From NCBI RefSeq assembly GCF_004011695.2, contig NC_082406.1, forward strand, positions 310,001-374,000: DNA of 64,000 bases. Direction: 5' to 3'. The notes under the pieces were generated by a model. That model was not told the origin of the DNA and did no database searches. It worked only from the letters and a program-made list of their open reading frames with translations. Made by a program: the position numbers and the translations under genes. Positions 1 to 64,000 of this stretch are shown here, piece after piece; the first letter of the stretch is position 1, and every line of letters begins with the position of its first letter. This DNA is from Ascochyta rabiei. Taxonomy: Eukaryota; Ascomycota; Dothideomycetes; Pleosporales; Didymellaceae.

Positions 1-2944
1 ATTAGAGATACTTAGGAAGTATCTAGCAGAATATCTACAACGTGGCTAGATACAACACTTAAGGTTGCTAGCTAGGGCGCCCATTCTCTTTTTAAAGAAG
101 AAAGACAGTAACCTATAACTGTGTGTAGACTATAGAGGTCTAAATAAGATAATAGTTAAAAACTACTATCTATTACTACTAATTACAGAGTTACTAGAAC
201 AACTAGCGTAAGCTAAGTTCTATACTAAACTAGATGTATATAAGGCATATTACTGTATTTAAATTTAGGAAGAGGATAAGTAGAAGACTACTTTTTAAAC
301 TAGGTATAGATATTTTAAGTATACAGTAATGCTATTTAGACTTATTAATGCTTCTACCTAATTTTAGGCCTATATAAACAAGGCACTAATAGGATTAGTT
401 AATATAACTTATATTATGTATCTAGACAACATATTAGTATACCCTAAGACAGAGGAAGACCACATTAGACATGTTAAGGAGGTCTTAAAGAGGCTTTGCA
501 AAGTAAACCTCTATATGCGCCTAGATAAGTATAAATAGCACTATTAACGCACAGAGTACCTTAGGTACATAGGTTTGCCTAAAGGGGTAAGTATTAACCT
601 AGACAGGGTTAAAACAATATAAGAATAGCTAATCCTGCGCATAGTTTGTAATATCTAAGTATTTATAGGCTTTATAAACTACTATTAGAGGTTTATTACA
701 GGGTTTTCTAAATTAGCCTTACTATTAACCTAATTAACCTAGAAATAGCCAAATTTAGCTAAATCTAGTTAAGCAATAAGGAAGGAGGAGAATTAGCTTC
801 TTAAGCTAAGCAAAGAATCCCTATAAGCTTTCTAGAATATAAAGAATTTATTTATTAAAGTACCTATCTTAGTTTATTTTGTACCTAGGAGACAGACTAG
901 GATAGAAGTAGATGCCTCTAGAGGCGCTATCTTAGGAATCCTCAGTTAACTAGTCCCTATGGAGGGGAAGCTGGCCTAATAGAGGCCTTTAGACTTCTAT
1001 TTAAAGAAGTTAATTTAAGCTAAGTACAACTATAATACTTATAACTAGGAACTTCTTACAATTATCTAGAGCCTATAGCATTAGCAAAGATACTTAGACA
1101 GTACCTTCTTTAAGATCTTAACAGATTACTAAAACCTAAAATAGTATATAGAGACAAAGGTTCTTAGCTATTAGTAATTAAGGGCATACTTAGTGTTATC
1201 TAAGTTTAACTTTATAATTACTTATTGCCTAAGGTCTATAAACCCTGTAGATAGACCCTTACAGCGTCCTAATTATATAAGAGAGGCGTAAGACCCCTTA
1301 TAAAAGTATAATAAGGCCTTTATACAACTGCTTTAGGAGATCCTAACTAGAAGAAATTCTAATGCTCCCCTAGTAGCAGCTATAACCCTTTGTTTGTCTG
1401 TAAAAGAAAGGAAGGATATAAGAGATCTTAAAAGAGAAGAATTAAGAGAGAACAGTTACACAGAGCTAATAACAGACTTAGACAACAGAGACAAACTCTC
1501 TAGTACTAAAAAAGAGTTAAGCAATGTTAAAATAGGATAAAATAACCTAGAAAAAGACAATATAGCTAAGGAAAAGCGCATCTTGCTTATAAGGCTAGAA
1601 GATAAGGTGTAAGTAATTAAGGAACGTTATAATAACCTAATGTTAGGACACTTTAGAGCATAAAGGACCTTAGAGAAGATTTAGCGCAGATATACCTAGA
1701 AGGGCATTACTAAGAACGTATCTAACTACTGCTATAACTAGTTAGTATGTAGGAGATTAACTGCTGCCTAACATAAACTATACAGGTTATTATAACCTTT
1801 CTTAGTGCTAAGCTAACTATAGGAGGATGTAACCGTAGATTCTATTACAGAATTACCCCCTAGTAAAGTGGCTAGGCTATTGTATAACTCTATACTAGTA
1901 GTAGTATATAAATTAATAAAAATATTACACTATATAGTAGCTACGGCTAATTAGAATAGAAAAGACCTGGCATACGCCTAGATTAGAGAAATTATCTGTT
2001 TATACAGCACGCTAGCATAAATTATCTTATATTAGGGGCTGTTAATAAACTTAAAGACGTAGGAAACCTTTAACTACTATTTAAACTTAAAATAAGTCTT
2101 AACGTTAGCCTATTATCCCTAGACAGATGGCTAAACAGAAAGGCTAAATCAGACTCTTAAACAGTACTTACGTTGCTACTATACTCTAGAATAAGATAAT
2201 TACGCCCTATAGATTTTAATTACAGAATTTATATATAATAATAGCATTTACGCATCTATAAATTTAATACTCTTCTAAGCCTGTTACAGTATAGATCTAA
2301 GGGGCACAGGTTAGCCTACTTTAGTATTAAAAGGCAGAGAATCTCCCTTTATAAAGAAATTAGCTACTAGAGTTTTTTCCTTACAGGCTACATATAAAGC
2401 AAATATAGAAAAGTTAAACAAGTATTAAAAGAAATACTTAGATAAGAAACAACTACTAGCACCCTTTAAAGCAGGTAACAAAGTACTAGTCTCTAGTAAA
2501 AACATTAGGACAGTACGCCTAAAAAAGAAGCTAGACTAGAAATACCTAGGACCTAGGACTATTACAGCCTAGATTGGCCCTAGTGCATATAGAGTAGACC
2601 TGCCAGAAACAAAAGGGATCTACCTAGTATTCTATGCGTTACTGCTAGACCTATACACACTAAGAGGTTAACTTCTAACTATACAGGAATAAATATAAGA
2701 AATTATAGTTAAGAAGGAGAAGAAGATATAGGATGTAGAGAAAGTCCTTAATAGAAGGTAACTAGCTAACAGACAGTAGGAGTACCTTATTAATTAGGAC
2801 AGATTCTTTAACTTAGAAAATTCCTAGGATATTAGCACAAATCTTTCTGAAGAAGCGATAAAGTAATACTAGAAAATAATAAAGTAACTGCTTAGACTGC
2901 GTAATAAGACATTAAGGTTAAAGGCTAAAAGAAGGGGAGACTAA
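1..2944 (+). pseudogene. Family A pol remnant: RT, RNase H, integrase, chromodomain
   Basis: Decayed Gypsy polyprotein, one frame with many TAA/TAG stops. RT at about 1-650 shows LCVDYRGLNKI, then FYTKLDVYKAYY and MYLDNILVY (active site YLDD read as YLDN, a G-to-A change). RNase H follows near 880-1180 (RIEVDASRGAILG). Integrase runs from about 1640 to 2400: a decayed zinc finger, then YNSILVVVY and LAYYPxTDGxTERLN near the catalytic Glu region. A chromodomain-like tail at about 2690-2870 (VEKVLNRRQLANRQ..EYL) precedes the final TAA. Chromodomains in chromoviruses steer integration to heterochromatin. The N-terminal gag and protease lie outside the window. Non-functional. Confidence 0.9.
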
Positions 2945-3213
2945 AAAGGCTAAATACCTTTACTTAATTATAATTTTTCCCTGTAGGGATTTTTTAATTA
3001 ATAAGTATTTAATAGTTTATGCTAAGGGAAAACATAACCCTACCTTACCCTAAGAAATACAGACTAGCTAAAGTAGATATCTTTTAGCCTATTATAGCTA
3101 TTTCTAATATAAGGAGATAAAGAGAGTTATACGCTTCGTTATATAGTTATAATTATAAGCAAATATAGGAGAATTAGTATAGAAGAACACCTTTCTAGTA
3201 TTATTTAGACTAT
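2945..3213. other. Spacer between the converging pol and accessory frames of A-left
   Basis: AT-rich stretch where pol (+) and the accessory frame (-) meet tail to tail. No frame, tRNA or repeat stands out. It is conserved in the inverted copy at 15792-16060, so it belongs to the element. Confidence 0.6.
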
Positions 3214-4805
3214 CTAAGAGTGTAATGCACCTAATTGCTATATTAGCCTAAACCTGTCTACTAACTACAAACTTAGGTATTATTAATCTAAACCTTCTAT
3301 TATAAGGAACACCTACTAACTATAACTACTACTATAGGTATAAGCAGTAGCCTTATAACTATAAGGCTTCTTAGCAGCAGCAGCAGCAGCAGCGTTGGCA
3401 GCGGCCTGCTCAGCAGCTTCCTGCTCCTCCTGCTCCTCTTAGAGCTAACAAAGTGTCTTGCTAGTACCTATAATCTAGTACTTTAACTATAAAAGAAGTT
3501 AGATATTGTTAAAACAGGTTAAAACGTGCTATAATACCTTCTTGCAGGGGGTAATAGGCACATCTAGATTAGACTTGCTACTGCTCTCCTCTAACAACTT
3601 CTTTCGCTTCATCTCAGCCTTAACAGCGCTAGCCTTAGATTAATCTTGCTTCTTAATATAGATGCTAGACAAGGTTAACTTACGTGCGTAAGTGTTGCTA
3701 TTATAGAGTGTAAGTAGGTCTTCCTACAGCAAATAGTTCCTATAAAGCATAGATTATACTATAATAAGCTAAAAAGAGATAAAACATACTCTTAAATTAT
3801 ACCTAGCAACAAGCTAGCCTAGGTAATAATAGACTTGCCTATTATAGTCTTCTTGTTAATAGATATAGGTGTAGTAGTAGCAGGTGTTACAGAGGTAGTC
3901 TTAACGCTAGTTGTATTAACAATAGCAGTATAAGTAGCAGTAACTAGGTAATAACTAGAGTAAAGGCGCGCTATATTGCTAGAAAGCCTTAAATAGCTGT
4001 TAGCGTACTTATTAGGGCCCTAAACGTGTTAAAAGATACTAGAATAAGCTAAAAGGAGACAAAACACGTACGAATAGGCAATTCTTATTACTATTATAAC
4101 ATTCTATATAATACTAGGCCTAGGCGTCCCTATAACGCAGGCTACCCTATAAAGCTAGGTTAGTAGAGAAACAACAGTCTCTATAGACATTACTATTAGT
4201 AATACAGTAGAGATAGAGCATACAGCACTACTTAGCAGTCCTACTATTCTTAGCAATATTAATTTGTAGTAAGCAGGTATAGACATAACAGCTATAGCAA
4301 ATAGTAGTTAGTAACAGTTAGTAATAGTTAGTAGTAGGTAGTAGTAGTTAGGAACAGTCTAAAAAGGTAACTAAGGCGTGTTGTGCAGTGCTATCTGCTA
4401 AAATGTGTTAGAACGTGCTAGAAAGACCTAGAAAATTCCTTAGCTATTCTTACAAAAGTGCTAGACAGAATAGGTTAGTAATTACTAAAATAAAGTAGGA
4501 TATAGAAGTAACTAATAAAGCTAGGGGTATAGATAGCTTATATGCTGCTAGCTACCTAGTTAGAGCTTTAGCCTTCGCAGACAGCTGCCTAGACCCTAGA
4601 GCTAAAGTAAGAGGTAAGAGAGGATTTCTGTTTAACTTTTATTAGGTAAAGACAGAATTAGTATTAAGCCCTATCTAGCCTTACAAGGCGTCTAAAACGC
4701 CTAAGCCTAGTTAGAATTAGCTATAACAGGACAGATAGAGTAAACACATCTAAAGCTAGGCTAAAATAATACAGTATTACTAATTATACTATTATTTAAG
4801 CAAAA
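3214..4805 (-). pseudogene. Family A accessory frame, opposite strand to pol (left copy)
   Basis: A decayed reading frame on the - strand between the pol stop and the 3' LTR. I do not recognise a named family. The C-terminal part is the clearest: a Lys/Glu stretch (AEMKRKKLLEESSSKSNLD), a segment suggesting a coiled coil, an EEQEEQEAAEQ run followed by poly-Ala from a CAG/GCT repeat, then KKPYSYKA, ending near LGALHS and a TAG. Upstream is a Cys-containing patch matching IECYNSNKNCLFVRV in the other copy, one of several C-x2-C-x6-C-like patches in this window. Several frameshifts and RIP stops are present, so the start is uncertain. Both family A copies carry it, so it belongs to the element. 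Role unknown; a nucleic-acid-binding protein is an inference only. Confidence 0.55.
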
Positions 4806-4826
4806 TAATCTAGAGAAGGGAGGCAT

Positions 4827-5028
4827 TGTTAGGCGCTGGGCCTAGGGGTACCTCTGCCTATCTTGGCGAGCTACTATAGGGCTAGTCAGCCTAGACTATA
4901 TCAAGGTGTTAGAGGTTATCGCTAATACTCCAGTAATTAGTCTTGTTACTACACACTACGTACCTCAATAAACCTGCTATCCTCTTTAACCCTATCCTCC
5001 CTCGTAATCGCTTTGTACACTCTTTACA
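4827..5028 (+). repeat. Family A 3' LTR, left copy (202 bp)
   Basis: Starts TGTTAGGCG and ends CTTTACA. Matches, inverted, the 202-bp repeats at 13978-14179 and 28283-28484. Differences between copies are mainly TpG to TpA and CpA to TpA. Confidence 0.93.
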
Positions 5029-5033
5029 TTAAT
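5029..5033. repeat. Probable target-site duplication of A-left (TTAAT)
   Basis: The five bases after the LTR, TTAAT, correspond to TTAAC at 6873-6877 in the uninterrupted family E copy, with E sequence following in both. The left-hand duplicate is outside the window. Confidence 0.7.
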
Positions 5034-5323
5034 AATCTACATTATAAATAATAAGGACTAAATATAAGGACTAAATATAAGACCTTACTCTACCTGTATT
5101 AAACAACTACCTATAGGCAGAAAACTTCTAGGTATAGATACAGGGATATAGCACTGTCTACCTCTATCTATTAAACACAAGCTAACTAACTACTCTTAAA
5201 CTACATAATATAGCATAGTGCCTAGACATACTTTGCAACCTTGTCTTATTCTAACAACTATGTTAACAGGGCATCTAGTAGGACACAAAAGGAGATCTAA
5301 CTTAGCTTAGATAAGTAGAAAAC
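5034..5323 (+). pseudogene. Outer family E protease-region fragment
   Basis: Fragment of Copia polyprotein covering the protease region, parallel to 6878-7156 of the inner copy. Words shared with that copy include ALNNYLQAGNSQVQIQGY (Gln restored by comparison between copies). It is cut on the left by A-left and on the right by the inner E insertion. Non-functional. Confidence 0.75.
5319..5323. repeat. Left flank of inner E insertion (AAAAC)
   Basis: The left flank AAAAC, the right flank ACGAC (10518-10522) and the uninterrupted homologous site ACAAT (7152-7156) are related but not identical. They are consistent with a decayed 5-bp target-site duplication. Confidence 0.5.
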
Positions 5324-5485
5324 TGTTAGATAACCGACCTTGCCGAACTAAGTCGGGGGTTTAGGGTTAACCTCGGTTAACTTAGGGGCTAGCGGCACAC
5401 ACACATAAAATGAGCGATTAAGACAGATAATTATTAATTAATTACCTTTATTATTATATTTTCACATTAAGCATATTATCTAACA
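5324..5485 (+). repeat. Inner E 5' LTR (162 bp)
   Basis: TGTTAGATAACC to ATCTAACA. Compared with the 3' LTR it carries about ten CpA to TpA changes, the RIP signature. Confidence 0.93.
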
Positions 5486-5500
5486 ATTAAGAGTCTTACT
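5486..5500 (+). other. Inner E primer-binding site (tRNA-Lys CUU 5' half)
   Basis: ATTAAGAGTCTTACT begins at the first base after the LTR. Its complement AGTAAGACTCTTAAT matches the anticodon arm of tRNA-Lys(CUU) up to nucleotide 39 (loop CTCTTAA, then T39). Drosophila copia is known to be primed by initiator tRNA cut after nucleotide 39. The same 15 bases sit in the same place in family F. Confidence 0.65.
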
Positions 5501-5604
5501 AACACTACTAAAATACCCTTTTAATATGTTGCTATTAACTATACGTAATTTAACAATAATTCTTATAGATTACACAACCTACACAGCTTAGTTACATTAA
5601 CTAC

Positions 5605-8600
5605 AGACCTGCTGCGCCTCTCTAGACGTATAGGAGAAGATAGACCTAAACAAGACTATCCCTCTAAGGACTAAGCTATAAGTACCTAACGCCCTAGACA
5701 TTACTAACTATAAGAGGAGGCTAGCCCTTAGCAATAATAAACAAGGAAACCCTTAGCTTCTAGAAATCCTTTCTAAACTATCAGCTAACAGCCTAAAGGC
5801 ATAGAAGGAAGATGATAACTATTAGAAGAGCTGTCTTAAATCCTACAAGATAGCGGATAGAGACTACCGCAAGGAACAAACTAACCTAGACAAGGTAGTA
5901 ATATTTATCTAAAGCTTAGTATCACCTTACCTTATAAAGAACTGCTGCTAACTAAGTAAATTAATTTAAATATAGCTTATTAGCCTTAAACACACAGTTA
6001 GCATTAATGCTAAAGAAGAACAATTACGTGCACGCCACTAATACCTAGCAGCCCTTAAACAAATAAGACAACCTAGGAGCTAGGATACCTAGCTCCTTAA
6101 GTATAATTATGCTGCAACTAATGCTAAAATAGAGGGTAGTACTAAAATATACAATATATAAGACACTGTCTAAGACTTTTTAGATTTAGTAATAAAAATA
6201 GCGCTAACCTAGGTAATAACATTCTAGGACTATAGCAGATAAGAATAAAACATAACTTATAAAGAAATAATAAAACGCTTCTAAGAGCATATAAGTAACT
6301 ACTACCCTAAGGGGAGACAGTAAAGAGGCGCCCTTACTGCAGGGAACAACTTAACTCTTACTACTAGTAGTAAATCTACCCTAGACACTAACAGGGACGC
6401 CTCTTATGTTATTAAAGACGCATTATCTACTCCTACTACACAAGAGAGTTACGAAAGGCCTTATTAAAAACAGAACATTAGTTAAATAACCACATCTAAG
6501 CAGTCCCTAAGAGGGGATACAGCAGTAGCCAGAGGAGCAAAATGCCCTGCTTGTAGACAATGCTATAGACTAGAAGATTGCTACTACGTCTACAAAGATA
6601 AAGCACTAGAATAGTTTACCCTACGCAATAGAATTATAGAGATAGTACAATTTAGGTTAGAACAAAATGCTAACCTTTAAGATTAGGTTAGATCTGCGAA
6701 ACGAGCTCGCACTAAGACACTAGCTATTAAGACATCCTAAACACTAGAGGCACCTTTAGGATAACTACAGGGACAGAAGATATTAATAATTAATATAAGT
6801 CTAGTTAAAGAATTATACAATATAGAGCTACTAAGCTACCCTCTTAGAAACTCCTTTATCCTTAACTTAGGATTAACTATCTATATTACAAACAACAAGG
6901 ACTAGATAAAAGACCTTACTCTACCTGCACTAAATAACTACCTATAGGCAGGAAACTCCTAGGTATAGATATAGGGATATAGCACTGTCTATCTCTATCT
7001 ATTAAATATAAGCCAACTAACTACTCTTATACTACACAACATAGCATAGTTCCTAGACATACTTTGCAACCTTGTCTCTTTCTAACAACTACGTTAACAG
7101 GGCATCTGGTAGGACACAAAAGGGGATCTAACTTAGCTTAGACAAGTAGACAATACAGCTATCACATCCTTAGATAAACAATATAGATAATAGGTACTTA
7201 GGGAACAGCTACAGACAGCATTTGCAATATAATTAATACAAAGCTAAACACCTAAGACTGCTACTGCTCTGCTATAGCACAAGCGGATAGGGCACCCTAG
7301 AGCTGCTACTATTAAACACCTTATTTAACAATCTTAGGGGGTAAGAGTTAGGGGTATTACTACAGTCTAATGTAATGCTTACAGACAGGCTAAGACTAAG
7401 AGGCAAATTAGCTAAACACTACAAACAAGCAATAAAGGACTAGGAGAACGCATAGTAATTAACTTCCACTTATATAAAGAAAAAAGCTTTACTAAGGAAA
7501 AGAGCTAATTACTTACTATTAACAGGCAATCTAGCTTCCTTTAGGACTTCTACTTTAAAGATAATTAACTAGGAAAGATAATTATCTACTTCCTAGACAC
7601 TCTTACATAATTCCTGTTAAAACAATACAAGATCTAGGTTAAGGTAATTAAGTGTAATAGTAAAATTACTACAATAAAACTAGAAGTATTAAGATAGTGA
7701 GCTGCACAATTAATTAGGCTTAAGCCTTCTACACCAGACACCTAAGCACAGAATAGAGGTGCTAAACGCTTAGGGGGTGTAATAAAAGATAAGGTACGCA
7801 CTATAAGATTAGACGCAAACCTACTATAGGAAATGTAGCTAGAGATTATAAGGGTAGTAGTGTACCTACATAACTAAACACTAAGGTTATTAAATAACTA
7901 GAAAACACCCTATAATGTGTTCTTTACCTATACAGCTTAACTAGCTAGCCTAAACATATAAAGTAGAAAACTAAACTAGGCATATCTAAAAGTATATAGA
8001 TATAAAGCCTTTACTCTTATAAGTAACACCCTTTAAGGAAAATTATAACTCTAGTAACTAGACCTAAGAGCATAGGTAGGATACCTAGTAGGATACTAAT
8101 CCTTAAATATATATTAGATATAGATTCTAACCTTAGTAAAGGTTATTAGCATAAGAGACGTAATCTTTAATAAGGATACTGTCTTTAGCAGCTAGACTTA
8201 GGACCTAATAGACAACCTTATACACAGTACTTTTAAAGAGATAGCAATATAGACAAGAAGCGTAGAGCTTCTACCTCTACCCTAAAATAAGGCTAAAATC
8301 TAGTTATTCTATAAGGACAATACTATTACACACTTAAATACTATAGAAGATAAACTAGGACATAATAATAGACAGAAAGCTGGACATATATATCTAATTC
8401 CTCCTCTAACTCTGCTACTAGTTCCGCTGTTAATAAACATGTTATTGCTATCCTAATTAGCAAGAGGTGACAGCTAATTAGGAGTTAGTAGGTAGCACTA
8501 GGTAACTGCTAATTAGTTAGAATTAAAGCTAGCGTAATCTTAAGGAACTTTATAAATCATCCTGTAGAAAGCCGCATTTATAGCTGGTATATAAGGCAGA

Positions 8601-10340
8601 TGCATAAGCACATACTAGGGCAACAATATTAACAAGGCTAGGTTAAAACAAATGTTAATAAAAGGGCTTAAGCCTTATTAATGCTAACTCCTACTAGAGC
8701 TAACAGCACAATTAAACCTAGAGGACCACCTGCTTCACTAATAGTTTAAAGAAGCTAAGTAAGAGCACCTTAGCAGCTATTAGAACATAAAGTTATAGTC
8801 TAAAGTACCCCTAACAAAGACTAGGGCAGTAGGACACTAGATACTTAACTATATGTAGGTATACACGTATAAGCTTAATAAGAACTACTACCTACTTAAA
8901 TATAAGGCACGACTAGTAGTCTAAGGTATCTAGCAACAAAATATTACTTCTAAAGATACCTATACAGCGACACTAGCTAGTAGGTCCTTTAGAATGCTTA
9001 TAGTAACTTTAGCAGCATATAACCTAGAACTTAAGTAGTTTATTGTTATAAATGCCTTTATTTATATATTAATTAACAGAAAGGTCTATATAAGGATGCT
9101 ACGCAGGCATTAGAAACTAGGTATAGCCCTACAGCTACATAAGGCACTATATAGACTAAGAATCTCTCTACTCCTCTAGCAGAAGGAATTTACATCTACT
9201 CTAACAAGCTATAGATTTGTAGTTGTTCCCTATAAACCCTGCTGCTTACTTAAGAATAGAGTTACTATCTTCTTCTATGTAGACGATATTATTATAGCTT
9301 ATTACCTAACTAGAAGATATAAGGCAGACAAGGCCCTTAGCTATATTACTAACAAATACTCTGTTACAGGAGGAAACAATCTACAATAGTTTCTAGGAGT
9401 AGAGATAACCTAAGAGTAAGATAACCTAAGGATCCTTCTCTTACAGGCGTTATATATTAACAAAATTGTCTCCCTAGAAGACAAGACAGACATACAACAC
9501 AACACACTAATATTAAGCATTAAGCTTCTACTAAATAAAGGGGAAGCTGCCGCATTAGAAATTAACAAATACTAGAGAAAGATTAGATCTCTCCTCTTTA
9601 CTGCGGTCACTACTAGGCCTAACATTGCCTTTGCCACATCTAGGCTGGCACAGTTTCTAACTAACCCTAGACAGCAGCACTATAACGCAGCAGATTAAGT
9701 GCTATTGTACCTATAAGGAACACAAGACCTGTCCCTTACCTTTAGAGGCAACAAGCACCTAGTAGTCGCTAGTAATGCATTATTTACTAATAATACTCTT
9801 AATAGGAAGAGCTCCTAAGGATATACTATTAAACTATACAGAGGACCTAATGCCTAGAGAGCTAATAAACAAGACATAGTTACTACATTAACAAGTAAAG
9901 CAGAGCTACTTGCCCTAGCACAGGTAGCTAAGGAAGCTATTTTTATCTTACAACTATTGTTAGAACTTAGCATACACCTCTTATAATTAACAATTACTAT
10001 TTAATATAATAATACCTAGACTATCTAGTTAATTAATAAGGAAGTCTTAAAACTCTTAACTCGAATATAATATGTAGACATTTACAACTACTAGCTGCGA
10101 TAAGAGGTAAATAAAGGCACTATAACAGTAACCTATGTCCTATCTACTAAGATATTAGCTAATAGACTTATAAAGGCTCTGCCTGCAAGGAAGTAGTTAA
10201 CCTTTCCAAGGCAGCTAGGACTAGAGAAACATACTAAACAAAGAAAGCTAGCTAACACCTAGATAGAATTACTTAACTAAAAGCTCTCTAACCTAGAGGT
10301 ACAATAAGAGCCAGTTGTGTCTAGCTCTAATTAGGGCCTT
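5605..10340 (+). pseudogene. Inner E gag-pol polyprotein (Copia), RIP-broken
   Basis: One largely continuous frame with TAA/TAG stops. Gag at about 5605-6720 ends in a zinc knuckle near 6541-6590 (CPACRQCYRLEDCYYV). Protease near 6850-7080 shows ILNLGLTIYITNN where active Copia has a D-S/T-G core. Integrase near 7700-8060 includes RLGGVIKDKVRTIRLDAN and TPYNVFF. RT runs from about 8790 with LNKNYYLLKYKARLVVQG and an intact active site YVDDI at 9275-9289. RNase H follows near 9770-10190. It would make the capsid, protease, integrase and RT of the element, but stops throughout the frame make it dead. The YVDDI box is better kept than in the outer copy (YIDNI). Confidence 0.9.
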
Positions 10341-10355
10341 AAAGCTGAGGTGGTG
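10341..10355 (+). other. Inner E polypurine tract
   Basis: AAAGCTGAGGTGGTG directly abuts the 3' LTR, the place where plus-strand DNA synthesis is primed in LTR elements. The outer E copy has the similar AAAGCTGAGGGGGTG at 13707-13721. Confidence 0.65.
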
Positions 10356-10517
10356 TGTCAGATAACCCACCTTGCCGAACCAAGTTGGGGGTTTAGGGTT
10401 AACCTTGGTTAACTTAGGGGCTAGCGGCACACACACATAAAATGAGCGATCAAGACAGATAATCATTAATCAATCACCTTTATCATCATTTTTGCACATC
10501 AAGCATATTATCTGACA
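10356..10517 (+). repeat. Inner E 3' LTR (162 bp), little RIP
   Basis: TGTCAGATAACC to TCTGACA. It keeps CpA at sites that are TpA in the partner LTR (for example GATCAAG and TCATCATTT). It is the least mutated LTR of its family here. Confidence 0.93.
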
Positions 10518-13500
10518 ACGACACAGCTATTATATCCTTTAATAAATAATATAGATAATAGGTACTTAGGGAACAGCTACAGACAGTGTTTGTAATATAA
10601 TTAACATAAAGCTAAACACCTAAGACTACTATTGCTCTGCTATAGCACAAGCAGATAGGGCACCCTAAAGCTGCTACTATTAAACACCTTATCTAACAAT
10701 CTTAGGGGGTAAGAGTTAGGGGTATTACTACAGTCTAATGTAATACTTGCAGACAGGCTAAGACTAAGAGGCAAATTAGTTAAATACCACAAATAAGTAA
10801 TAAAGGAGTAGGAGAACGCATAGTAATTAACTTCTACTTATATAAAAAGAAAAGCTTTACTAAGGAAAAGAGCTAATTACTTGCTATTAACAGGTAATCT
10901 GGCTTCCTCTAGGACTTCTATTTTAAAGATAGTTAACTAGGAAAGACAATTATCTACTTCCTAGACACTTTTACAAAACTCCTGTTAAAACAAAACAAGA
11001 TCTAGGTTCAGGTAATTAAGTGTAATATTAAAATTACTACAATAAAACAAGAAGTATTGCAATAGTGCGCTGCATAATTAATTAGGCTTAAGCCTTCTGC
11101 ACTAGACACCTAAGCACAGAATAGAGGTGCTAAACGCTTAGGGGGTGTAATAAAAGATAAGGCACGCACTATAAGGTTAGACGTAAACCTACTATAGGAA
11201 ATATAGCTAGATATTATAAGGGTAGCAGTATACCTATATAACTAAACACTAAGGTTATTAAACAAATAAAAAATACCCTATAATATATTCTTTACATATT
11301 TAGCTTAACTAGCTAGCTTAAACATATAAATTAGGAAACTAAACTAGGTACATCTAAAAGTATATAGATGTAAAGCCTTTACTCTAATAAGTAACACCCT
11401 TTAAGGAAAATTATAACTCTAGCAACTAGACCTAAGAGCATAGGTAGGATACCTAGTAGGATACTAATCCTTAAATATATATTAGATATAGATTCTAACC
11501 TTAGTAAAGGTTATTAGCATAAGAGACGTAATCTTTAATAAGGATACTGTCTTTAGTAGCTAGACTTAGGATCTAATAGACAGCCTTATGAACAGCACTC
11601 TTAAAGAGATAGTAATATAGATAAGAAGCGTAGAGCTTCCGCCTCTACCCTAAAATAATGCTAAAATCTAGTTATTCTATAAGGATAACACTATTACATA
11701 CTTAAATACTATAGAAGATTAACTAAAATATAATAATAGACAGAAAGCTAGATATATATATCTAACTCCTCCTCTAACTCTGCTACTAGTTACATTGTTA
11801 ATAAACATGTTGTTGTTATCCTAGTTAGCAAGAGGTAACAGCTAATCAGGAGTTAGCAGGTGGCACTAGTTAACTACTAATTAGTTAGAATTAACGCTAG
11901 CGTAATCTTAAGGAACTTTACAAACTATCCTATAGAAAGCTGCATTTATAGCTAGTATATAAGGCAGGTGCATAGGCACATACTAGGGCAATAATATTAA
12001 CAAGGCTAGGTTAAAACAAATGCTAATAAAGGGGCTTAAGCCTTATTAATCCTAACTCCTACTAGAGCTAACAGCATAATTAAACCTAGAGGACTACCTG
12101 CTTTACAAATAGTTTATAGAAGCTAAGTAAGAACACCTAGCAGCTATTAGAACATAAAGTTATAGTCTAAAGTACCCCTAACAAAACTAAGATAGTAGGA
12201 CACTAAATACTTAATTATATGTAGGTATACACGTATAAGCTTAATAAAAACTACTACCTACTTAAATATAAGGCGTAACTAGTAGTCTAAGGTAACTAGC
12301 AATAAAACATTACTTCTAAAGATACCTACGCAGCAACACTAGCTAGCAGGTTCTTTAGAATGCTTATAGCAATCTTAGCAACATATAACCTAGAACTTAA
12401 GTATTTTAATGTTATAAAAGCTTTTATTTATATATTAATTAACAGAGAGGTCTATATAAGGATGCTACGCAGATATTAGAAACTAGGCAAAGTCCTACAG
12501 CTACACAAGGCACTATATAGACTAAGAATCTCTCTACTCCTCTAGCAGAAGGAATTTACATCTACTTTAACAAGCTATAGATTTGCAGTTGTTCCCTATA
12601 AACACTACTGCTTACTTAAGAATAGAGTTACTATATTCTTCTATATAGACAATATTATTATAGCTTATTACCTAACTAGAAAGTATAAGGTACATAAGGC
12701 CCTTAACTATATTACTAACAAATACTCTGTTACAGAAGGAAACAATCTGCAATAGTTCCTAGGAGTAGAGATAACCTAAGATTAAGACAACCTAAGGATC
12801 CTCCTCTTACAGGCGTTATACATGAACAAAATTAGCTCTCTAGCAGATAAGACAGAATTACAATATAACACACTAATATTAAGTATTAAGCTTCTACTAA
12901 ATAAAGAGGAAGCTGCAGCATGAGAAATTAACACATACAAGAGAAAGATTAGATCTCTCCTCTTTACTGCAGTTACTACTAGGCCTAACATTACCTTTTC
13001 TATATCTAGGATGGCACAGTTTCTAACTAACCCTAGACAGCAGCACTATAACGCAGCAGATTAAGTGCTATTGTACCTATAAGGAACACAAGACCTGTCC
13101 CCTACCTTTAGAGGTAACAGGCACCTAGTAGTTGCTAGTAATGCTTTTATTTGCTAATAATACTCTTAATAGGAAGAGCTTCTAAGGATATGCTATTAAA
13201 ATATACAGAGGACTTATTACCTAGAGAGCTAATAAACAAGACACAGTTACTACATTAACAACTAAAGCAGAGCTACTTGCCCTAGCATAGATAGCTAAGG
13301 AAGCTATATTTATCTTATAACTATTATTAGAACTTAGCATACACCTCTTATAATGAACAATTACTATTTAATATAATAATACCTAGACTATCTAGTTAAT
13401 TAATAAGGAAGTCTTAAAACTCTTAACTCGAATATAATATGTAGACATTTACAACTACTAGCTGCGATAAGAGGTAAATAAAGGCACTATAACAGTAACC

Positions 13501-13706
13501 TATGTCCTATCTACTAAGATATTAGCTAAAAGACTTAAAAATGCTCTGCCTACAAGCAAGTAGTTAACCTTTCTAAGGTAGCTAGGACTAGAGAAACATA
13601 CTAAATAAAGAAAGCTGCCTAACACCTAGATAGAATTACTTAACTAAAAGCTCGCTAACCTAGAGGTATAATAAGAGCTAATTGTGTCTAGCTTTAATAG
13701 GGCCTT
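10518..13706 (+). pseudogene. Outer E pol remnant: integrase, RT, RNase H
   Basis: Second copy of the Copia pol 3' half, parallel to 7157-10340 with point changes and small indels. It reads through integrase (KRLGGVIKDKARTIRL near 11130-11170), RT with YIDNI at about 12642-12656 (active-site Asp to Asn by G to A) and RNase H to about 13690. The stop load is at least as heavy as in the inner copy. The short - strand open frame at 12782-12991 is a shadow of this RT. Confidence 0.85.
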
Positions 13707-13721
13707 AAAGCTGAGGGGGTG

Positions 13722-13845
13722 TGTTAGATAACTAACCTTGCTGAACCAAGTTGGGGGTTTAGGGTGAACCTTAGTCATTAAGACAGATAATTATTAATTA
13801 ATCACCTTTATTATTATCTTTGCACATTAACCATATTATCTAACA
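13722..13845 (+). repeat. Outer E 3' LTR, internally deleted (124 bp)
   Basis: TGTTAGATAACTAACC to ATCTAACA. It matches the 162-bp E LTR but lacks about 38 bp in the middle, including the CACACACATAAAATGAGCG stretch seen in the other copies. Confidence 0.88.
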
Positions 13846-13977
13846 ATATTATACTATACTTATTAATAAGCAGTTACATATATTATACTTGTTAACAAGC
13901 AGTTACATAACAACCCTTTCTATTCTGTTCTTCTCTACTATTTAATCCTTTAGGGCAGAGTTAGGGGTCTAAGTTAG
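13846..13977 (-). repeat. Family C LTR piece (host of outer E and A-right)
   Basis: Matches the 3' part of the 483-bp C LTR (compare about 30820-30950), including the doubled TTAATAAGCAGTTAC and TTAACAAGCAGTTAC motif. It starts ATATT at the E junction, which fits the E target duplication, and ends GTTAG, the A-right target duplication. The LTR resumes at 28485. Confidence 0.82.
13973..13977. repeat. Target-site duplication of A-right (GTTAG), left
   Basis: GTTAG here and at 28485-28489 flank the 14.5-kb A-right unit. Uninterrupted C LTR sequence shows a single GTTAG followed by CTAGTACTTATG. Confidence 0.92.
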
Positions 13978-14179
13978 TGTAAAGAGTGTACAAAGCGATT
14001 ATAAGGGAGGATAGGGTTAAAGAGGATAGCAGGTGTATTAAGGTACGTAGTATGTAGTGACAAGACTAATTGCTAGAGTATTAGTAATAACCTCTAACAC
14101 CTTTATATAGTCTGGGCTGACTAGCCCTATAGTAGCTCGCTAAGACTAACAGAGGTACCCCTAGGCCCAGCGCCTAACA
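13978..14179 (-). repeat. A-right 3' LTR (202 bp)
   Basis: On + it reads TGTAAAGAG to CCTAACA; it is the inverted equivalent of 4827-5028 and the same length. Confidence 0.93.
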
Positions 14180-15791
14180 ATGCCTTCCTTCTCTAGAGCA
14201 TTTGGCTTAAATAATAGTATAATTAGTAATACTGTATTATTTTAGCCCAGCTTTAGACGTGGTTACTCTGTCTGTCCTGTAATAGCTAATTCTAACTAGG
14301 TTTAGGCATTTATAGCACCTTATAAGGTTAGATAGGGCTTAATACTAATTCTACCTTTACCTAGTAAAAGTTAAACAGAAATCCTCTCTTACCTCTCCCT
14401 TTACCTCTAGGATCTAGGCAGCTGTTTACGCGGCTAAAGCTCTAACTAGGAGGCTAGCAGCATGTAAGCTATCTATACCCCTAGTTTTGTTAGTTACTAC
14501 TACATCCTACTTTAATTTAGTAAGTACTAACCTATTCTGTCTAGCACTTTTGTAAGGATAGCTGAGGGATTTTCTAGGTCTTTCTGGCACGTTCTAAAAC
14601 GTTTTAGCAGATAGCACTGCACAACACGCCTTAGTAACCTTTTTAGACTGTTCCTAACTACTACTACCTACTACTAACTATTACTAACTGTTACTAACTA
14701 CTATTTGCTATAGCTGTTATGTCTATACCTGCTTACTACAAAATTAATATTGCTAAGAATAGTAGGACTGCTAAGTAGTGCTGTATGCTCTATCTCTACT
14801 GTATTACTAATAGTAATGTCTATAGAGACTGTTGTTTGTCTACTAACCTAGCTTTATAGGGTAGCCTGCGTTATAGGGACGCCTAGGCCTAGTATTATAT
14901 AGAATGTTATAATAGTAATAAGAATTGCCTATTCGTACGTGTTTTGTCTCCTTTTAGCTTATTCTAGTATCTTTTAACACGTTTAGGGCCCTAATAAGTA
15001 CGCTAACAGCTATTTAAGGCTTTCTAGCAATATAGCGTGCCTTTACTCTAGTTGTTACCTAGTTACTACTGCTTATACTGCTATTGTTAATACAGCTAGT
15101 GTTAAGACTACCTCTACAACACCTGCTACTACTACACCTATGTCTATTAATAAGAAGACTACAATAGGCAAGTCTATTATTAACTAGTCTAGCTTGTTGC
15201 TAGGTATAATTTAAGAGTATATTCTGTCTCTTTTTAGCTTATTATAGCATAATCTAACCTTTATAGGAACTATTTACTGTAAAAAGACCTACTTACACTC
15301 TATAATAGCAACACTTACGCACGTAAGTTAACCTTATCTAGCATCTATATTAAGAAGTAAGATTAATCTAAGGCTAGCGCTGTTAAGGCTAAGATAAAGC
15401 AAAAGAAGATGTTAGAGGAGAGTAGTAGTAAGTCTAATCTAGACGCGCCTAATACCCCTGCAAGAAGGTATTATAGCACGTTTTAACCTGTTTTAACAAT
15501 ATCTAACTTCTTTTATAGTTAAAGTACTAGATTATAGGTACTAGTAAGACACTTTGTTAGCTCTAAGAGGAGCAGGAGGAGTAGGAAGCTGCTGAGCAGG
15601 CTGCTGCCAACGCTGCTGCTACTGCTGCTGCTAAGAAGCCTTTTAGTTATAAGGCTGCTACTTGTGCCTATAGTAGTAGTTATAGTTAGTAGGTTTTCCT
15701 TATAATAGAAGGTTTAGATTAATAATACCTAAGTTTGTAGTTAGTAGACAGGTTTAGGCTAATATAGCAATTAGGTGCATTACACTCTTAG
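14180..15791 (+). pseudogene. Family A accessory frame, opposite strand to pol (right copy)
   Basis: Same frame as 3214-4805. A possible ATG lies directly after the LTR at 14180 (MPSFSRAFGLNNS). The Cys patch (IECYNSNKNCLFVRV) lies near 14900-14950. Further on come a Thr/Ser-rich stretch (TTSTTPATTTPMSINKK), the Lys/Glu coil (KASAVKAKIKQKKMLEES) near 15370-15420, the EEQ/Ala repeat near 15568-15640 and a final TAG at 15789-15791. More than one frame is needed to link the parts, so frameshifts are present. Unknown function; conservation between two copies on opposite strands supports it as an element gene. Confidence 0.55.
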
Positions 15792-16060
15792 ATAGTCTAA
15801 ATAATACTAGAATGGTGTTCTTCTATACTAACTCTTTTATATTTACTTATAAATATAACTATATAACGTAGCGTATAACTCTGTTTATCTCCTTATATTA
15901 GAAATAGCTATAATAGGCTAAAAGATATCTGCTTTAGCTAGTCTATATTTCTTAGGGTAAGGTAGGGTTATATTTTCCCTTAGCGTAAACTATTAAATAC
16001 TTATTAGTTAAAAAACCCCTATAGGGAAAAATTATAATTAAGTAAAGGTATTTAGCCTTT
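15792..16060. other. Spacer between accessory and pol frames of A-right
   Basis: Inverted equivalent of 2945-3213. It holds no frame; it is the convergent gene end of the element. Confidence 0.55.
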
Positions 16061-18396
16061 TTAGTCTCCCCTTTTTTTAGACTTTAACCTTAATGTCTTA
16101 TTACGCAGTCTAAGCAGTTACTTTATTATTTTCTAGTATTATTTTATCGCTTCTTTAGAAAGATTTGTGCTAATTTCCTAGGAATTTTCTAAGTTAAAGA
16201 ATCTGTCCTACTTAATAAGGTACTCCAACTGTCTGTTAGCTAGTTACATTCTATTCAGGACTTTCTCTACATCCTATATCTTCTCCTCCCCCTTAACTAT
16301 AGTTTCTTATATTTATTCCTATATAGTTAGAAGTTAACTTCTTAGTATGTATAGGTCTAGCAGTAACGCATAGAATACTAGGTAGATTCCTTTTATTCCT
16401 AGCAGGTCTATTCTGTATATACTAGGCCTAATCTAGGCTATAATAGTTCTAGGTCCTAGATGTTTCTAGTCTAGCTTCTTTTTTAGGTGTACTGTCCTAA
16501 TATTCTTACTAGAGACTAGGACATTATTACCTACTTTAAAGGGTGCTAGTAGCTGTTTCCTATCTAAGTATTTCTTTTAATACTTGTCTAACTTTTCTAT
16601 ATTTGTTTTACAGGTAGCCTATAAGGAAATAACTCTAGCAGCTAATTTCTTTATAAGGGGAGATTCTCTACCTTTTAATACTAAAGTAGGCTAACCTGTG
16701 CCTCTTAGATCTATACTGTAACAGGCTTAAAAGGGTGTTATATTTATAGATGCGTAAATGCTATTATTATATACAAATTCTATAGTTAAAATCTATAAGG
16801 CCTAATTATCTTATTCTAGAGTATAGTAGGAATATAAGTACTGTTTAAGAGTCGAATTTTGCCTTTCTCTTTGGCTATCTGTCTAGGGATAATAGGCTAA
16901 CGTTAATACTCTTCTTAAGTTTAAATCGTAGTTAAAGGTTTCTTACGTCTTTAAGTTTATTAACAGCCCCTAATCTAAGATAATCTATGCTGGCGCGCGG
17001 TATAAATAGATAGTTTCTCTAATCTAGGTATATGCTAGATCTTTTCTATCCTAATTAGCCCTGGCTAGTATATAGTGTAATATTTTTATTAATTTATATA
17101 CTACTACTAGTATAGAGTTGTACACTAACCTAGCTATCTTACTAGAGGGTAATTCTGTAATAAAATCTATTATTACGTCCTTCTATAGTTAGCTTAGCAC
17201 TAGTAAAGGTTATAATAACCTGTACAGTTTATGTTAGGCAGCAGTTAATCTCCTACATACTAAGTAGTTGTAGTAGTAGTTAGATATATCCTTAGTAATG
17301 CCCTTCTAGGTATATCTGCGCTAAATCTTCTCTAAGGTCCTTTGTGCTCTAAAGTGTCCTAACATTAGGTTATTATAACATTCTTTAATTACCAAAACCT
17401 TATCTTCTAGCCTTATAAGTAAGATACGCTTCTCCTTACAAATATTTATTTTTCTATGTTATTCTTTTCTATTTTATCGTTATTTAAGTCTTTTTTATTA
17501 CTAGAGAGTTTGTTTATGTTATCTAAGTCTGTTATTAGCTCTATATAACTCTTCTTTCTTAATTCTTCTCTTTTAAGATCTCTTATGCTCTTTCTTTCTT
17601 TTATAGACAAATAAAGGGTTATAGCTACTACTAGGGGAGTATTAAGGTTCCCCCTTGTTAGAATCTCCTAAAGCAGTTATATAAAAGCCTTACTGTACTT
17701 TTATAAGGGGTCTTACACCTCTTTTATGAAGTTAGGACACTGTAAGGGTCTATCTGTAGGGTTTGTAAACTTTAGGTAATAAGTAATTATAAAGTTAAAC
17801 TTAGATAACACTAAGTATGCCCTTACTTACTAATAGTTAAGAACGTTTATCTCTATAAACTATGTTATGTTTTAGTAATCTGTTAAGATCTTAAAGAAGG
17901 TACTGTCTAAGTATCTTTGCTAATGCTGTAGGCTTTAGATAATTGTAAGAAGCTCTTAGTTATAAGTATTATAGTTATACTTAGCTTAAATTAACTTCTT
18001 TAAATAGAAGTCTACAGGCCTCTATTAGGCCAGCTTCCCCTCCCTAGGGACTAGTTAACTGAGGATTCCTAAGATAGCGCCTCTAGAGGCATCTACTTCT
18101 ATCCTAGTCTGTCTCCTAGGTATAAAATAAACTAAGATTAGTATGTTAATAAATAAATCCTTTATATTCTAGAAAGATTATAGGGGTTCTTTACTTAGCT
18201 TAAGAGGCTAACTCTCCTCCTTCCATATTGCTTAACTAGATTTAGCTAAATTTAGCCCTTTCTAGGTTAATTGTGTTAATAGTAAGGCTAATTTAGAAAC
18301 CCCTGTAATAAACCTCTAATAGTAGTTTATAAAGCCTATAAATACTTAGATATTATAAACTATACGCAGGATTAGCTATTCTTAGATTGTTTTAAC
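16061..18396 (-). pseudogene. A-right pol 3' part: RNase H, integrase, chromodomain
   Basis: Inverted equivalent of about 610-2944. The chromodomain-like C terminus lies near 16130-16310, integrase near 16600-17360, and RNase H near 17840-18150 with the Asp-Ala-Ser-Arg box near 18080. The frame is cut at 18396 by the B element and resumes at 25618 in the RT. RIP stops throughout. The left copy (1-2944) can be used position by position to tell which stops are private to each copy. Confidence 0.88.
18392..18396. repeat. Target-site duplication of B (TTAAC), left
   Basis: TTAAC on both sides of the B element (also 25613-25617). The uninterrupted A-left copy near 590-605 reads through the equivalent site. 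Confidence 0.93.
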
Positions 18397-18551
18397 TGTT
18401 ATGGACTAGCCTTAGGGTAGGATGCAATAAGGGGTGATATGGTATTGTATCTCTTATAGAGGTAACACGTCGCGTGTTCGTCTAATATGTCTGTAGGTCA
18501 CGTGACTGTCCTGTCTCGCTTAAGGCATAGACAAGGTCTAAGCCTATAACA
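18397..18551 (-). repeat. B 3' LTR (155 bp)
   Basis: On + it reads TGTTATGGAC to CCTATAACA. It pairs with 25458-25612. It holds an inverted repeat GGCATAGAC/GTCTAAGCC near one end (one mismatch here, perfect in the other copies) that could fold into a short hairpin. Confidence 0.93.
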
Positions 18552-18619
18552 TACCTTCTTTCCTTATCCCTTCTAGGCTGTATATACTTTTATTAGGTCC
18601 TTTTTATATTTAGCGTAGC

Positions 18620-20345
18620 CTAGGGGATGCTAGTAGTAGGTAAACCCTAGGGCTAGTAGTGGTTGCGTAAGGGTCTGGCTCTTAGTAGTTAGCTACTTGT
18701 CTAGTCTGTAGTTTACCTAGGGTAGTCCCTGTACGCACCTAGGTTGTTTTTGTTTTACCTAGCGCACCTACCTAAGTTAGATACTATACTACTCTATACT
18801 CCTACCTAACCTACCTGTAATACACCTACCTAATTTTTTATACGCGCTCTTACCCTACCTACTATATCTGTTATTACCTCTAGTTATAGCCATTAGGCCA
18901 CGGGTTAAGGAGCTAGTAGTCCCTTTAGAGGGGGTAGTTGTAGTCCGCTATAGTCCCTTCCCTCTGCCTATAATATACCCTTAGTATTTCTTATCTATAG
19001 TTTCTAATCTAGTTATAGGGCCTAACTATATATATAGAAAGCTTGCTACTGTTATATAGGCAACTATAAAGTTAAAGGCAACTTAGATAATAAGGACCTA
19101 GTCCCTGTCTCTGCCAGCGCTGTCCTATGCTGCCTCTGCCGCCTCCTTACTATCCTTACTAGCTAGTCTTATAAGTGCCTACGTCTGTTATAGGTCTGCT
19201 TACTTACTAATTTCTTCTATAGCTAACTGCGTTCTAGGTGCTAGTAAGACCTATTATAATTATACTAAGCGTAAGCACGTCTGCGTTTATAATAATAACC
19301 TCTTTACTATAAATGCTAAGCTCTACTATACCTAGTGTAATTTTAAGCAGTATATTAACATACGTGTTTCTGTTCTAGCCCCTTATTCCTAACTAATAGT
19401 AGCTAAGGTGTTAGCACGTGCTGGTAACGCCTATGTTAAGACACCTAGCACCTAGGGTGTAGGTAGTAATAAGGCTAACTAGGGGTGTTAGCCTGTTTTC
19501 TACTGTATGTTACCCCCTTATTACTGCTCTTAGTTTTCCTTTCTAACGTAATATTTTTACTAGGCGCCTACTATAAGCACTAGTAGGTGTATAAGGCTAC
19601 GCTTAACCTAGCCCTAGCTAACCCTACGCTAGTAGAGCAGTTAACCTCTACTTACGCTGCCTATTCCCCCACTAAGCCTAGTACCTAGGTTGCTCTGCCT
19701 GCTATACTGTTGTCTAGGCGTTATAGTAGCAACTAAATAGACGCCTACCTCTAATAGTTTATAGCTGCTGCAGGGTTAGCCTTCTAGTTCTAGACTAAGC
19801 GCATAAACTGTATAGAGGTAGTCTAGGCCTACACTACTATAAGAATTTCTGTCTATGTTAGGTATGTAGCTAACTAGATCTAAAGGACGCTATTAACTAA
19901 GTTAAGCGCCTACTTACTACGCCCTGCTGCAGCCTAGAGTACACCCTATTATCCTGCTTATCCTACTACTACTGCTCTAACTCCCCTAACAAGCGCTGCT
20001 TATCTATCCGCTAGCTCTGCTTACCACCCTACTATTACTGCTCTCCCTCTCCTGCAGAGTTGCCTACGCCCCTATGCTAGTACTACTCTCCCTTCCTTAT
20101 AAGGTCCCCTACACCCCCTTACTATTACTGCTTCCCCTTCCCTATAGAGCTGCGCGCGCCTACCTACTATTACTACTTACCTTCCCCTATAGAGCTGCAC
20201 ACGCCTAACTATAACTTTAAGAAAATATTATAGTTAACACGTAGCAGCACTATTAAGGAAGATATAGAGGGTAGCAATAACAACTATAAGGTTAACTGCT
20301 GCTGCTGCAACATGTAGAACTAGGCCCTAGACATAGCTACTACTA
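18620..20345 (+). pseudogene. Family B accessory frame, opposite strand to pol
   Basis: A decayed + strand frame between the B 3' LTR and the pol end. From about 18870: IAIRPRVKELVVPLEGVVVV, then an Ala/Ser/Leu stretch near 19110-19200. Next is a Cys pattern YNYTKRKHVCVYNNN near 19255-19295, which becomes C-x2-C-x6-C if two Tyr are reverted to Cys (TGT to TAT), followed by LYYTQCNF. After a frame change come a helical-looking middle (ALANPTLVEQLTSTYAAYSP) and a Pro/Ser/Thr-rich tail made of imperfect repeats (19960-20215). Not recognised. The layout matches the accessory frames of families A, C and D. Confidence 0.55.
19960..20215 (+). repeat. Imperfect tandem repeats in the B accessory frame
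   Basis: About 45-65-bp imperfect units containing variants of ACTATTACTGC and CTGCAGAGTTGC / CTATAGAGCTGC recur four or five times. The encoded stretch is rich in Pro, Ser and Thr. Confidence 0.6.
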
Positions 20346-20399
20346 CCTGTTATTCCTTATCTATAAATAATAACATTTTTTTTAAGTCTTAAGGCTTAC

Positions 20400-23300
20400 T
20401 ACTAGTTACTAGGTGGTGTGTATGTAAGGCGGTAGCGTGCTGTTACTATAAGGTCCCTAAGCTCTCCTGCGCTAGGCCTTATGCCCTATACAGTATCTCC
20501 TAATAGGACCCTATAAGGGTTATTATAAATAATAAAAGTTTCTTCTTTCTTATATCTACTTCTTATATGCTGTATATATTACTATAAAGGCCTCTTAGGC
20601 CTTTATATCCTATAACGCTTCTAGTAGTTCCTATATTAGCTTTGTATATCCCTTCTATTTAACTAAGACCTATAACTTATTCTGCCTACAAGCCCTCTTT
20701 TCTTTTAGGATAGACTCTACCTCCTATTTAGCTAGGGTTAGGTTGTCCTCCTCTAGGACAACTAGCGGGCCTAGTCTACTTTCCTGTAGGCGCTGTGTTA
20801 GTAATAGGTTAGAAGCTGTATATTAGTAGGTTTATATATAGTATCTTATAGAGGTTACCTAGCAAATCTAGGGTAACTATTAGAAGGGTAGGAACTGTGA
20901 CTACTGTGTACTAGGCTTGTAACTAGTTAAGCTTCTAGCTTAGCCTATTAGTTTTTATATTATAGAGGGAAAACTAAACCCTATCTCTAACGTAGTACTA
21001 CTCTATAGGCCTACAGCTACAGTATGTTGCGTCCTAGGTGTGTTGTTACACCTATGCTATAGCTGCCTAGGTAAGCTCTATGCCTTACTAGAGGTAGTCT
21101 AGGAAATAGACCACCTGTCCCTGTAGTGTGTTCTAGCTAATAGTTAGTAGCACTGTTGTCTGTAGGAGTTCTATATTATAACTATAGAGGAGCAGGTTAG
21201 AGCTAACCCTAGTAACTAAAGAGTCGCAATTATTAAGTGCTAGTTAGCAGGCTAGAAGATAGTTAGGCTAGTTATCCTGTTTAAAGTTAACTATAACCTG
21301 TAGGACTGCCTACACCTCTTAGTTAGCCTACTCTGTCCCTCTATCTGTCTAGGGGTAGTAGGCTGTAAAAAGGAGCTTGTCTACCCCTATAAGGCTACAC
21401 AATGTTATCTAAAAACGTTCTAGCTAGTCTAAGCTGTAGTCTGTAATAATAGCGCTTAGAAAGCCCTAGAACTGCTACTACATGTTGCAGAAGACCTTAG
21501 CGCAATATTCTGCTGTTATAGAAGTTATTACTTTAAGCTATATATATTTAGAGAGGCAATCTATAATAACTAGGAGATAGCGCAGTGCGTCCTTATTAGC
21601 CTAAGAAAGGTTAACTATAAAGTCTATTAAAATCTAGGACTAAAAACAGTTAGTAATAGGCAATAGCTAGAGTAAGCCCTGCTGTTAGCGCTGCAACACG
21701 TGCGTGCTAAAATAGTAGTAGTTATAGATATAATGCTAAAGTCCTATAAAATCCCTTTCTAGTAGAAGTTGTGTTTAACAATATAGAATATAGTGTTAGC
21801 CCCTAGATAGCCTATTAGGTTAGATTTGTATGCCCTTTAGATTATTGTAGTTGTAAGTAGCTCCTAATATAGAACCTGTGTAACCCTATGCTACAGCAGC
21901 GTGCTATAAGCACTAAGCGTACAATCTGCAATTTACTAAGTAGTCTTAGCCTCTAGAGGGAACTAGCAGGCCCTATTACAGACAGTAGACAGGTGCGCTA
22001 TATGCCCTATATCCTGCTAAACGCCTTTGTTCTATAGTAATTATATATATATATTAATAAAAAGTAGAGGTATACTAGGGCCTAGTGTACTAACTACTAA
22101 TACTAAAACTAGGGTTATTATCCTATAGACCTCCCCTAACCTCCTATTATAGTCCTGTTCCTAGCAGCTCAGCACATCTAGTTAGGCTGCTAGGCGCCCT
22201 AGGCAGAAGCAAAGGTAGAAACAGAACTTTAACAGCTCCTCTGCCTATTAGTACTGCCTCTTACTCAGCGTACGCGCTGTAGTAAAGTACTAGAGGTTCT
22301 TATAGTTAGTTAGGATAGTAAACAGCCTAGCAACAGATCCTAATTTAGCTGCCTAGACCCCTAGGCACTTTATAACAGAAGTTAACTCCTTATTATAGAT
22401 AGTGTAGTTCTGTTATTCTGTTATAAGTATAGTAGAGTAATATACTACTAGGCAAAGCACCTTCCTATACATTTAAGAAAGGTAGCTGCCTAGCGCCTTA
22501 CTAGAGCAGTCTACCTCTAATAGTGTTTCTTACTTAGGGTTCTACTAGGCTAGGACTAGTTCTGTTATAAATGCGTTCTTTAGCTAGCAGAACGCTGCGT
22601 CCGCCTCCTGCCTCTACCTAAACAGGATATCCTTCCCTGTAAGTTAATTAAGTAGGGCAGCAATATTAGAGAAGGCTAGGATAAAGTCCTAGTAGAAGTT
22701 AGTAAACCCTAGGAAACTGTAGACCCTGCGTAAAGACTATAGGGATTCCTAATTACTAATAGCCTTAACCTTCTTAGGATTAGAATAAATATCCTTTCTA
22801 GCTTCTATAATATATCCTAGGTAGTATACTTCCTTTATTACAAATACGCACTTCTTAGGATCTAGATGCAGCCCTGCATCGCATAGGAGCGTAAGGACTC
22901 TGCTAACCTTCCCTAAGTAGTCTGTCCTAGACCTGCTACTATAAATAAGGATATTATCTAGGTACACAGTAGCATAGTTGCCTAATGTCTCCTAAAGCAC
23001 GCTGTTAATGTAACGCTAGAAGGACGCTAGTGCTCTAGCTAGGCTAAACAGGTAGACTAGCTACTTAAAGAGCCTAAAACAGGTGCAGAACGCAGGAAGG
23101 TGCTTATCTCCTTCTGTAACACAAATCTAGTAAAATACTAAACAGATATTAACCTTAGAGAACTAGCAGGCACCCCTTAGTGTACGCAGTGTCTTCTTAA
23201 TAAGAGGAAGCAGGTACTAGTTAGCAATTATAATACTATTAAGTGTGTAATAGTCCACGTATATACGCTACCTACTAGAGGACTTTTTAATTAGTAGAAC

Positions 23301-25416
23301 TAGGGCCCCTGCTAGGGAAGAGGAGGTGCAGATCTACCCCTTATCTATTAGTGCTAACACCTGTTTCTATAGCTTAAGTAGCTAGTCCCTTAGCATGTTA
23401 TACAGAGAGCCCTAGAGTAGAGGCTCTTCCTTTTTAGACTAGTTACGTTGTAACTGTATGTAGTAATCTATCCAGCCCCTATATAGAGAAAGGCTAGAGT
23501 CCTTACTCTTATTAAATAGGTCCTAAAACTAGACTAACTTAGGGGGGAGAGGGCCTACCTCCTCTGCTGTCCCTTGCGCTCCTAGGGATTAAACTAAGAG
23601 GATTTTAGTAATGTTGTAGAGGCTTATAGAGACAAACTAGTCCTTAGGCAGGCGTTTCTAGAGCCTATTAGCTAGAGTCTTAGTAAACTTAGTTACTAAT
23701 AGGAGAGCTACGTAAACGTTTGCTATATACTATAAGAACCCTTATAGACTATAAGGTTCCCTGCCTATTATATCCTTAGTGTGCCCTTTTCTGCATCTAA
23801 TACTACACCCTCTTATTAGAGCTAGAGCTTCCCTAAAATAATATCTTAGGTTAGACCTAGTACTACGTAGGCTACAGCCTATAAGCGCTACCTGTCTAAG
23901 TTATACCTAAATAGGACTAAACAGGAGATTACAGACTTCCTACTAGTGCCTACTACTTACGCTAAGTGTTATAGCAGTACCTTAATAAAGTCTCCTCCTA
24001 AGCGTGTAGTAAATTTATTGCTTACTATACTGAAATATTTACACCCTAAGTCCACTAGCGCGTTAGCCTAAATTACCCTATTAATAAATAATAGAATATG
24101 GAATAGGGGCTTATCTATAGAGTCTGTAATAGCTCCCCTAGTAGCCTATAATGCCCCTATACTAGTAGTCTCCCCTACTAATATACTTCTACAGCGCTGC
24201 TAACTTAGACTTATATCAGGAGTAGCTAGTTTCCCCTATATAAACTAGCCTCTTTCTTACCTAAGATTATTACTACCTATACTGTAGTTACTACTGCGTT
24301 AGCGTAATCCTAGTAAATATGTCCCCCTTTACTGTAACAGGTACATAGGTTAGCCTTCTAGCATTACTAAAATACCTTATTAGGAACCTACGTAGCCTAG
24401 TTAGGAGCAGACTACTTCTAACCCCTACGCTTAGTACTACTGCTAGTACAAACTACAGATATAACTGTTATCTTAACGTTACTATCCTTATTACGCTTAG
24501 GCGGCGCCTAGGTAGAGATGTAGCGTAGCTAGCTTTCTATAGCCATAGTCTTAATGTCTATAGTAATAGACACATACTCTATAACAGCTGCGTTATAATC
24601 TATATAAGTTATATCTTAGTTTATTACTATATAACAGATGTTTACGTTTAGGGCCTAGTAGAGCTTTAATAGGCACTGTTCTCTGTCCTAGTAGAGGCTG
24701 CCACTTTGCACTAGTAGCTGCTTAAACTAGATAAAAAACTCTAAGAATAACTTGTTAGGACCTTAACAGACGCTTTCTAGTTTTGCCTAGGCCTGTTCTT
24801 AGCTGTAGTTGTTGCTGTAGCAGAATTCTAGGTATGCTAGGAAGTCCCCTAGGCTCTATACACCTTAGGTACCCCTAATCTTATAGAATAGAGCTATATC
24901 TTATTATACAGACGTACTAAGCTATAACTATATAAAGGTAACTATATCCTATAGCCTACTAATAAAGGACATGTCTGCCTGCAGCTTATATTCTATTATA
25001 ACCTACTACGCCTTAAATAAGGATTTATCCCTAGTAAAGGCCTTACCTATAGGAAGAGGTTTCCTATAGGCTGTAGATATCTATATAGGGGTATGTAGGC
25101 CTAGGGTAGACGCTAAAAACAGCACTTTATAAGGCAGGTTAAGGGCTAGGGTAGACGTTAATAGGTACAGCGTTACTTCTAAGGAGGATAATAGGACTGT
25201 AGACGCAGGTCTAGTATAGAAGTTAGCTGTTTATGCTAGGGACTCTATAAATACGCGTATATTAGAGTTATTATGTTTAAGTAATACTATACGCTTATTA
25301 GTAGTAGATAAGGCTTACTATAAGTTTGTTATAAATTACAACATCTAGGCTATAAATTCCTAAAGGTTTAAGGAGACAGATTTGTCTAAGAGGTTATTCT
25401 AGGAGCTAGCTAACAT
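20400..25416 (-). pseudogene. Family B gag-pol (Gypsy), RIP-broken
   Basis: Reads right to left from an ATG at 25416, which the copy at 60635 also has. Gag carries a zinc knuckle near 24300-24350 (LCTCYSKGGHIY), with one expected Cys read as Tyr. Protease lies near 23760-24090 (ALVDLGCKYFS). RT runs from about 23420 to 22640 (IYVDYCTLNSI, then VYLDNILIYS, with the active-site Asp read as Asn, then LHLDPKKCVFVIKEVYYLGYI, the best preserved part, and VYSFLGFTNFY). RNase H and integrase follow to about 20500. The exact C-terminal end is not clear. Stops occur at Gln and Trp codons throughout. Confidence 0.85.
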
Positions 25417-25457
25417 AGTATAAGTGCTAGCTGTTCTCCTAGAAAAAGAGATATAAA

Positions 25458-25612
25458 TGTTATAGACTAGCCTTAGGGTAGGATATAATAAGGGTTAATA
25501 TAGTATTATATCTCTTATAGAGGTAACACGTTGCGTGTCCTTCTAATATGTCTGTAGGGCACGTGACTATCCCGTCTCGCTTAAGGCTTAGACAAGGTCT
25601 AAGCCCATAACA
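25458..25612 (-). repeat. B 5' LTR (155 bp)
   Basis: On + it reads TGTTATAGAC to CCCATAACA, the same length as 18397-18551. It has a perfect inverted repeat GGCTTAGAC-AAG-GTCTAAGCC at about 25586-25606. Confidence 0.94.
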
Positions 25613-25617
25613 TTAAC
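25613..25617. repeat. Target-site duplication of B (TTAAC), right
   Basis: Second copy of TTAAC; family A RT sequence resumes here. Confidence 0.93.
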
Positions 25618-28282
25618 CCTATTTAGGTTAATACTTACCCCTTTAGGTAAGACTATGTACCTAAGGTACTCTATACATTAATAGTGCCATTTATACTTAT
25701 CTAGGCGTATATAGAGGTTTGCTTTGCAAAGCCTCTCTAAGACCTCCTTAACGTGTCTAACGTGGTCTTCTCCTGTCTTAGAGTATACTGATATATTGTC
25801 TAGATACATAATATAAGTTATAATACTTAATCCTATTAGTGCCTTATTTATATAGGCCTAAATTTAGACAGGAGCATTTATAAGTCTAAACAGCATTACT
25901 ATATACTTAAACTGTCTATACCTCGTTTAAAAAGCAGTCTTCTACTTATCCTCTTTCTTAATTTAAAAATAGTGATATGCCTTATATACATCTAGTTTAG
26001 TAAAGAACTTAGCTTGCGCTAGTTGTTCTAGTAACTCTGTAATTAGTAGTAATAGATAGCAGTTCTTAACTATAATCTTGTTTAGACCTCTATAGTCTAC
26101 ACACAGTCTTAGGTTACTATCTTTCTTCTTTAAAAAGAGAATAGGCGCCCTAGCTAGCGAGCTTAAGTGTTGTATCTAGCCACGTTGTAGATATTCTGCT
26201 AGATACTTTCTAAGTATCTCTAATTCTGTTGCAGACAGCCCGTATAACAGTTAGGAGGGGGAAGTAGCTTCTTCTATAATATTAATTGCTAGGTTATACT
26301 CTCTATACTCTAGTAGGACCTAAGTATTATCTTCTAATCCTAAGTACGTATAATTATAATCTACTTCTAGAATTAGGCCCCTTTTAGTAGATATTAGGTT
26401 ATATGTACCTACTAAGTTTACTATATATATATAAACGTTTACTAAGGGACTTCTTATAGTGCGTTTAAACTCTTTAGCATCTTCTAACACTATTTTCTTT
26501 AGTTTAGAAGAGTCCCTATACTTCTTCCCTTAGAAGAGCATGCGCTAGCTTAAATAGCTTAGCTTAGGGTTTGTCTAGTTAATCTAGGGTAATCTAATGT
26601 ATATCTTATACCTTTGTAGGTCTGTAACTAGAAAAGGAATCTGTTAGACCTCCTGTCTTCTACAGGAGTTAATAATAGATAGTTCTGCTGTAGTTACTTT
26701 ATAGATAGGCAATTCTACTCTGGCTATACCTTTAGCTACTATTTTATTTAATAGTATAACCTCTAGATAATGCTCCTTTACTAGGAGAACTAAAATTAAG
26801 TTTAGTTGTGACCCTCTATCTATTAAGGCTTCTACATTCTCTGTGTTGCCTATAGATATTTAACTGTAAGTAGGTATATATATTCTAGGTATACTACCTT
26901 ATAAAGGGAAATATTCTTCTTCTTCTTCTTAGATAATTTAATATAGGCTATAAGAGAGGAGATTAGGTCTTAGGCCCCTTGTCTTTTCCTTACTTATCTA
27001 GAGCAGGGTCTTTCTCGTTTAACTTTAGCTTTAGGCAGTTAGGGTAGTAGTAACTAGTTTTTCTGCACTTAAGATATGCGTTTTGCTTCTTGTGTAGCCT
27101 ATCTTAGCCCTTTTTGCCCTTTACTAGCTCCTTACAGAACTTCTTAGACTTAAATAACTTTTTTAGGGTTTTTATATTCCCCTCTAACCTAGAGTTACTA
27201 AATTAGTGCTTCTATAGTCTTTTGTTAGTTGTCTTACCCTTAGCTAGAGTCTTCTTAGGTAGCTGTTAGCTATAATAACCTAGTCTCTAGTTAATAATAT
27301 TAGCTTGTTCCTCTACCTTTAGGATTATACTCCTTTATTTATAGGAGATTAGGTATAAGTCTATTTATATACTAGGTAGCAGTGTAGTAATATAATCTAG
27401 GACTTAGAGCTCTAGTATATGTAAGTTACCTAGTTCTTCCTATAGTAGACGTATATAGTCTAACAGATCTGTAGGAGACTAAGATTTCTACTACCTATAT
27501 TACTTTAAGAATTTTTACGCTACTTACTTATATTTAGCTAGCGTTCCTTACGTATCTAGTATAATTCTTTTTAGCTCTTACTACGTTGGTTCCTAGGTTA
27601 GCTAATTACAGTAGTTAGTTGTACAGTAGGCCTACTACAACTTCTTTAGGTTCTCTAAGAGGTACCTTGCGCTAAAGTTAATCTTTTGTTCCTCTGTAAG
27701 GAAATTAACTAGGGATTAGAGGAGGTATCCCTTATAATCTCTCTCCTAATAGTTATATTTAGCGCAGTTGCGCTTTATATACTTCTATAGGGGTTTAGGT
27801 TATAGAAAATCTATAGATAGAGAAGATTATAGTTTCTCTACTCCTTCTAGTACTTTTTAGAAGGATAGTATTATTACTAGATCTTCTTTATTGTATTTGC
27901 GTCTAAGTTTATAAAAAAATAAAAGTTTCTTTTAGTCTTTTGTCTATTACAACTATGTGCGCAAGTTTTCTAACTCCTGTTGTTAATTACCTACTTCTAG
28001 GCTATTCTAACCCTCTCTAGCTAAAGCTGCCCTATAGATACAAATTCTAAGGTAAGGTGTACTACCTAGAGGACCTACAGATCCTCTTAAGGCACTATAG
28101 ACACTTAGTGTCTATTAAGGTATCTCCTTATCTATAGAGGGAGGTGTTATCTTACGCTCTACTAGCTCTCCTACAGGTAGGTTGTCTTAGTCCCTCTCTA
28201 AGGACAGTAAGCCTAGATAATTTAGTTCAAGACTTATAGTAGCTTAGGTCTATATTTAATTATAATATAAGAGTAATTAGAA
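25618..28282 (-). pseudogene. A-right gag, protease and RT 5' part
   Basis: Continuation of the A polyprotein on -. RT is at 25618-26250 (the mirror of 1-600; YLDN active site near 25795-25806). Upstream lie a protease region near 26350-26900 and the gag C terminus with a zinc knuckle near 27050-27095 (KCRKTSYYYPNC), in which the expected first Cys and the His are both Tyr, as G-to-A and C-to-T changes would give. The N-terminal gag extends toward 28250 and is hard to delimit. This is the only part of family A gag in the window. Confidence 0.82.
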
Positions 28283-28484
28283 TGTAAAGAGTGTATAAAG
28301 CAATTATAAATTAGGATATGGTTAAAGAGGATAGCAGGTGTATCAAGGTACGTAGTATATAGTAACAAGACTAATTACTAGAGTATTAGTAATAACCTCT
28401 AACACCTTTATATAGTCTGGGCTGACTAGCCCTATAGTAGCTTGCTAAGACTAACAGAGGTACCCCCGGGCCTAGGGCCTAATA
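28283..28484 (-). repeat. A-right 5' LTR (202 bp)
   Basis: On + it reads TGTAAAGAG to CCTAATA. The terminal CA has become TA, and GCTGGGCC of the left copy is CCTAGGCC here, both fitting RIP. Confidence 0.92.
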
Positions 28485-28489
28485 GTTAG
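28485..28489. repeat. Target-site duplication of A-right (GTTAG), right
   Basis: Second copy of GTTAG; the C LTR continues with CTAGTACTTATG. Confidence 0.92.
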
Positions 28490-28633
28490 CTAGTACTTAT
28501 GTTTATGCTGTGCCCTAGTATAGGATTGTAACACTATCCCCCCTTCCTCTTTAGTTTATCCTTAAACTACATAATTATCTGTTAGAGTTTTATATAATCT
28601 GCAATCTCTACATCTAGTAACCTATAAGTTACG

Positions 28634-29245
28634 ATGTCCTTATACGCCTGCAATATTTATCTTATAGTAAAAATCTGTTAAGCTAATACACCTACTAAAG
28701 TTCTCTATAATTATTATTTCTTTAGCAGCTATAAGTACTATATTATACTAGGTAGTCTAAAAGGTCTCAAGTATACTAAGTGTATAAAGGCTAGTAAGCT
28801 ATATATAAATATGTCTTAGGCTTTATTAGATAAGACTTGTAAGGAGTATAAGAAAAAGGTAGAGGTAGACAAGTTACTTCTTATAACTGTAATTGCGTAA
28901 TAATTACGTAATAAGAAAATTCTAAAATAGGTAGATAAACGCGCATAGCAAAAGGCGCTATATTTAGCAAATAGAATAGTTAAGGCTAGCAAGTTAGACC
29001 TAGCTAAGGAAGTTAATTCTAACTGTTCTGCAGCGTCTATTAGCATATATGCCTTGCTAGCTACCTAGAGTACTCTTAGTTTAATTAAAGACTCTGTAGC
29101 GAATTATAGTACTTGCGTACTAATTAGCAGCAGCTTATAAGGTGCCTAGGTAGTTCCTATATGTTTTCTAGGTCTAGGTATCCTAACTATTTAACTAGAT
29201 ACCTTTAGTGGTTTCTATTTCCCTTATTTATTACTATTCTTTTAA
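28634..29245 (+). pseudogene. Family C accessory frame, opposite strand to pol (C1 copy)
   Basis: A single 204-codon frame from ATG 28634 to TAA 29245, broken only by TAA/TAG that replace Gln or Trp. Residues 46-56 read KYTKCIKASKL and are followed by Y. The sister copy reads KYAKCIKASKLC, giving C-x2-C-x6-C if the first Tyr is reverted. Next comes an acidic/basic helix (LDKTCKEYKKKVEVDKLL), a Lys-rich helix (RNKKILK, then VDKRA, QKALYLANRI) and a hydrophobic C terminus (VVPICFLGLGILT, then FPYLLLFF). The ATG lies 135 bases before the Cys motif in both copies. This is the cleanest of the opposite-strand accessory frames in the window. Family not recognised; DNA or RNA binding is only suggested by the Cys and Lys pattern. 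The - strand open frame at 28816-29046 is its shadow. Confidence 0.62.
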
Positions 29246-30512
29246 CCTCCTATTTATCTTTGCTATTAGCTTAATAATAGAATTTCTCTTAGAAAGGCGT
29301 TCTAGGGTTAGCTAGTTCTAATAGCAATATATAGAACACTAGACAGATCTTTATATCCTTTAGCAGATTAAGTCTATAGTTAACTAGGCTTATCTGCTTT
29401 AAAATAAAAAAGGGTCTAACTTTAACATAGTCTAGTCTTTCTGTTAGTCTCTATGCGCAAAGGTTCTTTATAAGAAAATAGACTTTATCCCCCTCTTTTA
29501 GCTAAGGTGCAGTTTTTCTTTTCTAGTTAATATATAAGATTGCTTATTCTTAAGCCTTATAAATATTTTGTAGTGCTTTTTTATTTACTTCCTTTAGTCT
29601 TACTACTAAGTATATTGCTAATTTAGTCTAAATTAGCATGTCTAGACTTCTGGTAAAGAATATTAGGTAGATCCTGTAATTTAGGAAGAATAGTAATTCT
29701 CCTGTTACTTCTAACAATTTGTTGTTATATGTAATTTATGCTATAGGTAACAGTAAAACCTAGTTATCTTACTACTAGTTACTAAATATCTGTAGGTATG
29801 TCTCTATAGTCTAATTTGTTCTTTTAGTCTATCTATCTGTCTGTAGATAATAGGCTGTTTAAAGCTTCTTCTTAGTACTAATAGCGGCTAAGAGCGTAGT
29901 CTGAAAGTTTAACGTAAAGAGATTGTCTTAGTTACTAATAATTAATTCTAGTATGCTATAATGCCTTATGTATTAATCTAGGAACACTTATATAAGCTAC
30001 TCTGCAGTATAGCTATATTAAAAAGGTATTATCTTAGTATATTTAGTAAATCTGTTAACTATAACAAAGATTAAGTCGTAGTTATATCTAGTTAATAGGT
30101 CTCTTAAGATAGGCAGCTATGTAACAAAGTCTTTTATAATGTTTATCTATAGTGCTGTTAGTAGCTCTATTGCCTACATTCCTCTGTATTTTACGTGTGT
30201 ACTATGTTTATTTTGCTAACAGTTAACACAATTTTTAACATATTTAGTAACCTTGTCCTTTATATTGCTAACCTTGTAGTCTTACTTAATAAATTCTATT
30301 ATGTGTGTAATTCTAGGGTGTCTATATAGCAGGTTATTGTAGTAATTAGCTATAATTTTGTCCTAAAGTTCCTCTAGTACGTCTAATATAATGCTCTGTT
30401 TATTTTTAATATATATTATATTATTTAGTTACTGCAATAGTCTAAGTAACCTATTATTATTAATTCCTAGTACTGTAAACTAGTTTATTGTTTTTTCTCT
30501 AGTAAGGTTGTG
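29246..30512 (-). pseudogene. C1 pol C-terminal part (integrase region)
   Basis: The - strand remnant of Gypsy pol, parallel to about 31720-32965 in C2. It holds the integrase and downstream part with many stops and no long clean frame. The frame ends abruptly at 30512 with the C2 LTR. In C2 the same sequence continues into RNase H and RT. Confidence 0.7.
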
Positions 30513-30995
30513 TGTTAAAGTTGTACTTTAGTTAAAGACCGTAAGCACTAATTCTATTGGTTCTTAGGGATAAGTACTAGTGGATCAGTTAGGTTTAACA
30601 ACTAAGCAAACCTTTTGAAGATAGGGTGCACTAAATAGTACAGAGTAGAGTGTCTAGTTTAAGCGCAAGTTAGGATTCTAAAGATAAATTAATTAATAAG
30701 GTTAAAAACAAACTATAAGGGTTATATTTCTACTAGCTATATACTAATAAGATATAATACTTATTAATAAGTAACTATAGGTAGTCTAATAAAATGTATA
30801 AGGGTGCTTATAGATACGCATATTAGACTATAATTATTAATAAGCAGTTATATATGTTATGCTTGTTAATAAGCAGTTACGTAACAACCCTTTCTGCCCT
30901 GTCCTTCTCTACTGTTTGTTCCTTTAGGGTAGAGTTAGGGGTCTTAGTTAGCTAGTACTTATGTTTGTACCGTGCCCTAGCACAGGATTGTAACA
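30513..30995 (-). repeat. C2 3' LTR (483 bp)
   Basis: On + it reads TGTTAAAGTTG to GGATTGTAACA. Matched by 44175-44657 and 58797-59283. On - a purine-rich tract (AAAGAGGAAGGAGGGATAG) abuts it from the internal side, which sets the element's orientation. Confidence 0.93.
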
Positions 30996-31095
30996 CTATC
31001 CCTCCTTCCTCTTTAGTCTGTCCTTAAACTACGTAATTGTCTGTTAGAGTTTTATATAATCTACAATCTCTAAATCTAGTAACCTGTAAGTTAAG

Positions 31096-31707
31096 ATGTT
31101 CTTACACACCTACAACATCTATCTTATATTAGAAATCTGTTAAGCTAATACACCTGCTAAAGTCCTCTATAATTATTGTTTCTTTAGCAGCTATAAGTGC
31201 TATATTATGCTAGGTAGTCTAAAAGGTCTAAAGTATGCTAAGTGTATAAAGGCTAGCAAGCTATGTATAAACATGTCTTAGGTATTATTAGATAATACTT
31301 ATAAAAAGTATAAGAAAAATAGAGAAGTAGATAAGTTACTCTTTATAACTATAATTATGCAATTGTTGCGTAATAAGAAAATCCTAAAATAGGCAAATAA
31401 GCGTGCGCAGTAAAAGGCGCTATGTTTAGCAAATAGAATAGTTAAAGCTAGTAAGTTAGACCTATCTAAGGAAGTAAATTCTAACTGTTCTGCAGCGTCT
31501 ATTGGCATATATGCCTTACAAGCTACGTAGGTGCTCTTAGTTTAATTAAAGAGTCTATAGTAAATTATAGTACTTATATACTAATTAGCAGCAGCTAATA
31601 AGGTGTATAGGTAGTTCCTATATATTTTCTAAGTCTAGGTATCCTAACTATTTAACTAGGTACCTTTGTTAATTGCTATTTCGCTTTTATATTACTATTT
31701 TTTTAAC
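31096..31707 (+). pseudogene. Family C accessory frame (C2 copy)
   Basis: Parallel to 28634-29245. ATG at 31096 (MFLHTYNIYLILEIC), then KYAKCIKASKLCINMS from 31231, then LDNTYKKYKKNREVDKLL and RNKKILK. One base is missing near 31530 relative to C1 (CTACGTAGG versus CTACCTAGAG), so the frame shifts before the hydrophobic C terminus. Two of the three motif Cys are kept and the first is Tyr. The - strand frame at 31299-31508 is a shadow. Confidence 0.58.
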
Positions 31708-34700
31708 TTCCTATTTATCTTTACTATTAGCTTAGTAATAGAAGGTCTTCTAGATAGGCGTTCTAGAGTTAGCTAGTTCTAATAGTAATATGTAGAACAC
31801 TAGATAGATCTATACATCCTTTAGTATATTAAGTCTATAGTTAATAAGGTTTAACTACTTTAAAATAAAAAAGGGTCTAACTTTAACGCAGTCTAGTTTT
31901 TTTGTTAGTCTTTATATGCAAAGGTTTTTTATAAGGAGATAGCCTTTATCCCCCACTTTTAGCTAAGAAGCTGTTCTTCTTTTCTAGTTAACATATAAGA
32001 TTACTTGTTCTTAAGCCTTACTAATTTTTTCTTATGCTTTCTTATGCACTTCCTTTAGTCGTACTACTAAGGATATTACTAATTTAGTCTAAATTAGTGT
32101 GTCCAGGCTTCTAGTAAAGAGATTTAGGTCCATTCTGTAATTTAGGAAGAACAGTAATTCTCCTGTTACTTCTAACAATTTGTTGTTATATGTAATTTAT
32201 GCTATAGGTAACAGTAAAACCTAGTTATCTTACTACTAGTTACTGTATATCTGTAGGTATGTTTCTATAGTCTAATTTGTTCTTTTAGTCTATCTATCTG
32301 TCTGCAGATAATAGGCTGTTTAAAGCTTCTTCTTAGTACTAATAGCTGCTAAGAGCGTAGTCTTATAATTTAATATAAAGAGCTTGTCTTAATTACTAAT
32401 AGTTAATTTTAGTATGCTATAATGCCTTATATGTTAATCTAGAAACACTTCTATAAGCTACTCTACATTATAACTATATTAAAACAGTATTATTTTAGCG
32501 TACTTAGTAAATTTATTAAGTATAATAAAGATTAAGTTTAGTTGTATCTAGTTATAGGGTCTCTTAAGATAGGTAGCTGTGTAATAAAGTCTATTGTAAT
32601 ATTTGTCTATAGCGCTATTAGTGGCTCTATTGCCTGCATTTCTCTGTATTTTACAGGTGTACTTTGTTGATTTTACCAACAGTTAATATAGTTCTCAATA
32701 TATTTAGTAACCTTATCCTTTATATTGCTAAACTTATAGTATTAATTAATAAGTTCTGTTATGTGTATAATTCGAAAGTGTCTGTATAACAGGGTATTAT
32801 AGTAATTAGCTATAATTCTGTCCTAAAGTTCCTCTAGTACGTCTGATATAATATGCTATTTGTTTTTAATTTGCATTATATTGTTTAGTTACTACAATAG
32901 TCTAAGTAACCTAGTATTGTTAATTCCTAGTACTGCAAACTAGTGTATTGCCTTTTCTCTAGTAAGGTTATGTTATCTGCTAAGGGCGTTAGCTCTACTA
33001 TTATCTTTGCCTAGCGTAAATAATATCTTAAATTTGTATTACCTAAGTATCTTAGACTAACATACCTGTTATTAATTGAAGACCTTAGTAGTAGTAAAGT
33101 ATACTAGGTTCTTATAGTTCGTGTAGATAATAAGTTCTAAGCAGCTTTCTATATATAGTTACTAATATTCTAGGGCTAATATAATTGCAAGTAATTCTTT
33201 ATTGTGTATATTATAGCGTTCTTTAGGTCCTAAGAACTTATATAAGTAGTAAGTAATAGGGTGCTATAGTCTATCCTTTTCTTATATAATATATGCGCCT
33301 AATGCAAGATCTAAGGCATTAGTCTCTATGCGTATTGGTTTGCTACTATAAAATATAATTTACATAGGAGGTATAAGATAGGCTGAAATAAGTGCCTTAA
33401 ATATTTTATTTGGTTCTTATCTCTCCCTAAATAGTGTATCCTTCTACGTAAGCATTGTTAGCAGGATTATAATCTTAGAGTGGTCCTTAATAAAGCGTTA
33501 GTTAAAGTTAACAAATCCTAAGAATTTCCAGATCTGTTTAACTATTTTTAGCGTCTGCTAAGTCTTAACTACTTCTACCTTTATTAGACTAATCTTAACT
33601 CTATATTAAACTACAATGTACCCTAGGAATTTAACCTCCTCCTTATACTATTTACACTTCTTAGGTTTAGGTTATAGGACTGCCTGCCTTAGGCATTCTA
33701 GCACTTCTGTAACATGTTATTTATGCTCTTCTAATATCTTTAAGTACACTAGGATATTGTCTAGGTACGCTACTACAGTTTAGTTAAGGTGTGCTCTTAG
33801 GACGTTGTTAATTAACTCCTAGCATGTTGCTAGTGCGTTTGTTAGACTAAATAGCATAACTAGGTACTTATAGAGTCTATATTGCATCCTAAATACTAAT
33901 TTTTTCTTTCTTTCTTTATATGTATAAGGTTATACGCGCCTTATAGGTCTAACACTGTAAAGTACTAAGCTCCTACTAGCTAGTTCTATAACTTTGTAAT
34001 ATTTAGGAGCAGGTAGTAGTTTTTAATAGTAATTTTATTAAGCTTCCTAAAGTTAATGTAAGGTTATAGCTTGCTATCCTTCTTAGGAACAAACAATATT
34101 AGGTACCCTGCAGGTAATTCTAATCTTCTAATAAATCCCTTTTTAATGTTTTTCTTAATGTACTTATAAAGTACTTTAACTTCCTTTTCTAATAACTAGT
34201 ATAATAGCCTAAAAGTTAGTGTCTTTCCTTCCTAGAGCTTAATCTTATAATCCTAGGGTTTATGCTTAGGTAGGGCTTTTGCTATAAGCTTTTTTCTAAA
34301 TATCTCTGCGTACTGTCTATACATGTTAGGGATAGCAGAAGGTATACTCTTCTCCTCCTTAACTCTTACTTTGTAATCTGTAGGGCGTTTAGCATCTATA
34401 GAGTTAACTACTCTATCTTAGCACATCTTATATGTTAAAGAGACATTATTAATCTCCTTCTTATCTACTAGCTACTGCGTGTGCTGGGTAGGCGTAGATA
34501 TATTAGTACTACATTTATATCCTTCTAATAAAAGTCTTTCTTATACCTAGTCTATCTTTAGGTTGTGCTTTTATAACTAGGGAAGTTCTAATATAATATT
34601 GTGCGTGGCCTTTATAAAGACGTCTAGGTTTATTTCCTTATAGTGCCTCTATATCTATAGGGGTGCCGCTATTACTTTAAGTATAATTCGCAGTTTATCT

Positions 34701-36425
34701 AGCATTAATTCTCTATTAGCTACTTAAAGTAAGTTAGGGTTCTCCTTATAATATAATTTAAGTCTAGCTTACTATATTACTATTTTAGATATATAACTTA
34801 CTTATACTCCTAAGTCTAAGAGTGCTATTTAGGCTATCCTATTTAGATTAATAGGTAGCTTAATAAGGTGATTGTTCCTAATGCTATTAATAGATTAATC
34901 CCTAGGGCTCGTAGGCGCTAGCCGAAAAAAGTTTCCCTCTTTACTAAACCCTTTAAACTCCTTAGAACTATAATGCTCCTTATAATCAGCGTTAAGGCAG
35001 TTCTGCTAGCGTGTGTTATAGCAACTTCTATTAACTACTAGCTATATTTATATTATAGCCTGTAGATTATCTATTTTAGGAAAGTATACTCTCTAGTGTT
35101 TATTAATAAGATAAGGTTTATATAGGTTATTGTAACACTAGTACTATTAACTGCAACAGAGGCTTTGCTGTGCTAGGAACTATCCTGCGCTAAGCTTCTT
35201 ATTATAGTAGATTATACATTTATCTTTAGTGCATACTGTCTATATAAGGTTTCTATATTTTAGGTTTTAGTAGTCTAGAATATACTGTAGTTATAGGCTA
35301 ATTATTAGTAGTGCTTCTTTCTACTTCTACATACGTTCTAGGCTAAGCTATATTTCTTACTTACACTAAAGCTAGTCTTGAGCTTCTTCTAGGTTATTAG
35401 TAAACTGTTTGCTATTATTAATTTCTTTTCTAAACTAGTAAACAAGCTGTTAGAGTTCTAGTGTTATTTCTGTAATTTTAGGTACTCCTACAGGACTAAC
35501 AAGTTCCTAATACATTTAGTATTAGGCTTCTTTATTATTACGCTTCTAGTATTATTAAGCTATATGTTCTTGTTTGCGTGTTAGTAGGGCGCTAATTTAG
35601 TTAAACTCTTGCCCTAAGGTGTCTAGTAGCTTGTTTATCTTTTGCTGGTTGTTATTAGAGTAGTACTCTGTTTCTTTGCCTGTCTAGGCGTTCTAGTAGG
35701 GTGTTGCTACACAAATTAGAGGTACAATACAGTTGTTATCGTCCTCTAGACTAGACTCTAGGTCTTCTAGCAGTTATTCTATATTATTAGTAAGAATTTC
35801 TTATTTACTAGCATCTGTATTATTATAATTACAGGTAAGTACATTTAACTAGTAGTAAACCTTGTTTATCTAGCAGTCTCTAGCAAAGTAGCCTAGTTTG
35901 CCACAGTTGTAGCAGTCCCTGCTACCTCTGTGTTAGTTACCCCCCTTAGGCTTCTTGTTCTATTGCTTTAGTAGTCCCCTGTTAAGGTTTAAGAGGTCTA
36001 TTGCTTTAGGTTTGTAGTACCTACTCTAAGTGTTGCTGTAGATATAATAACTAGTATTTAGCTAATTACAGCCTCCTTACTAACCTTAGTTTAAGTTATT
36101 GCGCTACTAGTTCCTTAGTAGCAGCCTGTTAGTAGCAATAACAGTAGTACATGCTCTAGAATTATCTTAAAGTTCTTACTAAAGTTTGTAGAGCTATACG
36201 TTAATGTTAATAGCAGTATTAATAAGCTTATTAAGGGATTCTGTGCTTGCGCTAGTGCGCATAAGTTCTTCCTTAACCTTAGGCTTTAATCCTTATTAAA
36301 ACATAGTAATTAGGGCAGTGTTGTCCTAGTTAGTGTTAGTAGTAAGCTGCTAAAACTCTGCAGTGTAGTTAGTAGCTAACTTATCCTATTGAATCTTCTA
36401 AATGTTGTATTAAGCAATGTGTAGT
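31708..36425 (-). pseudogene. C2 pol and gag C-terminal part (Gypsy)
   Basis: Read right to left, a recognisable Gypsy polyprotein. Gag C terminus near 36200-36300 reads KPKVKEELMRTSASTESLN. The zinc knuckle at 35873-35914 reads CYNCGKLGYFARDC, with the expected His read as Tyr. Protease follows near 34750-34900 (IALLDLGVQVSYIS). RT runs from about 34250 to 33560 (QPYINFRKLNKITIKN, FTVLDLQGAYNLI, and YLDNIL at 33753-33767, where YLDD is expected). RNase H is near 33350-33100 (IRIETNALDLALGAYI) and integrase down to about 31750. The frame is fairly readable but full of RIP stops. The gag is interrupted by the D element after 36425. Confidence 0.88.
36421..36425. repeat. Target-site duplication of D (GTAGT), left
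   Basis: GTAGT also at 43788-43792, directly after the right LTR. Confidence 0.93.
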
Positions 36426-36678
36426 TGTAACAGAGCTTAGAGGACTATACTTAGGTAATTGATTAATTTAATTAGTGTCTATATATTTGATGTGTAACGT
36501 GTTACTTAAGTATAAAGGAAATTTAGTTATTATGTAATCTTGCTTACTTAAGCTTTGTAGGCGACCCTTAGGAGCTTGGTGGTTAATTGTAGAGAAAGGA
36601 GCCACTCAACAATAATCTGCAAGCTTAATTAGATAGGGGAGCACCCTATTAGTCATCTACAGGCTCAGCTGCGCAACA
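36426..36678 (-). repeat. D 3' LTR (253 bp)
   Basis: TGTAACAGAGC to CGCAACA on +. It differs from the partner LTR by about 20 changes, all transitions that I can see. Confidence 0.95.
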
Positions 36679-36692
36679 CACCCCCTAGGTAA
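36679..36692 (-). other. D polypurine tract
   Basis: On - the sequence next to the 3' LTR reads CTAGGGGGTG, purine-rich, as expected for the plus-strand primer. Confidence 0.55.
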
Positions 36693-37170
36693 TCCCAGCC
36701 AGGATCGCCTGTCTTCTGAGAGCTGCTGCGTAGGTAATCAGGCTCTTAAATTCTTAAACCAGATTTCTAAGCTTGTGGTTAGTAGTTTTAATGCTCTCTA
36801 GTGGTCTTAGTTTAATTGTAACCTGTTACTGACTCTAATTGTTCTACCAAGCGGCTGAAGTAGGTGGCAGACGCTTGTTCAGCTGCAGATTCCTTATTAC
36901 TAAGCTGCTAAGTATCCTTTCCTATACTTGTTTCTTACAAACCTTATTAGATAAGAGGGATAGTATAGACTAGTAATTGTCTATTTACTATTAAGCTAGT
37001 AACGTTGTGCTGCCTAGAGAAAGTTGCATTTACTCTTACTTTTACTAGGCGTTTTAGAGATCTATATAACTAGCTCACCTGCTTGTTTTTCTCTGTTTCT
37101 TTAACTATCTCTATTAATATAGCTATAAGTATACTAATTGCTAGTTTTACGCTCCTTAGACCTACCCTAC

Positions 37171-38315
37171 ATGCTTCTTTATTGTTTTACTAGGTTTACG
37201 TTTCCTCTGTAGTTGTAATAGCTTAGGGGAGCGTCTATTTAAGCTTTCTGTCTTTGTTTACTAGCTCTTTTAAGTAGTTTTATTAGCTTTAGCACTTTCT
37301 ATAGCCTTAAAGGCTTTTTTAGACAGCATCTGTTTAAGCTTCCTAGCCTTGTTTTACTAGGTCTTTTTAGAGGTTTTGCTACCTTTGGCCTATAGAGAGA
37401 ACCTAAATTTAAGCACCTTACGCGCACTGCCGCCGCTACTGCCGCCTGAGCTGCTGCCTGTGCCGCCAGCGGCTCTGCCGCGCCTGTGCCTATACCCACA
37501 ACCACAACTATAACCACAACCACAACTACAACCACGCCTAAGCCTGCGCCTGCAGCTTTAGCTGCTCCTTCTGCTGCTGCTGCTGCTACTGCTACTGCTG
37601 CTGCCCTTACCGCCGCCGCCTATGCAGCCTCGCTGCCGCCGCCGCTACCTCGCGCGCTGCCCGCGCCCCCCCCACCAGCTCGCAACCCGTTACAGGGCGC
37701 TCGCAGGATCATTTCCTACAAGCGCTGCGTTAACGTGCTTATAGTAAACAGTTTAGTGCCTATATGCGTTAATTATGTTAGTAGGCAGGAAAGGCGCTAC
37801 TAGTGTTATACCTAAGGGCATTTATGCCACCCCCTATAGGTTTTGTTTAAATAGCGCTTATAAATAGTAGTCTAACAGCTTGTTTAGCAACATCTGCCTT
37901 AAGCCCTTTAGGATTAAGCTAGTTAATAAGCTTATTTACTTAGGTAGAGTAATAACTTCTGTAAGCAATTATAACTTGTTATTTTTTATTAGCTAACAAG
38001 CTTATAGCAGGCAACTAATCTGCGCTGCGCTCTCTGCGTGGTGAAGGGCCTAATCAAGGATAGGTACTTCTTCTGATTACCCTCCTTAGTCAGGTCAGGT
38101 TTTAGAGCTGCTAGATACCTATAGGGAGGGGGCTGTCCTTCCTATATATAGTTTAAAGAATTTACTAAGCCCTATAGCTGTTAGTTAAGCGCTTAAAAGA
38201 GCTGCCACCGGTAGTTACAGGTGCTCTTTTGCCTATTTAGGGAGGGGGTTGTCCTCCCTAGCAATACCACAATCTTCTGCCTCTCCCTTAACCTGCTCTT
38301 TTTCTATGTAATTAA
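37171..38315 (+). pseudogene. Family D accessory frame, opposite strand to pol
   Basis: An unusually long frame, open from an ATG at 37171 except for stops at presumed Gln/Arg codons (TAA, TAG, one TGA). Order: Leu/Phe-rich start, a basic segment (REPKFKHLTRT), an Ala-rich stretch, a Thr run (PIPTTTTITTTTTTTTPKP), a long Ala/Pro stretch (37540-37680), then a Cys patch near 37710-37820: ISYKRCVNVLIVNSLVPIC, followed by RYxCYTQGHLC, which fits C-x2-C-x5-C. A less clear tail overlaps the pol end near 38230. The middle is clean for about 300 bp (37486-37803). Not recognised. The mirrored poly-Val frame on - (37299-37535) is a shadow. Confidence 0.6.
37430..37700 (+). other. GC-rich low-complexity island in element D
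   Basis: GCC/GCT and ACAACC repeats, many intact CpG and CpA, and a C8 run near 37668-37675. Much more GC-rich than the rest of the window. It encodes the Ala/Pro/Thr stretch of the accessory frame. Confidence 0.85.
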
Positions 38316-41300
38316 TACTAAACAGGTTTAGGTGTAAGACAAAGCGCTTGTGAGCCTGTCTAGGGAGCGCTTTTATAAGACTGTTGGCTGGCATCTCGCT
38401 CGTTTTAAGGTACGTTACCTGGAGATTTCCCCTAGCGTACTCTTGTTTTAACTACATATTCTAGATATCTACATAGCACAGCCAAGTAGTAAGCCGCTTG
38501 CTCTCTTCTACTACTAATTAGATTGTTTGTTAGTTGTTGCAGAAAATCTCCTACAGCACCCCTAAGTCTAGCTAAAGTTCGTGTAGAAACTGTTTAAGAG
38601 CTGCTGCTTCCTTAGCCACATGCTCTAACGCTAACAACTCAGCTTTAGTAGTTGAAGTTGTTACTGTTAATTAACGTGCTGCTTTCTAGATAATTAGACC
38701 ACTAAAGAGCTGCACAATATACCCCTGAGAGGAGCATCTAGTCTCCTAATTGTTAGCAAATAACGCGTCCCTACAGATAAGTAATTAGCTGCCTTAGTAA
38801 GCTCTGTACTATATCCCTAGGTGCTTTGTTTAATAGAGGTAAGCTATAACCTAAGCTGCTGCCTTAAAGTAAGCAGCTCCTGGATTTATAAGATAATAGG
38901 ACAGCTGAGAGGCGGCATACGCTATATCTAGTTAGATCATAATTGCTGTGTAGAGGATAGATCCCACCTGCTCTTAAAACGCTTTAACTTCTTGCTTTAA
39001 AGCTTGCCTGTTATACTTAAGTAGCTCTTCTATTAGGAAGGGGACTATTAGGAAGGATCCCTTCTCTACTACTCTAAATTTGGTAGCAAGCTTGTTAATA
39101 TAGGCGTCGTGCGCAAATATAATAGTTCTAGCAGTTCTGTCGCAGATAATACGTACTCCTAGAAACCATTCAGCAGCTCTATAGTCTTCTATCTAGTATT
39201 TAGCCATTAATAAGCTTATAAGATGCTTTATAGTAGCTTAATTGTCCTTATAATAGGCTAGCAGAATATTGTCTATATAGAACAGTAGCACTATCTAGCG
39301 TTCAGCGTTATAGAACAAGCAAGGTTCCTCTTTTAACGCAATTAGGCCAAGCTTCTAGAGAGTGGCTAAGAGCTCTTTATACTATAGAACTGGCAAATTA
39401 TATAACCTATATAGAGCCTGTAGAAGTAGGACTACCTTCTTAGGTTTTGTAAAGCTATCTGGCAGCTCACAGAGCACTTAGGGTTGGTCCTGGCGGCTCG
39501 CGTTAAGAAACGCGCCTGCAACGTTATACTAATAGAGCTCCAGGTTAAACTAGGCAGCTATTACCACTATGGTGCAAAAAGACCTAGAGGCGAGCGTTGT
39601 AGCGTAGGTTAAGACAATTAAATCCTTAGCCTGTAGATCTCTGCGTACACAGATCCTTACCTTATATTTAAGGAAGTAACTATCTTAATCTAGCTTATAT
39701 GTAAAGACCTATTTAAGCAGCAGAGGCCTAGCTAAGGCGCTCGCTCGGTCTATTTCTTTCTAGGTTCTCTTTTCTATAAGTGTGGCTATCTCTTTCTTAC
39801 AAGCCTGGCAAAATAGAGCTCCTAGTAGGTAGTAGGCGAGATCCTTCTATTTCTTTAGTAAAGGTGGGAGCTTGTTACAGTGCGTGCGCTGCTCTAAAGG
39901 GATTTTTTCCTTCTTTAAGACAGACGCCGCAAGCACCGCGTAGATAGTGACAAGCTCTCTTCTACTTATGCTATATTTGTTTGCATGTTCAAATAGTAGG
40001 TAGATAAGCCAGAAGTACCTGTGCTTTCTTATAGAGTTTATTACTAAGTACTGTCCTGCTCTATCCTTATAATTATTAGCAGGTTTATTACGCTTACAGT
40101 TATCTATCTGGCGGCTCTGCCTTGTGGCTAGACCCTAGACTCTCCGTTAATACAAGCGTCTTGTTACTGCCTTATCTGCTCCTGTTGTCCTTTAAGAAGG
40201 TATTAGAACAATTAGTAATACAGGTCTTAGTAGATCTTCTTCCTTAAGATCCTTATTATCTACTGGCGCGCTCCCTTCCTGATTAGGTAAGTGCACTTCC
40301 TGTAAGCCGTCAGTTAGATTCTCCTCTTTAGGAGCTTCCCCGCCTAAGGCCAGTGGCTCTGGCTTAGGCGTTAGGTTAGGGGATAAGAGGCCTGTTTCTT
40401 GGTGTCGTTCTGCACAGATCTCCAGCGGCTTGCTGGCCAAGCTTGCTGCGCGTACAGTCTCTGTCTCAGGAGCTCCTTTGTTACTAGACTAGCTATCTAG
40501 CAATTAAGATTGCTCCCAAGTGTTACCCCTAAGCTGATGCTTAGAGGACTTGCTAAGCGTCAGGTCTCTGTTAGGGAGCTTAATTACTTCTCCTGCGTTT
40601 GTAATCTCGCCAGGTTTATAGAGGATTTCTACTACTACCTCTGCTTCTTTAGCGCTTATAGTAGTAGATTTATCTGCTCTATTATAAAAGAGCTTCTTAT
40701 TAAAGGTTATATTGCGCGTTGTTATAACCTAGTTAATTATAGGGACCTATATCTAATAGATGTTAGATACTTAGTACCCTACAAGGTAGCTAATATGCCC
40801 CCTTAGAGTGACTTTAAAGCCCCTCCAATTACGCCTAGCTGCTTGTTCCTTATTTAAGGGGTAGGCTTAGCAGCCGTAGGCGTAAATCCCGCTCTAATCA
40901 GGTCTTAGATCTGCTATTGCTACCCTTACCTGCTCTAGCTTATACTATCAGAAATACTAAGTAAACTAGAGATTAAGCTTCTTATTTAGGCTCTATAGCT
41001 TGTGTGCGTGTAATAGGCTTATGTTATAGAGCTATGCCGCCGCTACAACAATCTCTGGCCAGAGCTTCTAGGGTAGATTTGCTCCGCTCCTTATCTTGAT
41101 AGATTTTGTAATTATCTCTTAACTAGCTCTTTCTGCTTCTCTATTTGGCTTGTGTGTGTATAGAGGAGAGGGATCTATATCTATTCTCTAATTAAGCGCC
41201 CAGCGCTTATATGCTAAGCTCCCTTTCTACAGGAGTGTTACTGTGTTATTATCTTAGCTAATTTTGCAGATTTAGAGCTTATACTAGGTACGTACCTAGC

Positions 41301-42156
41301 TTATAAAGTTTGTAAGGACCTATAAGATCTCTAGTTATATTTTACCTTATAAAGTAAACATAAAGAGCTTCCTACTATAGTACTCCTTAATTACAAGCGT
41401 CTATAATTCGCCTCCCCTGCCTAACAGCATATTAAACAGGTCCCAGCCAACTCTCTAAAACAGCTGTGCTGGTCTCTCTCTCTTTCTCTGTAATATTACT
41501 TGCTTAGCGTAGGTTGTTAAGCAAATCTTACAATCTTTTTAGAGCGTCCCGTTAATACGCACGCCGCGCGCCTTTGTTACTAGCGCTTAAAGAGCCTCTA
41601 GGCCTAGATAACCAGCTCAGGCGTGCCACAGCTGTTCAGGCAAGCTGCGTGGGTAAAATTCATAGGATTGCTTTGTTGTTACTGCGTTAAGGATAGAAGG
41701 ATAGAGAGAAAGTAGCTTATATTTAAGGAAAGTAAGGTTATAAGCGTGCTTAAGAGTAGCACATACAACGCTCCTATTAAGATCTTTAATATATCCCACA
41801 CAAAGAGAGCTGTCTAGACCTAGATACCAGACTTCTTTCTCTTAGAGGCAAGCTTCTAAGATTATATTAATATAGAATCCTTCTACAACTATAATATTCT
41901 AAAGAAGCAGGTTCTTAGTATATAGGCTGCGCTTTCTGTATAGAGCGTTCTTAAATAAGTAAGCTCCTTGTCCAGATATAGGGAGCGCCTGGGTACCTGC
42001 TTCTACCGTGTCAGTGGGCCCAGCAGGGCAGAAAGATCCAGGTACCAGCCAATTGGCGCTGTTAACTAGGTGCGTAGCAGCTCTATTGTCTAAAATAGTA
42101 CTATCTGTTAATAGATAAGCGTTAAAATCCATAAGGTTATATACCCTAGATCCCAC
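38230..42156 (-). pseudogene. D pol: protease, integrase, RT, RNase H (Copia)
   Basis: Protease region from about 42156, with the active-site area read as ILDNRAATHLVNS (residues 21-33 of that open stretch). Integrase zinc-finger region near 41800-41500. Integrase core and C-terminal part near 41240-40970 (IDIDPSPLYTHKPNREAER, then SGANLP..LWPEIVVAAA). A Glu/Pro-rich linker is open at 40440-40192 (LSPNLTPKPEPLALGGEAPK). RT is near 39900-39150 with FYIDNILLAYYKDN at about 39245-39285 (YVDD read as YIDN), then the WFLGVRI box. RNase H follows near 38900-38400. It ends near 38230, overlapping the accessory frame. Fewer stops than in E or F, but still dead. Confidence 0.88.
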
Positions 42157-43519
42157 ATTCTCTACTAGATTTGTTATTAATTTTAGATTAATTAGAGCTG
42201 CTTAGACGTTGCTAGGAAACTCCACTTTCTTAGTTTAGCTAGTGGCGGCTGAAGTAATAGCTAATGGAGTGTTTGCAGTCCATCTGAGCTGCTCTATTGC
42301 CTTTTAGGTTTCCTTGTGCTCTCAGTATCTAAGCCTTAAGCAAGTCTCTTACTTGTTCTTTTTGCTTATCTGAACAGGTAGTAAAGAGCTCCCTCTAACA
42401 GCAGTTTTAAGGAAACAGCAATTAGTAGGCTTCTATTTGTAGGTCTTGCCTTTTTGTTTACAAGGGCAGACGTATCCTAAGAAGCTGCTGGCTTTGTTCC
42501 TAGAGCTCCCGCCCGCGTTATTTTAGCCAGATAGAGCGTCTAAGCAGGTACTAAAGGTTATAAAAACACCTAAGTTATCTTTACCTAATCTTATAGTATA
42601 CTTATATATTAACCTACTAAAGACCCTTAAAACCTGGTCTAGATTAAGCGTTTTAAGCCCTAGGATACTGTCCTAGATAATCCTTTAGCTTATTGTGCGG
42701 GCCTACTCTAGGGCAATCTAGTAGCTTAAGGTATCTAAGAAGTCTTGTATAGCAAGCTCCCTAGTAACCTTAGAAAGCTTATATAACTTGGCTTGCATAT
42801 ACAGGTATAACTATTTCTAATACTAATCCTGTAGAGCGGCTTGGCCTTACCTGGCAGCTCCCAGGTGCTGCCTGTACTCTGCTCTGACCTGGTTTTTGGT
42901 GCTTATATCTGTTAGAGCGAGCTCCTCCTTTAGGGCTTGTACAAGCAATTGTAGCATTATAGTATTTTAGGTAACAAGCTTTACCATTACTAGTAACAGG
43001 ATTGCTAGGCTTACTGTGGTATTAACCCAGTTCTAGAGCTTCTAAAGGCGCTCGGCCTTAGCTGCCCACTCGCTCGCTCTTATTTTGTACCTAAGGAGCT
43101 CTTGGTTGTAGGTCTTAAGGATTGTTAGGCCTGCAGGAGGCTCGTCAGGTTAGACGCTCTAGGCTTAGGTTAATTAAGCTGGCGGTTAGGTAGGGGCAGA
43201 GCCTATAATAGGTAGCCTAGGGGCTCTATCGTGCATCCCTAGGGCGTCTTTAGCGTCTAGATCTACTAAATCCTATATATTATAAAGCTTAGCGTGCCAT
43301 ATAAGTTAAATAAACCAATTAGGCCAATTAGACCTTAATTTAAGTTAATAGGGTCCTGTTAGGATACCTAAGAGAGCTTAAGTATTATAGTTAACTAGCT
43401 TGCCTATAGTAGCAGTTATAGAGTTAGGATAAAAAAGATAATTAGGCAAAATTAGAGCAGTTAAGCAATGTCTAACAAGCTTGTTGCTGAGTGCGTAGGG
43501 AGATCTACTGTGCTTAGGA
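42157..43519 (-). pseudogene. D gag region
   Basis: The - strand remainder of the Copia polyprotein between the primer-binding site and the protease. Helical, charged segments can be read but the frame has many stops and I could not place a zinc knuckle with confidence. The position (directly after the 5' LTR, ahead of protease) is what identifies it. Confidence 0.6.
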
Positions 43520-43534
43520 AGCCAGGCTTATAAC
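43520..43534 (-). other. D primer-binding site (initiator tRNA-Met 5' half)
   Basis: On -, GTTATAAGCCTGGC starts at the first base after the 5' LTR. With one G-to-A reverted it is GTTATGAGCCTGG, the complement of CCAGGCTCATAAC, the initiator tRNA anticodon arm ending at nucleotide 39. This is the arrangement known from Drosophila copia. Confidence 0.6.
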
Positions 43535-43787
43535 TGTAACAGAGCTTAGAGGACTATACTTAGGTAATTAATTAATTTAGTTAGTGTCTATATATTTAAT
43601 ATATAATATGTTACTTAAGTATAAAGGAAATTTAGTTATTATGTAATCTTGCTTACTTAAGCTTTGTAGGCGACCCTTAGGAGCTCGGTGGTTAATTGTG
43701 GAGAAAGGAGCCACTCAATAATAATCCGCAAGCTCGATTAGATAGGGGAGCACCCCATTGGTCATCCACAGGCTCGGCTGCGCGACA
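43535..43787 (-). repeat. D 5' LTR (253 bp)
   Basis: TGTAACAGAGC to CGCGACA on +. It retains CpG and CpA where the 3' LTR has CpA and TpA (GCTCGAT versus GCTTAAT). Confidence 0.95.
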
Positions 43788-43792
43788 GTAGT
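43788..43792. repeat. Target-site duplication of D (GTAGT), right
   Basis: Second GTAGT; C2 sequence resumes. Confidence 0.93.
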
Positions 43793-44174
43793 TTATTAGA
43801 GACTCTAAAGATTAGCTAAATCTTTTCTCTAAATAGGTTAAAGTCTTCTATCTACTTATCTATATTATCTAGGGCCTTACTAGCTTAGTACTGCTGTATA
43901 AAGTGCTTAATCTAGGTAAACACTTTCCTATATATATAGCTAGCTGCAAGGACTACTTATTTAGCCTTAGGAATCTTCTTGCCTTAGAAGGTAAAGAAGA
44001 GGTCCTACTATATAAGCTAGTTATTAAGCTTACTACAATCTCTACAGTAAAGGATAGGGTTATTAACATTTATAGTGCTAGTAGTAACAGTTACATCTAT
44101 ATTAATGTTACTAGATATAGAGTTAGTAGAGGTAGCACAGGATCTAATAGTACTTATCTTAGGGGTGTTTAATA
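43793..44174 (-). pseudogene. C2 gag N-terminal part and leader
   Basis: Rest of the C2 internal region between the D insertion and the 5' LTR. The end near 44090-44174 has a counterpart at 58710-58796, both directly left of a C LTR, so it is element sequence. The leader next to the LTR reads, on -, TATTAAACACCCCTAAG and gives no obvious tRNA match. The + strand open frame at 43903-44172 is probably a shadow. Confidence 0.6.
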
Positions 44175-44657
44175 TATTAAAGTTGTACTTAAGTTAAGGA
44201 ATGTAAGCACTATTTCTATTAGTTCTTAGGGATTAGTACTAGTAGATTAGTTTAGGTTATTAACTAAGCAAAGCTTATAAAGATAGGGTACAATAAATAG
44301 TACACAGTAGACTATCTAGTTTAAAAGTAGGTTAAGATTCTAAAGACTAATTAATTAATAAGGTTAAAAACAAACTATAAGGGCTGTGTTTCTACTAGCT
44401 ATATACTAATGAGATATAATACTTATTAATAAGTAACTATAGTTAGTCTAATAAAATGTATAAGGGTGGTTATAGACAAGTATACTATACTACAATTATT
44501 AATAAGCAGTTATATATATTATGCTTATTAACAAGCAGTTACATAACAACCCATTCTGTTCTATCCTTCTCTACTGTTTGTTCCTTTAGGGCGGCGTTAG
44601 GGGTCTTGGTTGGCTGGTACTTATATTTGTGCTGTGCCCTAGCACAGGATTGTAACA
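44175..44657 (-). repeat. C2 5' LTR (483 bp)
   Basis: Starts TATTAAAG (TGTTAAAG with G to A) and ends GATTGTAACA on +. Same length as 30513-30995. Confidence 0.92.
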
Positions 44658-44894
44658 ACAGTAAGAGCTAAAGACATATATCCTGCCTGTAAAGAGTGTT
44701 ACAATATATCTAACTACTACTACGTAAATACAGCTAAGGCACCTAAGTAGTTTAAGCTAAATAGAGGTGTTGTAAAACTAGTACAGTATAAGTTTTAACT
44801 TAATAGTAACTTATAAAAGAGAATACAGGCAATGTCTTAAGGGACTAAGTAACTGTAAATAATAACAGCGTCTTAATTAATTAATCTACACATT
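44658..44894 (+). pseudogene. Copia gag fragment H with zinc knuckle
   Basis: A + strand fragment reading CPACKEYYNISNYYYVN near 44686-44736, then KAPKxFKLNRGVVKLVQYKF. This is the fungal Copia gag pattern seen also in E (CPACRQCYRLEDCYYV), with two Cys read as Tyr. It is bounded by the C2 LTR on the left and the F LTR on the right. The rest of this element is not in the window. Confidence 0.7.
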
Positions 44895-45067
44895 TGTTAG
44901 ATGAAATAGTAAATGTGTAATAAGGTAACTTAATGACATTGATGATTGTTGTGTGTTCCTGTTCCTCTGTGTTTAGTAAGATTTAGGTTCTTTACTAGTG
45001 TGCTAAGCCTATTGGTCCCTGCTTAATTGTACAGATCCAACCTTGCTAGAGCTTTTTCCATCTAACA
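44895..45067 (-). repeat. F 3' LTR (173 bp)
   Basis: TGTTAGATGAAATAG to CATCTAACA on +. On - a purine tract AAAGGGGTG abuts it from the inside. Confidence 0.92.
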
Positions 45068-45079
45068 CACCCCTTTAGT

Positions 45080-48000
45080 TCAGAGACTTATTAAGCTAGT
45101 AGTTATGCAAGTGTAAGGTCTTTAAGTTACTATTAAATTTCCTTAAGAGGCATAGTATTTGTTACCTGTACTAGCTCTATAATAGCTAAGCTAAGTTATT
45201 AAGGGAACCCTTCTTTTTGTATGCTAGTAGGACCTTTATTATGCTATCTGCAATTAAATTCACTAACTGCACAAATTCTATCTTAATTATACCCTTAGTT
45301 AGTTACTTCTTATCGAATCTAATAGTAATAGATATCTACATGTTGAAGTTTATTTTGAGATAGGAAACTTCCTCTGTTACTAAGCGTATAGTTTGCTTAT
45401 TATTGCACTAGATAGTAATAGTGCGCATATGTATTTTCATTTAGAGTTTACAGAGCAGTCTTAATATAAAAAGTGCTTCCTTAGCTACTTATAAGAGAGC
45501 TAGTAGCTCTGCTTTAGTAGTTAATGTAGTAACTATGTCTTGCTTGTTAGCTCTCTATATAATATATCTACTAAATCGTCTTATAGCGTATCCTTATAAG
45601 CTTTTGCATTTTAGAGTGTTATTTATAAACAATGTGTTACTTACAATTTGCAGTCCTTTAGCTCCTCCTAGTTACAGCGCTTGTTATTTAGTATCTTAGA
45701 GGGATAGTAGTACTTAATCTACAGCATTATAGTGCTTAGGTCCTAGATTTACTAGGAAGCAAGCTAGTTATAAGGTAGTAAATGTAATATCTAGCCTTAT
45801 AGTAACTACAGTAAAGAGTAATAACCTAATCTTACGTTAATATTTATTAATTTCTGCTAGCACTACTAGACTATTCCTTAGCTAAAGTTCTATTACTGCT
45901 ATAGGAGTATTGTGTTAAATATCCTACCTATTAGTTAAGCAGCTATTCTTATCTAAGTATGTGGCTTGTAATAGTTAGATCTTTTAATCTATTCTTTTTA
46001 GATAATTTCTATACTAAGGAACTACTAAAGGTTAAAACCTTTAGTAAATTTGTACCTGTTTTGCAAGTATCTAATTACTTCTCACGCTTTATGCTCCTTA
46101 TCTCTATAGTACGCAAGTATAATATTGTTAACATAGAAAACAATAATTACTCTATCTCTAATTAGGTAGCACGGCTTATAGGGTATAATCTAGAACCCTA
46201 GTGCCTTAAGCGTTGTAGTAAATTGTTTCTACTAGAGGAGTAGGGAGATACAGAGACTGTATAACGCCTTGTTTATTTATAGAATTATTCTAGGCTTCTA
46301 GTAGCCTTAAGGCTTTTAATATAAACCTCTTAATCTATTATTATACAGACAAACGCGTTTATATTTTTTTTTTTTTTTAGCTCTAAATTATAGTAAGCTG
46401 TAATTGCTAATATTATTTAAAATAATTAGTTAGTAAGCATGGCTGCGTAAGTGTCTTATAAGGTTATATTTTGTTGTTAGTTGCCTCTAAATAGTAGTCG
46501 CGCCTTATACTTTAGTAAGTAATAGTGTTTATTAAGCTTATAGGAGTATACCTACTTATAGTTAATAATCTATTATCTTATTTATTTAATTTTCTTTAAT
46601 AGTATTTCTAACTATAATTTTATATCTTAATAACTTACAAGGTGTAGTTAGTTAGCCTCTTAGAATAATTTACCTATTAGGTAATCCTTAAGCTTAGTTT
46701 AGCAAGTTAGTAAAGGTAGAAGTTCACTGTAATAGGGCTTTAAGCCTGTAGCAAGTATTCTTATTATCTTAGCCTTATCTATAACATCCTCTCTGCATCG
46801 TCTAATAAAACTAGCTTAGGTTCCTGCTATAAAGGCTGCTGCCTAGAGGACAGGTTTTAAGGACACTTGTTGCGTTAGATCTAGTTATTCTCTAGTTATT
46901 AACTGTGTAAGTAGTGCTATAGGAAGTAGTATAGATAGAGGTGTTAGGTAATTATTCCTAATATTCCTTCCTTAGTAGTAGCCTAGTTAGTATACTTTGT
47001 TTTGTTCTTCGAAACGTTCTTTAGTAACATTATCTTTATAGAAGGAATCTATTTCTAGTTACTAGTGTAGAGTTAGTAGCTTAATAGTCCTAATATATGT
47101 TACTATTTCCTCTAGCGTCTTATACATTAGGCTAGCTTTAAGATCTTTAATCTCTCTATTAACTATTTACAGTTTGCTAAATACAACATTTTTAGGTAAT
47201 AATTAGTTTAGTAAGTAATAGTATCTATATTTGATATATGTTTAATAATTAGTATCCTACTAGATACCTAATCTATACCTTTAAATCTAGGCGTTAAAGG
47301 CGTAATCTGCCTCTATGTGTATTATTAATTCTTATAAATACCTTATAGCTGCATACTTTAAGGTATACAGAATTAGGTTTACATAATAACATTACTATCC
47401 TATTACTAAAAGTAACTTATATAAAGAATATTTTATATAGTGTTTTCTAATAGTTTGTATAGTTTAGAGTTCTGTTATAGAGGTATACTGCAGCTCTTAT
47501 AACCACTAGCTACAGTTCCTAGAAGAGGTTAGTGTTAAGTTGCATAGCGCGAGCTTTCTCCTTGTTTATGCCCCCTAAGTGTTCTACACCTCTTTTTTGT
47601 GCTTATATATCTAGTGTAGAAGACTTAATAATAGTTCCTTATATTGCTAACTATCTTTTAACCTCTAGCTTAACAGTTGTAATTTTATTATCTACCTTAA
47701 TTATCTTTACTAATATATTGTAGTAATTTTTTAGACATAGTATAAATATTAAAAACGTTTTAATAATAAATTTTGCTATTTAGTTATTAGTAAAGTAGAG
47801 ATCCTATTATAGGCCTAAGAATTTGTAGTAATTACTAATTAGCTCTTTTCTTTTCTTAACCCTTAAGCTTTATAGGTGTGAAAATAAATACTTAATCTTT
47901 CTCTTAGGCTGTTATAATTTGTGCGTAGGGCTTAGCTTATTAATTACCTTAATTTTGCTCTTCTGCAGGAATTACACTCTACTGTAGTAATACCTTTAAT

Positions 48001-49622
48001 GCGTACCCCCTAAGTTTGTTACATAAGGTGTTTCATTGCTGCTAAGCTAGAATAACCTAGTTGCTTGTGCTATAGTGTGGCAGAGGCTCTTTAAAGTATC
48101 TTTCTAATATTTAATATAGTTTTATGCGTATAGTATAAGGCATCTTATAATTCTATATACTCTAGTACCTATTACCTAATTATTTTAGTAATAGTATAGA
48201 TAATATCGTTGCCTAATCTTTAAAGGGTTGTTAGATTTGTCTTAGTATCCTAATATATCCCTTCTTGTCTTAGAAGGTAGGAAGATACTAAATTACATAG
48301 CAGGTAAGGGTAGACTACCTCGTTATGCAGTGTTATACTGCAGGTTCTAGACTAGTTTATTAAACTTAGCTTAATTAATCTATATCCCTTTATCTATACC
48401 TTTAAGTTTCTAGCCTAGCTATAGTTACTAGGTATTAGTAGGCAGAAATTGTGTATATAGTTAGGGTTGTTTATTATATAGTAGGTTAATCCTAAGTTAA
48501 GGATAAACAATTCCTTAGTAGATAGCCTTTAGCATTCCTTCTACCTAACACTATATTAAAGACAGCTTTCATATTTATAACTCTCTAGCCCTCTATTTAT
48601 TCTTTAAGGTTTTTAGGCGTTAGAGTGTGTAATTGTTTCACACCTAGTGTTCTTAAGCAGGTTCTGCTTTGTCTGCAAATTAGCCCTTAAAACGTAGTAT
48701 CTTTTTTACGCTTAGATTGTATAAGCTCATTTATTATCTTATTTAGTTTCTACTACTTAGGTGCCTTATTTAGATTAATATAATAGTAATCCTGTATACT
48801 GTAGCATTGTCTACAAATAGGGCATTCTACTCCCCCTATAGTAGTAGGTCCTTAATCTAAAGGCTGCTTAAGTGTCGTAGTTTTCCTACCTACTGTACAT
48901 TAATTGCAGGGTCTGCCCTGGTTACTAGATAGCGCGCTTTCAGCATATTAGGCGTCTCCTTTAGTGCTCTAGGAGGTTCTACCCCCTTTAGTAAAAAATA
49001 ATGCATTACTAGCTATAGAGTCCCTCTAGTTCTCTAATCTAAGAGGATAATGCATTATTATATGTTCTTAGAAGCGTTTTATTATCTCCTTCCAGCTTAT
49101 GTTAGTTACAAATCTACTATTAATTTAGAAATTTGTAGACTATATAGGCGCCACTTTGTTTACAGCTACTAGAAAGTCTTTTATTTGTACATTTAACTGT
49201 AATAATTTAGTAACTTAATATGTCTCTACTTCTATAGCTGTATAGCTATACTTAGCTAGCTATATATCCTATTAGAATGTAATTCTTATTATCTAAAGAG
49301 CTAAGAGGTGTCTGTTACAGGCTTGTTCTTGTTTAATTTGTTTGTTAATTCTAACTATTAGTTGCAGGTTAATAATCTACTACTAGAGTAGTTATCTAGA
49401 GGACAGTATGTGCGTAGCAAGTGTAGTAACATAGTTAACTAGATAAACGCAACAATCTATTATATACTGCTTTATTCTTTCTTATACTTATATTAATTAC
49501 TCTTATACAATTTTAGGGATAACTTATAATACTTAAGGTCTTTCTTAAAAGCCTTCTAACCTCTAGTTAATAGTTTAGTTAGTCTTGTTAGGCTTTTAAT
49601 GCTAGGAGCTAGCGTGTAGTCT
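45080..49622 (-). pseudogene. F gag-pol (Copia), RIP-broken
   Basis: Read right to left: gag with a zinc knuckle near 48770-48830 (CPICRQCYSIQDYYYIN, one Cys read as Tyr), protease near 48500-48300, integrase near 48060-47000, then the conserved linker (VSLKPVLQAAAFIAGTQ). RT starts near 46700 (LNKHYYLLKYKARLL), with FYVNNIILAYY at about 46110-46140, where YVDD is expected, then YLQNRYKFTKGFNLQQFL. RNase H lies near 45780-45100. It resembles E along its length but is clearly diverged. Stops and frame breaks throughout. Short + strand open frames at 45959-46165 and 47532-47723 are shadows. Confidence 0.85.
46364..46378 (+). repeat. T15 homopolymer
   Basis: A run of 15 T within the F pol; on - it gives a Lys run (LKKKKN) in the RT region. 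Likely slippage after decay. Confidence 0.9.
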
Positions 49623-49627
49623 GTAAC
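49623..49627. repeat. Target-site duplication of G (GTAAC), left
   Basis: GTAAC also at 58324-58328. Confidence 0.93.
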
Positions 49628-49882
49628 TGTTAGGACTTCTGCTAAGGTAAGATGGTAACCTACTAGTATGTGTCACAACCTACTAGCAGATTCCATTAAA
49701 CCTAGTAGAACCTACCTTTACTTGCCTTTACTTTTACTTGCAGAGAGTATAGGCCTTACTACTATAAGTAGGTCTCTCTCTCTGCCCTCTTGTAGCTCGC
49801 TGTCTGCTATTTTGTTCCCTCCTTTTTTAAATTTATTAGTTTACTAGATTGCTACTTTTATGCTTGTAAAGTCTGCCTTATA
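49628..49882 (+). repeat. G 5' LTR (255 bp)
   Basis: TGTTAGGACTTC to GCCTTATA. The terminal CA is TA by a C-to-T change. Pairs with 58069-58323. Confidence 0.93.
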
Positions 49883-49894
49883 TAATAGCAGACC
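49883..49894 (+). other. G possible primer-binding site
   Basis: TAATAGCAGACC starts right after the LTR. Reverting two G-to-A changes gives TGGTAGCAGACC, which begins with the TGG that pairs with a tRNA 3' CCA end. The tRNA is not identified. Confidence 0.45.
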
Positions 49895-50555
49895 TAATAG
49901 CTAAAGAATTTAGCTTTCTCTTAGGCTTCTGCCTTTATTAAGCTAGTAGTTAGCTACTGCTGCTAAAGGTTGCACTAAAGTTTTAGTCTAGTGTGCTATC
50001 TCTTTACTAAGTAATAGCCCTATTTAGAGTTCTTTTCTTAGTCCCTACCCCTAACTAGTGCGGGTAGTAAGTGCCTGTTTTTAAGTACAAATTAGCCTCC
50101 CCTACGCGTCTTCGAAGTACAGATTACCTATCTTTAACATTTAGTAGGCTAAATTGTCGCTTTTTTTTAGGCTCTAGAGTACTAGCCTTTTGTTTTACCC
50201 CCTAACTAATTAGCGCCTTTTAAGTAGTCTAGCGCCTCCCTTTAGTACCTTTTAAGCAGTCTAGTACCTATTTTTTTTAATCTTCCAGCGCCTTCTAAGA
50301 GGTCTAGCGCCCCTAAGTATCTCCTACCCCTTTATTTTAAGAAATGCTTACTCTTTTATCTTTTACTAATATACAGCTCTTTTACTAGAATTTGTCTTTT
50401 ACTTATATAGAGTACTTTTACTACTAAATATCTAGGCCCTACTACTACTTAAAGGCACTAGGTGCTCTACTTCTCCTCTAACAACCTACTACTACTACAC
50501 TTACCTTTACAGACATAACCGTTTAACCTCTACTAATATTTTCATATATTTTAGC
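49895..50555 (+). other. G leader, with short degenerate repeats
   Basis: Untranslated leader of G. At 50211-50320 short variants of TAGCGCCTTTTAAGTAGTC recur three or four times. Nothing else stands out. Confidence 0.6.
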
Positions 50556-53500
50556 TATGTTACTAACTAATAAGGATAATATTAAGCACAACTAATTGCT
50601 ACCCCCCTAGCCTTCTTCTACTTCTGCAAGGAAGACTTCTTATAATAAGTCTTACCTACGCTACCTAGAAACCCCTATAGATCCTAAGTCCTTTAATTGT
50701 TAGGGTAGTAGTGCTATTTCTAATTACGTACAAGACTTTAGCTATAAGACATGCAAGAAAGCTGCTACCCTAGGAACCTTTATTACACACAGCAGCCTAT
50801 CTGCTTTATCTACTAATTAAATAAAGTCTTAGATACAGAAAGACAAGCAAGCTACTGTTAAAACAGAGGATACAGTTACGGAAATCCACTAGCCTACTCC
50901 ATACTCCCCCTAGGGACAGGCTTCCCTGTAGAAATTTACTAGCGCTACTCTAGGGCTATAGGAAGAATCCACTTACGCGAGCTAGTAGGATACCTCTACC
51001 CTAGCTCTACAGTTTTGCTATAAGGACTCTTTACGCGCTATTTCCTCCTAGGTCCCTTTAAACAACAGTCTCTCCTAACAGTTTTAGCACCTTCCTACTA
51101 CTATAGTTAAACACTTCCTAGTTAAATACTTCAGCCTAGGTAACTGACATTTAGAGTTCCTTATTACACTACTTATAGATTTTAACTTCTAGTCCCTTAA
51201 TCCTCTTGTTTCGAATCTAGGGCTGCCCCTGCTGTCTAACAACTATCTAGATAGGTATTTTATACACCTTACATACAGATAATGCTCTATACTCTCTGCC
51301 TTCCTTTTAGGACTTTTTAGTAAGGTTAATAGCAGTCTACACGCCCTATCCCAGCAACTAAATAACAAATAAATTAAGCTAGATTAGGCTAAGCACTTTT
51401 ACTCCTAACTAATTAACTGTAATAATTAGACAGCCTCTTAACTAAGCAACTTGCAAGCTAAGTTTACTTAGCATTAGCAGCAATCTATTTAACTTGCTTA
51501 GTATTACTAATAGCTTAAGCTAAAAGCTGATTAAGGCTTAGCACAGGAATATCTATGAGGCTAGGCTAATAACACCACTAACTAACAAACTAGGACATGG
51601 ATATAATAAAGCATACCTCCACAACATACAGAAGGTAGATAGCAACAGATGTATCTGCGGCTACACACAAACAACTCAACACCTCCTACTTAGCTGTAAA
51701 GAATACAAACAAGTAAGAAAAATAATGCAGGACAGCCTACAAGGACAACGACTCTTAATGCAACTACTACTGCACACAACCTAGGGAATTCTAGCTACTC
51801 TAGCTTTTATTTCAGACACTAGAATAGGCCCCCGCAAGTAGTACCTACAATAAACAACAGACACCTAAAAAGTGCTGTTAACCCCCTAGAGCATAGGCTC
51901 TCACTACAGGACTCTGAACCTATATTTACTATCTCCTTTTACAATCACGCTCCTTAAATTACTAGAGCAGCTTAACTGCTCTCGTCTTATATAGTCTTAG
52001 ACTTACACAGGACGTTAAACTTATAAATTAAATTAAATCAAACCACTAACTAACCCCCCTCCTGCTTTAGACACCTCCTTTGCTTAGCTTAGTAGTCCTC
52101 TAATATCCCTAAGCCTAAAATACTAGGCTTAGTAGGCACCTATACTGGCATACTATTACAGTTACAGCTTTATAATAATAAACCTGCTATAATAGACTAA
52201 TTCTGTACCCCCCTAATATAGGTTAAGGCGCCTTTTACATACACGCTACTAGGGAGCACTACCCTAGTTGCCCTAACTTTTACTCTAGCTAGCGCTTATT
52301 AATTCCTTTAGTCCTTAGACTAGTATAATAACTAACTAGACAAGGCTATAAAGAAACTGTCCAATTATGTAAGCCCTAAAGACAACATTAATAATTAGTT
52401 GTTTAACTGCTTACACTTTACACACGCTGATAGTTAGAACTATTAATATCCTGCAGACTAGGCTAATTTCTTCTTAATCTACACTAAAGAACCCGCCTAT
52501 GCTCTTCTACAGGATCCCTTTAGTTTCACCTGCTACTACTCTAACCCTATAGATTATATCTATTGTCTATAGGAAGTTTATAGAGTTAAGGATATCTATA
52601 GTTTAGCTAAATGCGCCTTTACCCTGTTTACATTCCTACAATACCCTAGCCTAGAAATTGCTAATGTTGCTATAGCGTTTTTAGTCTTCCGCACTAAGAT
52701 AGAATATTTCACTTAGTAGCTTAACTAGACACTAGAAACACATTACTATTAGCTGCAGACTAAACTTCCTAATTTTACGTAGTAAAGATATCTAATGTAG
52801 CCTATAACAAATTACTGTCTAGGCTATATAACTACTATAACTAGCTGAATACCTTTTTCTGCAACCACACTTATATTCCTTCTAAGGTTAACAATAAGGA
52901 TATCCTAGGAGATAGGCAGAATTATTTTAGTCCTTGTAACTGTTAGGCCACTTGCAAAAACACTACTACTATCTCCCTAGGGTCGCCTGCTGTTCTGCAA
53001 CCTGCACTAGGCCAAAAGAACAAGGATACCTGCTAGCGTTAACCTAAAGAGACTAGTTTTACAACTAATACATTTATGTGTTTTAACTGCAGAACTAAGG
53101 GTTATAAAGTAAATTAATGCCCTACTTCTTCTAAGCCTAAGACCTATGCTGCACTAGCAGCTACACTTAAGAACTCTACTATAAACTAACATATTTCTAT
53201 AGACTAATTCCTACTATTAAATAGTAAAGACAACAAATTTAACTCCTTAGACAAATACTCCTCTAATTTAGAAAACTAGGTACCTTAGATAATAGTTACT
53301 ACCTAAGGACTGTTTCCTAACAAGTGCGCTCTTCTAACCCTTTCATACCCTATTTAGACACTACTAAGGCTAGCTTAATTATTTATTAGGTTAATAATAC
53401 TTAGATAACTACTAAGAAACCTGTTTAGACAGGCAGCTGATTAGCTTTCTAGGCTTCCTTAAGCTGCAACGAAAACGCCCCTTACAGTGTCTGCACACTA

Positions 53501-56500
53501 GCAGACAATAGCGCTAATGCCAGCTTTATCTCTAACACCTTCTTAAAGAAAACAGGCGCCCTTTAGCTTATTCCTCTAATAACACCTATTGTCTGTTAGG
53601 GATACAACAGCAAACCTGCAAAAACTATTACACATTAAGTAGAGTTTTACCTTAAAATTAACTTACACCTTAAGCGTACTAGCGCCTATGTTATTAAATA
53701 ATTATAGATTTTTTTACCTAATCCTTAGATTTAGGTAGAGGGCTATTTATAACCCTACTATTTCCTAGCAAAACTGCTCTATTACCTTTGTAGACAAGTA
53801 TTGTTTACAGCACTGCAACTTAACCACTTAAGCCCCTACCCTACTTTGCGAAGGTTCCCTACTAGATGCTAAGCCCCTGCTACTATTAAAACCTAGTTCT
53901 AGCAACTACTACAAAGGGCAATCTACTTAACCTAAATGTATACTTTCTAGATTACCTTATACTTATACAGCATAAAGGACATACAAAATCTGTATTATAT
54001 TAGCTTCTATAGTAAGGCTATATAGGAAACATACTTATTACTCTCTTATCTTACTATAAAGACTTTAAGTTATAACTACTAGACACGCTTTAGCAGATAC
54101 TAATTTTAACAAATTCTTCTAACTAAGCTAGGACCTGCCCCTTTCTAACTTACTTACCCCTAAAGAACTAAAGGAATACGCTGACTTTATTCTAACATTT
54201 AATTAGGAAGCTGCTAAAAATCCTTCTAACTACAGTACCTTTAACTATAAAATAAAGCTTAAACTAGGTACAAACCCTCCTAATTATTACCTTTAACCTT
54301 TCTCTACACAGTAAATAGAAGCTATTAAACACTATATTAAGGAAAAGAAGGCAGAAGGTTTTATTAAACGCTGCAACTCCCTTACTTGAAATAACCTGCT
54401 TATTGTTGCTAAACCTAGGGGGGGCCTACAAGTCTGTGTGGATTACTAGGAGCTTAACAACGCTACTATTAAGGACTAATATCCTATTTTATTTTTCCGT
54501 AAAACTATAACATAAATTAACTCGGCCACTATATTCTTAAAATTAAATATTATCTACGCCTTTTATAGAATTTAGATAAAGCCTAGCTTAGAATAGCTTA
54601 CAGCATTCTCGACATAGAAAGGTATATACTAGTACAAAGTTATACCCTTTAGACTATATAACGCCCTAGCAACTTTTTAGCAGGCAGTTAACAACTTATT
54701 ATTTAAATACCTTAATTAATTCTGTACAGCATATTTAGATAACGTCCTAGTCTTTTCTAACTCTCTAGCTAAACACAAGGAATATGTTAAGAAAGTTCTT
54801 AGCAGACTTAAAGATTAAGGATTTTATATAGATCTAAAGAAATCTAAATTATATAAGGAACGTATTAAGTTCCTAGGCATAATTATTACTAACAACAGCC
54901 TACAAATTAACCCTAACAAAATTAAAGCTATCTAATATTAGGAGATACCTAAAACAGTAACTAACATTCTCTCCTTTCTAGGCTTTACTAGATTCTATTA
55001 AAATTTTATTAAAGGGTACTTGTTAATTGCTCTCCCCTTAACACAAGCTGTTAAATCTACTATTATTTCTAGACCTTCTAAGAAAGATCCCTTAGTAATC
55101 TAACATTCTGTCTAGTACTAAGACTTTAAGCCTACCTAAGCCTACAAAGACGCCTTTTATGCCTTAAAAAGCGCCTTCTAACTAGATATTATACTCTAAC
55201 ACTTTAATCCAACGTAGCTAGTTGTTATTTATACTAATTCCTCTAGCTAGGCTACAGGAGGAATTATAAAGCAACAGAATTAAAAAGGCAACCTATAACC
55301 TATTACGTTCTTCTTAAAAAAACACTTATCTGTAGAATGTAATTATAATATCTATAATATAGAACTTATAGCTATTATTTAAGCCTTTAAAGAATATGAA
55401 CTAGAACCTATAGGCTCCCCTTATACAATATAGGTAATAACAGATTTTAAGAACATAGAAACCTTTATAAAGACTAAGAAGCTTAACTAACACTAAGCTT
55501 AATGGTTACTATTTTTCTTCTAGTTTAATTTTAAAATAATATACGCACCTAGACCTATAAATAGTAAAGCAGATACGTTAAGCTAACATCCTTAGAACAT
55601 CTCTAGGGACAAACAAGACACACAATTATTAGACACACACTAAATTATCCTAGAACTATGTAACCTAGACCTAGGAGTTACGCCTACAATACAAGCTACT
55701 CTGTAGGCTCTCTCCCTTACTACTAGCAAACAACCTAAATTTATCTTACTAGATGTTTAGGTAATAACAACGTTCTGCGCTACTTAGACACCCTTAGCAG
55801 AGCCTAATAACTTAGAAGATAACTTTAACCTAATAGATAACGTTTATAGGATATTACTACTAGATTTACTACTATATCTAGAAGATTTCTAATCTACTAA
55901 AGATATACTTACTAATGTATATACAACTAATACAGCTACACAGAAAATCTTTACTACCCTAGATAAAAATAACTACAAACTAAGCTCCTAGTTCTGCAAA
56001 AACAGCTACTATATCTCTCTAGCTAACTGTCACACTATTAGTAAAGGCTCCTCTAGACGCCTGTCTCTAGACAAGACTTAGCTCTACATACCCCCTAACG
56101 CACAATTACAACAGTAGATATTTAACTTATACTATAACTACAAGATTACAGGCTATAAAGGTCCTAAAGCTATTTATATCTAATAATTAGGCGCTACTAT
56201 TAGCCTAGCATACCTTAGTCTATTAAAAATATTGCTAAGCTTACGTAGTGTGTAAATGTGTAAGGCCTTCCTAGGAAGCCTATAACAGTTTCCTTAAACC
56301 CCTACTAATCCCTAATACTAGGTAGTTAGATATCTCTGTAGACTACATTTAAGATTTACTAGCTTTATCTCTTAACAGCTAATTATACACAAACCTGCTT
56401 GTTATAGTAGATTATCTTACTAAGTAGTAATATTTCTTTCTATTAATTAGCTGCTCTTTAAAGGAATTTGCTTACTACTTTATAGAATTATTTTGCCTCT

Positions 56501-57430
56501 ATAGACCCCTACGTACTATTATATCTAATTAAGGTACTTCCTTTATAAATAAATTCTAGAAATAGGTTTATAAACGCCTTTAAATCTTAGCTAAGCTATT
56601 AACTTCTTATTATCTATAAACTAATAGTTAAACTAAATAAGCTAATTAAAGCCTTAAAATCTATTTGTAAAAGTATGTTAACTACACATAAAATAATTAG
56701 GCTTTATAGCTATATCTTACGAAGTTTTAAGCTAACAACACTATTAATATGTCTACTAGACATATAACTTTCTTTGTAGATCTTAGGTATTATCCTTATA
56801 GCAGTATACACCCTAGTAAAGACTATACCTAAATAGAACTATTATTAAAAAAAGCTAAAGACTAAATATTGCGTGCTAATAAGTTACTCTACACCTATGC
56901 TAACCTTCTAGAATATGTAAAGATTTAGCTTACCTAGGCATAACAAGAACAACAGGCCTAAGTTAATGCTTATTGCTAACAGACTCTAAAATATACAGCT
57001 AGCAACCTTATTTAGGTTTCTACACGTAACTAAAATACTACCTAGCCTTTAAAAAAAACTAGACTATAAGTATACTAGGCTATACTTAGTTACTTATATT
57101 ATACATAATAGAGCTGTATACAAACTAGACCTGCCTGTAGATATAATATTAAAAGGCATATTTCTAGTATTTTACCCTAACTTGCTTAGGGAAACAAGCT
57201 AAGACAACCTACTAGATTAAGCACTACCTAAACTAACACCTATAGAGGTTACTAACAACTAGGGCTTAGTCTCTTAAGAATAGTACGTTAACTTATTCCT
57301 TAATTGCAGAAAGCAACGCAGTATATAGGAATACCTTGTTAAATAGTCTAATAACCCTCACCCTACCTAGGAACCTGCTAAGCAAAATCTTAACTACTAC
57401 AACGTTTTCTTATTTTACTACAACAATACT
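50556..57430 (+). pseudogene. G gag-pol with chromodomain (Gypsy), RIP-broken
   Basis: Frame from ATG 50556 (MLLTNKDNIK), interrupted by the LINE fragment. Gag ends in a zinc knuckle near 53071-53114 (CFNCRTKGYKVN, stop, C; His read as Tyr). Protease near 53500 (LADNSANASFIS). RT from about 54380 (LLIVAKPRGGLQVCVDY, then YLDNVLVFSNS near 54735-54765, with YLDD read as YLDN, then IKFLGIIITNN). RNase H is near 55200-55400 with the D-to-N pattern (VVIYTNSSS). Integrase core is near 56330-56900 (DISVDYI, LLVIVDYLTK, TIISNxGTSFINKF). The chromodomain at about 57270-57420 reads YVNLFLNCRK followed by QEYLVK. Stops lie at Gln and Trp sites throughout. Confidence 0.88.
51510..52040 (+). mobile_element. 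5'-truncated non-LTR (LINE) fragment inside G gag
   Basis: A + strand stretch much less mutated than its surroundings. It encodes the typical LINE C terminus: IYEARLITPLTNKLGHGY, then KVDSNRCICGYTQTTQHLLL, then SCKEYKQVRK, with a CCHC-like zinc knuckle (C-x-C-x7-H-x4-C). Stops are few and again at Gln/Trp. It ends in a repeated AAATT tail near 52025-52038, as LINE 3' ends do. Only the last part of ORF2 and the 3' UTR are present, consistent with target-primed insertion and 5' truncation. The 5' junction is approximate and I could not define a target duplication. It resembles Tad1-like elements of fungi. Confidence 0.78.
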
Positions 57431-58053
57431 AATAAACTAGTTCTACTAGCACTCTAAATACTAACAGACTAGGAGCCTCACCTAGAAGACACCTTTAACA
57501 ACGGCTAGTTTAGCAATCTTAATAAATCTAGTTAAAACAAGATAGGCTAACTAAAGCAGATATATTACTTAATAGAATAATAGGCTACTTTTAACAGGCT
57601 CCTTTATAGGTTAAAAACACGCCTATAGACACGTTAAATATAATCTAGACCTGCTTAAGCTCGCCCTTAGGCTGCTATAGTTTAGCAATGAACTATTAAT
57701 AAAGGTTAACCTTAAAGTTAAGGATAAATCTAGCTCTAATAAATTAATAAATCTCTTTACACTACTCTCTTATATAAGCTCTAAATAGAGAAAGGTATAA
57801 TTTTTGCGTTACAGGGTTTATGCAGAAGGAAAACTCTTAGAGGTTGTTTTTTTGTATAAGAATTTAGGGAGACCTATATAATCCCACTAAAGGCATATAC
57901 CTTAATTAAACTCTAACTACTAACAGGTTGTTATATAGAATTTCTATATCCTCTTTTCCTCTGTTTTTCTTTTACTCTTACTTAAAAAACTATTAGTATT
58001 AGACTCTTACAGTTACTTGTACACAGACTTTAGCTTAAGAGACTTTGCTATTT
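57431..58053 (+). other. G 3' untranslated region
   Basis: Between the chromodomain and the 3' LTR. AT-rich, no convincing frame on either strand, so G carries no accessory frame like those of A-D. Confidence 0.55.
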
Positions 58054-58068
58054 ATAAGGAGGGGCACG
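58054..58068 (+). other. G polypurine tract
   Basis: TAAGGAGGGGCACG directly before the 3' LTR. Confidence 0.65.
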
Positions 58069-58323
58069 TGTTAGGACTTCTACTAAGGTAAGATAGTAAC
58101 CTACTAGTATGTGTTACAACCTATTAGCAGATTCTATTAAACCTAGTAGAACCTTCCTTTACTTACCTTTACTTTTACTTATAGAGAGTATAGGCCTTAC
58201 TACTATAAGTAGGTCTCTCTCTCTGCCCTCTTGTAGCTCGCTGTCTGCTATTTTGTTCACTCCTCTTTTAAATCTATTAGTTCACCAGATCGCTACTTTT
58301 ATGCTTGTGAAGTCTGCCTTACA
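58069..58323 (+). repeat. G 3' LTR (255 bp)
   Basis: TGTTAGGACTTC to CCTTACA. The open frame at 58109-58327 lies inside this LTR and is not a gene. Confidence 0.94.
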
Positions 58324-58328
58324 GTAAC
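58324..58328. repeat. Target-site duplication of G (GTAAC), right
   Basis: Second GTAAC; F sequence resumes. Confidence 0.93.
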
Positions 58329-58519
58329 AACAGGCGCACATATAGATTGTAGTTTTAGTGTTTCTTAGACACTAGAGTTTAGATTTATCTTATTCTAGAT
58401 ATTATAAACTATGTATCTATTATGTAATTATATAATCTAGCCTATGTAGTCTGTGTAGTCCCTTAGCGTTATTATAGGGTTACAGTAGGTTAATTGTACT
58501 ATTTTACGTTAGTTATAGC
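58329..58519 (-). pseudogene. F gag 5' end and leader
   Basis: Short - strand remainder of F between the G insertion and the primer-binding site. Too short and mutated to place a start. Confidence 0.55.
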
Positions 58520-58534
58520 AGTAAGACTCTTAAT
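58520..58534 (-). other. F primer-binding site (tRNA-Lys CUU 5' half)
   Basis: On - it reads ATTAAGAGTCTTACT directly after the LTR, identical to 5486-5500 in family E, although the LTRs of E and F share little. Confidence 0.68.
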
Positions 58535-58707
58535 TATTAGAAAGTATAATAAATGTGTAATAAGGTAATTTAATAATATTAATAACTGTTATGTGTTGCT
58601 GTTCCCCTATATTTAGTAAGATTTAGGTTCTTCGCTAGTGTGCTAAGCCTATTGGTCCCTGCTCGATTGTATAGATCTAACCTTGTTAGAGCATGTTCTA
58701 TCTAACA
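58535..58707 (-). repeat. F 5' LTR (173 bp)
   Basis: Starts TATTAG (TGTTAG with G to A), ends ATCTAACA on +. Same length as 44895-45067. Confidence 0.92.
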
Positions 58708-58796
58708 AGTGGCATCTATGTTAACGTTGCTAGACGTAGAGTTATTAGGGCTAGCACAGGATCCTGTAGAGGTATTTATCTTAGGGGTGTTTAAAA
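58708..58796 (-). other. Family C leader fragment (C3)
   Basis: Matches 44087-44174, the internal end next to the C 5' LTR. Cut on the left by F. Confidence 0.75.
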
Positions 58797-59283
58797 TGTT
58801 AAAGTTGTACTTTAGTTAAAAACTGTAAGCACTAACTCTATTAGTTGTTAGGGATGAGTACGATTACTAGATTAGTAAGGGTTATTAACTAAGCAAAGCT
58901 TATAAAGATAGGGTGTAATAAGTAGTACAGAGTAGACTGTCTAGTTTAAAAGTAGGTTAAGATTTTAAAGACAAACTTAATTAATAAGGTTAAACACAAA
59001 CTATAGGGGTTGTGTTCCTACTAACTATATACTAAGGAGATAAAGTGCGTATTAATAAGTAACTAGAGTTAGTCTAATAAAATGTATAAGGGTGCTTGTT
59101 GATAAGCATATTATAATATGCTTATTAATAAGCAGTTACGTGTGTTATGCTTATTAACAAGCAGTTACGTAATACCCCTTCCTGTTCTGTCCTTCTCTAC
59201 TGTTCGTTCCTTTAGGGCGGAGTTAGGGGTCTTAGTTGGCTGGTACTTATGTTTGCGCTGTGCCCTAGCACATGATTGTAACA
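58797..59283 (-). repeat. Family C 5' LTR (C3, 487 bp)
   Basis: TGTTAAAGTTG to TGATTGTAACA on +. It is slightly longer than the 483-bp copies. It could be the 5' LTR of the C1 element whose 3' LTR hosts outer E and A-right, but this cannot be shown because the inside is rearranged. Confidence 0.9.
59102..59125. repeat. 24-bp perfect palindrome in the C LTR
   Basis: ATAAGCATATTA followed by its exact reverse complement, next to a second palindrome GCTTATTAATAAGC (59120-59133). The other C LTR copies show decayed versions. Confidence 0.85.
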
Positions 59284-60160
59284 GTTAGTTTAGAAGTAGG
59301 TTATAAGACTAAGGCTAAGCATTAACTATTTAGGGTTAGGTCTAAGTTAGGATAGTGTTAGGTAGGGCATAGACATGGTTTTGTTTTCTTTCTATATTTA
59401 ATGCTGTTAAGTGCTCTACTATAAGTTTAAATAAGTTATTCTACTGTCTTTTAGTTCCTAGATTTAGACTTTAGAGGGCTAAAGTAACCTTTGTCTACAT
59501 GTAGTGAAACTATTCTAACTTAGGTACTTGTCCCTAAATAGCAGAACTTAGGAATTGTGCTTTAAAAGTTAGAAATGTATTAGATTTTCCTATTTGTAGT
59601 CAGTTAAACACAGCCTAACTCTTAGCTTTCTTATTTCTAGTAATAAAGTAAGAGTAGAGAAGTGTAATTATTTCCTTAGCGTTCTAAACACGATCTGAGT
59701 TATAAGACAAGTATCTAGGCTTTAGGTATTCCTTAGGAAGCCTAGAAGTGTATCCCTATACTAGAGCTATACAGGCTCTCTCTATAAGATAGTAATCTAA
59801 ATTAATGTTAAGTTAGTTACAAATTAAGGCTTACTACTGTTTAAAGGTAGGTTCTTTTCTATTACTTAATTTGCTGATAGTTAGAGTTTGTTTACTAAGC
59901 CTAGGGGCATAGACAGGGCTTAGAGAACTAAATCTCTAAGTTAGTTAAGGGGACTTAGTAGTAGGCATAAGATTATCTTTGTGCAGAGAAGTTTAGGCTT
60001 AAAGCCTAGCTACTTTAGACTGTAGTTAGTCTATCTCTGCACGTAGATTGTCCTAATCTATGTCCTTATCTAATTTGCTTTTAGTAAGTAGTTTATTAAC
60101 TAATCCTTTAAGAGGCACAGTTGCTGTTAGGCTCTTAGCCTTACTCTCAGCCTTAGGCAT
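59284..60160 (-). pseudogene. Gypsy gag fragment I
   Basis: Reads right to left from ATG 60160: MPKAESKAKSLTATVPLKG, a short coiled segment (LRAEID, LQSKVARL), then a retrotransposon-gag-like region (FLTFKAQFLSSAIQG, EQFHYMQTKVTLALQSLNLG, IVEHLTALNIERKQ). The frame is readable with Gln/Trp stops and is cut on the left by the C LTR. No pol is present. It forms the host sequence into which B2 was inserted at 60438/60439. Confidence 0.68.
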
Positions 60161-60438
60161 TTGGATGCGTCCACCTCTGACCTGTAGGAAGCCTTAGGGC
60201 AAATAAGTACTGTTCTGGCCGCTGTCTCACTATTAAAGTGAGCATTGTTACCTTTTTAGCATGCTTAGCACGGTAGGCAGAGTCGTGGCCTTGACAGTTG
60301 CCTAAATCCTAGTAAATCCCCTTAAACTAGGGTTAGTAGTGCCTAACATTAGTAATAATCTAATCTAGGTAGATTCTTAAAAATCTCTAAGTATTTATCT
60401 TGGTGTAATCTAACGCAGCTATTTCTTAAGGTAATCCT
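60161..60438 (-). other. Leader of gag fragment I
   Basis: Upstream (on -) of the gag ATG, running to the B2 LTR. Less AT-rich near 60160-60300. No frame or known site seen; the LTR of this element is not in the window. Confidence 0.5.
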
Positions 60439-60593
60439 TGTTATAGGCTTAGACCTTGTCTAAGCCTTAAGCGAGATCGGGCAGTTACGTGCCCCACAGA
60501 CATATTAGATAGACACGCAACATGTTACCTCCTTAAGAGATACAATAATATATTAACCCTTATTATATCCTACTTTTAGGCTAGACTATAACA
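60439..60593 (+). repeat. B2 5' LTR (155 bp)
   Basis: TGTTATAGGC to GACTATAACA. It holds the perfect inverted repeat GGCTTAGAC-CTT-GTCTAAGCC at 60446-60466. Confidence 0.94.
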
Positions 60594-60634
60594 TTTATAT
60601 CTCTTCTTCTAGAAGAACAGCTAGCACTTGTACT

Positions 60635-60755
60635 ATGTTAGCCAGCTCCTAGAATAACCCCTTAGACAAATCTGTCCCCTTAACCCTTTAGAAATTTATA
60701 GCCTAGATGTTGTAGTTTATAATAAACTTATAGTAAGCCTTATCTACTACTAATA
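60635..60755 (+). pseudogene. B2 gag N-terminal piece
   Basis: ATG 60635 starts MLASSxNNPLDKSVPLTL; the frame continues across the Fot1-like insertion at 62622 when the TA duplication is collapsed. The same start exists in B1 at 25416. Three or more in-frame stops. Confidence 0.75.
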
Positions 60756-60812
60756 ACGTACCCCACAGGCGAGCCGCTTAACAGGCGAGCCGCTTACTTT
60801 TGCTAAGCCCCT
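60756..60812 (+). repeat. Left terminal inverted repeat of the Fot1-like element
   Basis: Matches the right end inverted with about two mismatches. It includes a tandem 16-bp unit. GC-rich and hardly mutated. Confidence 0.92.
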
Positions 60813-60850
60813 ACTAAACTCCACCCTATTATGGCCTAAAATAACCTAGT

Positions 60851-62539
60851 TTAGTGCTGTAAAGTGCAGTATGGCCTGTAATACTATTTAGAAACTACTT
60901 CTACCTCTTTCTTACACGTTCGCGCGTTGTGTCCTGTCTAATTGCACTGTCCACAGCGTCTTTAGGAGGGCTCACCTCCTTTAGCGCGCACCTGCTTCTT
61001 TGCCTTCTTCCTATCACTACGCGCCCCAAACTCCTTTAGAGTTATTAATTGCAGGCTATCCTTAACTGTTAAGGTCCCTTCTACCTAAACTTGCTTTCTT
61101 TTGTGTAATTTTTGTTGTGTAGCTGCCTTATTACCAGCTTAAAGCTAAGTAATCTCCTGTTGCGCTAACACTTGCTTATACGCAATTATTGCTACCTGTT
61201 TTACTACCTTCTTAAACGCCTTAACTATAGAGGTAGGCAAACTATCTATATACCTCTAAATCCTTGTCTTTATAAGTGTTAATTGCAACCTAAGTTTAAG
61301 GGTGTTGCTTAGGGTTTGCGACTGCCAGAGCTCGTTGTTAACAGGTAGTAGTGGTAATAGAGTGCGCAACTTTACATTAAGGGCCATTATAACCTAGTCT
61401 AGGTTAAATAGGACTAATCTAGCACCTTAGAACCCTCCCTAGATATTCTTAGAAGTAATTGCAGCATTGTAGGCGCGTATAAAGCATGGCAGGAACTCTA
61501 TCTTTATAATGTCGTTAATCTAGTTACGTATAAATATTTTGGCTTAGCGCCTATATACCTTCTTTAAAGCAGTAAAACAACCTATATTAAGGGGCTGTGT
61601 AAGGTGTAATAAGTAAGAAGGTAAACAGAGAGCAATAATCTTGTTATCCTTATAGTATTGCTAGAATTTAAGAGAGTTATAGCTCTTATAACTATTAATA
61701 ATAAGCAAATAGTAGGTGCTAATAGTACGCTCCTTTATATGCCTGTTAAAGTGCTTTAACTAGTTAAGACTAAGCTTGTTAGTAGTCTAGCCGTTATTAG
61801 AGACTCTAATAACCTAGTCGTAAGGCAGATCCTCTTCTTTGTACTAGGCAGAGAGGTAGTAGTAGGCTTTAAAGATAAGGAAGGCTAGAATAGCCTATCC
61901 TTTAGCATTAATGCTTACTATAGCTGTAGCCCACTCTTAGTTGCCTAGCTAGATAGCCTTTAGCCGACCCTGTCGTTCTAAAGCTGTAACAACTGCTCCT
62001 AGGGAGATCTAGCCTATTATAAAGCCTGTCTTGTCAAAGTTATATATGTCTTTATCCTAGATGCTATACTTAGCTTTAATATTAGCTACTAGGCTAAACC
62101 AGCCCTGTATAACCTCAGAATCCTTACAGAGGGCTCTCTTGTAGTCGTACTTGCAATTAAACTTAACTTTAAGCTCTAGGTGTTGCTTAACAAACGTACT
62201 AGGCCAGTTTACGCTAATAGGGCCTAGATTGCGCTTAGCGCACAAAGAATTAGCTATAGTAGCTACATCTAAGAGCTAAGGGGAAAATCCTCGCACATCT
62301 AGCTTAAGAACATGCTTAATAATTACCTCCTCCTTATTGTTGTCTAGCTTCTGTAAGTTAGCTATAGAATCTGCGCATAAAGGTTGTCCTGTGTGTTAGT
62401 TGCTTAGTGTCTTTTAAGGGACCCTGTAGATAGCTGCAGCGCGTTACTAAGAGAGATTTGCGTCTTATTTAAGAGCCTGGAGCGTAAGCTGTATCTGAGC
62501 TTCCTTTAACGCGTCTAAATGGTGTTGTTAAGAAGACAT
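60851..62539 (-). pseudogene. Fot1/pogo-type transposase, RIP-broken
   Basis: Frame from ATG 62539 to TAA 60851, about 562 codons, normal for the family. N-terminal helix-turn-helix near residues 8-50 (ALKEAQIQLTLQALK, RAAAIYRVP). CENP-B/Tc5-type DNA-binding domain near 80-160, with a clean stretch at 62245-62057 (GPISVNWPSTFVKQHLELK, YDYKRALCKDSEVI). DDE core from about residue 165 (DIYNFDKTGFIIG, with the catalytic Asp in NFDKTGF). Middle and C-terminal segments read YLPSYLLHLTQPLNIGCF near 61590 and PLLPVNNELWQSQT near 61340. A terminal zinc knuckle near 60920-60965 reads RRCGQCNQTGHNARTCKK (Gln restored). Around 20 or more stops at Gln/Trp codons make it inactive, but motif residues are well kept, so decay is recent compared with the Gypsy elements. 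Confidence 0.9.
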
Positions 62540-62562
62540 TGGTGTAGGAGGAGAAGTTTGGT

Positions 62563-62619
62563 AGGGGCTTAGCAAAAGTGAGCGGCTCGCCCGTTAAGCG
62601 GCTCGCCTGTGGGGTACGT
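62563..62619 (-). repeat. Right terminal inverted repeat of the Fot1-like element
   Basis: Inverted partner of 60756-60812; same doubled unit, ending GGGGTACGT, followed by TA. Confidence 0.92.
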
Positions 62620-62621
62620 TA

Positions 62622-64000
62622 AGTCTATAGTATTGCTTAAATATAATAACTCTAATATACGCGCGTTTTTAGAGTCCCTAGCACAAACAGCTAACGCCTG
62701 TACTAGACCTGTGTCTAGAGTCCTATTATCCTTCTTAGAAGTAACGCTGTACCTATTAACGTCTACCCTAGCCCCTAACCTGCCTTACAAAGCGCTGTTT
62801 TTAGCGTCTACCTTAGGCCTACATGCCTCTATACAGACGTCTACAGCCTATAGGAAACTTCTTCCTATAGGTAAGGCCTTTACTAGAGACAAATCCTTAT
62901 TTAAGGCGTAGTAGGTTACAATAGAACATAAGCTGCAGACAGACACGTTTTTTATTAGTAGGCTATAGAACATATTTACCTTTATATAGTCCTAGCTTAG
63001 TACGTCTGTATAATAAGATATAGCTCTATTCTATAAGATTAGGGGTACCTAAGGTGTATAGAGCCTAGAGGACTTCCTAGCATACCTAGAATTCTGCTAC
63101 AGCCACAACTATAGCTAGGAACAGGCTTAGGCGAAACTAGAAAGCGTCTGTTAAGGTCCTAACAAGTTATTCTTAGACTTTTTTATCTATTTTAAGCAGC
63201 TACTAGTGTAAAGTAGCAGCACTACTAGAATAGAGAACAGTGCCTATTAAAGCTCTGCGAGGCCCTAAACGCAAACATCCGCAATATAGTAATAAACTAA
63301 GAAGTAACTTATATAAATTATAATATAGCTGTTACAGAGTATAAGTCTATTACTGTAGACGTTAAGACTACAGCTATAGAAAACTAGCTGCGCTATACCC
63401 CTACCTAGGCGCTACCTAAGTAAAATAGAGATAGTAATATTAAGATAACAGTTATATCTGCAGTTTTAACTAGCAGCAGTACTAAGCGTAGGGGTTAGAA
63501 GTAGTCTGCTCCTAACTAGGCTATGTAGGTTCCTAATAAGGTATTTTAGCAACGCTAGGAGTCTAACCTATATACCTGTTGCAGCAAAGAGGGACATATT
63601 TACTAGAATTATGCTAATATAGTAGTAACTATAGTATAAGCAGGAATACTCTTAGGTAAGAAAGAGGCTAGTTTATATTAGGGAAACTAGCTGCTTCTAA
63701 TATAAGTCTAAGTTAGAAGCGCTGTAGAAGTATATTAGCAGAGGAGACTACTAGTATAGGGGCATTATAGGCTACTAGGGGAGCTATTACAGACTCTATA
63801 GATAAGCCCCTATTCTACATTCTATTATTTATTAATAGGGTAATTTAGGCTAACGCGCTAGTAGACTTAGGGTATAAATTCTTTAGCGTAGTAAGTAAAG
63901 ACTTTACTGCGCGCTTAGGAGGCGACTTTATTAAGGTACTGCTATAACGCTTAGCGTAAGTAGTAGCACTAGTAGGAAGTCTATAATCTCCTATTTAGTC
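62622..64000 (+). pseudogene. B2 gag and start of protease
   Basis: Gag continues (YNNSNIRAFLESLAQTANA, then LYLLTSTLAPNLPYKALFLA), clean to 62911, then with stops. A zinc knuckle near 63570-63613 reads LYTCCSKEGHIY, stop, NYAN: the expected first and last Cys are Tyr, the two others kept. The protease begins near 63850 (ALVDLGYKFFSVVS) and is cut by the window end. In B1 the knuckle has lost a different Cys, so the two copies together show the ancestral C-x2-C-x4-H-x4-C. Confidence 0.85.

What the first reader, a model, noticed from the sequence alone, without database searches (positions are those of the whole stretch)
28634..29245. Four LTR families (three Gypsy, one Copia) share an opposite-strand accessory gene between pol and the 3' LTR
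Seen directly: families A (3214-4805, 14180-15791), B (18620-20345), C (28634-29245, 31096-31707) and D (37171-38315) each have a decayed frame antisense to gag-pol in the same place. Each has a small Cys patch, about C-x2-C-x5/6-C after reverting Tyr to Cys, next to low-complexity or helical charged stretches. Families E, F and G have none. Known: LTR elements normally need only gag and pol; I recall, but cannot check, reports of an extra inverse-oriented gene (called brtn) in some Botrytis LTR elements. Inference: a gene family captured by, or passed among, unrelated retrotransposons, perhaps a nucleic-acid-binding regulator or a counter-defence factor.
Basis: partly seen in the sequence, partly recalled or inferred. 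Interest (0 to 1): 0.82.

Follow-up and report, generated by a model that had tools for sequence, protein, structure and literature searches.

The report
Antisense zinc-cluster-like genes in fungal retrotransposons
Retrotransposon copies in this fungal genome carry small extra genes on the strand opposite to their replication genes; two are clearly real and look like small cysteine-cluster proteins, but they do not appear to be one shared gene family.

Summary
Pol of A, B, C (Gypsy) and D (Copia) lies on the minus strand; the flagged frames lie on the plus strand between pol and the 3' LTR. Family C carries a real antisense gene, 28634-29140: 168 codons, with a stop at codon 169 in 28 of 28 aligned copies. 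Seventy-seven public proteins match it; the three with an organism's name are from Pleosporales. Of 40 longer homologues aligned, 39 fit C-x2-C-x6-C-x(8-12)-C-x2-C-x6-C, followed by a long predicted helix: the layout of a Zn2Cys6 cluster plus coiled coil. Known Zn2Cys6 domains are its only Foldseek matches, but weak ones. D is also real: its copies match a 215-aa protein with another Cys6 motif in three collinear pieces, two of them separated by an intron-like GT-AG stretch on the antisense strand. B shows a coding signature, with the strand likely antisense but not settled. A is unproven. C is not detectably related to A, B or D, nor D to A or B, so a captured, shared gene family is not supported; separate acquisition of look-alike proteins fits better. 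Antisense genes at this site are known (Boty brtn; plant Retand, Grande). New here: zinc-cluster-like architecture, Gypsy-plus-Copia spread in one genome, antisense intron.

The parts
28634..29140 (+). C1 antisense accessory gene (168 codons + stop), broken by internal stops
31096..31602 (+). C2 antisense accessory gene; frame lost after about codon 146, end by analogy with C1
31708..36098 (-). C2 pol region (RVT_1, RNase H), Gypsy
30512..30995 (.). LTR-like repeat next to the C2 accessory gene (3' LTR side; inferred from other copies)
37417..37836 (+). D antisense gene, first piece: Ala/Pro-rich stretch then Cys cluster (start not fixed)
37898..37960 (+). D antisense gene, second piece (about; other frame), placed by analogy with L074
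37961..38007 (+). intron-like stretch on the antisense strand of D, GTAAGC ... CTAAC ... TATAG
38008..38076 (+). D antisense gene, third piece and stop (about)
38316..43398 (-). D gag-pol region (RVT_2), Copia
36426..36678 (.). D LTR, 3' side
43535..43787 (.). D LTR, 5' side
19120..19518 (+). B antisense frame with a C-x2-C-x6-C motif and basic residues; coding signature, strand likely plus
20346..25250 (-). B gag-pol region (RVT_1, RNase H), Gypsy
18393..18552 (.). B LTR, 3' side
25454..25613 (.). B LTR, 5' side
14713..15168 (+). A2 Cys-containing frame; coding not shown
3838..4269 (-). A1 copy of the same frame; coding not shown
13978..14177 (.). A2 LTR, 3' side
28283..28482 (.). A2 LTR, 5' side

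Best explanation
Shown: C and D each carry a real protein gene between pol and the 3' LTR, on the strand opposite to gag-pol; each of the 119 C matches in this genome is now broken by stops of the RIP type. Probable: B does too. Inferred: each gene has its own antisense transcript, because the D intron could be spliced only from that strand and would survive retrotransposition because the genomic RNA is the other strand. Inferred mechanism for C: a small protein with a Zn2Cys6-like cluster dimerises through its long helix and acts in the nucleus on nucleic acid or chromatin, most likely tuning the element's own transcription or integration, as proposed for plant aORF-3R proteins. The genes of the different families are separate acquisitions that look alike.
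For: Pol strand and class. C: 77 public relatives at E <= 0.01, best 2.5e-76; Cys6 spacing in 39 of the 40 of these 77 that I aligned; helices at each CxxC pair and a helix 62-117, mean pLDDT 79.9; the only two Foldseek matches are Pho7 Zn2Cys6 complexes, and the 10 rows that VIA-align shows are all Zn2Cys6 factors, GAL4 at 1.6 A over 34 residues; stop at codon 169 in 28 of 28 copies. D: P0078 at E 1.7e-10; three collinear matches to one copy, 60, 67 and 56% identical, E 3e-23; 21 matches in D-like copies at E <= 1.2e-6. B: transversion columns 9/7/23 by codon position, p 0.003; the proposed frame has the highest BLOSUM62 similarity of six between subfamilies in 3 of 3 comparisons. Precedents: passages of PMC7264820 and PMC11963269.
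Confidence: 0.5

Rival explanations
1. One accessory gene family was captured once and passed among unrelated Gypsy and Copia elements.
For: Same place and strand, and C-x2-C-x5/6-C motifs in C and D, one in B.
Against: No detectable similarity of C to A, B or D, or of D to A or B; part order differs: Cys cluster near the start in C, after an Ala/Pro-rich part in D.
Confidence: 0.08
2. The antisense transcript, not the protein, matters: antisense RNA pairs with the genomic RNA and regulates or silences the element.
For: Discussed for plant aORFs in PMC7264820 (passages).
Against: Protein sequence is conserved among homologues, the named ones from three Pleosporales families, with near-invariant Cys, which an RNA role does not need.
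Confidence: 0.12
3. The C protein is a replication or packaging cofactor (nucleocapsid-like, nuclear import or integration targeting) rather than a transcription regulator.
For: Few basic residues in the C2-C3 loop; weak Zn_clus scores; nuclear proteins among plant precedents.
Against: A long predicted helix right after a Zn2Cys6-type Cys layout resembles dimeric zinc-cluster factors.
Confidence: 0.25
4. The frames are chance openings in RIP-mutated, AT-rich DNA.
For: Holds well for A: its Cys frame is not the most open frame and has no codon signature or homologue.
Against: Excluded for C and D by intact homologues; unlikely for B.
Confidence: 0.05

Closest known systems
brtn of Boty-like LTR retrotransposons (Botrytis; Zhao 2011, paper not held, seen only as cited in passages of PMC8365987, PMC7264820, PMC4227169, PMC5987419)
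   Same: Extra gene antisense to gag-pol in a fungal Gypsy element
   Different: BRTN sequence could not be obtained, so homology is untested; here at least two genes without detectable similarity, one in a Copia element
Plant aORF-3R: Retand TRP28, Grande gene23, RIRE2, PvRetro13 (PMC7264820, PMC11963269; passages)
   Same: Antisense gene between pol and 3' LTR, proposed DNA-binding or nuclear role
   Different: TRP28 (PF04195) is a different domain; no Pfam match to it here
Bdelloid rotifer LTR elements with shared ORF3 (PMC5408684, abstract and section list)
   Same: Accessory genes in diverse retroelements of one genome
   Different: There the same ORF types are shared among classes; here no detectable sharing. 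The abstract does not call them antisense
Fungal Zn2Cys6 transcription factors (PF00172; GAL4, PUT3, HAP1, LEU3, PPR1, Pho7)
   Same: Cys spacing, short helices at the CxxC pairs, following long helix
   Different: Below the Pfam cut-off, poor in basic residues in the first loop, small (155-213 aa among the 40 aligned)

Membership tests
Antisense additional ORF between pol and 3' LTR (aORF-3R, brtn type) | Lies between pol and the 3' LTR | tested here: met
   C, D; A, B frames lie there too
Antisense additional ORF between pol and 3' LTR (aORF-3R, brtn type) | Codes on the strand opposite to gag-pol | tested here: met
   C and D; B probable, A not shown
Antisense additional ORF between pol and 3' LTR (aORF-3R, brtn type) | Present in most copies of the element | tested here: inconclusive
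   119 matches for C, but element copies were not counted for comparison
Antisense additional ORF between pol and 3' LTR (aORF-3R, brtn type) | Own antisense transcript | not testable with these tools
   No RNA data; D intron is indirect
BRTN protein family | Sequence similarity to BRTN | not testable with these tools
   Paper not held; no BRTN sequence in hand
Zn2Cys6 (PF00172) | C-x2-C-x6-C-x(5-12)-C-x2-C-x(6-8)-C (range recalled) | tested here: met
   39 of 40 aligned C homologues; not D (C2-C3 spacing 12)
Zn2Cys6 (PF00172) | Pfam score over cut-off 21 bits | tested here: not met
   Of 9 C homologues scanned, 3 gave any Zn_clus match, best 17.2 bits
Zn2Cys6 (PF00172) | Fold of the binuclear cluster | tested here: inconclusive
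Zn2Cys6 (PF00172) | Basic residues in the C2-C3 loop (recalled from GAL4) | tested here: not met
   None in 18, one in 17, two in 4 of 39
DUF3716 (PF12511) | Pfam score over cut-off 22 bits | tested here: not met
   Of 9 C homologues scanned only P0050 matched, 17.9 bits; P0078 none
One gene family shared by A, B, C, D | Detectable mutual similarity | tested here: not met
   A and B were not compared with each other

The most novel reading that the evidence does not exclude
In one fungal lineage, Gypsy and Copia retrotransposons independently acquired antisense-transcribed, partly intron-containing genes for small cysteine-cluster proteins, so that the elements carry their own zinc-cluster-type regulators and keep sense and antisense gene programmes apart on one provirus.
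Probability: 0.35. Interest if true: 0.75.

Novelty: new variant of a known kind. Interest (0 to 1): 0.5.

Why it matters
The function of antisense accessory genes of LTR elements is given as unknown in the papers I saw in passages. The C gene has many intact, small homologues with a specific predicted architecture, so zinc and DNA binding can be tested directly. The D intron would be a genomic sign of antisense expression that needs no RNA data, and could be used to look for such genes elsewhere.

Tried and rejected
Rejected: D relation to the DUF3716 loci. D DNA matched 16 short places (68-100 bases, 77-82%) beside DUF3716 loci, but the match is low-complexity DNA and the one locus read is Helitron-like. 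Weak Pfam matches to Bunya_G1, C2-set, DUF72, TTC3/DZIP3, DUF3439 and others were taken as chance. Led nowhere: phage tblastn, viral contigs, PDB by sequence (one match at E 0.54), NCBIfam, P0078 fold (pLDDT 54.2, not used), homologue search for A, codon test within A and weakly within C (transversion columns with at least 2 of each 4/4/11, p 0.08; any 12/30/30). Six-frame amino-acid similarity does not pick out the true C frame among its close copies (3.09, against 3.04-3.35 in the other frames), so that measure is weak support for B. The codon-usage model did not call A, B or D plus frames coding. No protein search was left for B. Not seen: figures and supplements of the papers. Absence from print was looked for only.

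Full report
Setting. The window is G000:C2:310001-374000 of a 40.9 Mb genome in 23 contigs. The elements are strongly RIP-mutated: TA/AT 1.9-3.0 in the nine stretches measured, against the 0.89 threshold used in PMC8365987 (passages). The three C homologues that carry an organism's name are from Pleosporales, in three families, so the host is probably a Pleosporales fungus (inference).

Anatomy. Self-comparison shows nesting: A2 runs 13978-28482 with B (18393-25613) inside it; A2 itself appears to sit in a C element, since 13846-13977 matches the C LTR-like repeat and C continues at 28483 (inference). D (36426-43787, LTR 253) lies within or beside C2. Pfam puts pol on the minus strand in A, B and C (RVT_1, RNase H; Gypsy) and D (RVT_2; Copia).

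Family D. Seven copies were read; three have GC 0.53-0.58 and show one Cys frame clearly. A profile of six of them finds one protein, P0078, E 1.7e-10; only the 7994 candidates sharing most words were scored. It has an Ala/Pro-rich N-terminal part, then C-x2-C-x12-C-x12-C-x2-C-x5-C by my reading, then a tail. Against L074 it matches in three collinear pieces in three frames, residues 118-169, 173-193 and 190-214. The second gap is bounded by GTAAGC and an AG, also in the window at 37961-38007. Of 7 copies 4 have GTAAG and 3 ATAAG; CTAAC stands before the AG in 3 and CTAAT in 4; the AG is kept in 7. The changed ones are as RIP would make them (inference). With the downstream AG the two proteins align without a gap (my reading). 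The first gap has no GT-AG pair that fits. P0078 gave 23 matches in the own genome at E <= 1: 21 at E <= 1.2e-6 in places that D DNA also matches, two weak ones elsewhere.

Family B. The Cys frame gives 136 matches down to 43% identity. Copies from three subfamilies keep it. Transversions, which RIP does not make, with at least 3 copies on each side fall 9/7/23 on codon positions 1/2/3 (p 0.003; with any copy 21/13/29, p 0.048); near-fixed differences fall 7/6/17 (B1-B3), 6/6/16 (B2-B3) and 1/0/4 (B1-B2). By my mapping, two of six frames have their third position where the excess is: the proposed plus frame (mean stop 0.058) and minus 1 (0.128); minus 0 is a little more open (0.046) but has no such excess. 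BLOSUM62 similarity between subfamilies is highest in the proposed frame in 3 of 3 comparisons (2.53 against at most 2.17; 3.64 against 3.35; 2.66 against 2.32), though identity is slightly higher in minus 1. Against it: the codon model peaks at 8.3 in a minus frame of this region, and the subfamilies were found by protein search in the proposed frame. The frame was chosen before these tests, by stops and Cys.

Family A. Its Cys frame gives 145 matches but has mean stop 0.088 against 0.031 in another plus frame, transversions 5/4/4 and no homologue at E <= 10 among 2702 candidates. Not shown to be coding.

Are they one family? C homologues against frames of 21 A and 20 B copies: best 5.7%, on the sense strand of A; positive control 100%. 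D profile against A, B, C frames and C homologues: at most 0.6%, without a positive control. A and B were not compared with each other. Absence of detectable similarity is not proof of separate origin, but sharing is unsupported.

Known context. Antisense genes at this site are described for Boty in Botrytis and Sclerotinia and for plant Grande, RIRE2, Retand and PvRetro13 (PMC7264820 passages), and in Retand 97% of clusters hold antisense TRP28 with predicted DNA binding (PMC11963269 passages). Zhao 2011 is not held. Two searches for a retrotransposon-encoded Zn2Cys6 gene gave no paper. The kind is known; the zinc-cluster-like variant, the Gypsy-plus-Copia spread and the antisense intron look new within the searches made.

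One search was added; it qualifies B and the D splice sites.

Noticed in passing
L073 (G000:C4:972500-976500); like loci e.g. G000:C8:62437, C1:3255467: GC-rich locus with a Pif1-type helicase end followed by a DUF3716 gene of about 215 aa; 20 strong DUF3716 matches in the genome, 19 without stops, several within about 120 kb of contig ends. Helitron-like or subtelomeric element; one locus read.
   Followed up: partly
7155-13846: Two tandem units of about 3.37 kb, 91% identical, with 65-67% similarity to parts of 45299-48075.
   Followed up: no
49628-58321: Gypsy element G (pol on plus strand) with GC skew of -0.2 to -0.28 over 50-58 kb, lying between 162-base repeats at 44906-45067 and 58546-58707.
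   Followed up: partly
G000, B-like copies: B-type frame occurs in at least three subfamilies of different frame length.
   Followed up: partly
44177-44657 and 58797-59283: Two more copies of the C LTR-like repeat; 44177-44657 may be the 5' LTR of C2 with D nested.
   Followed up: no
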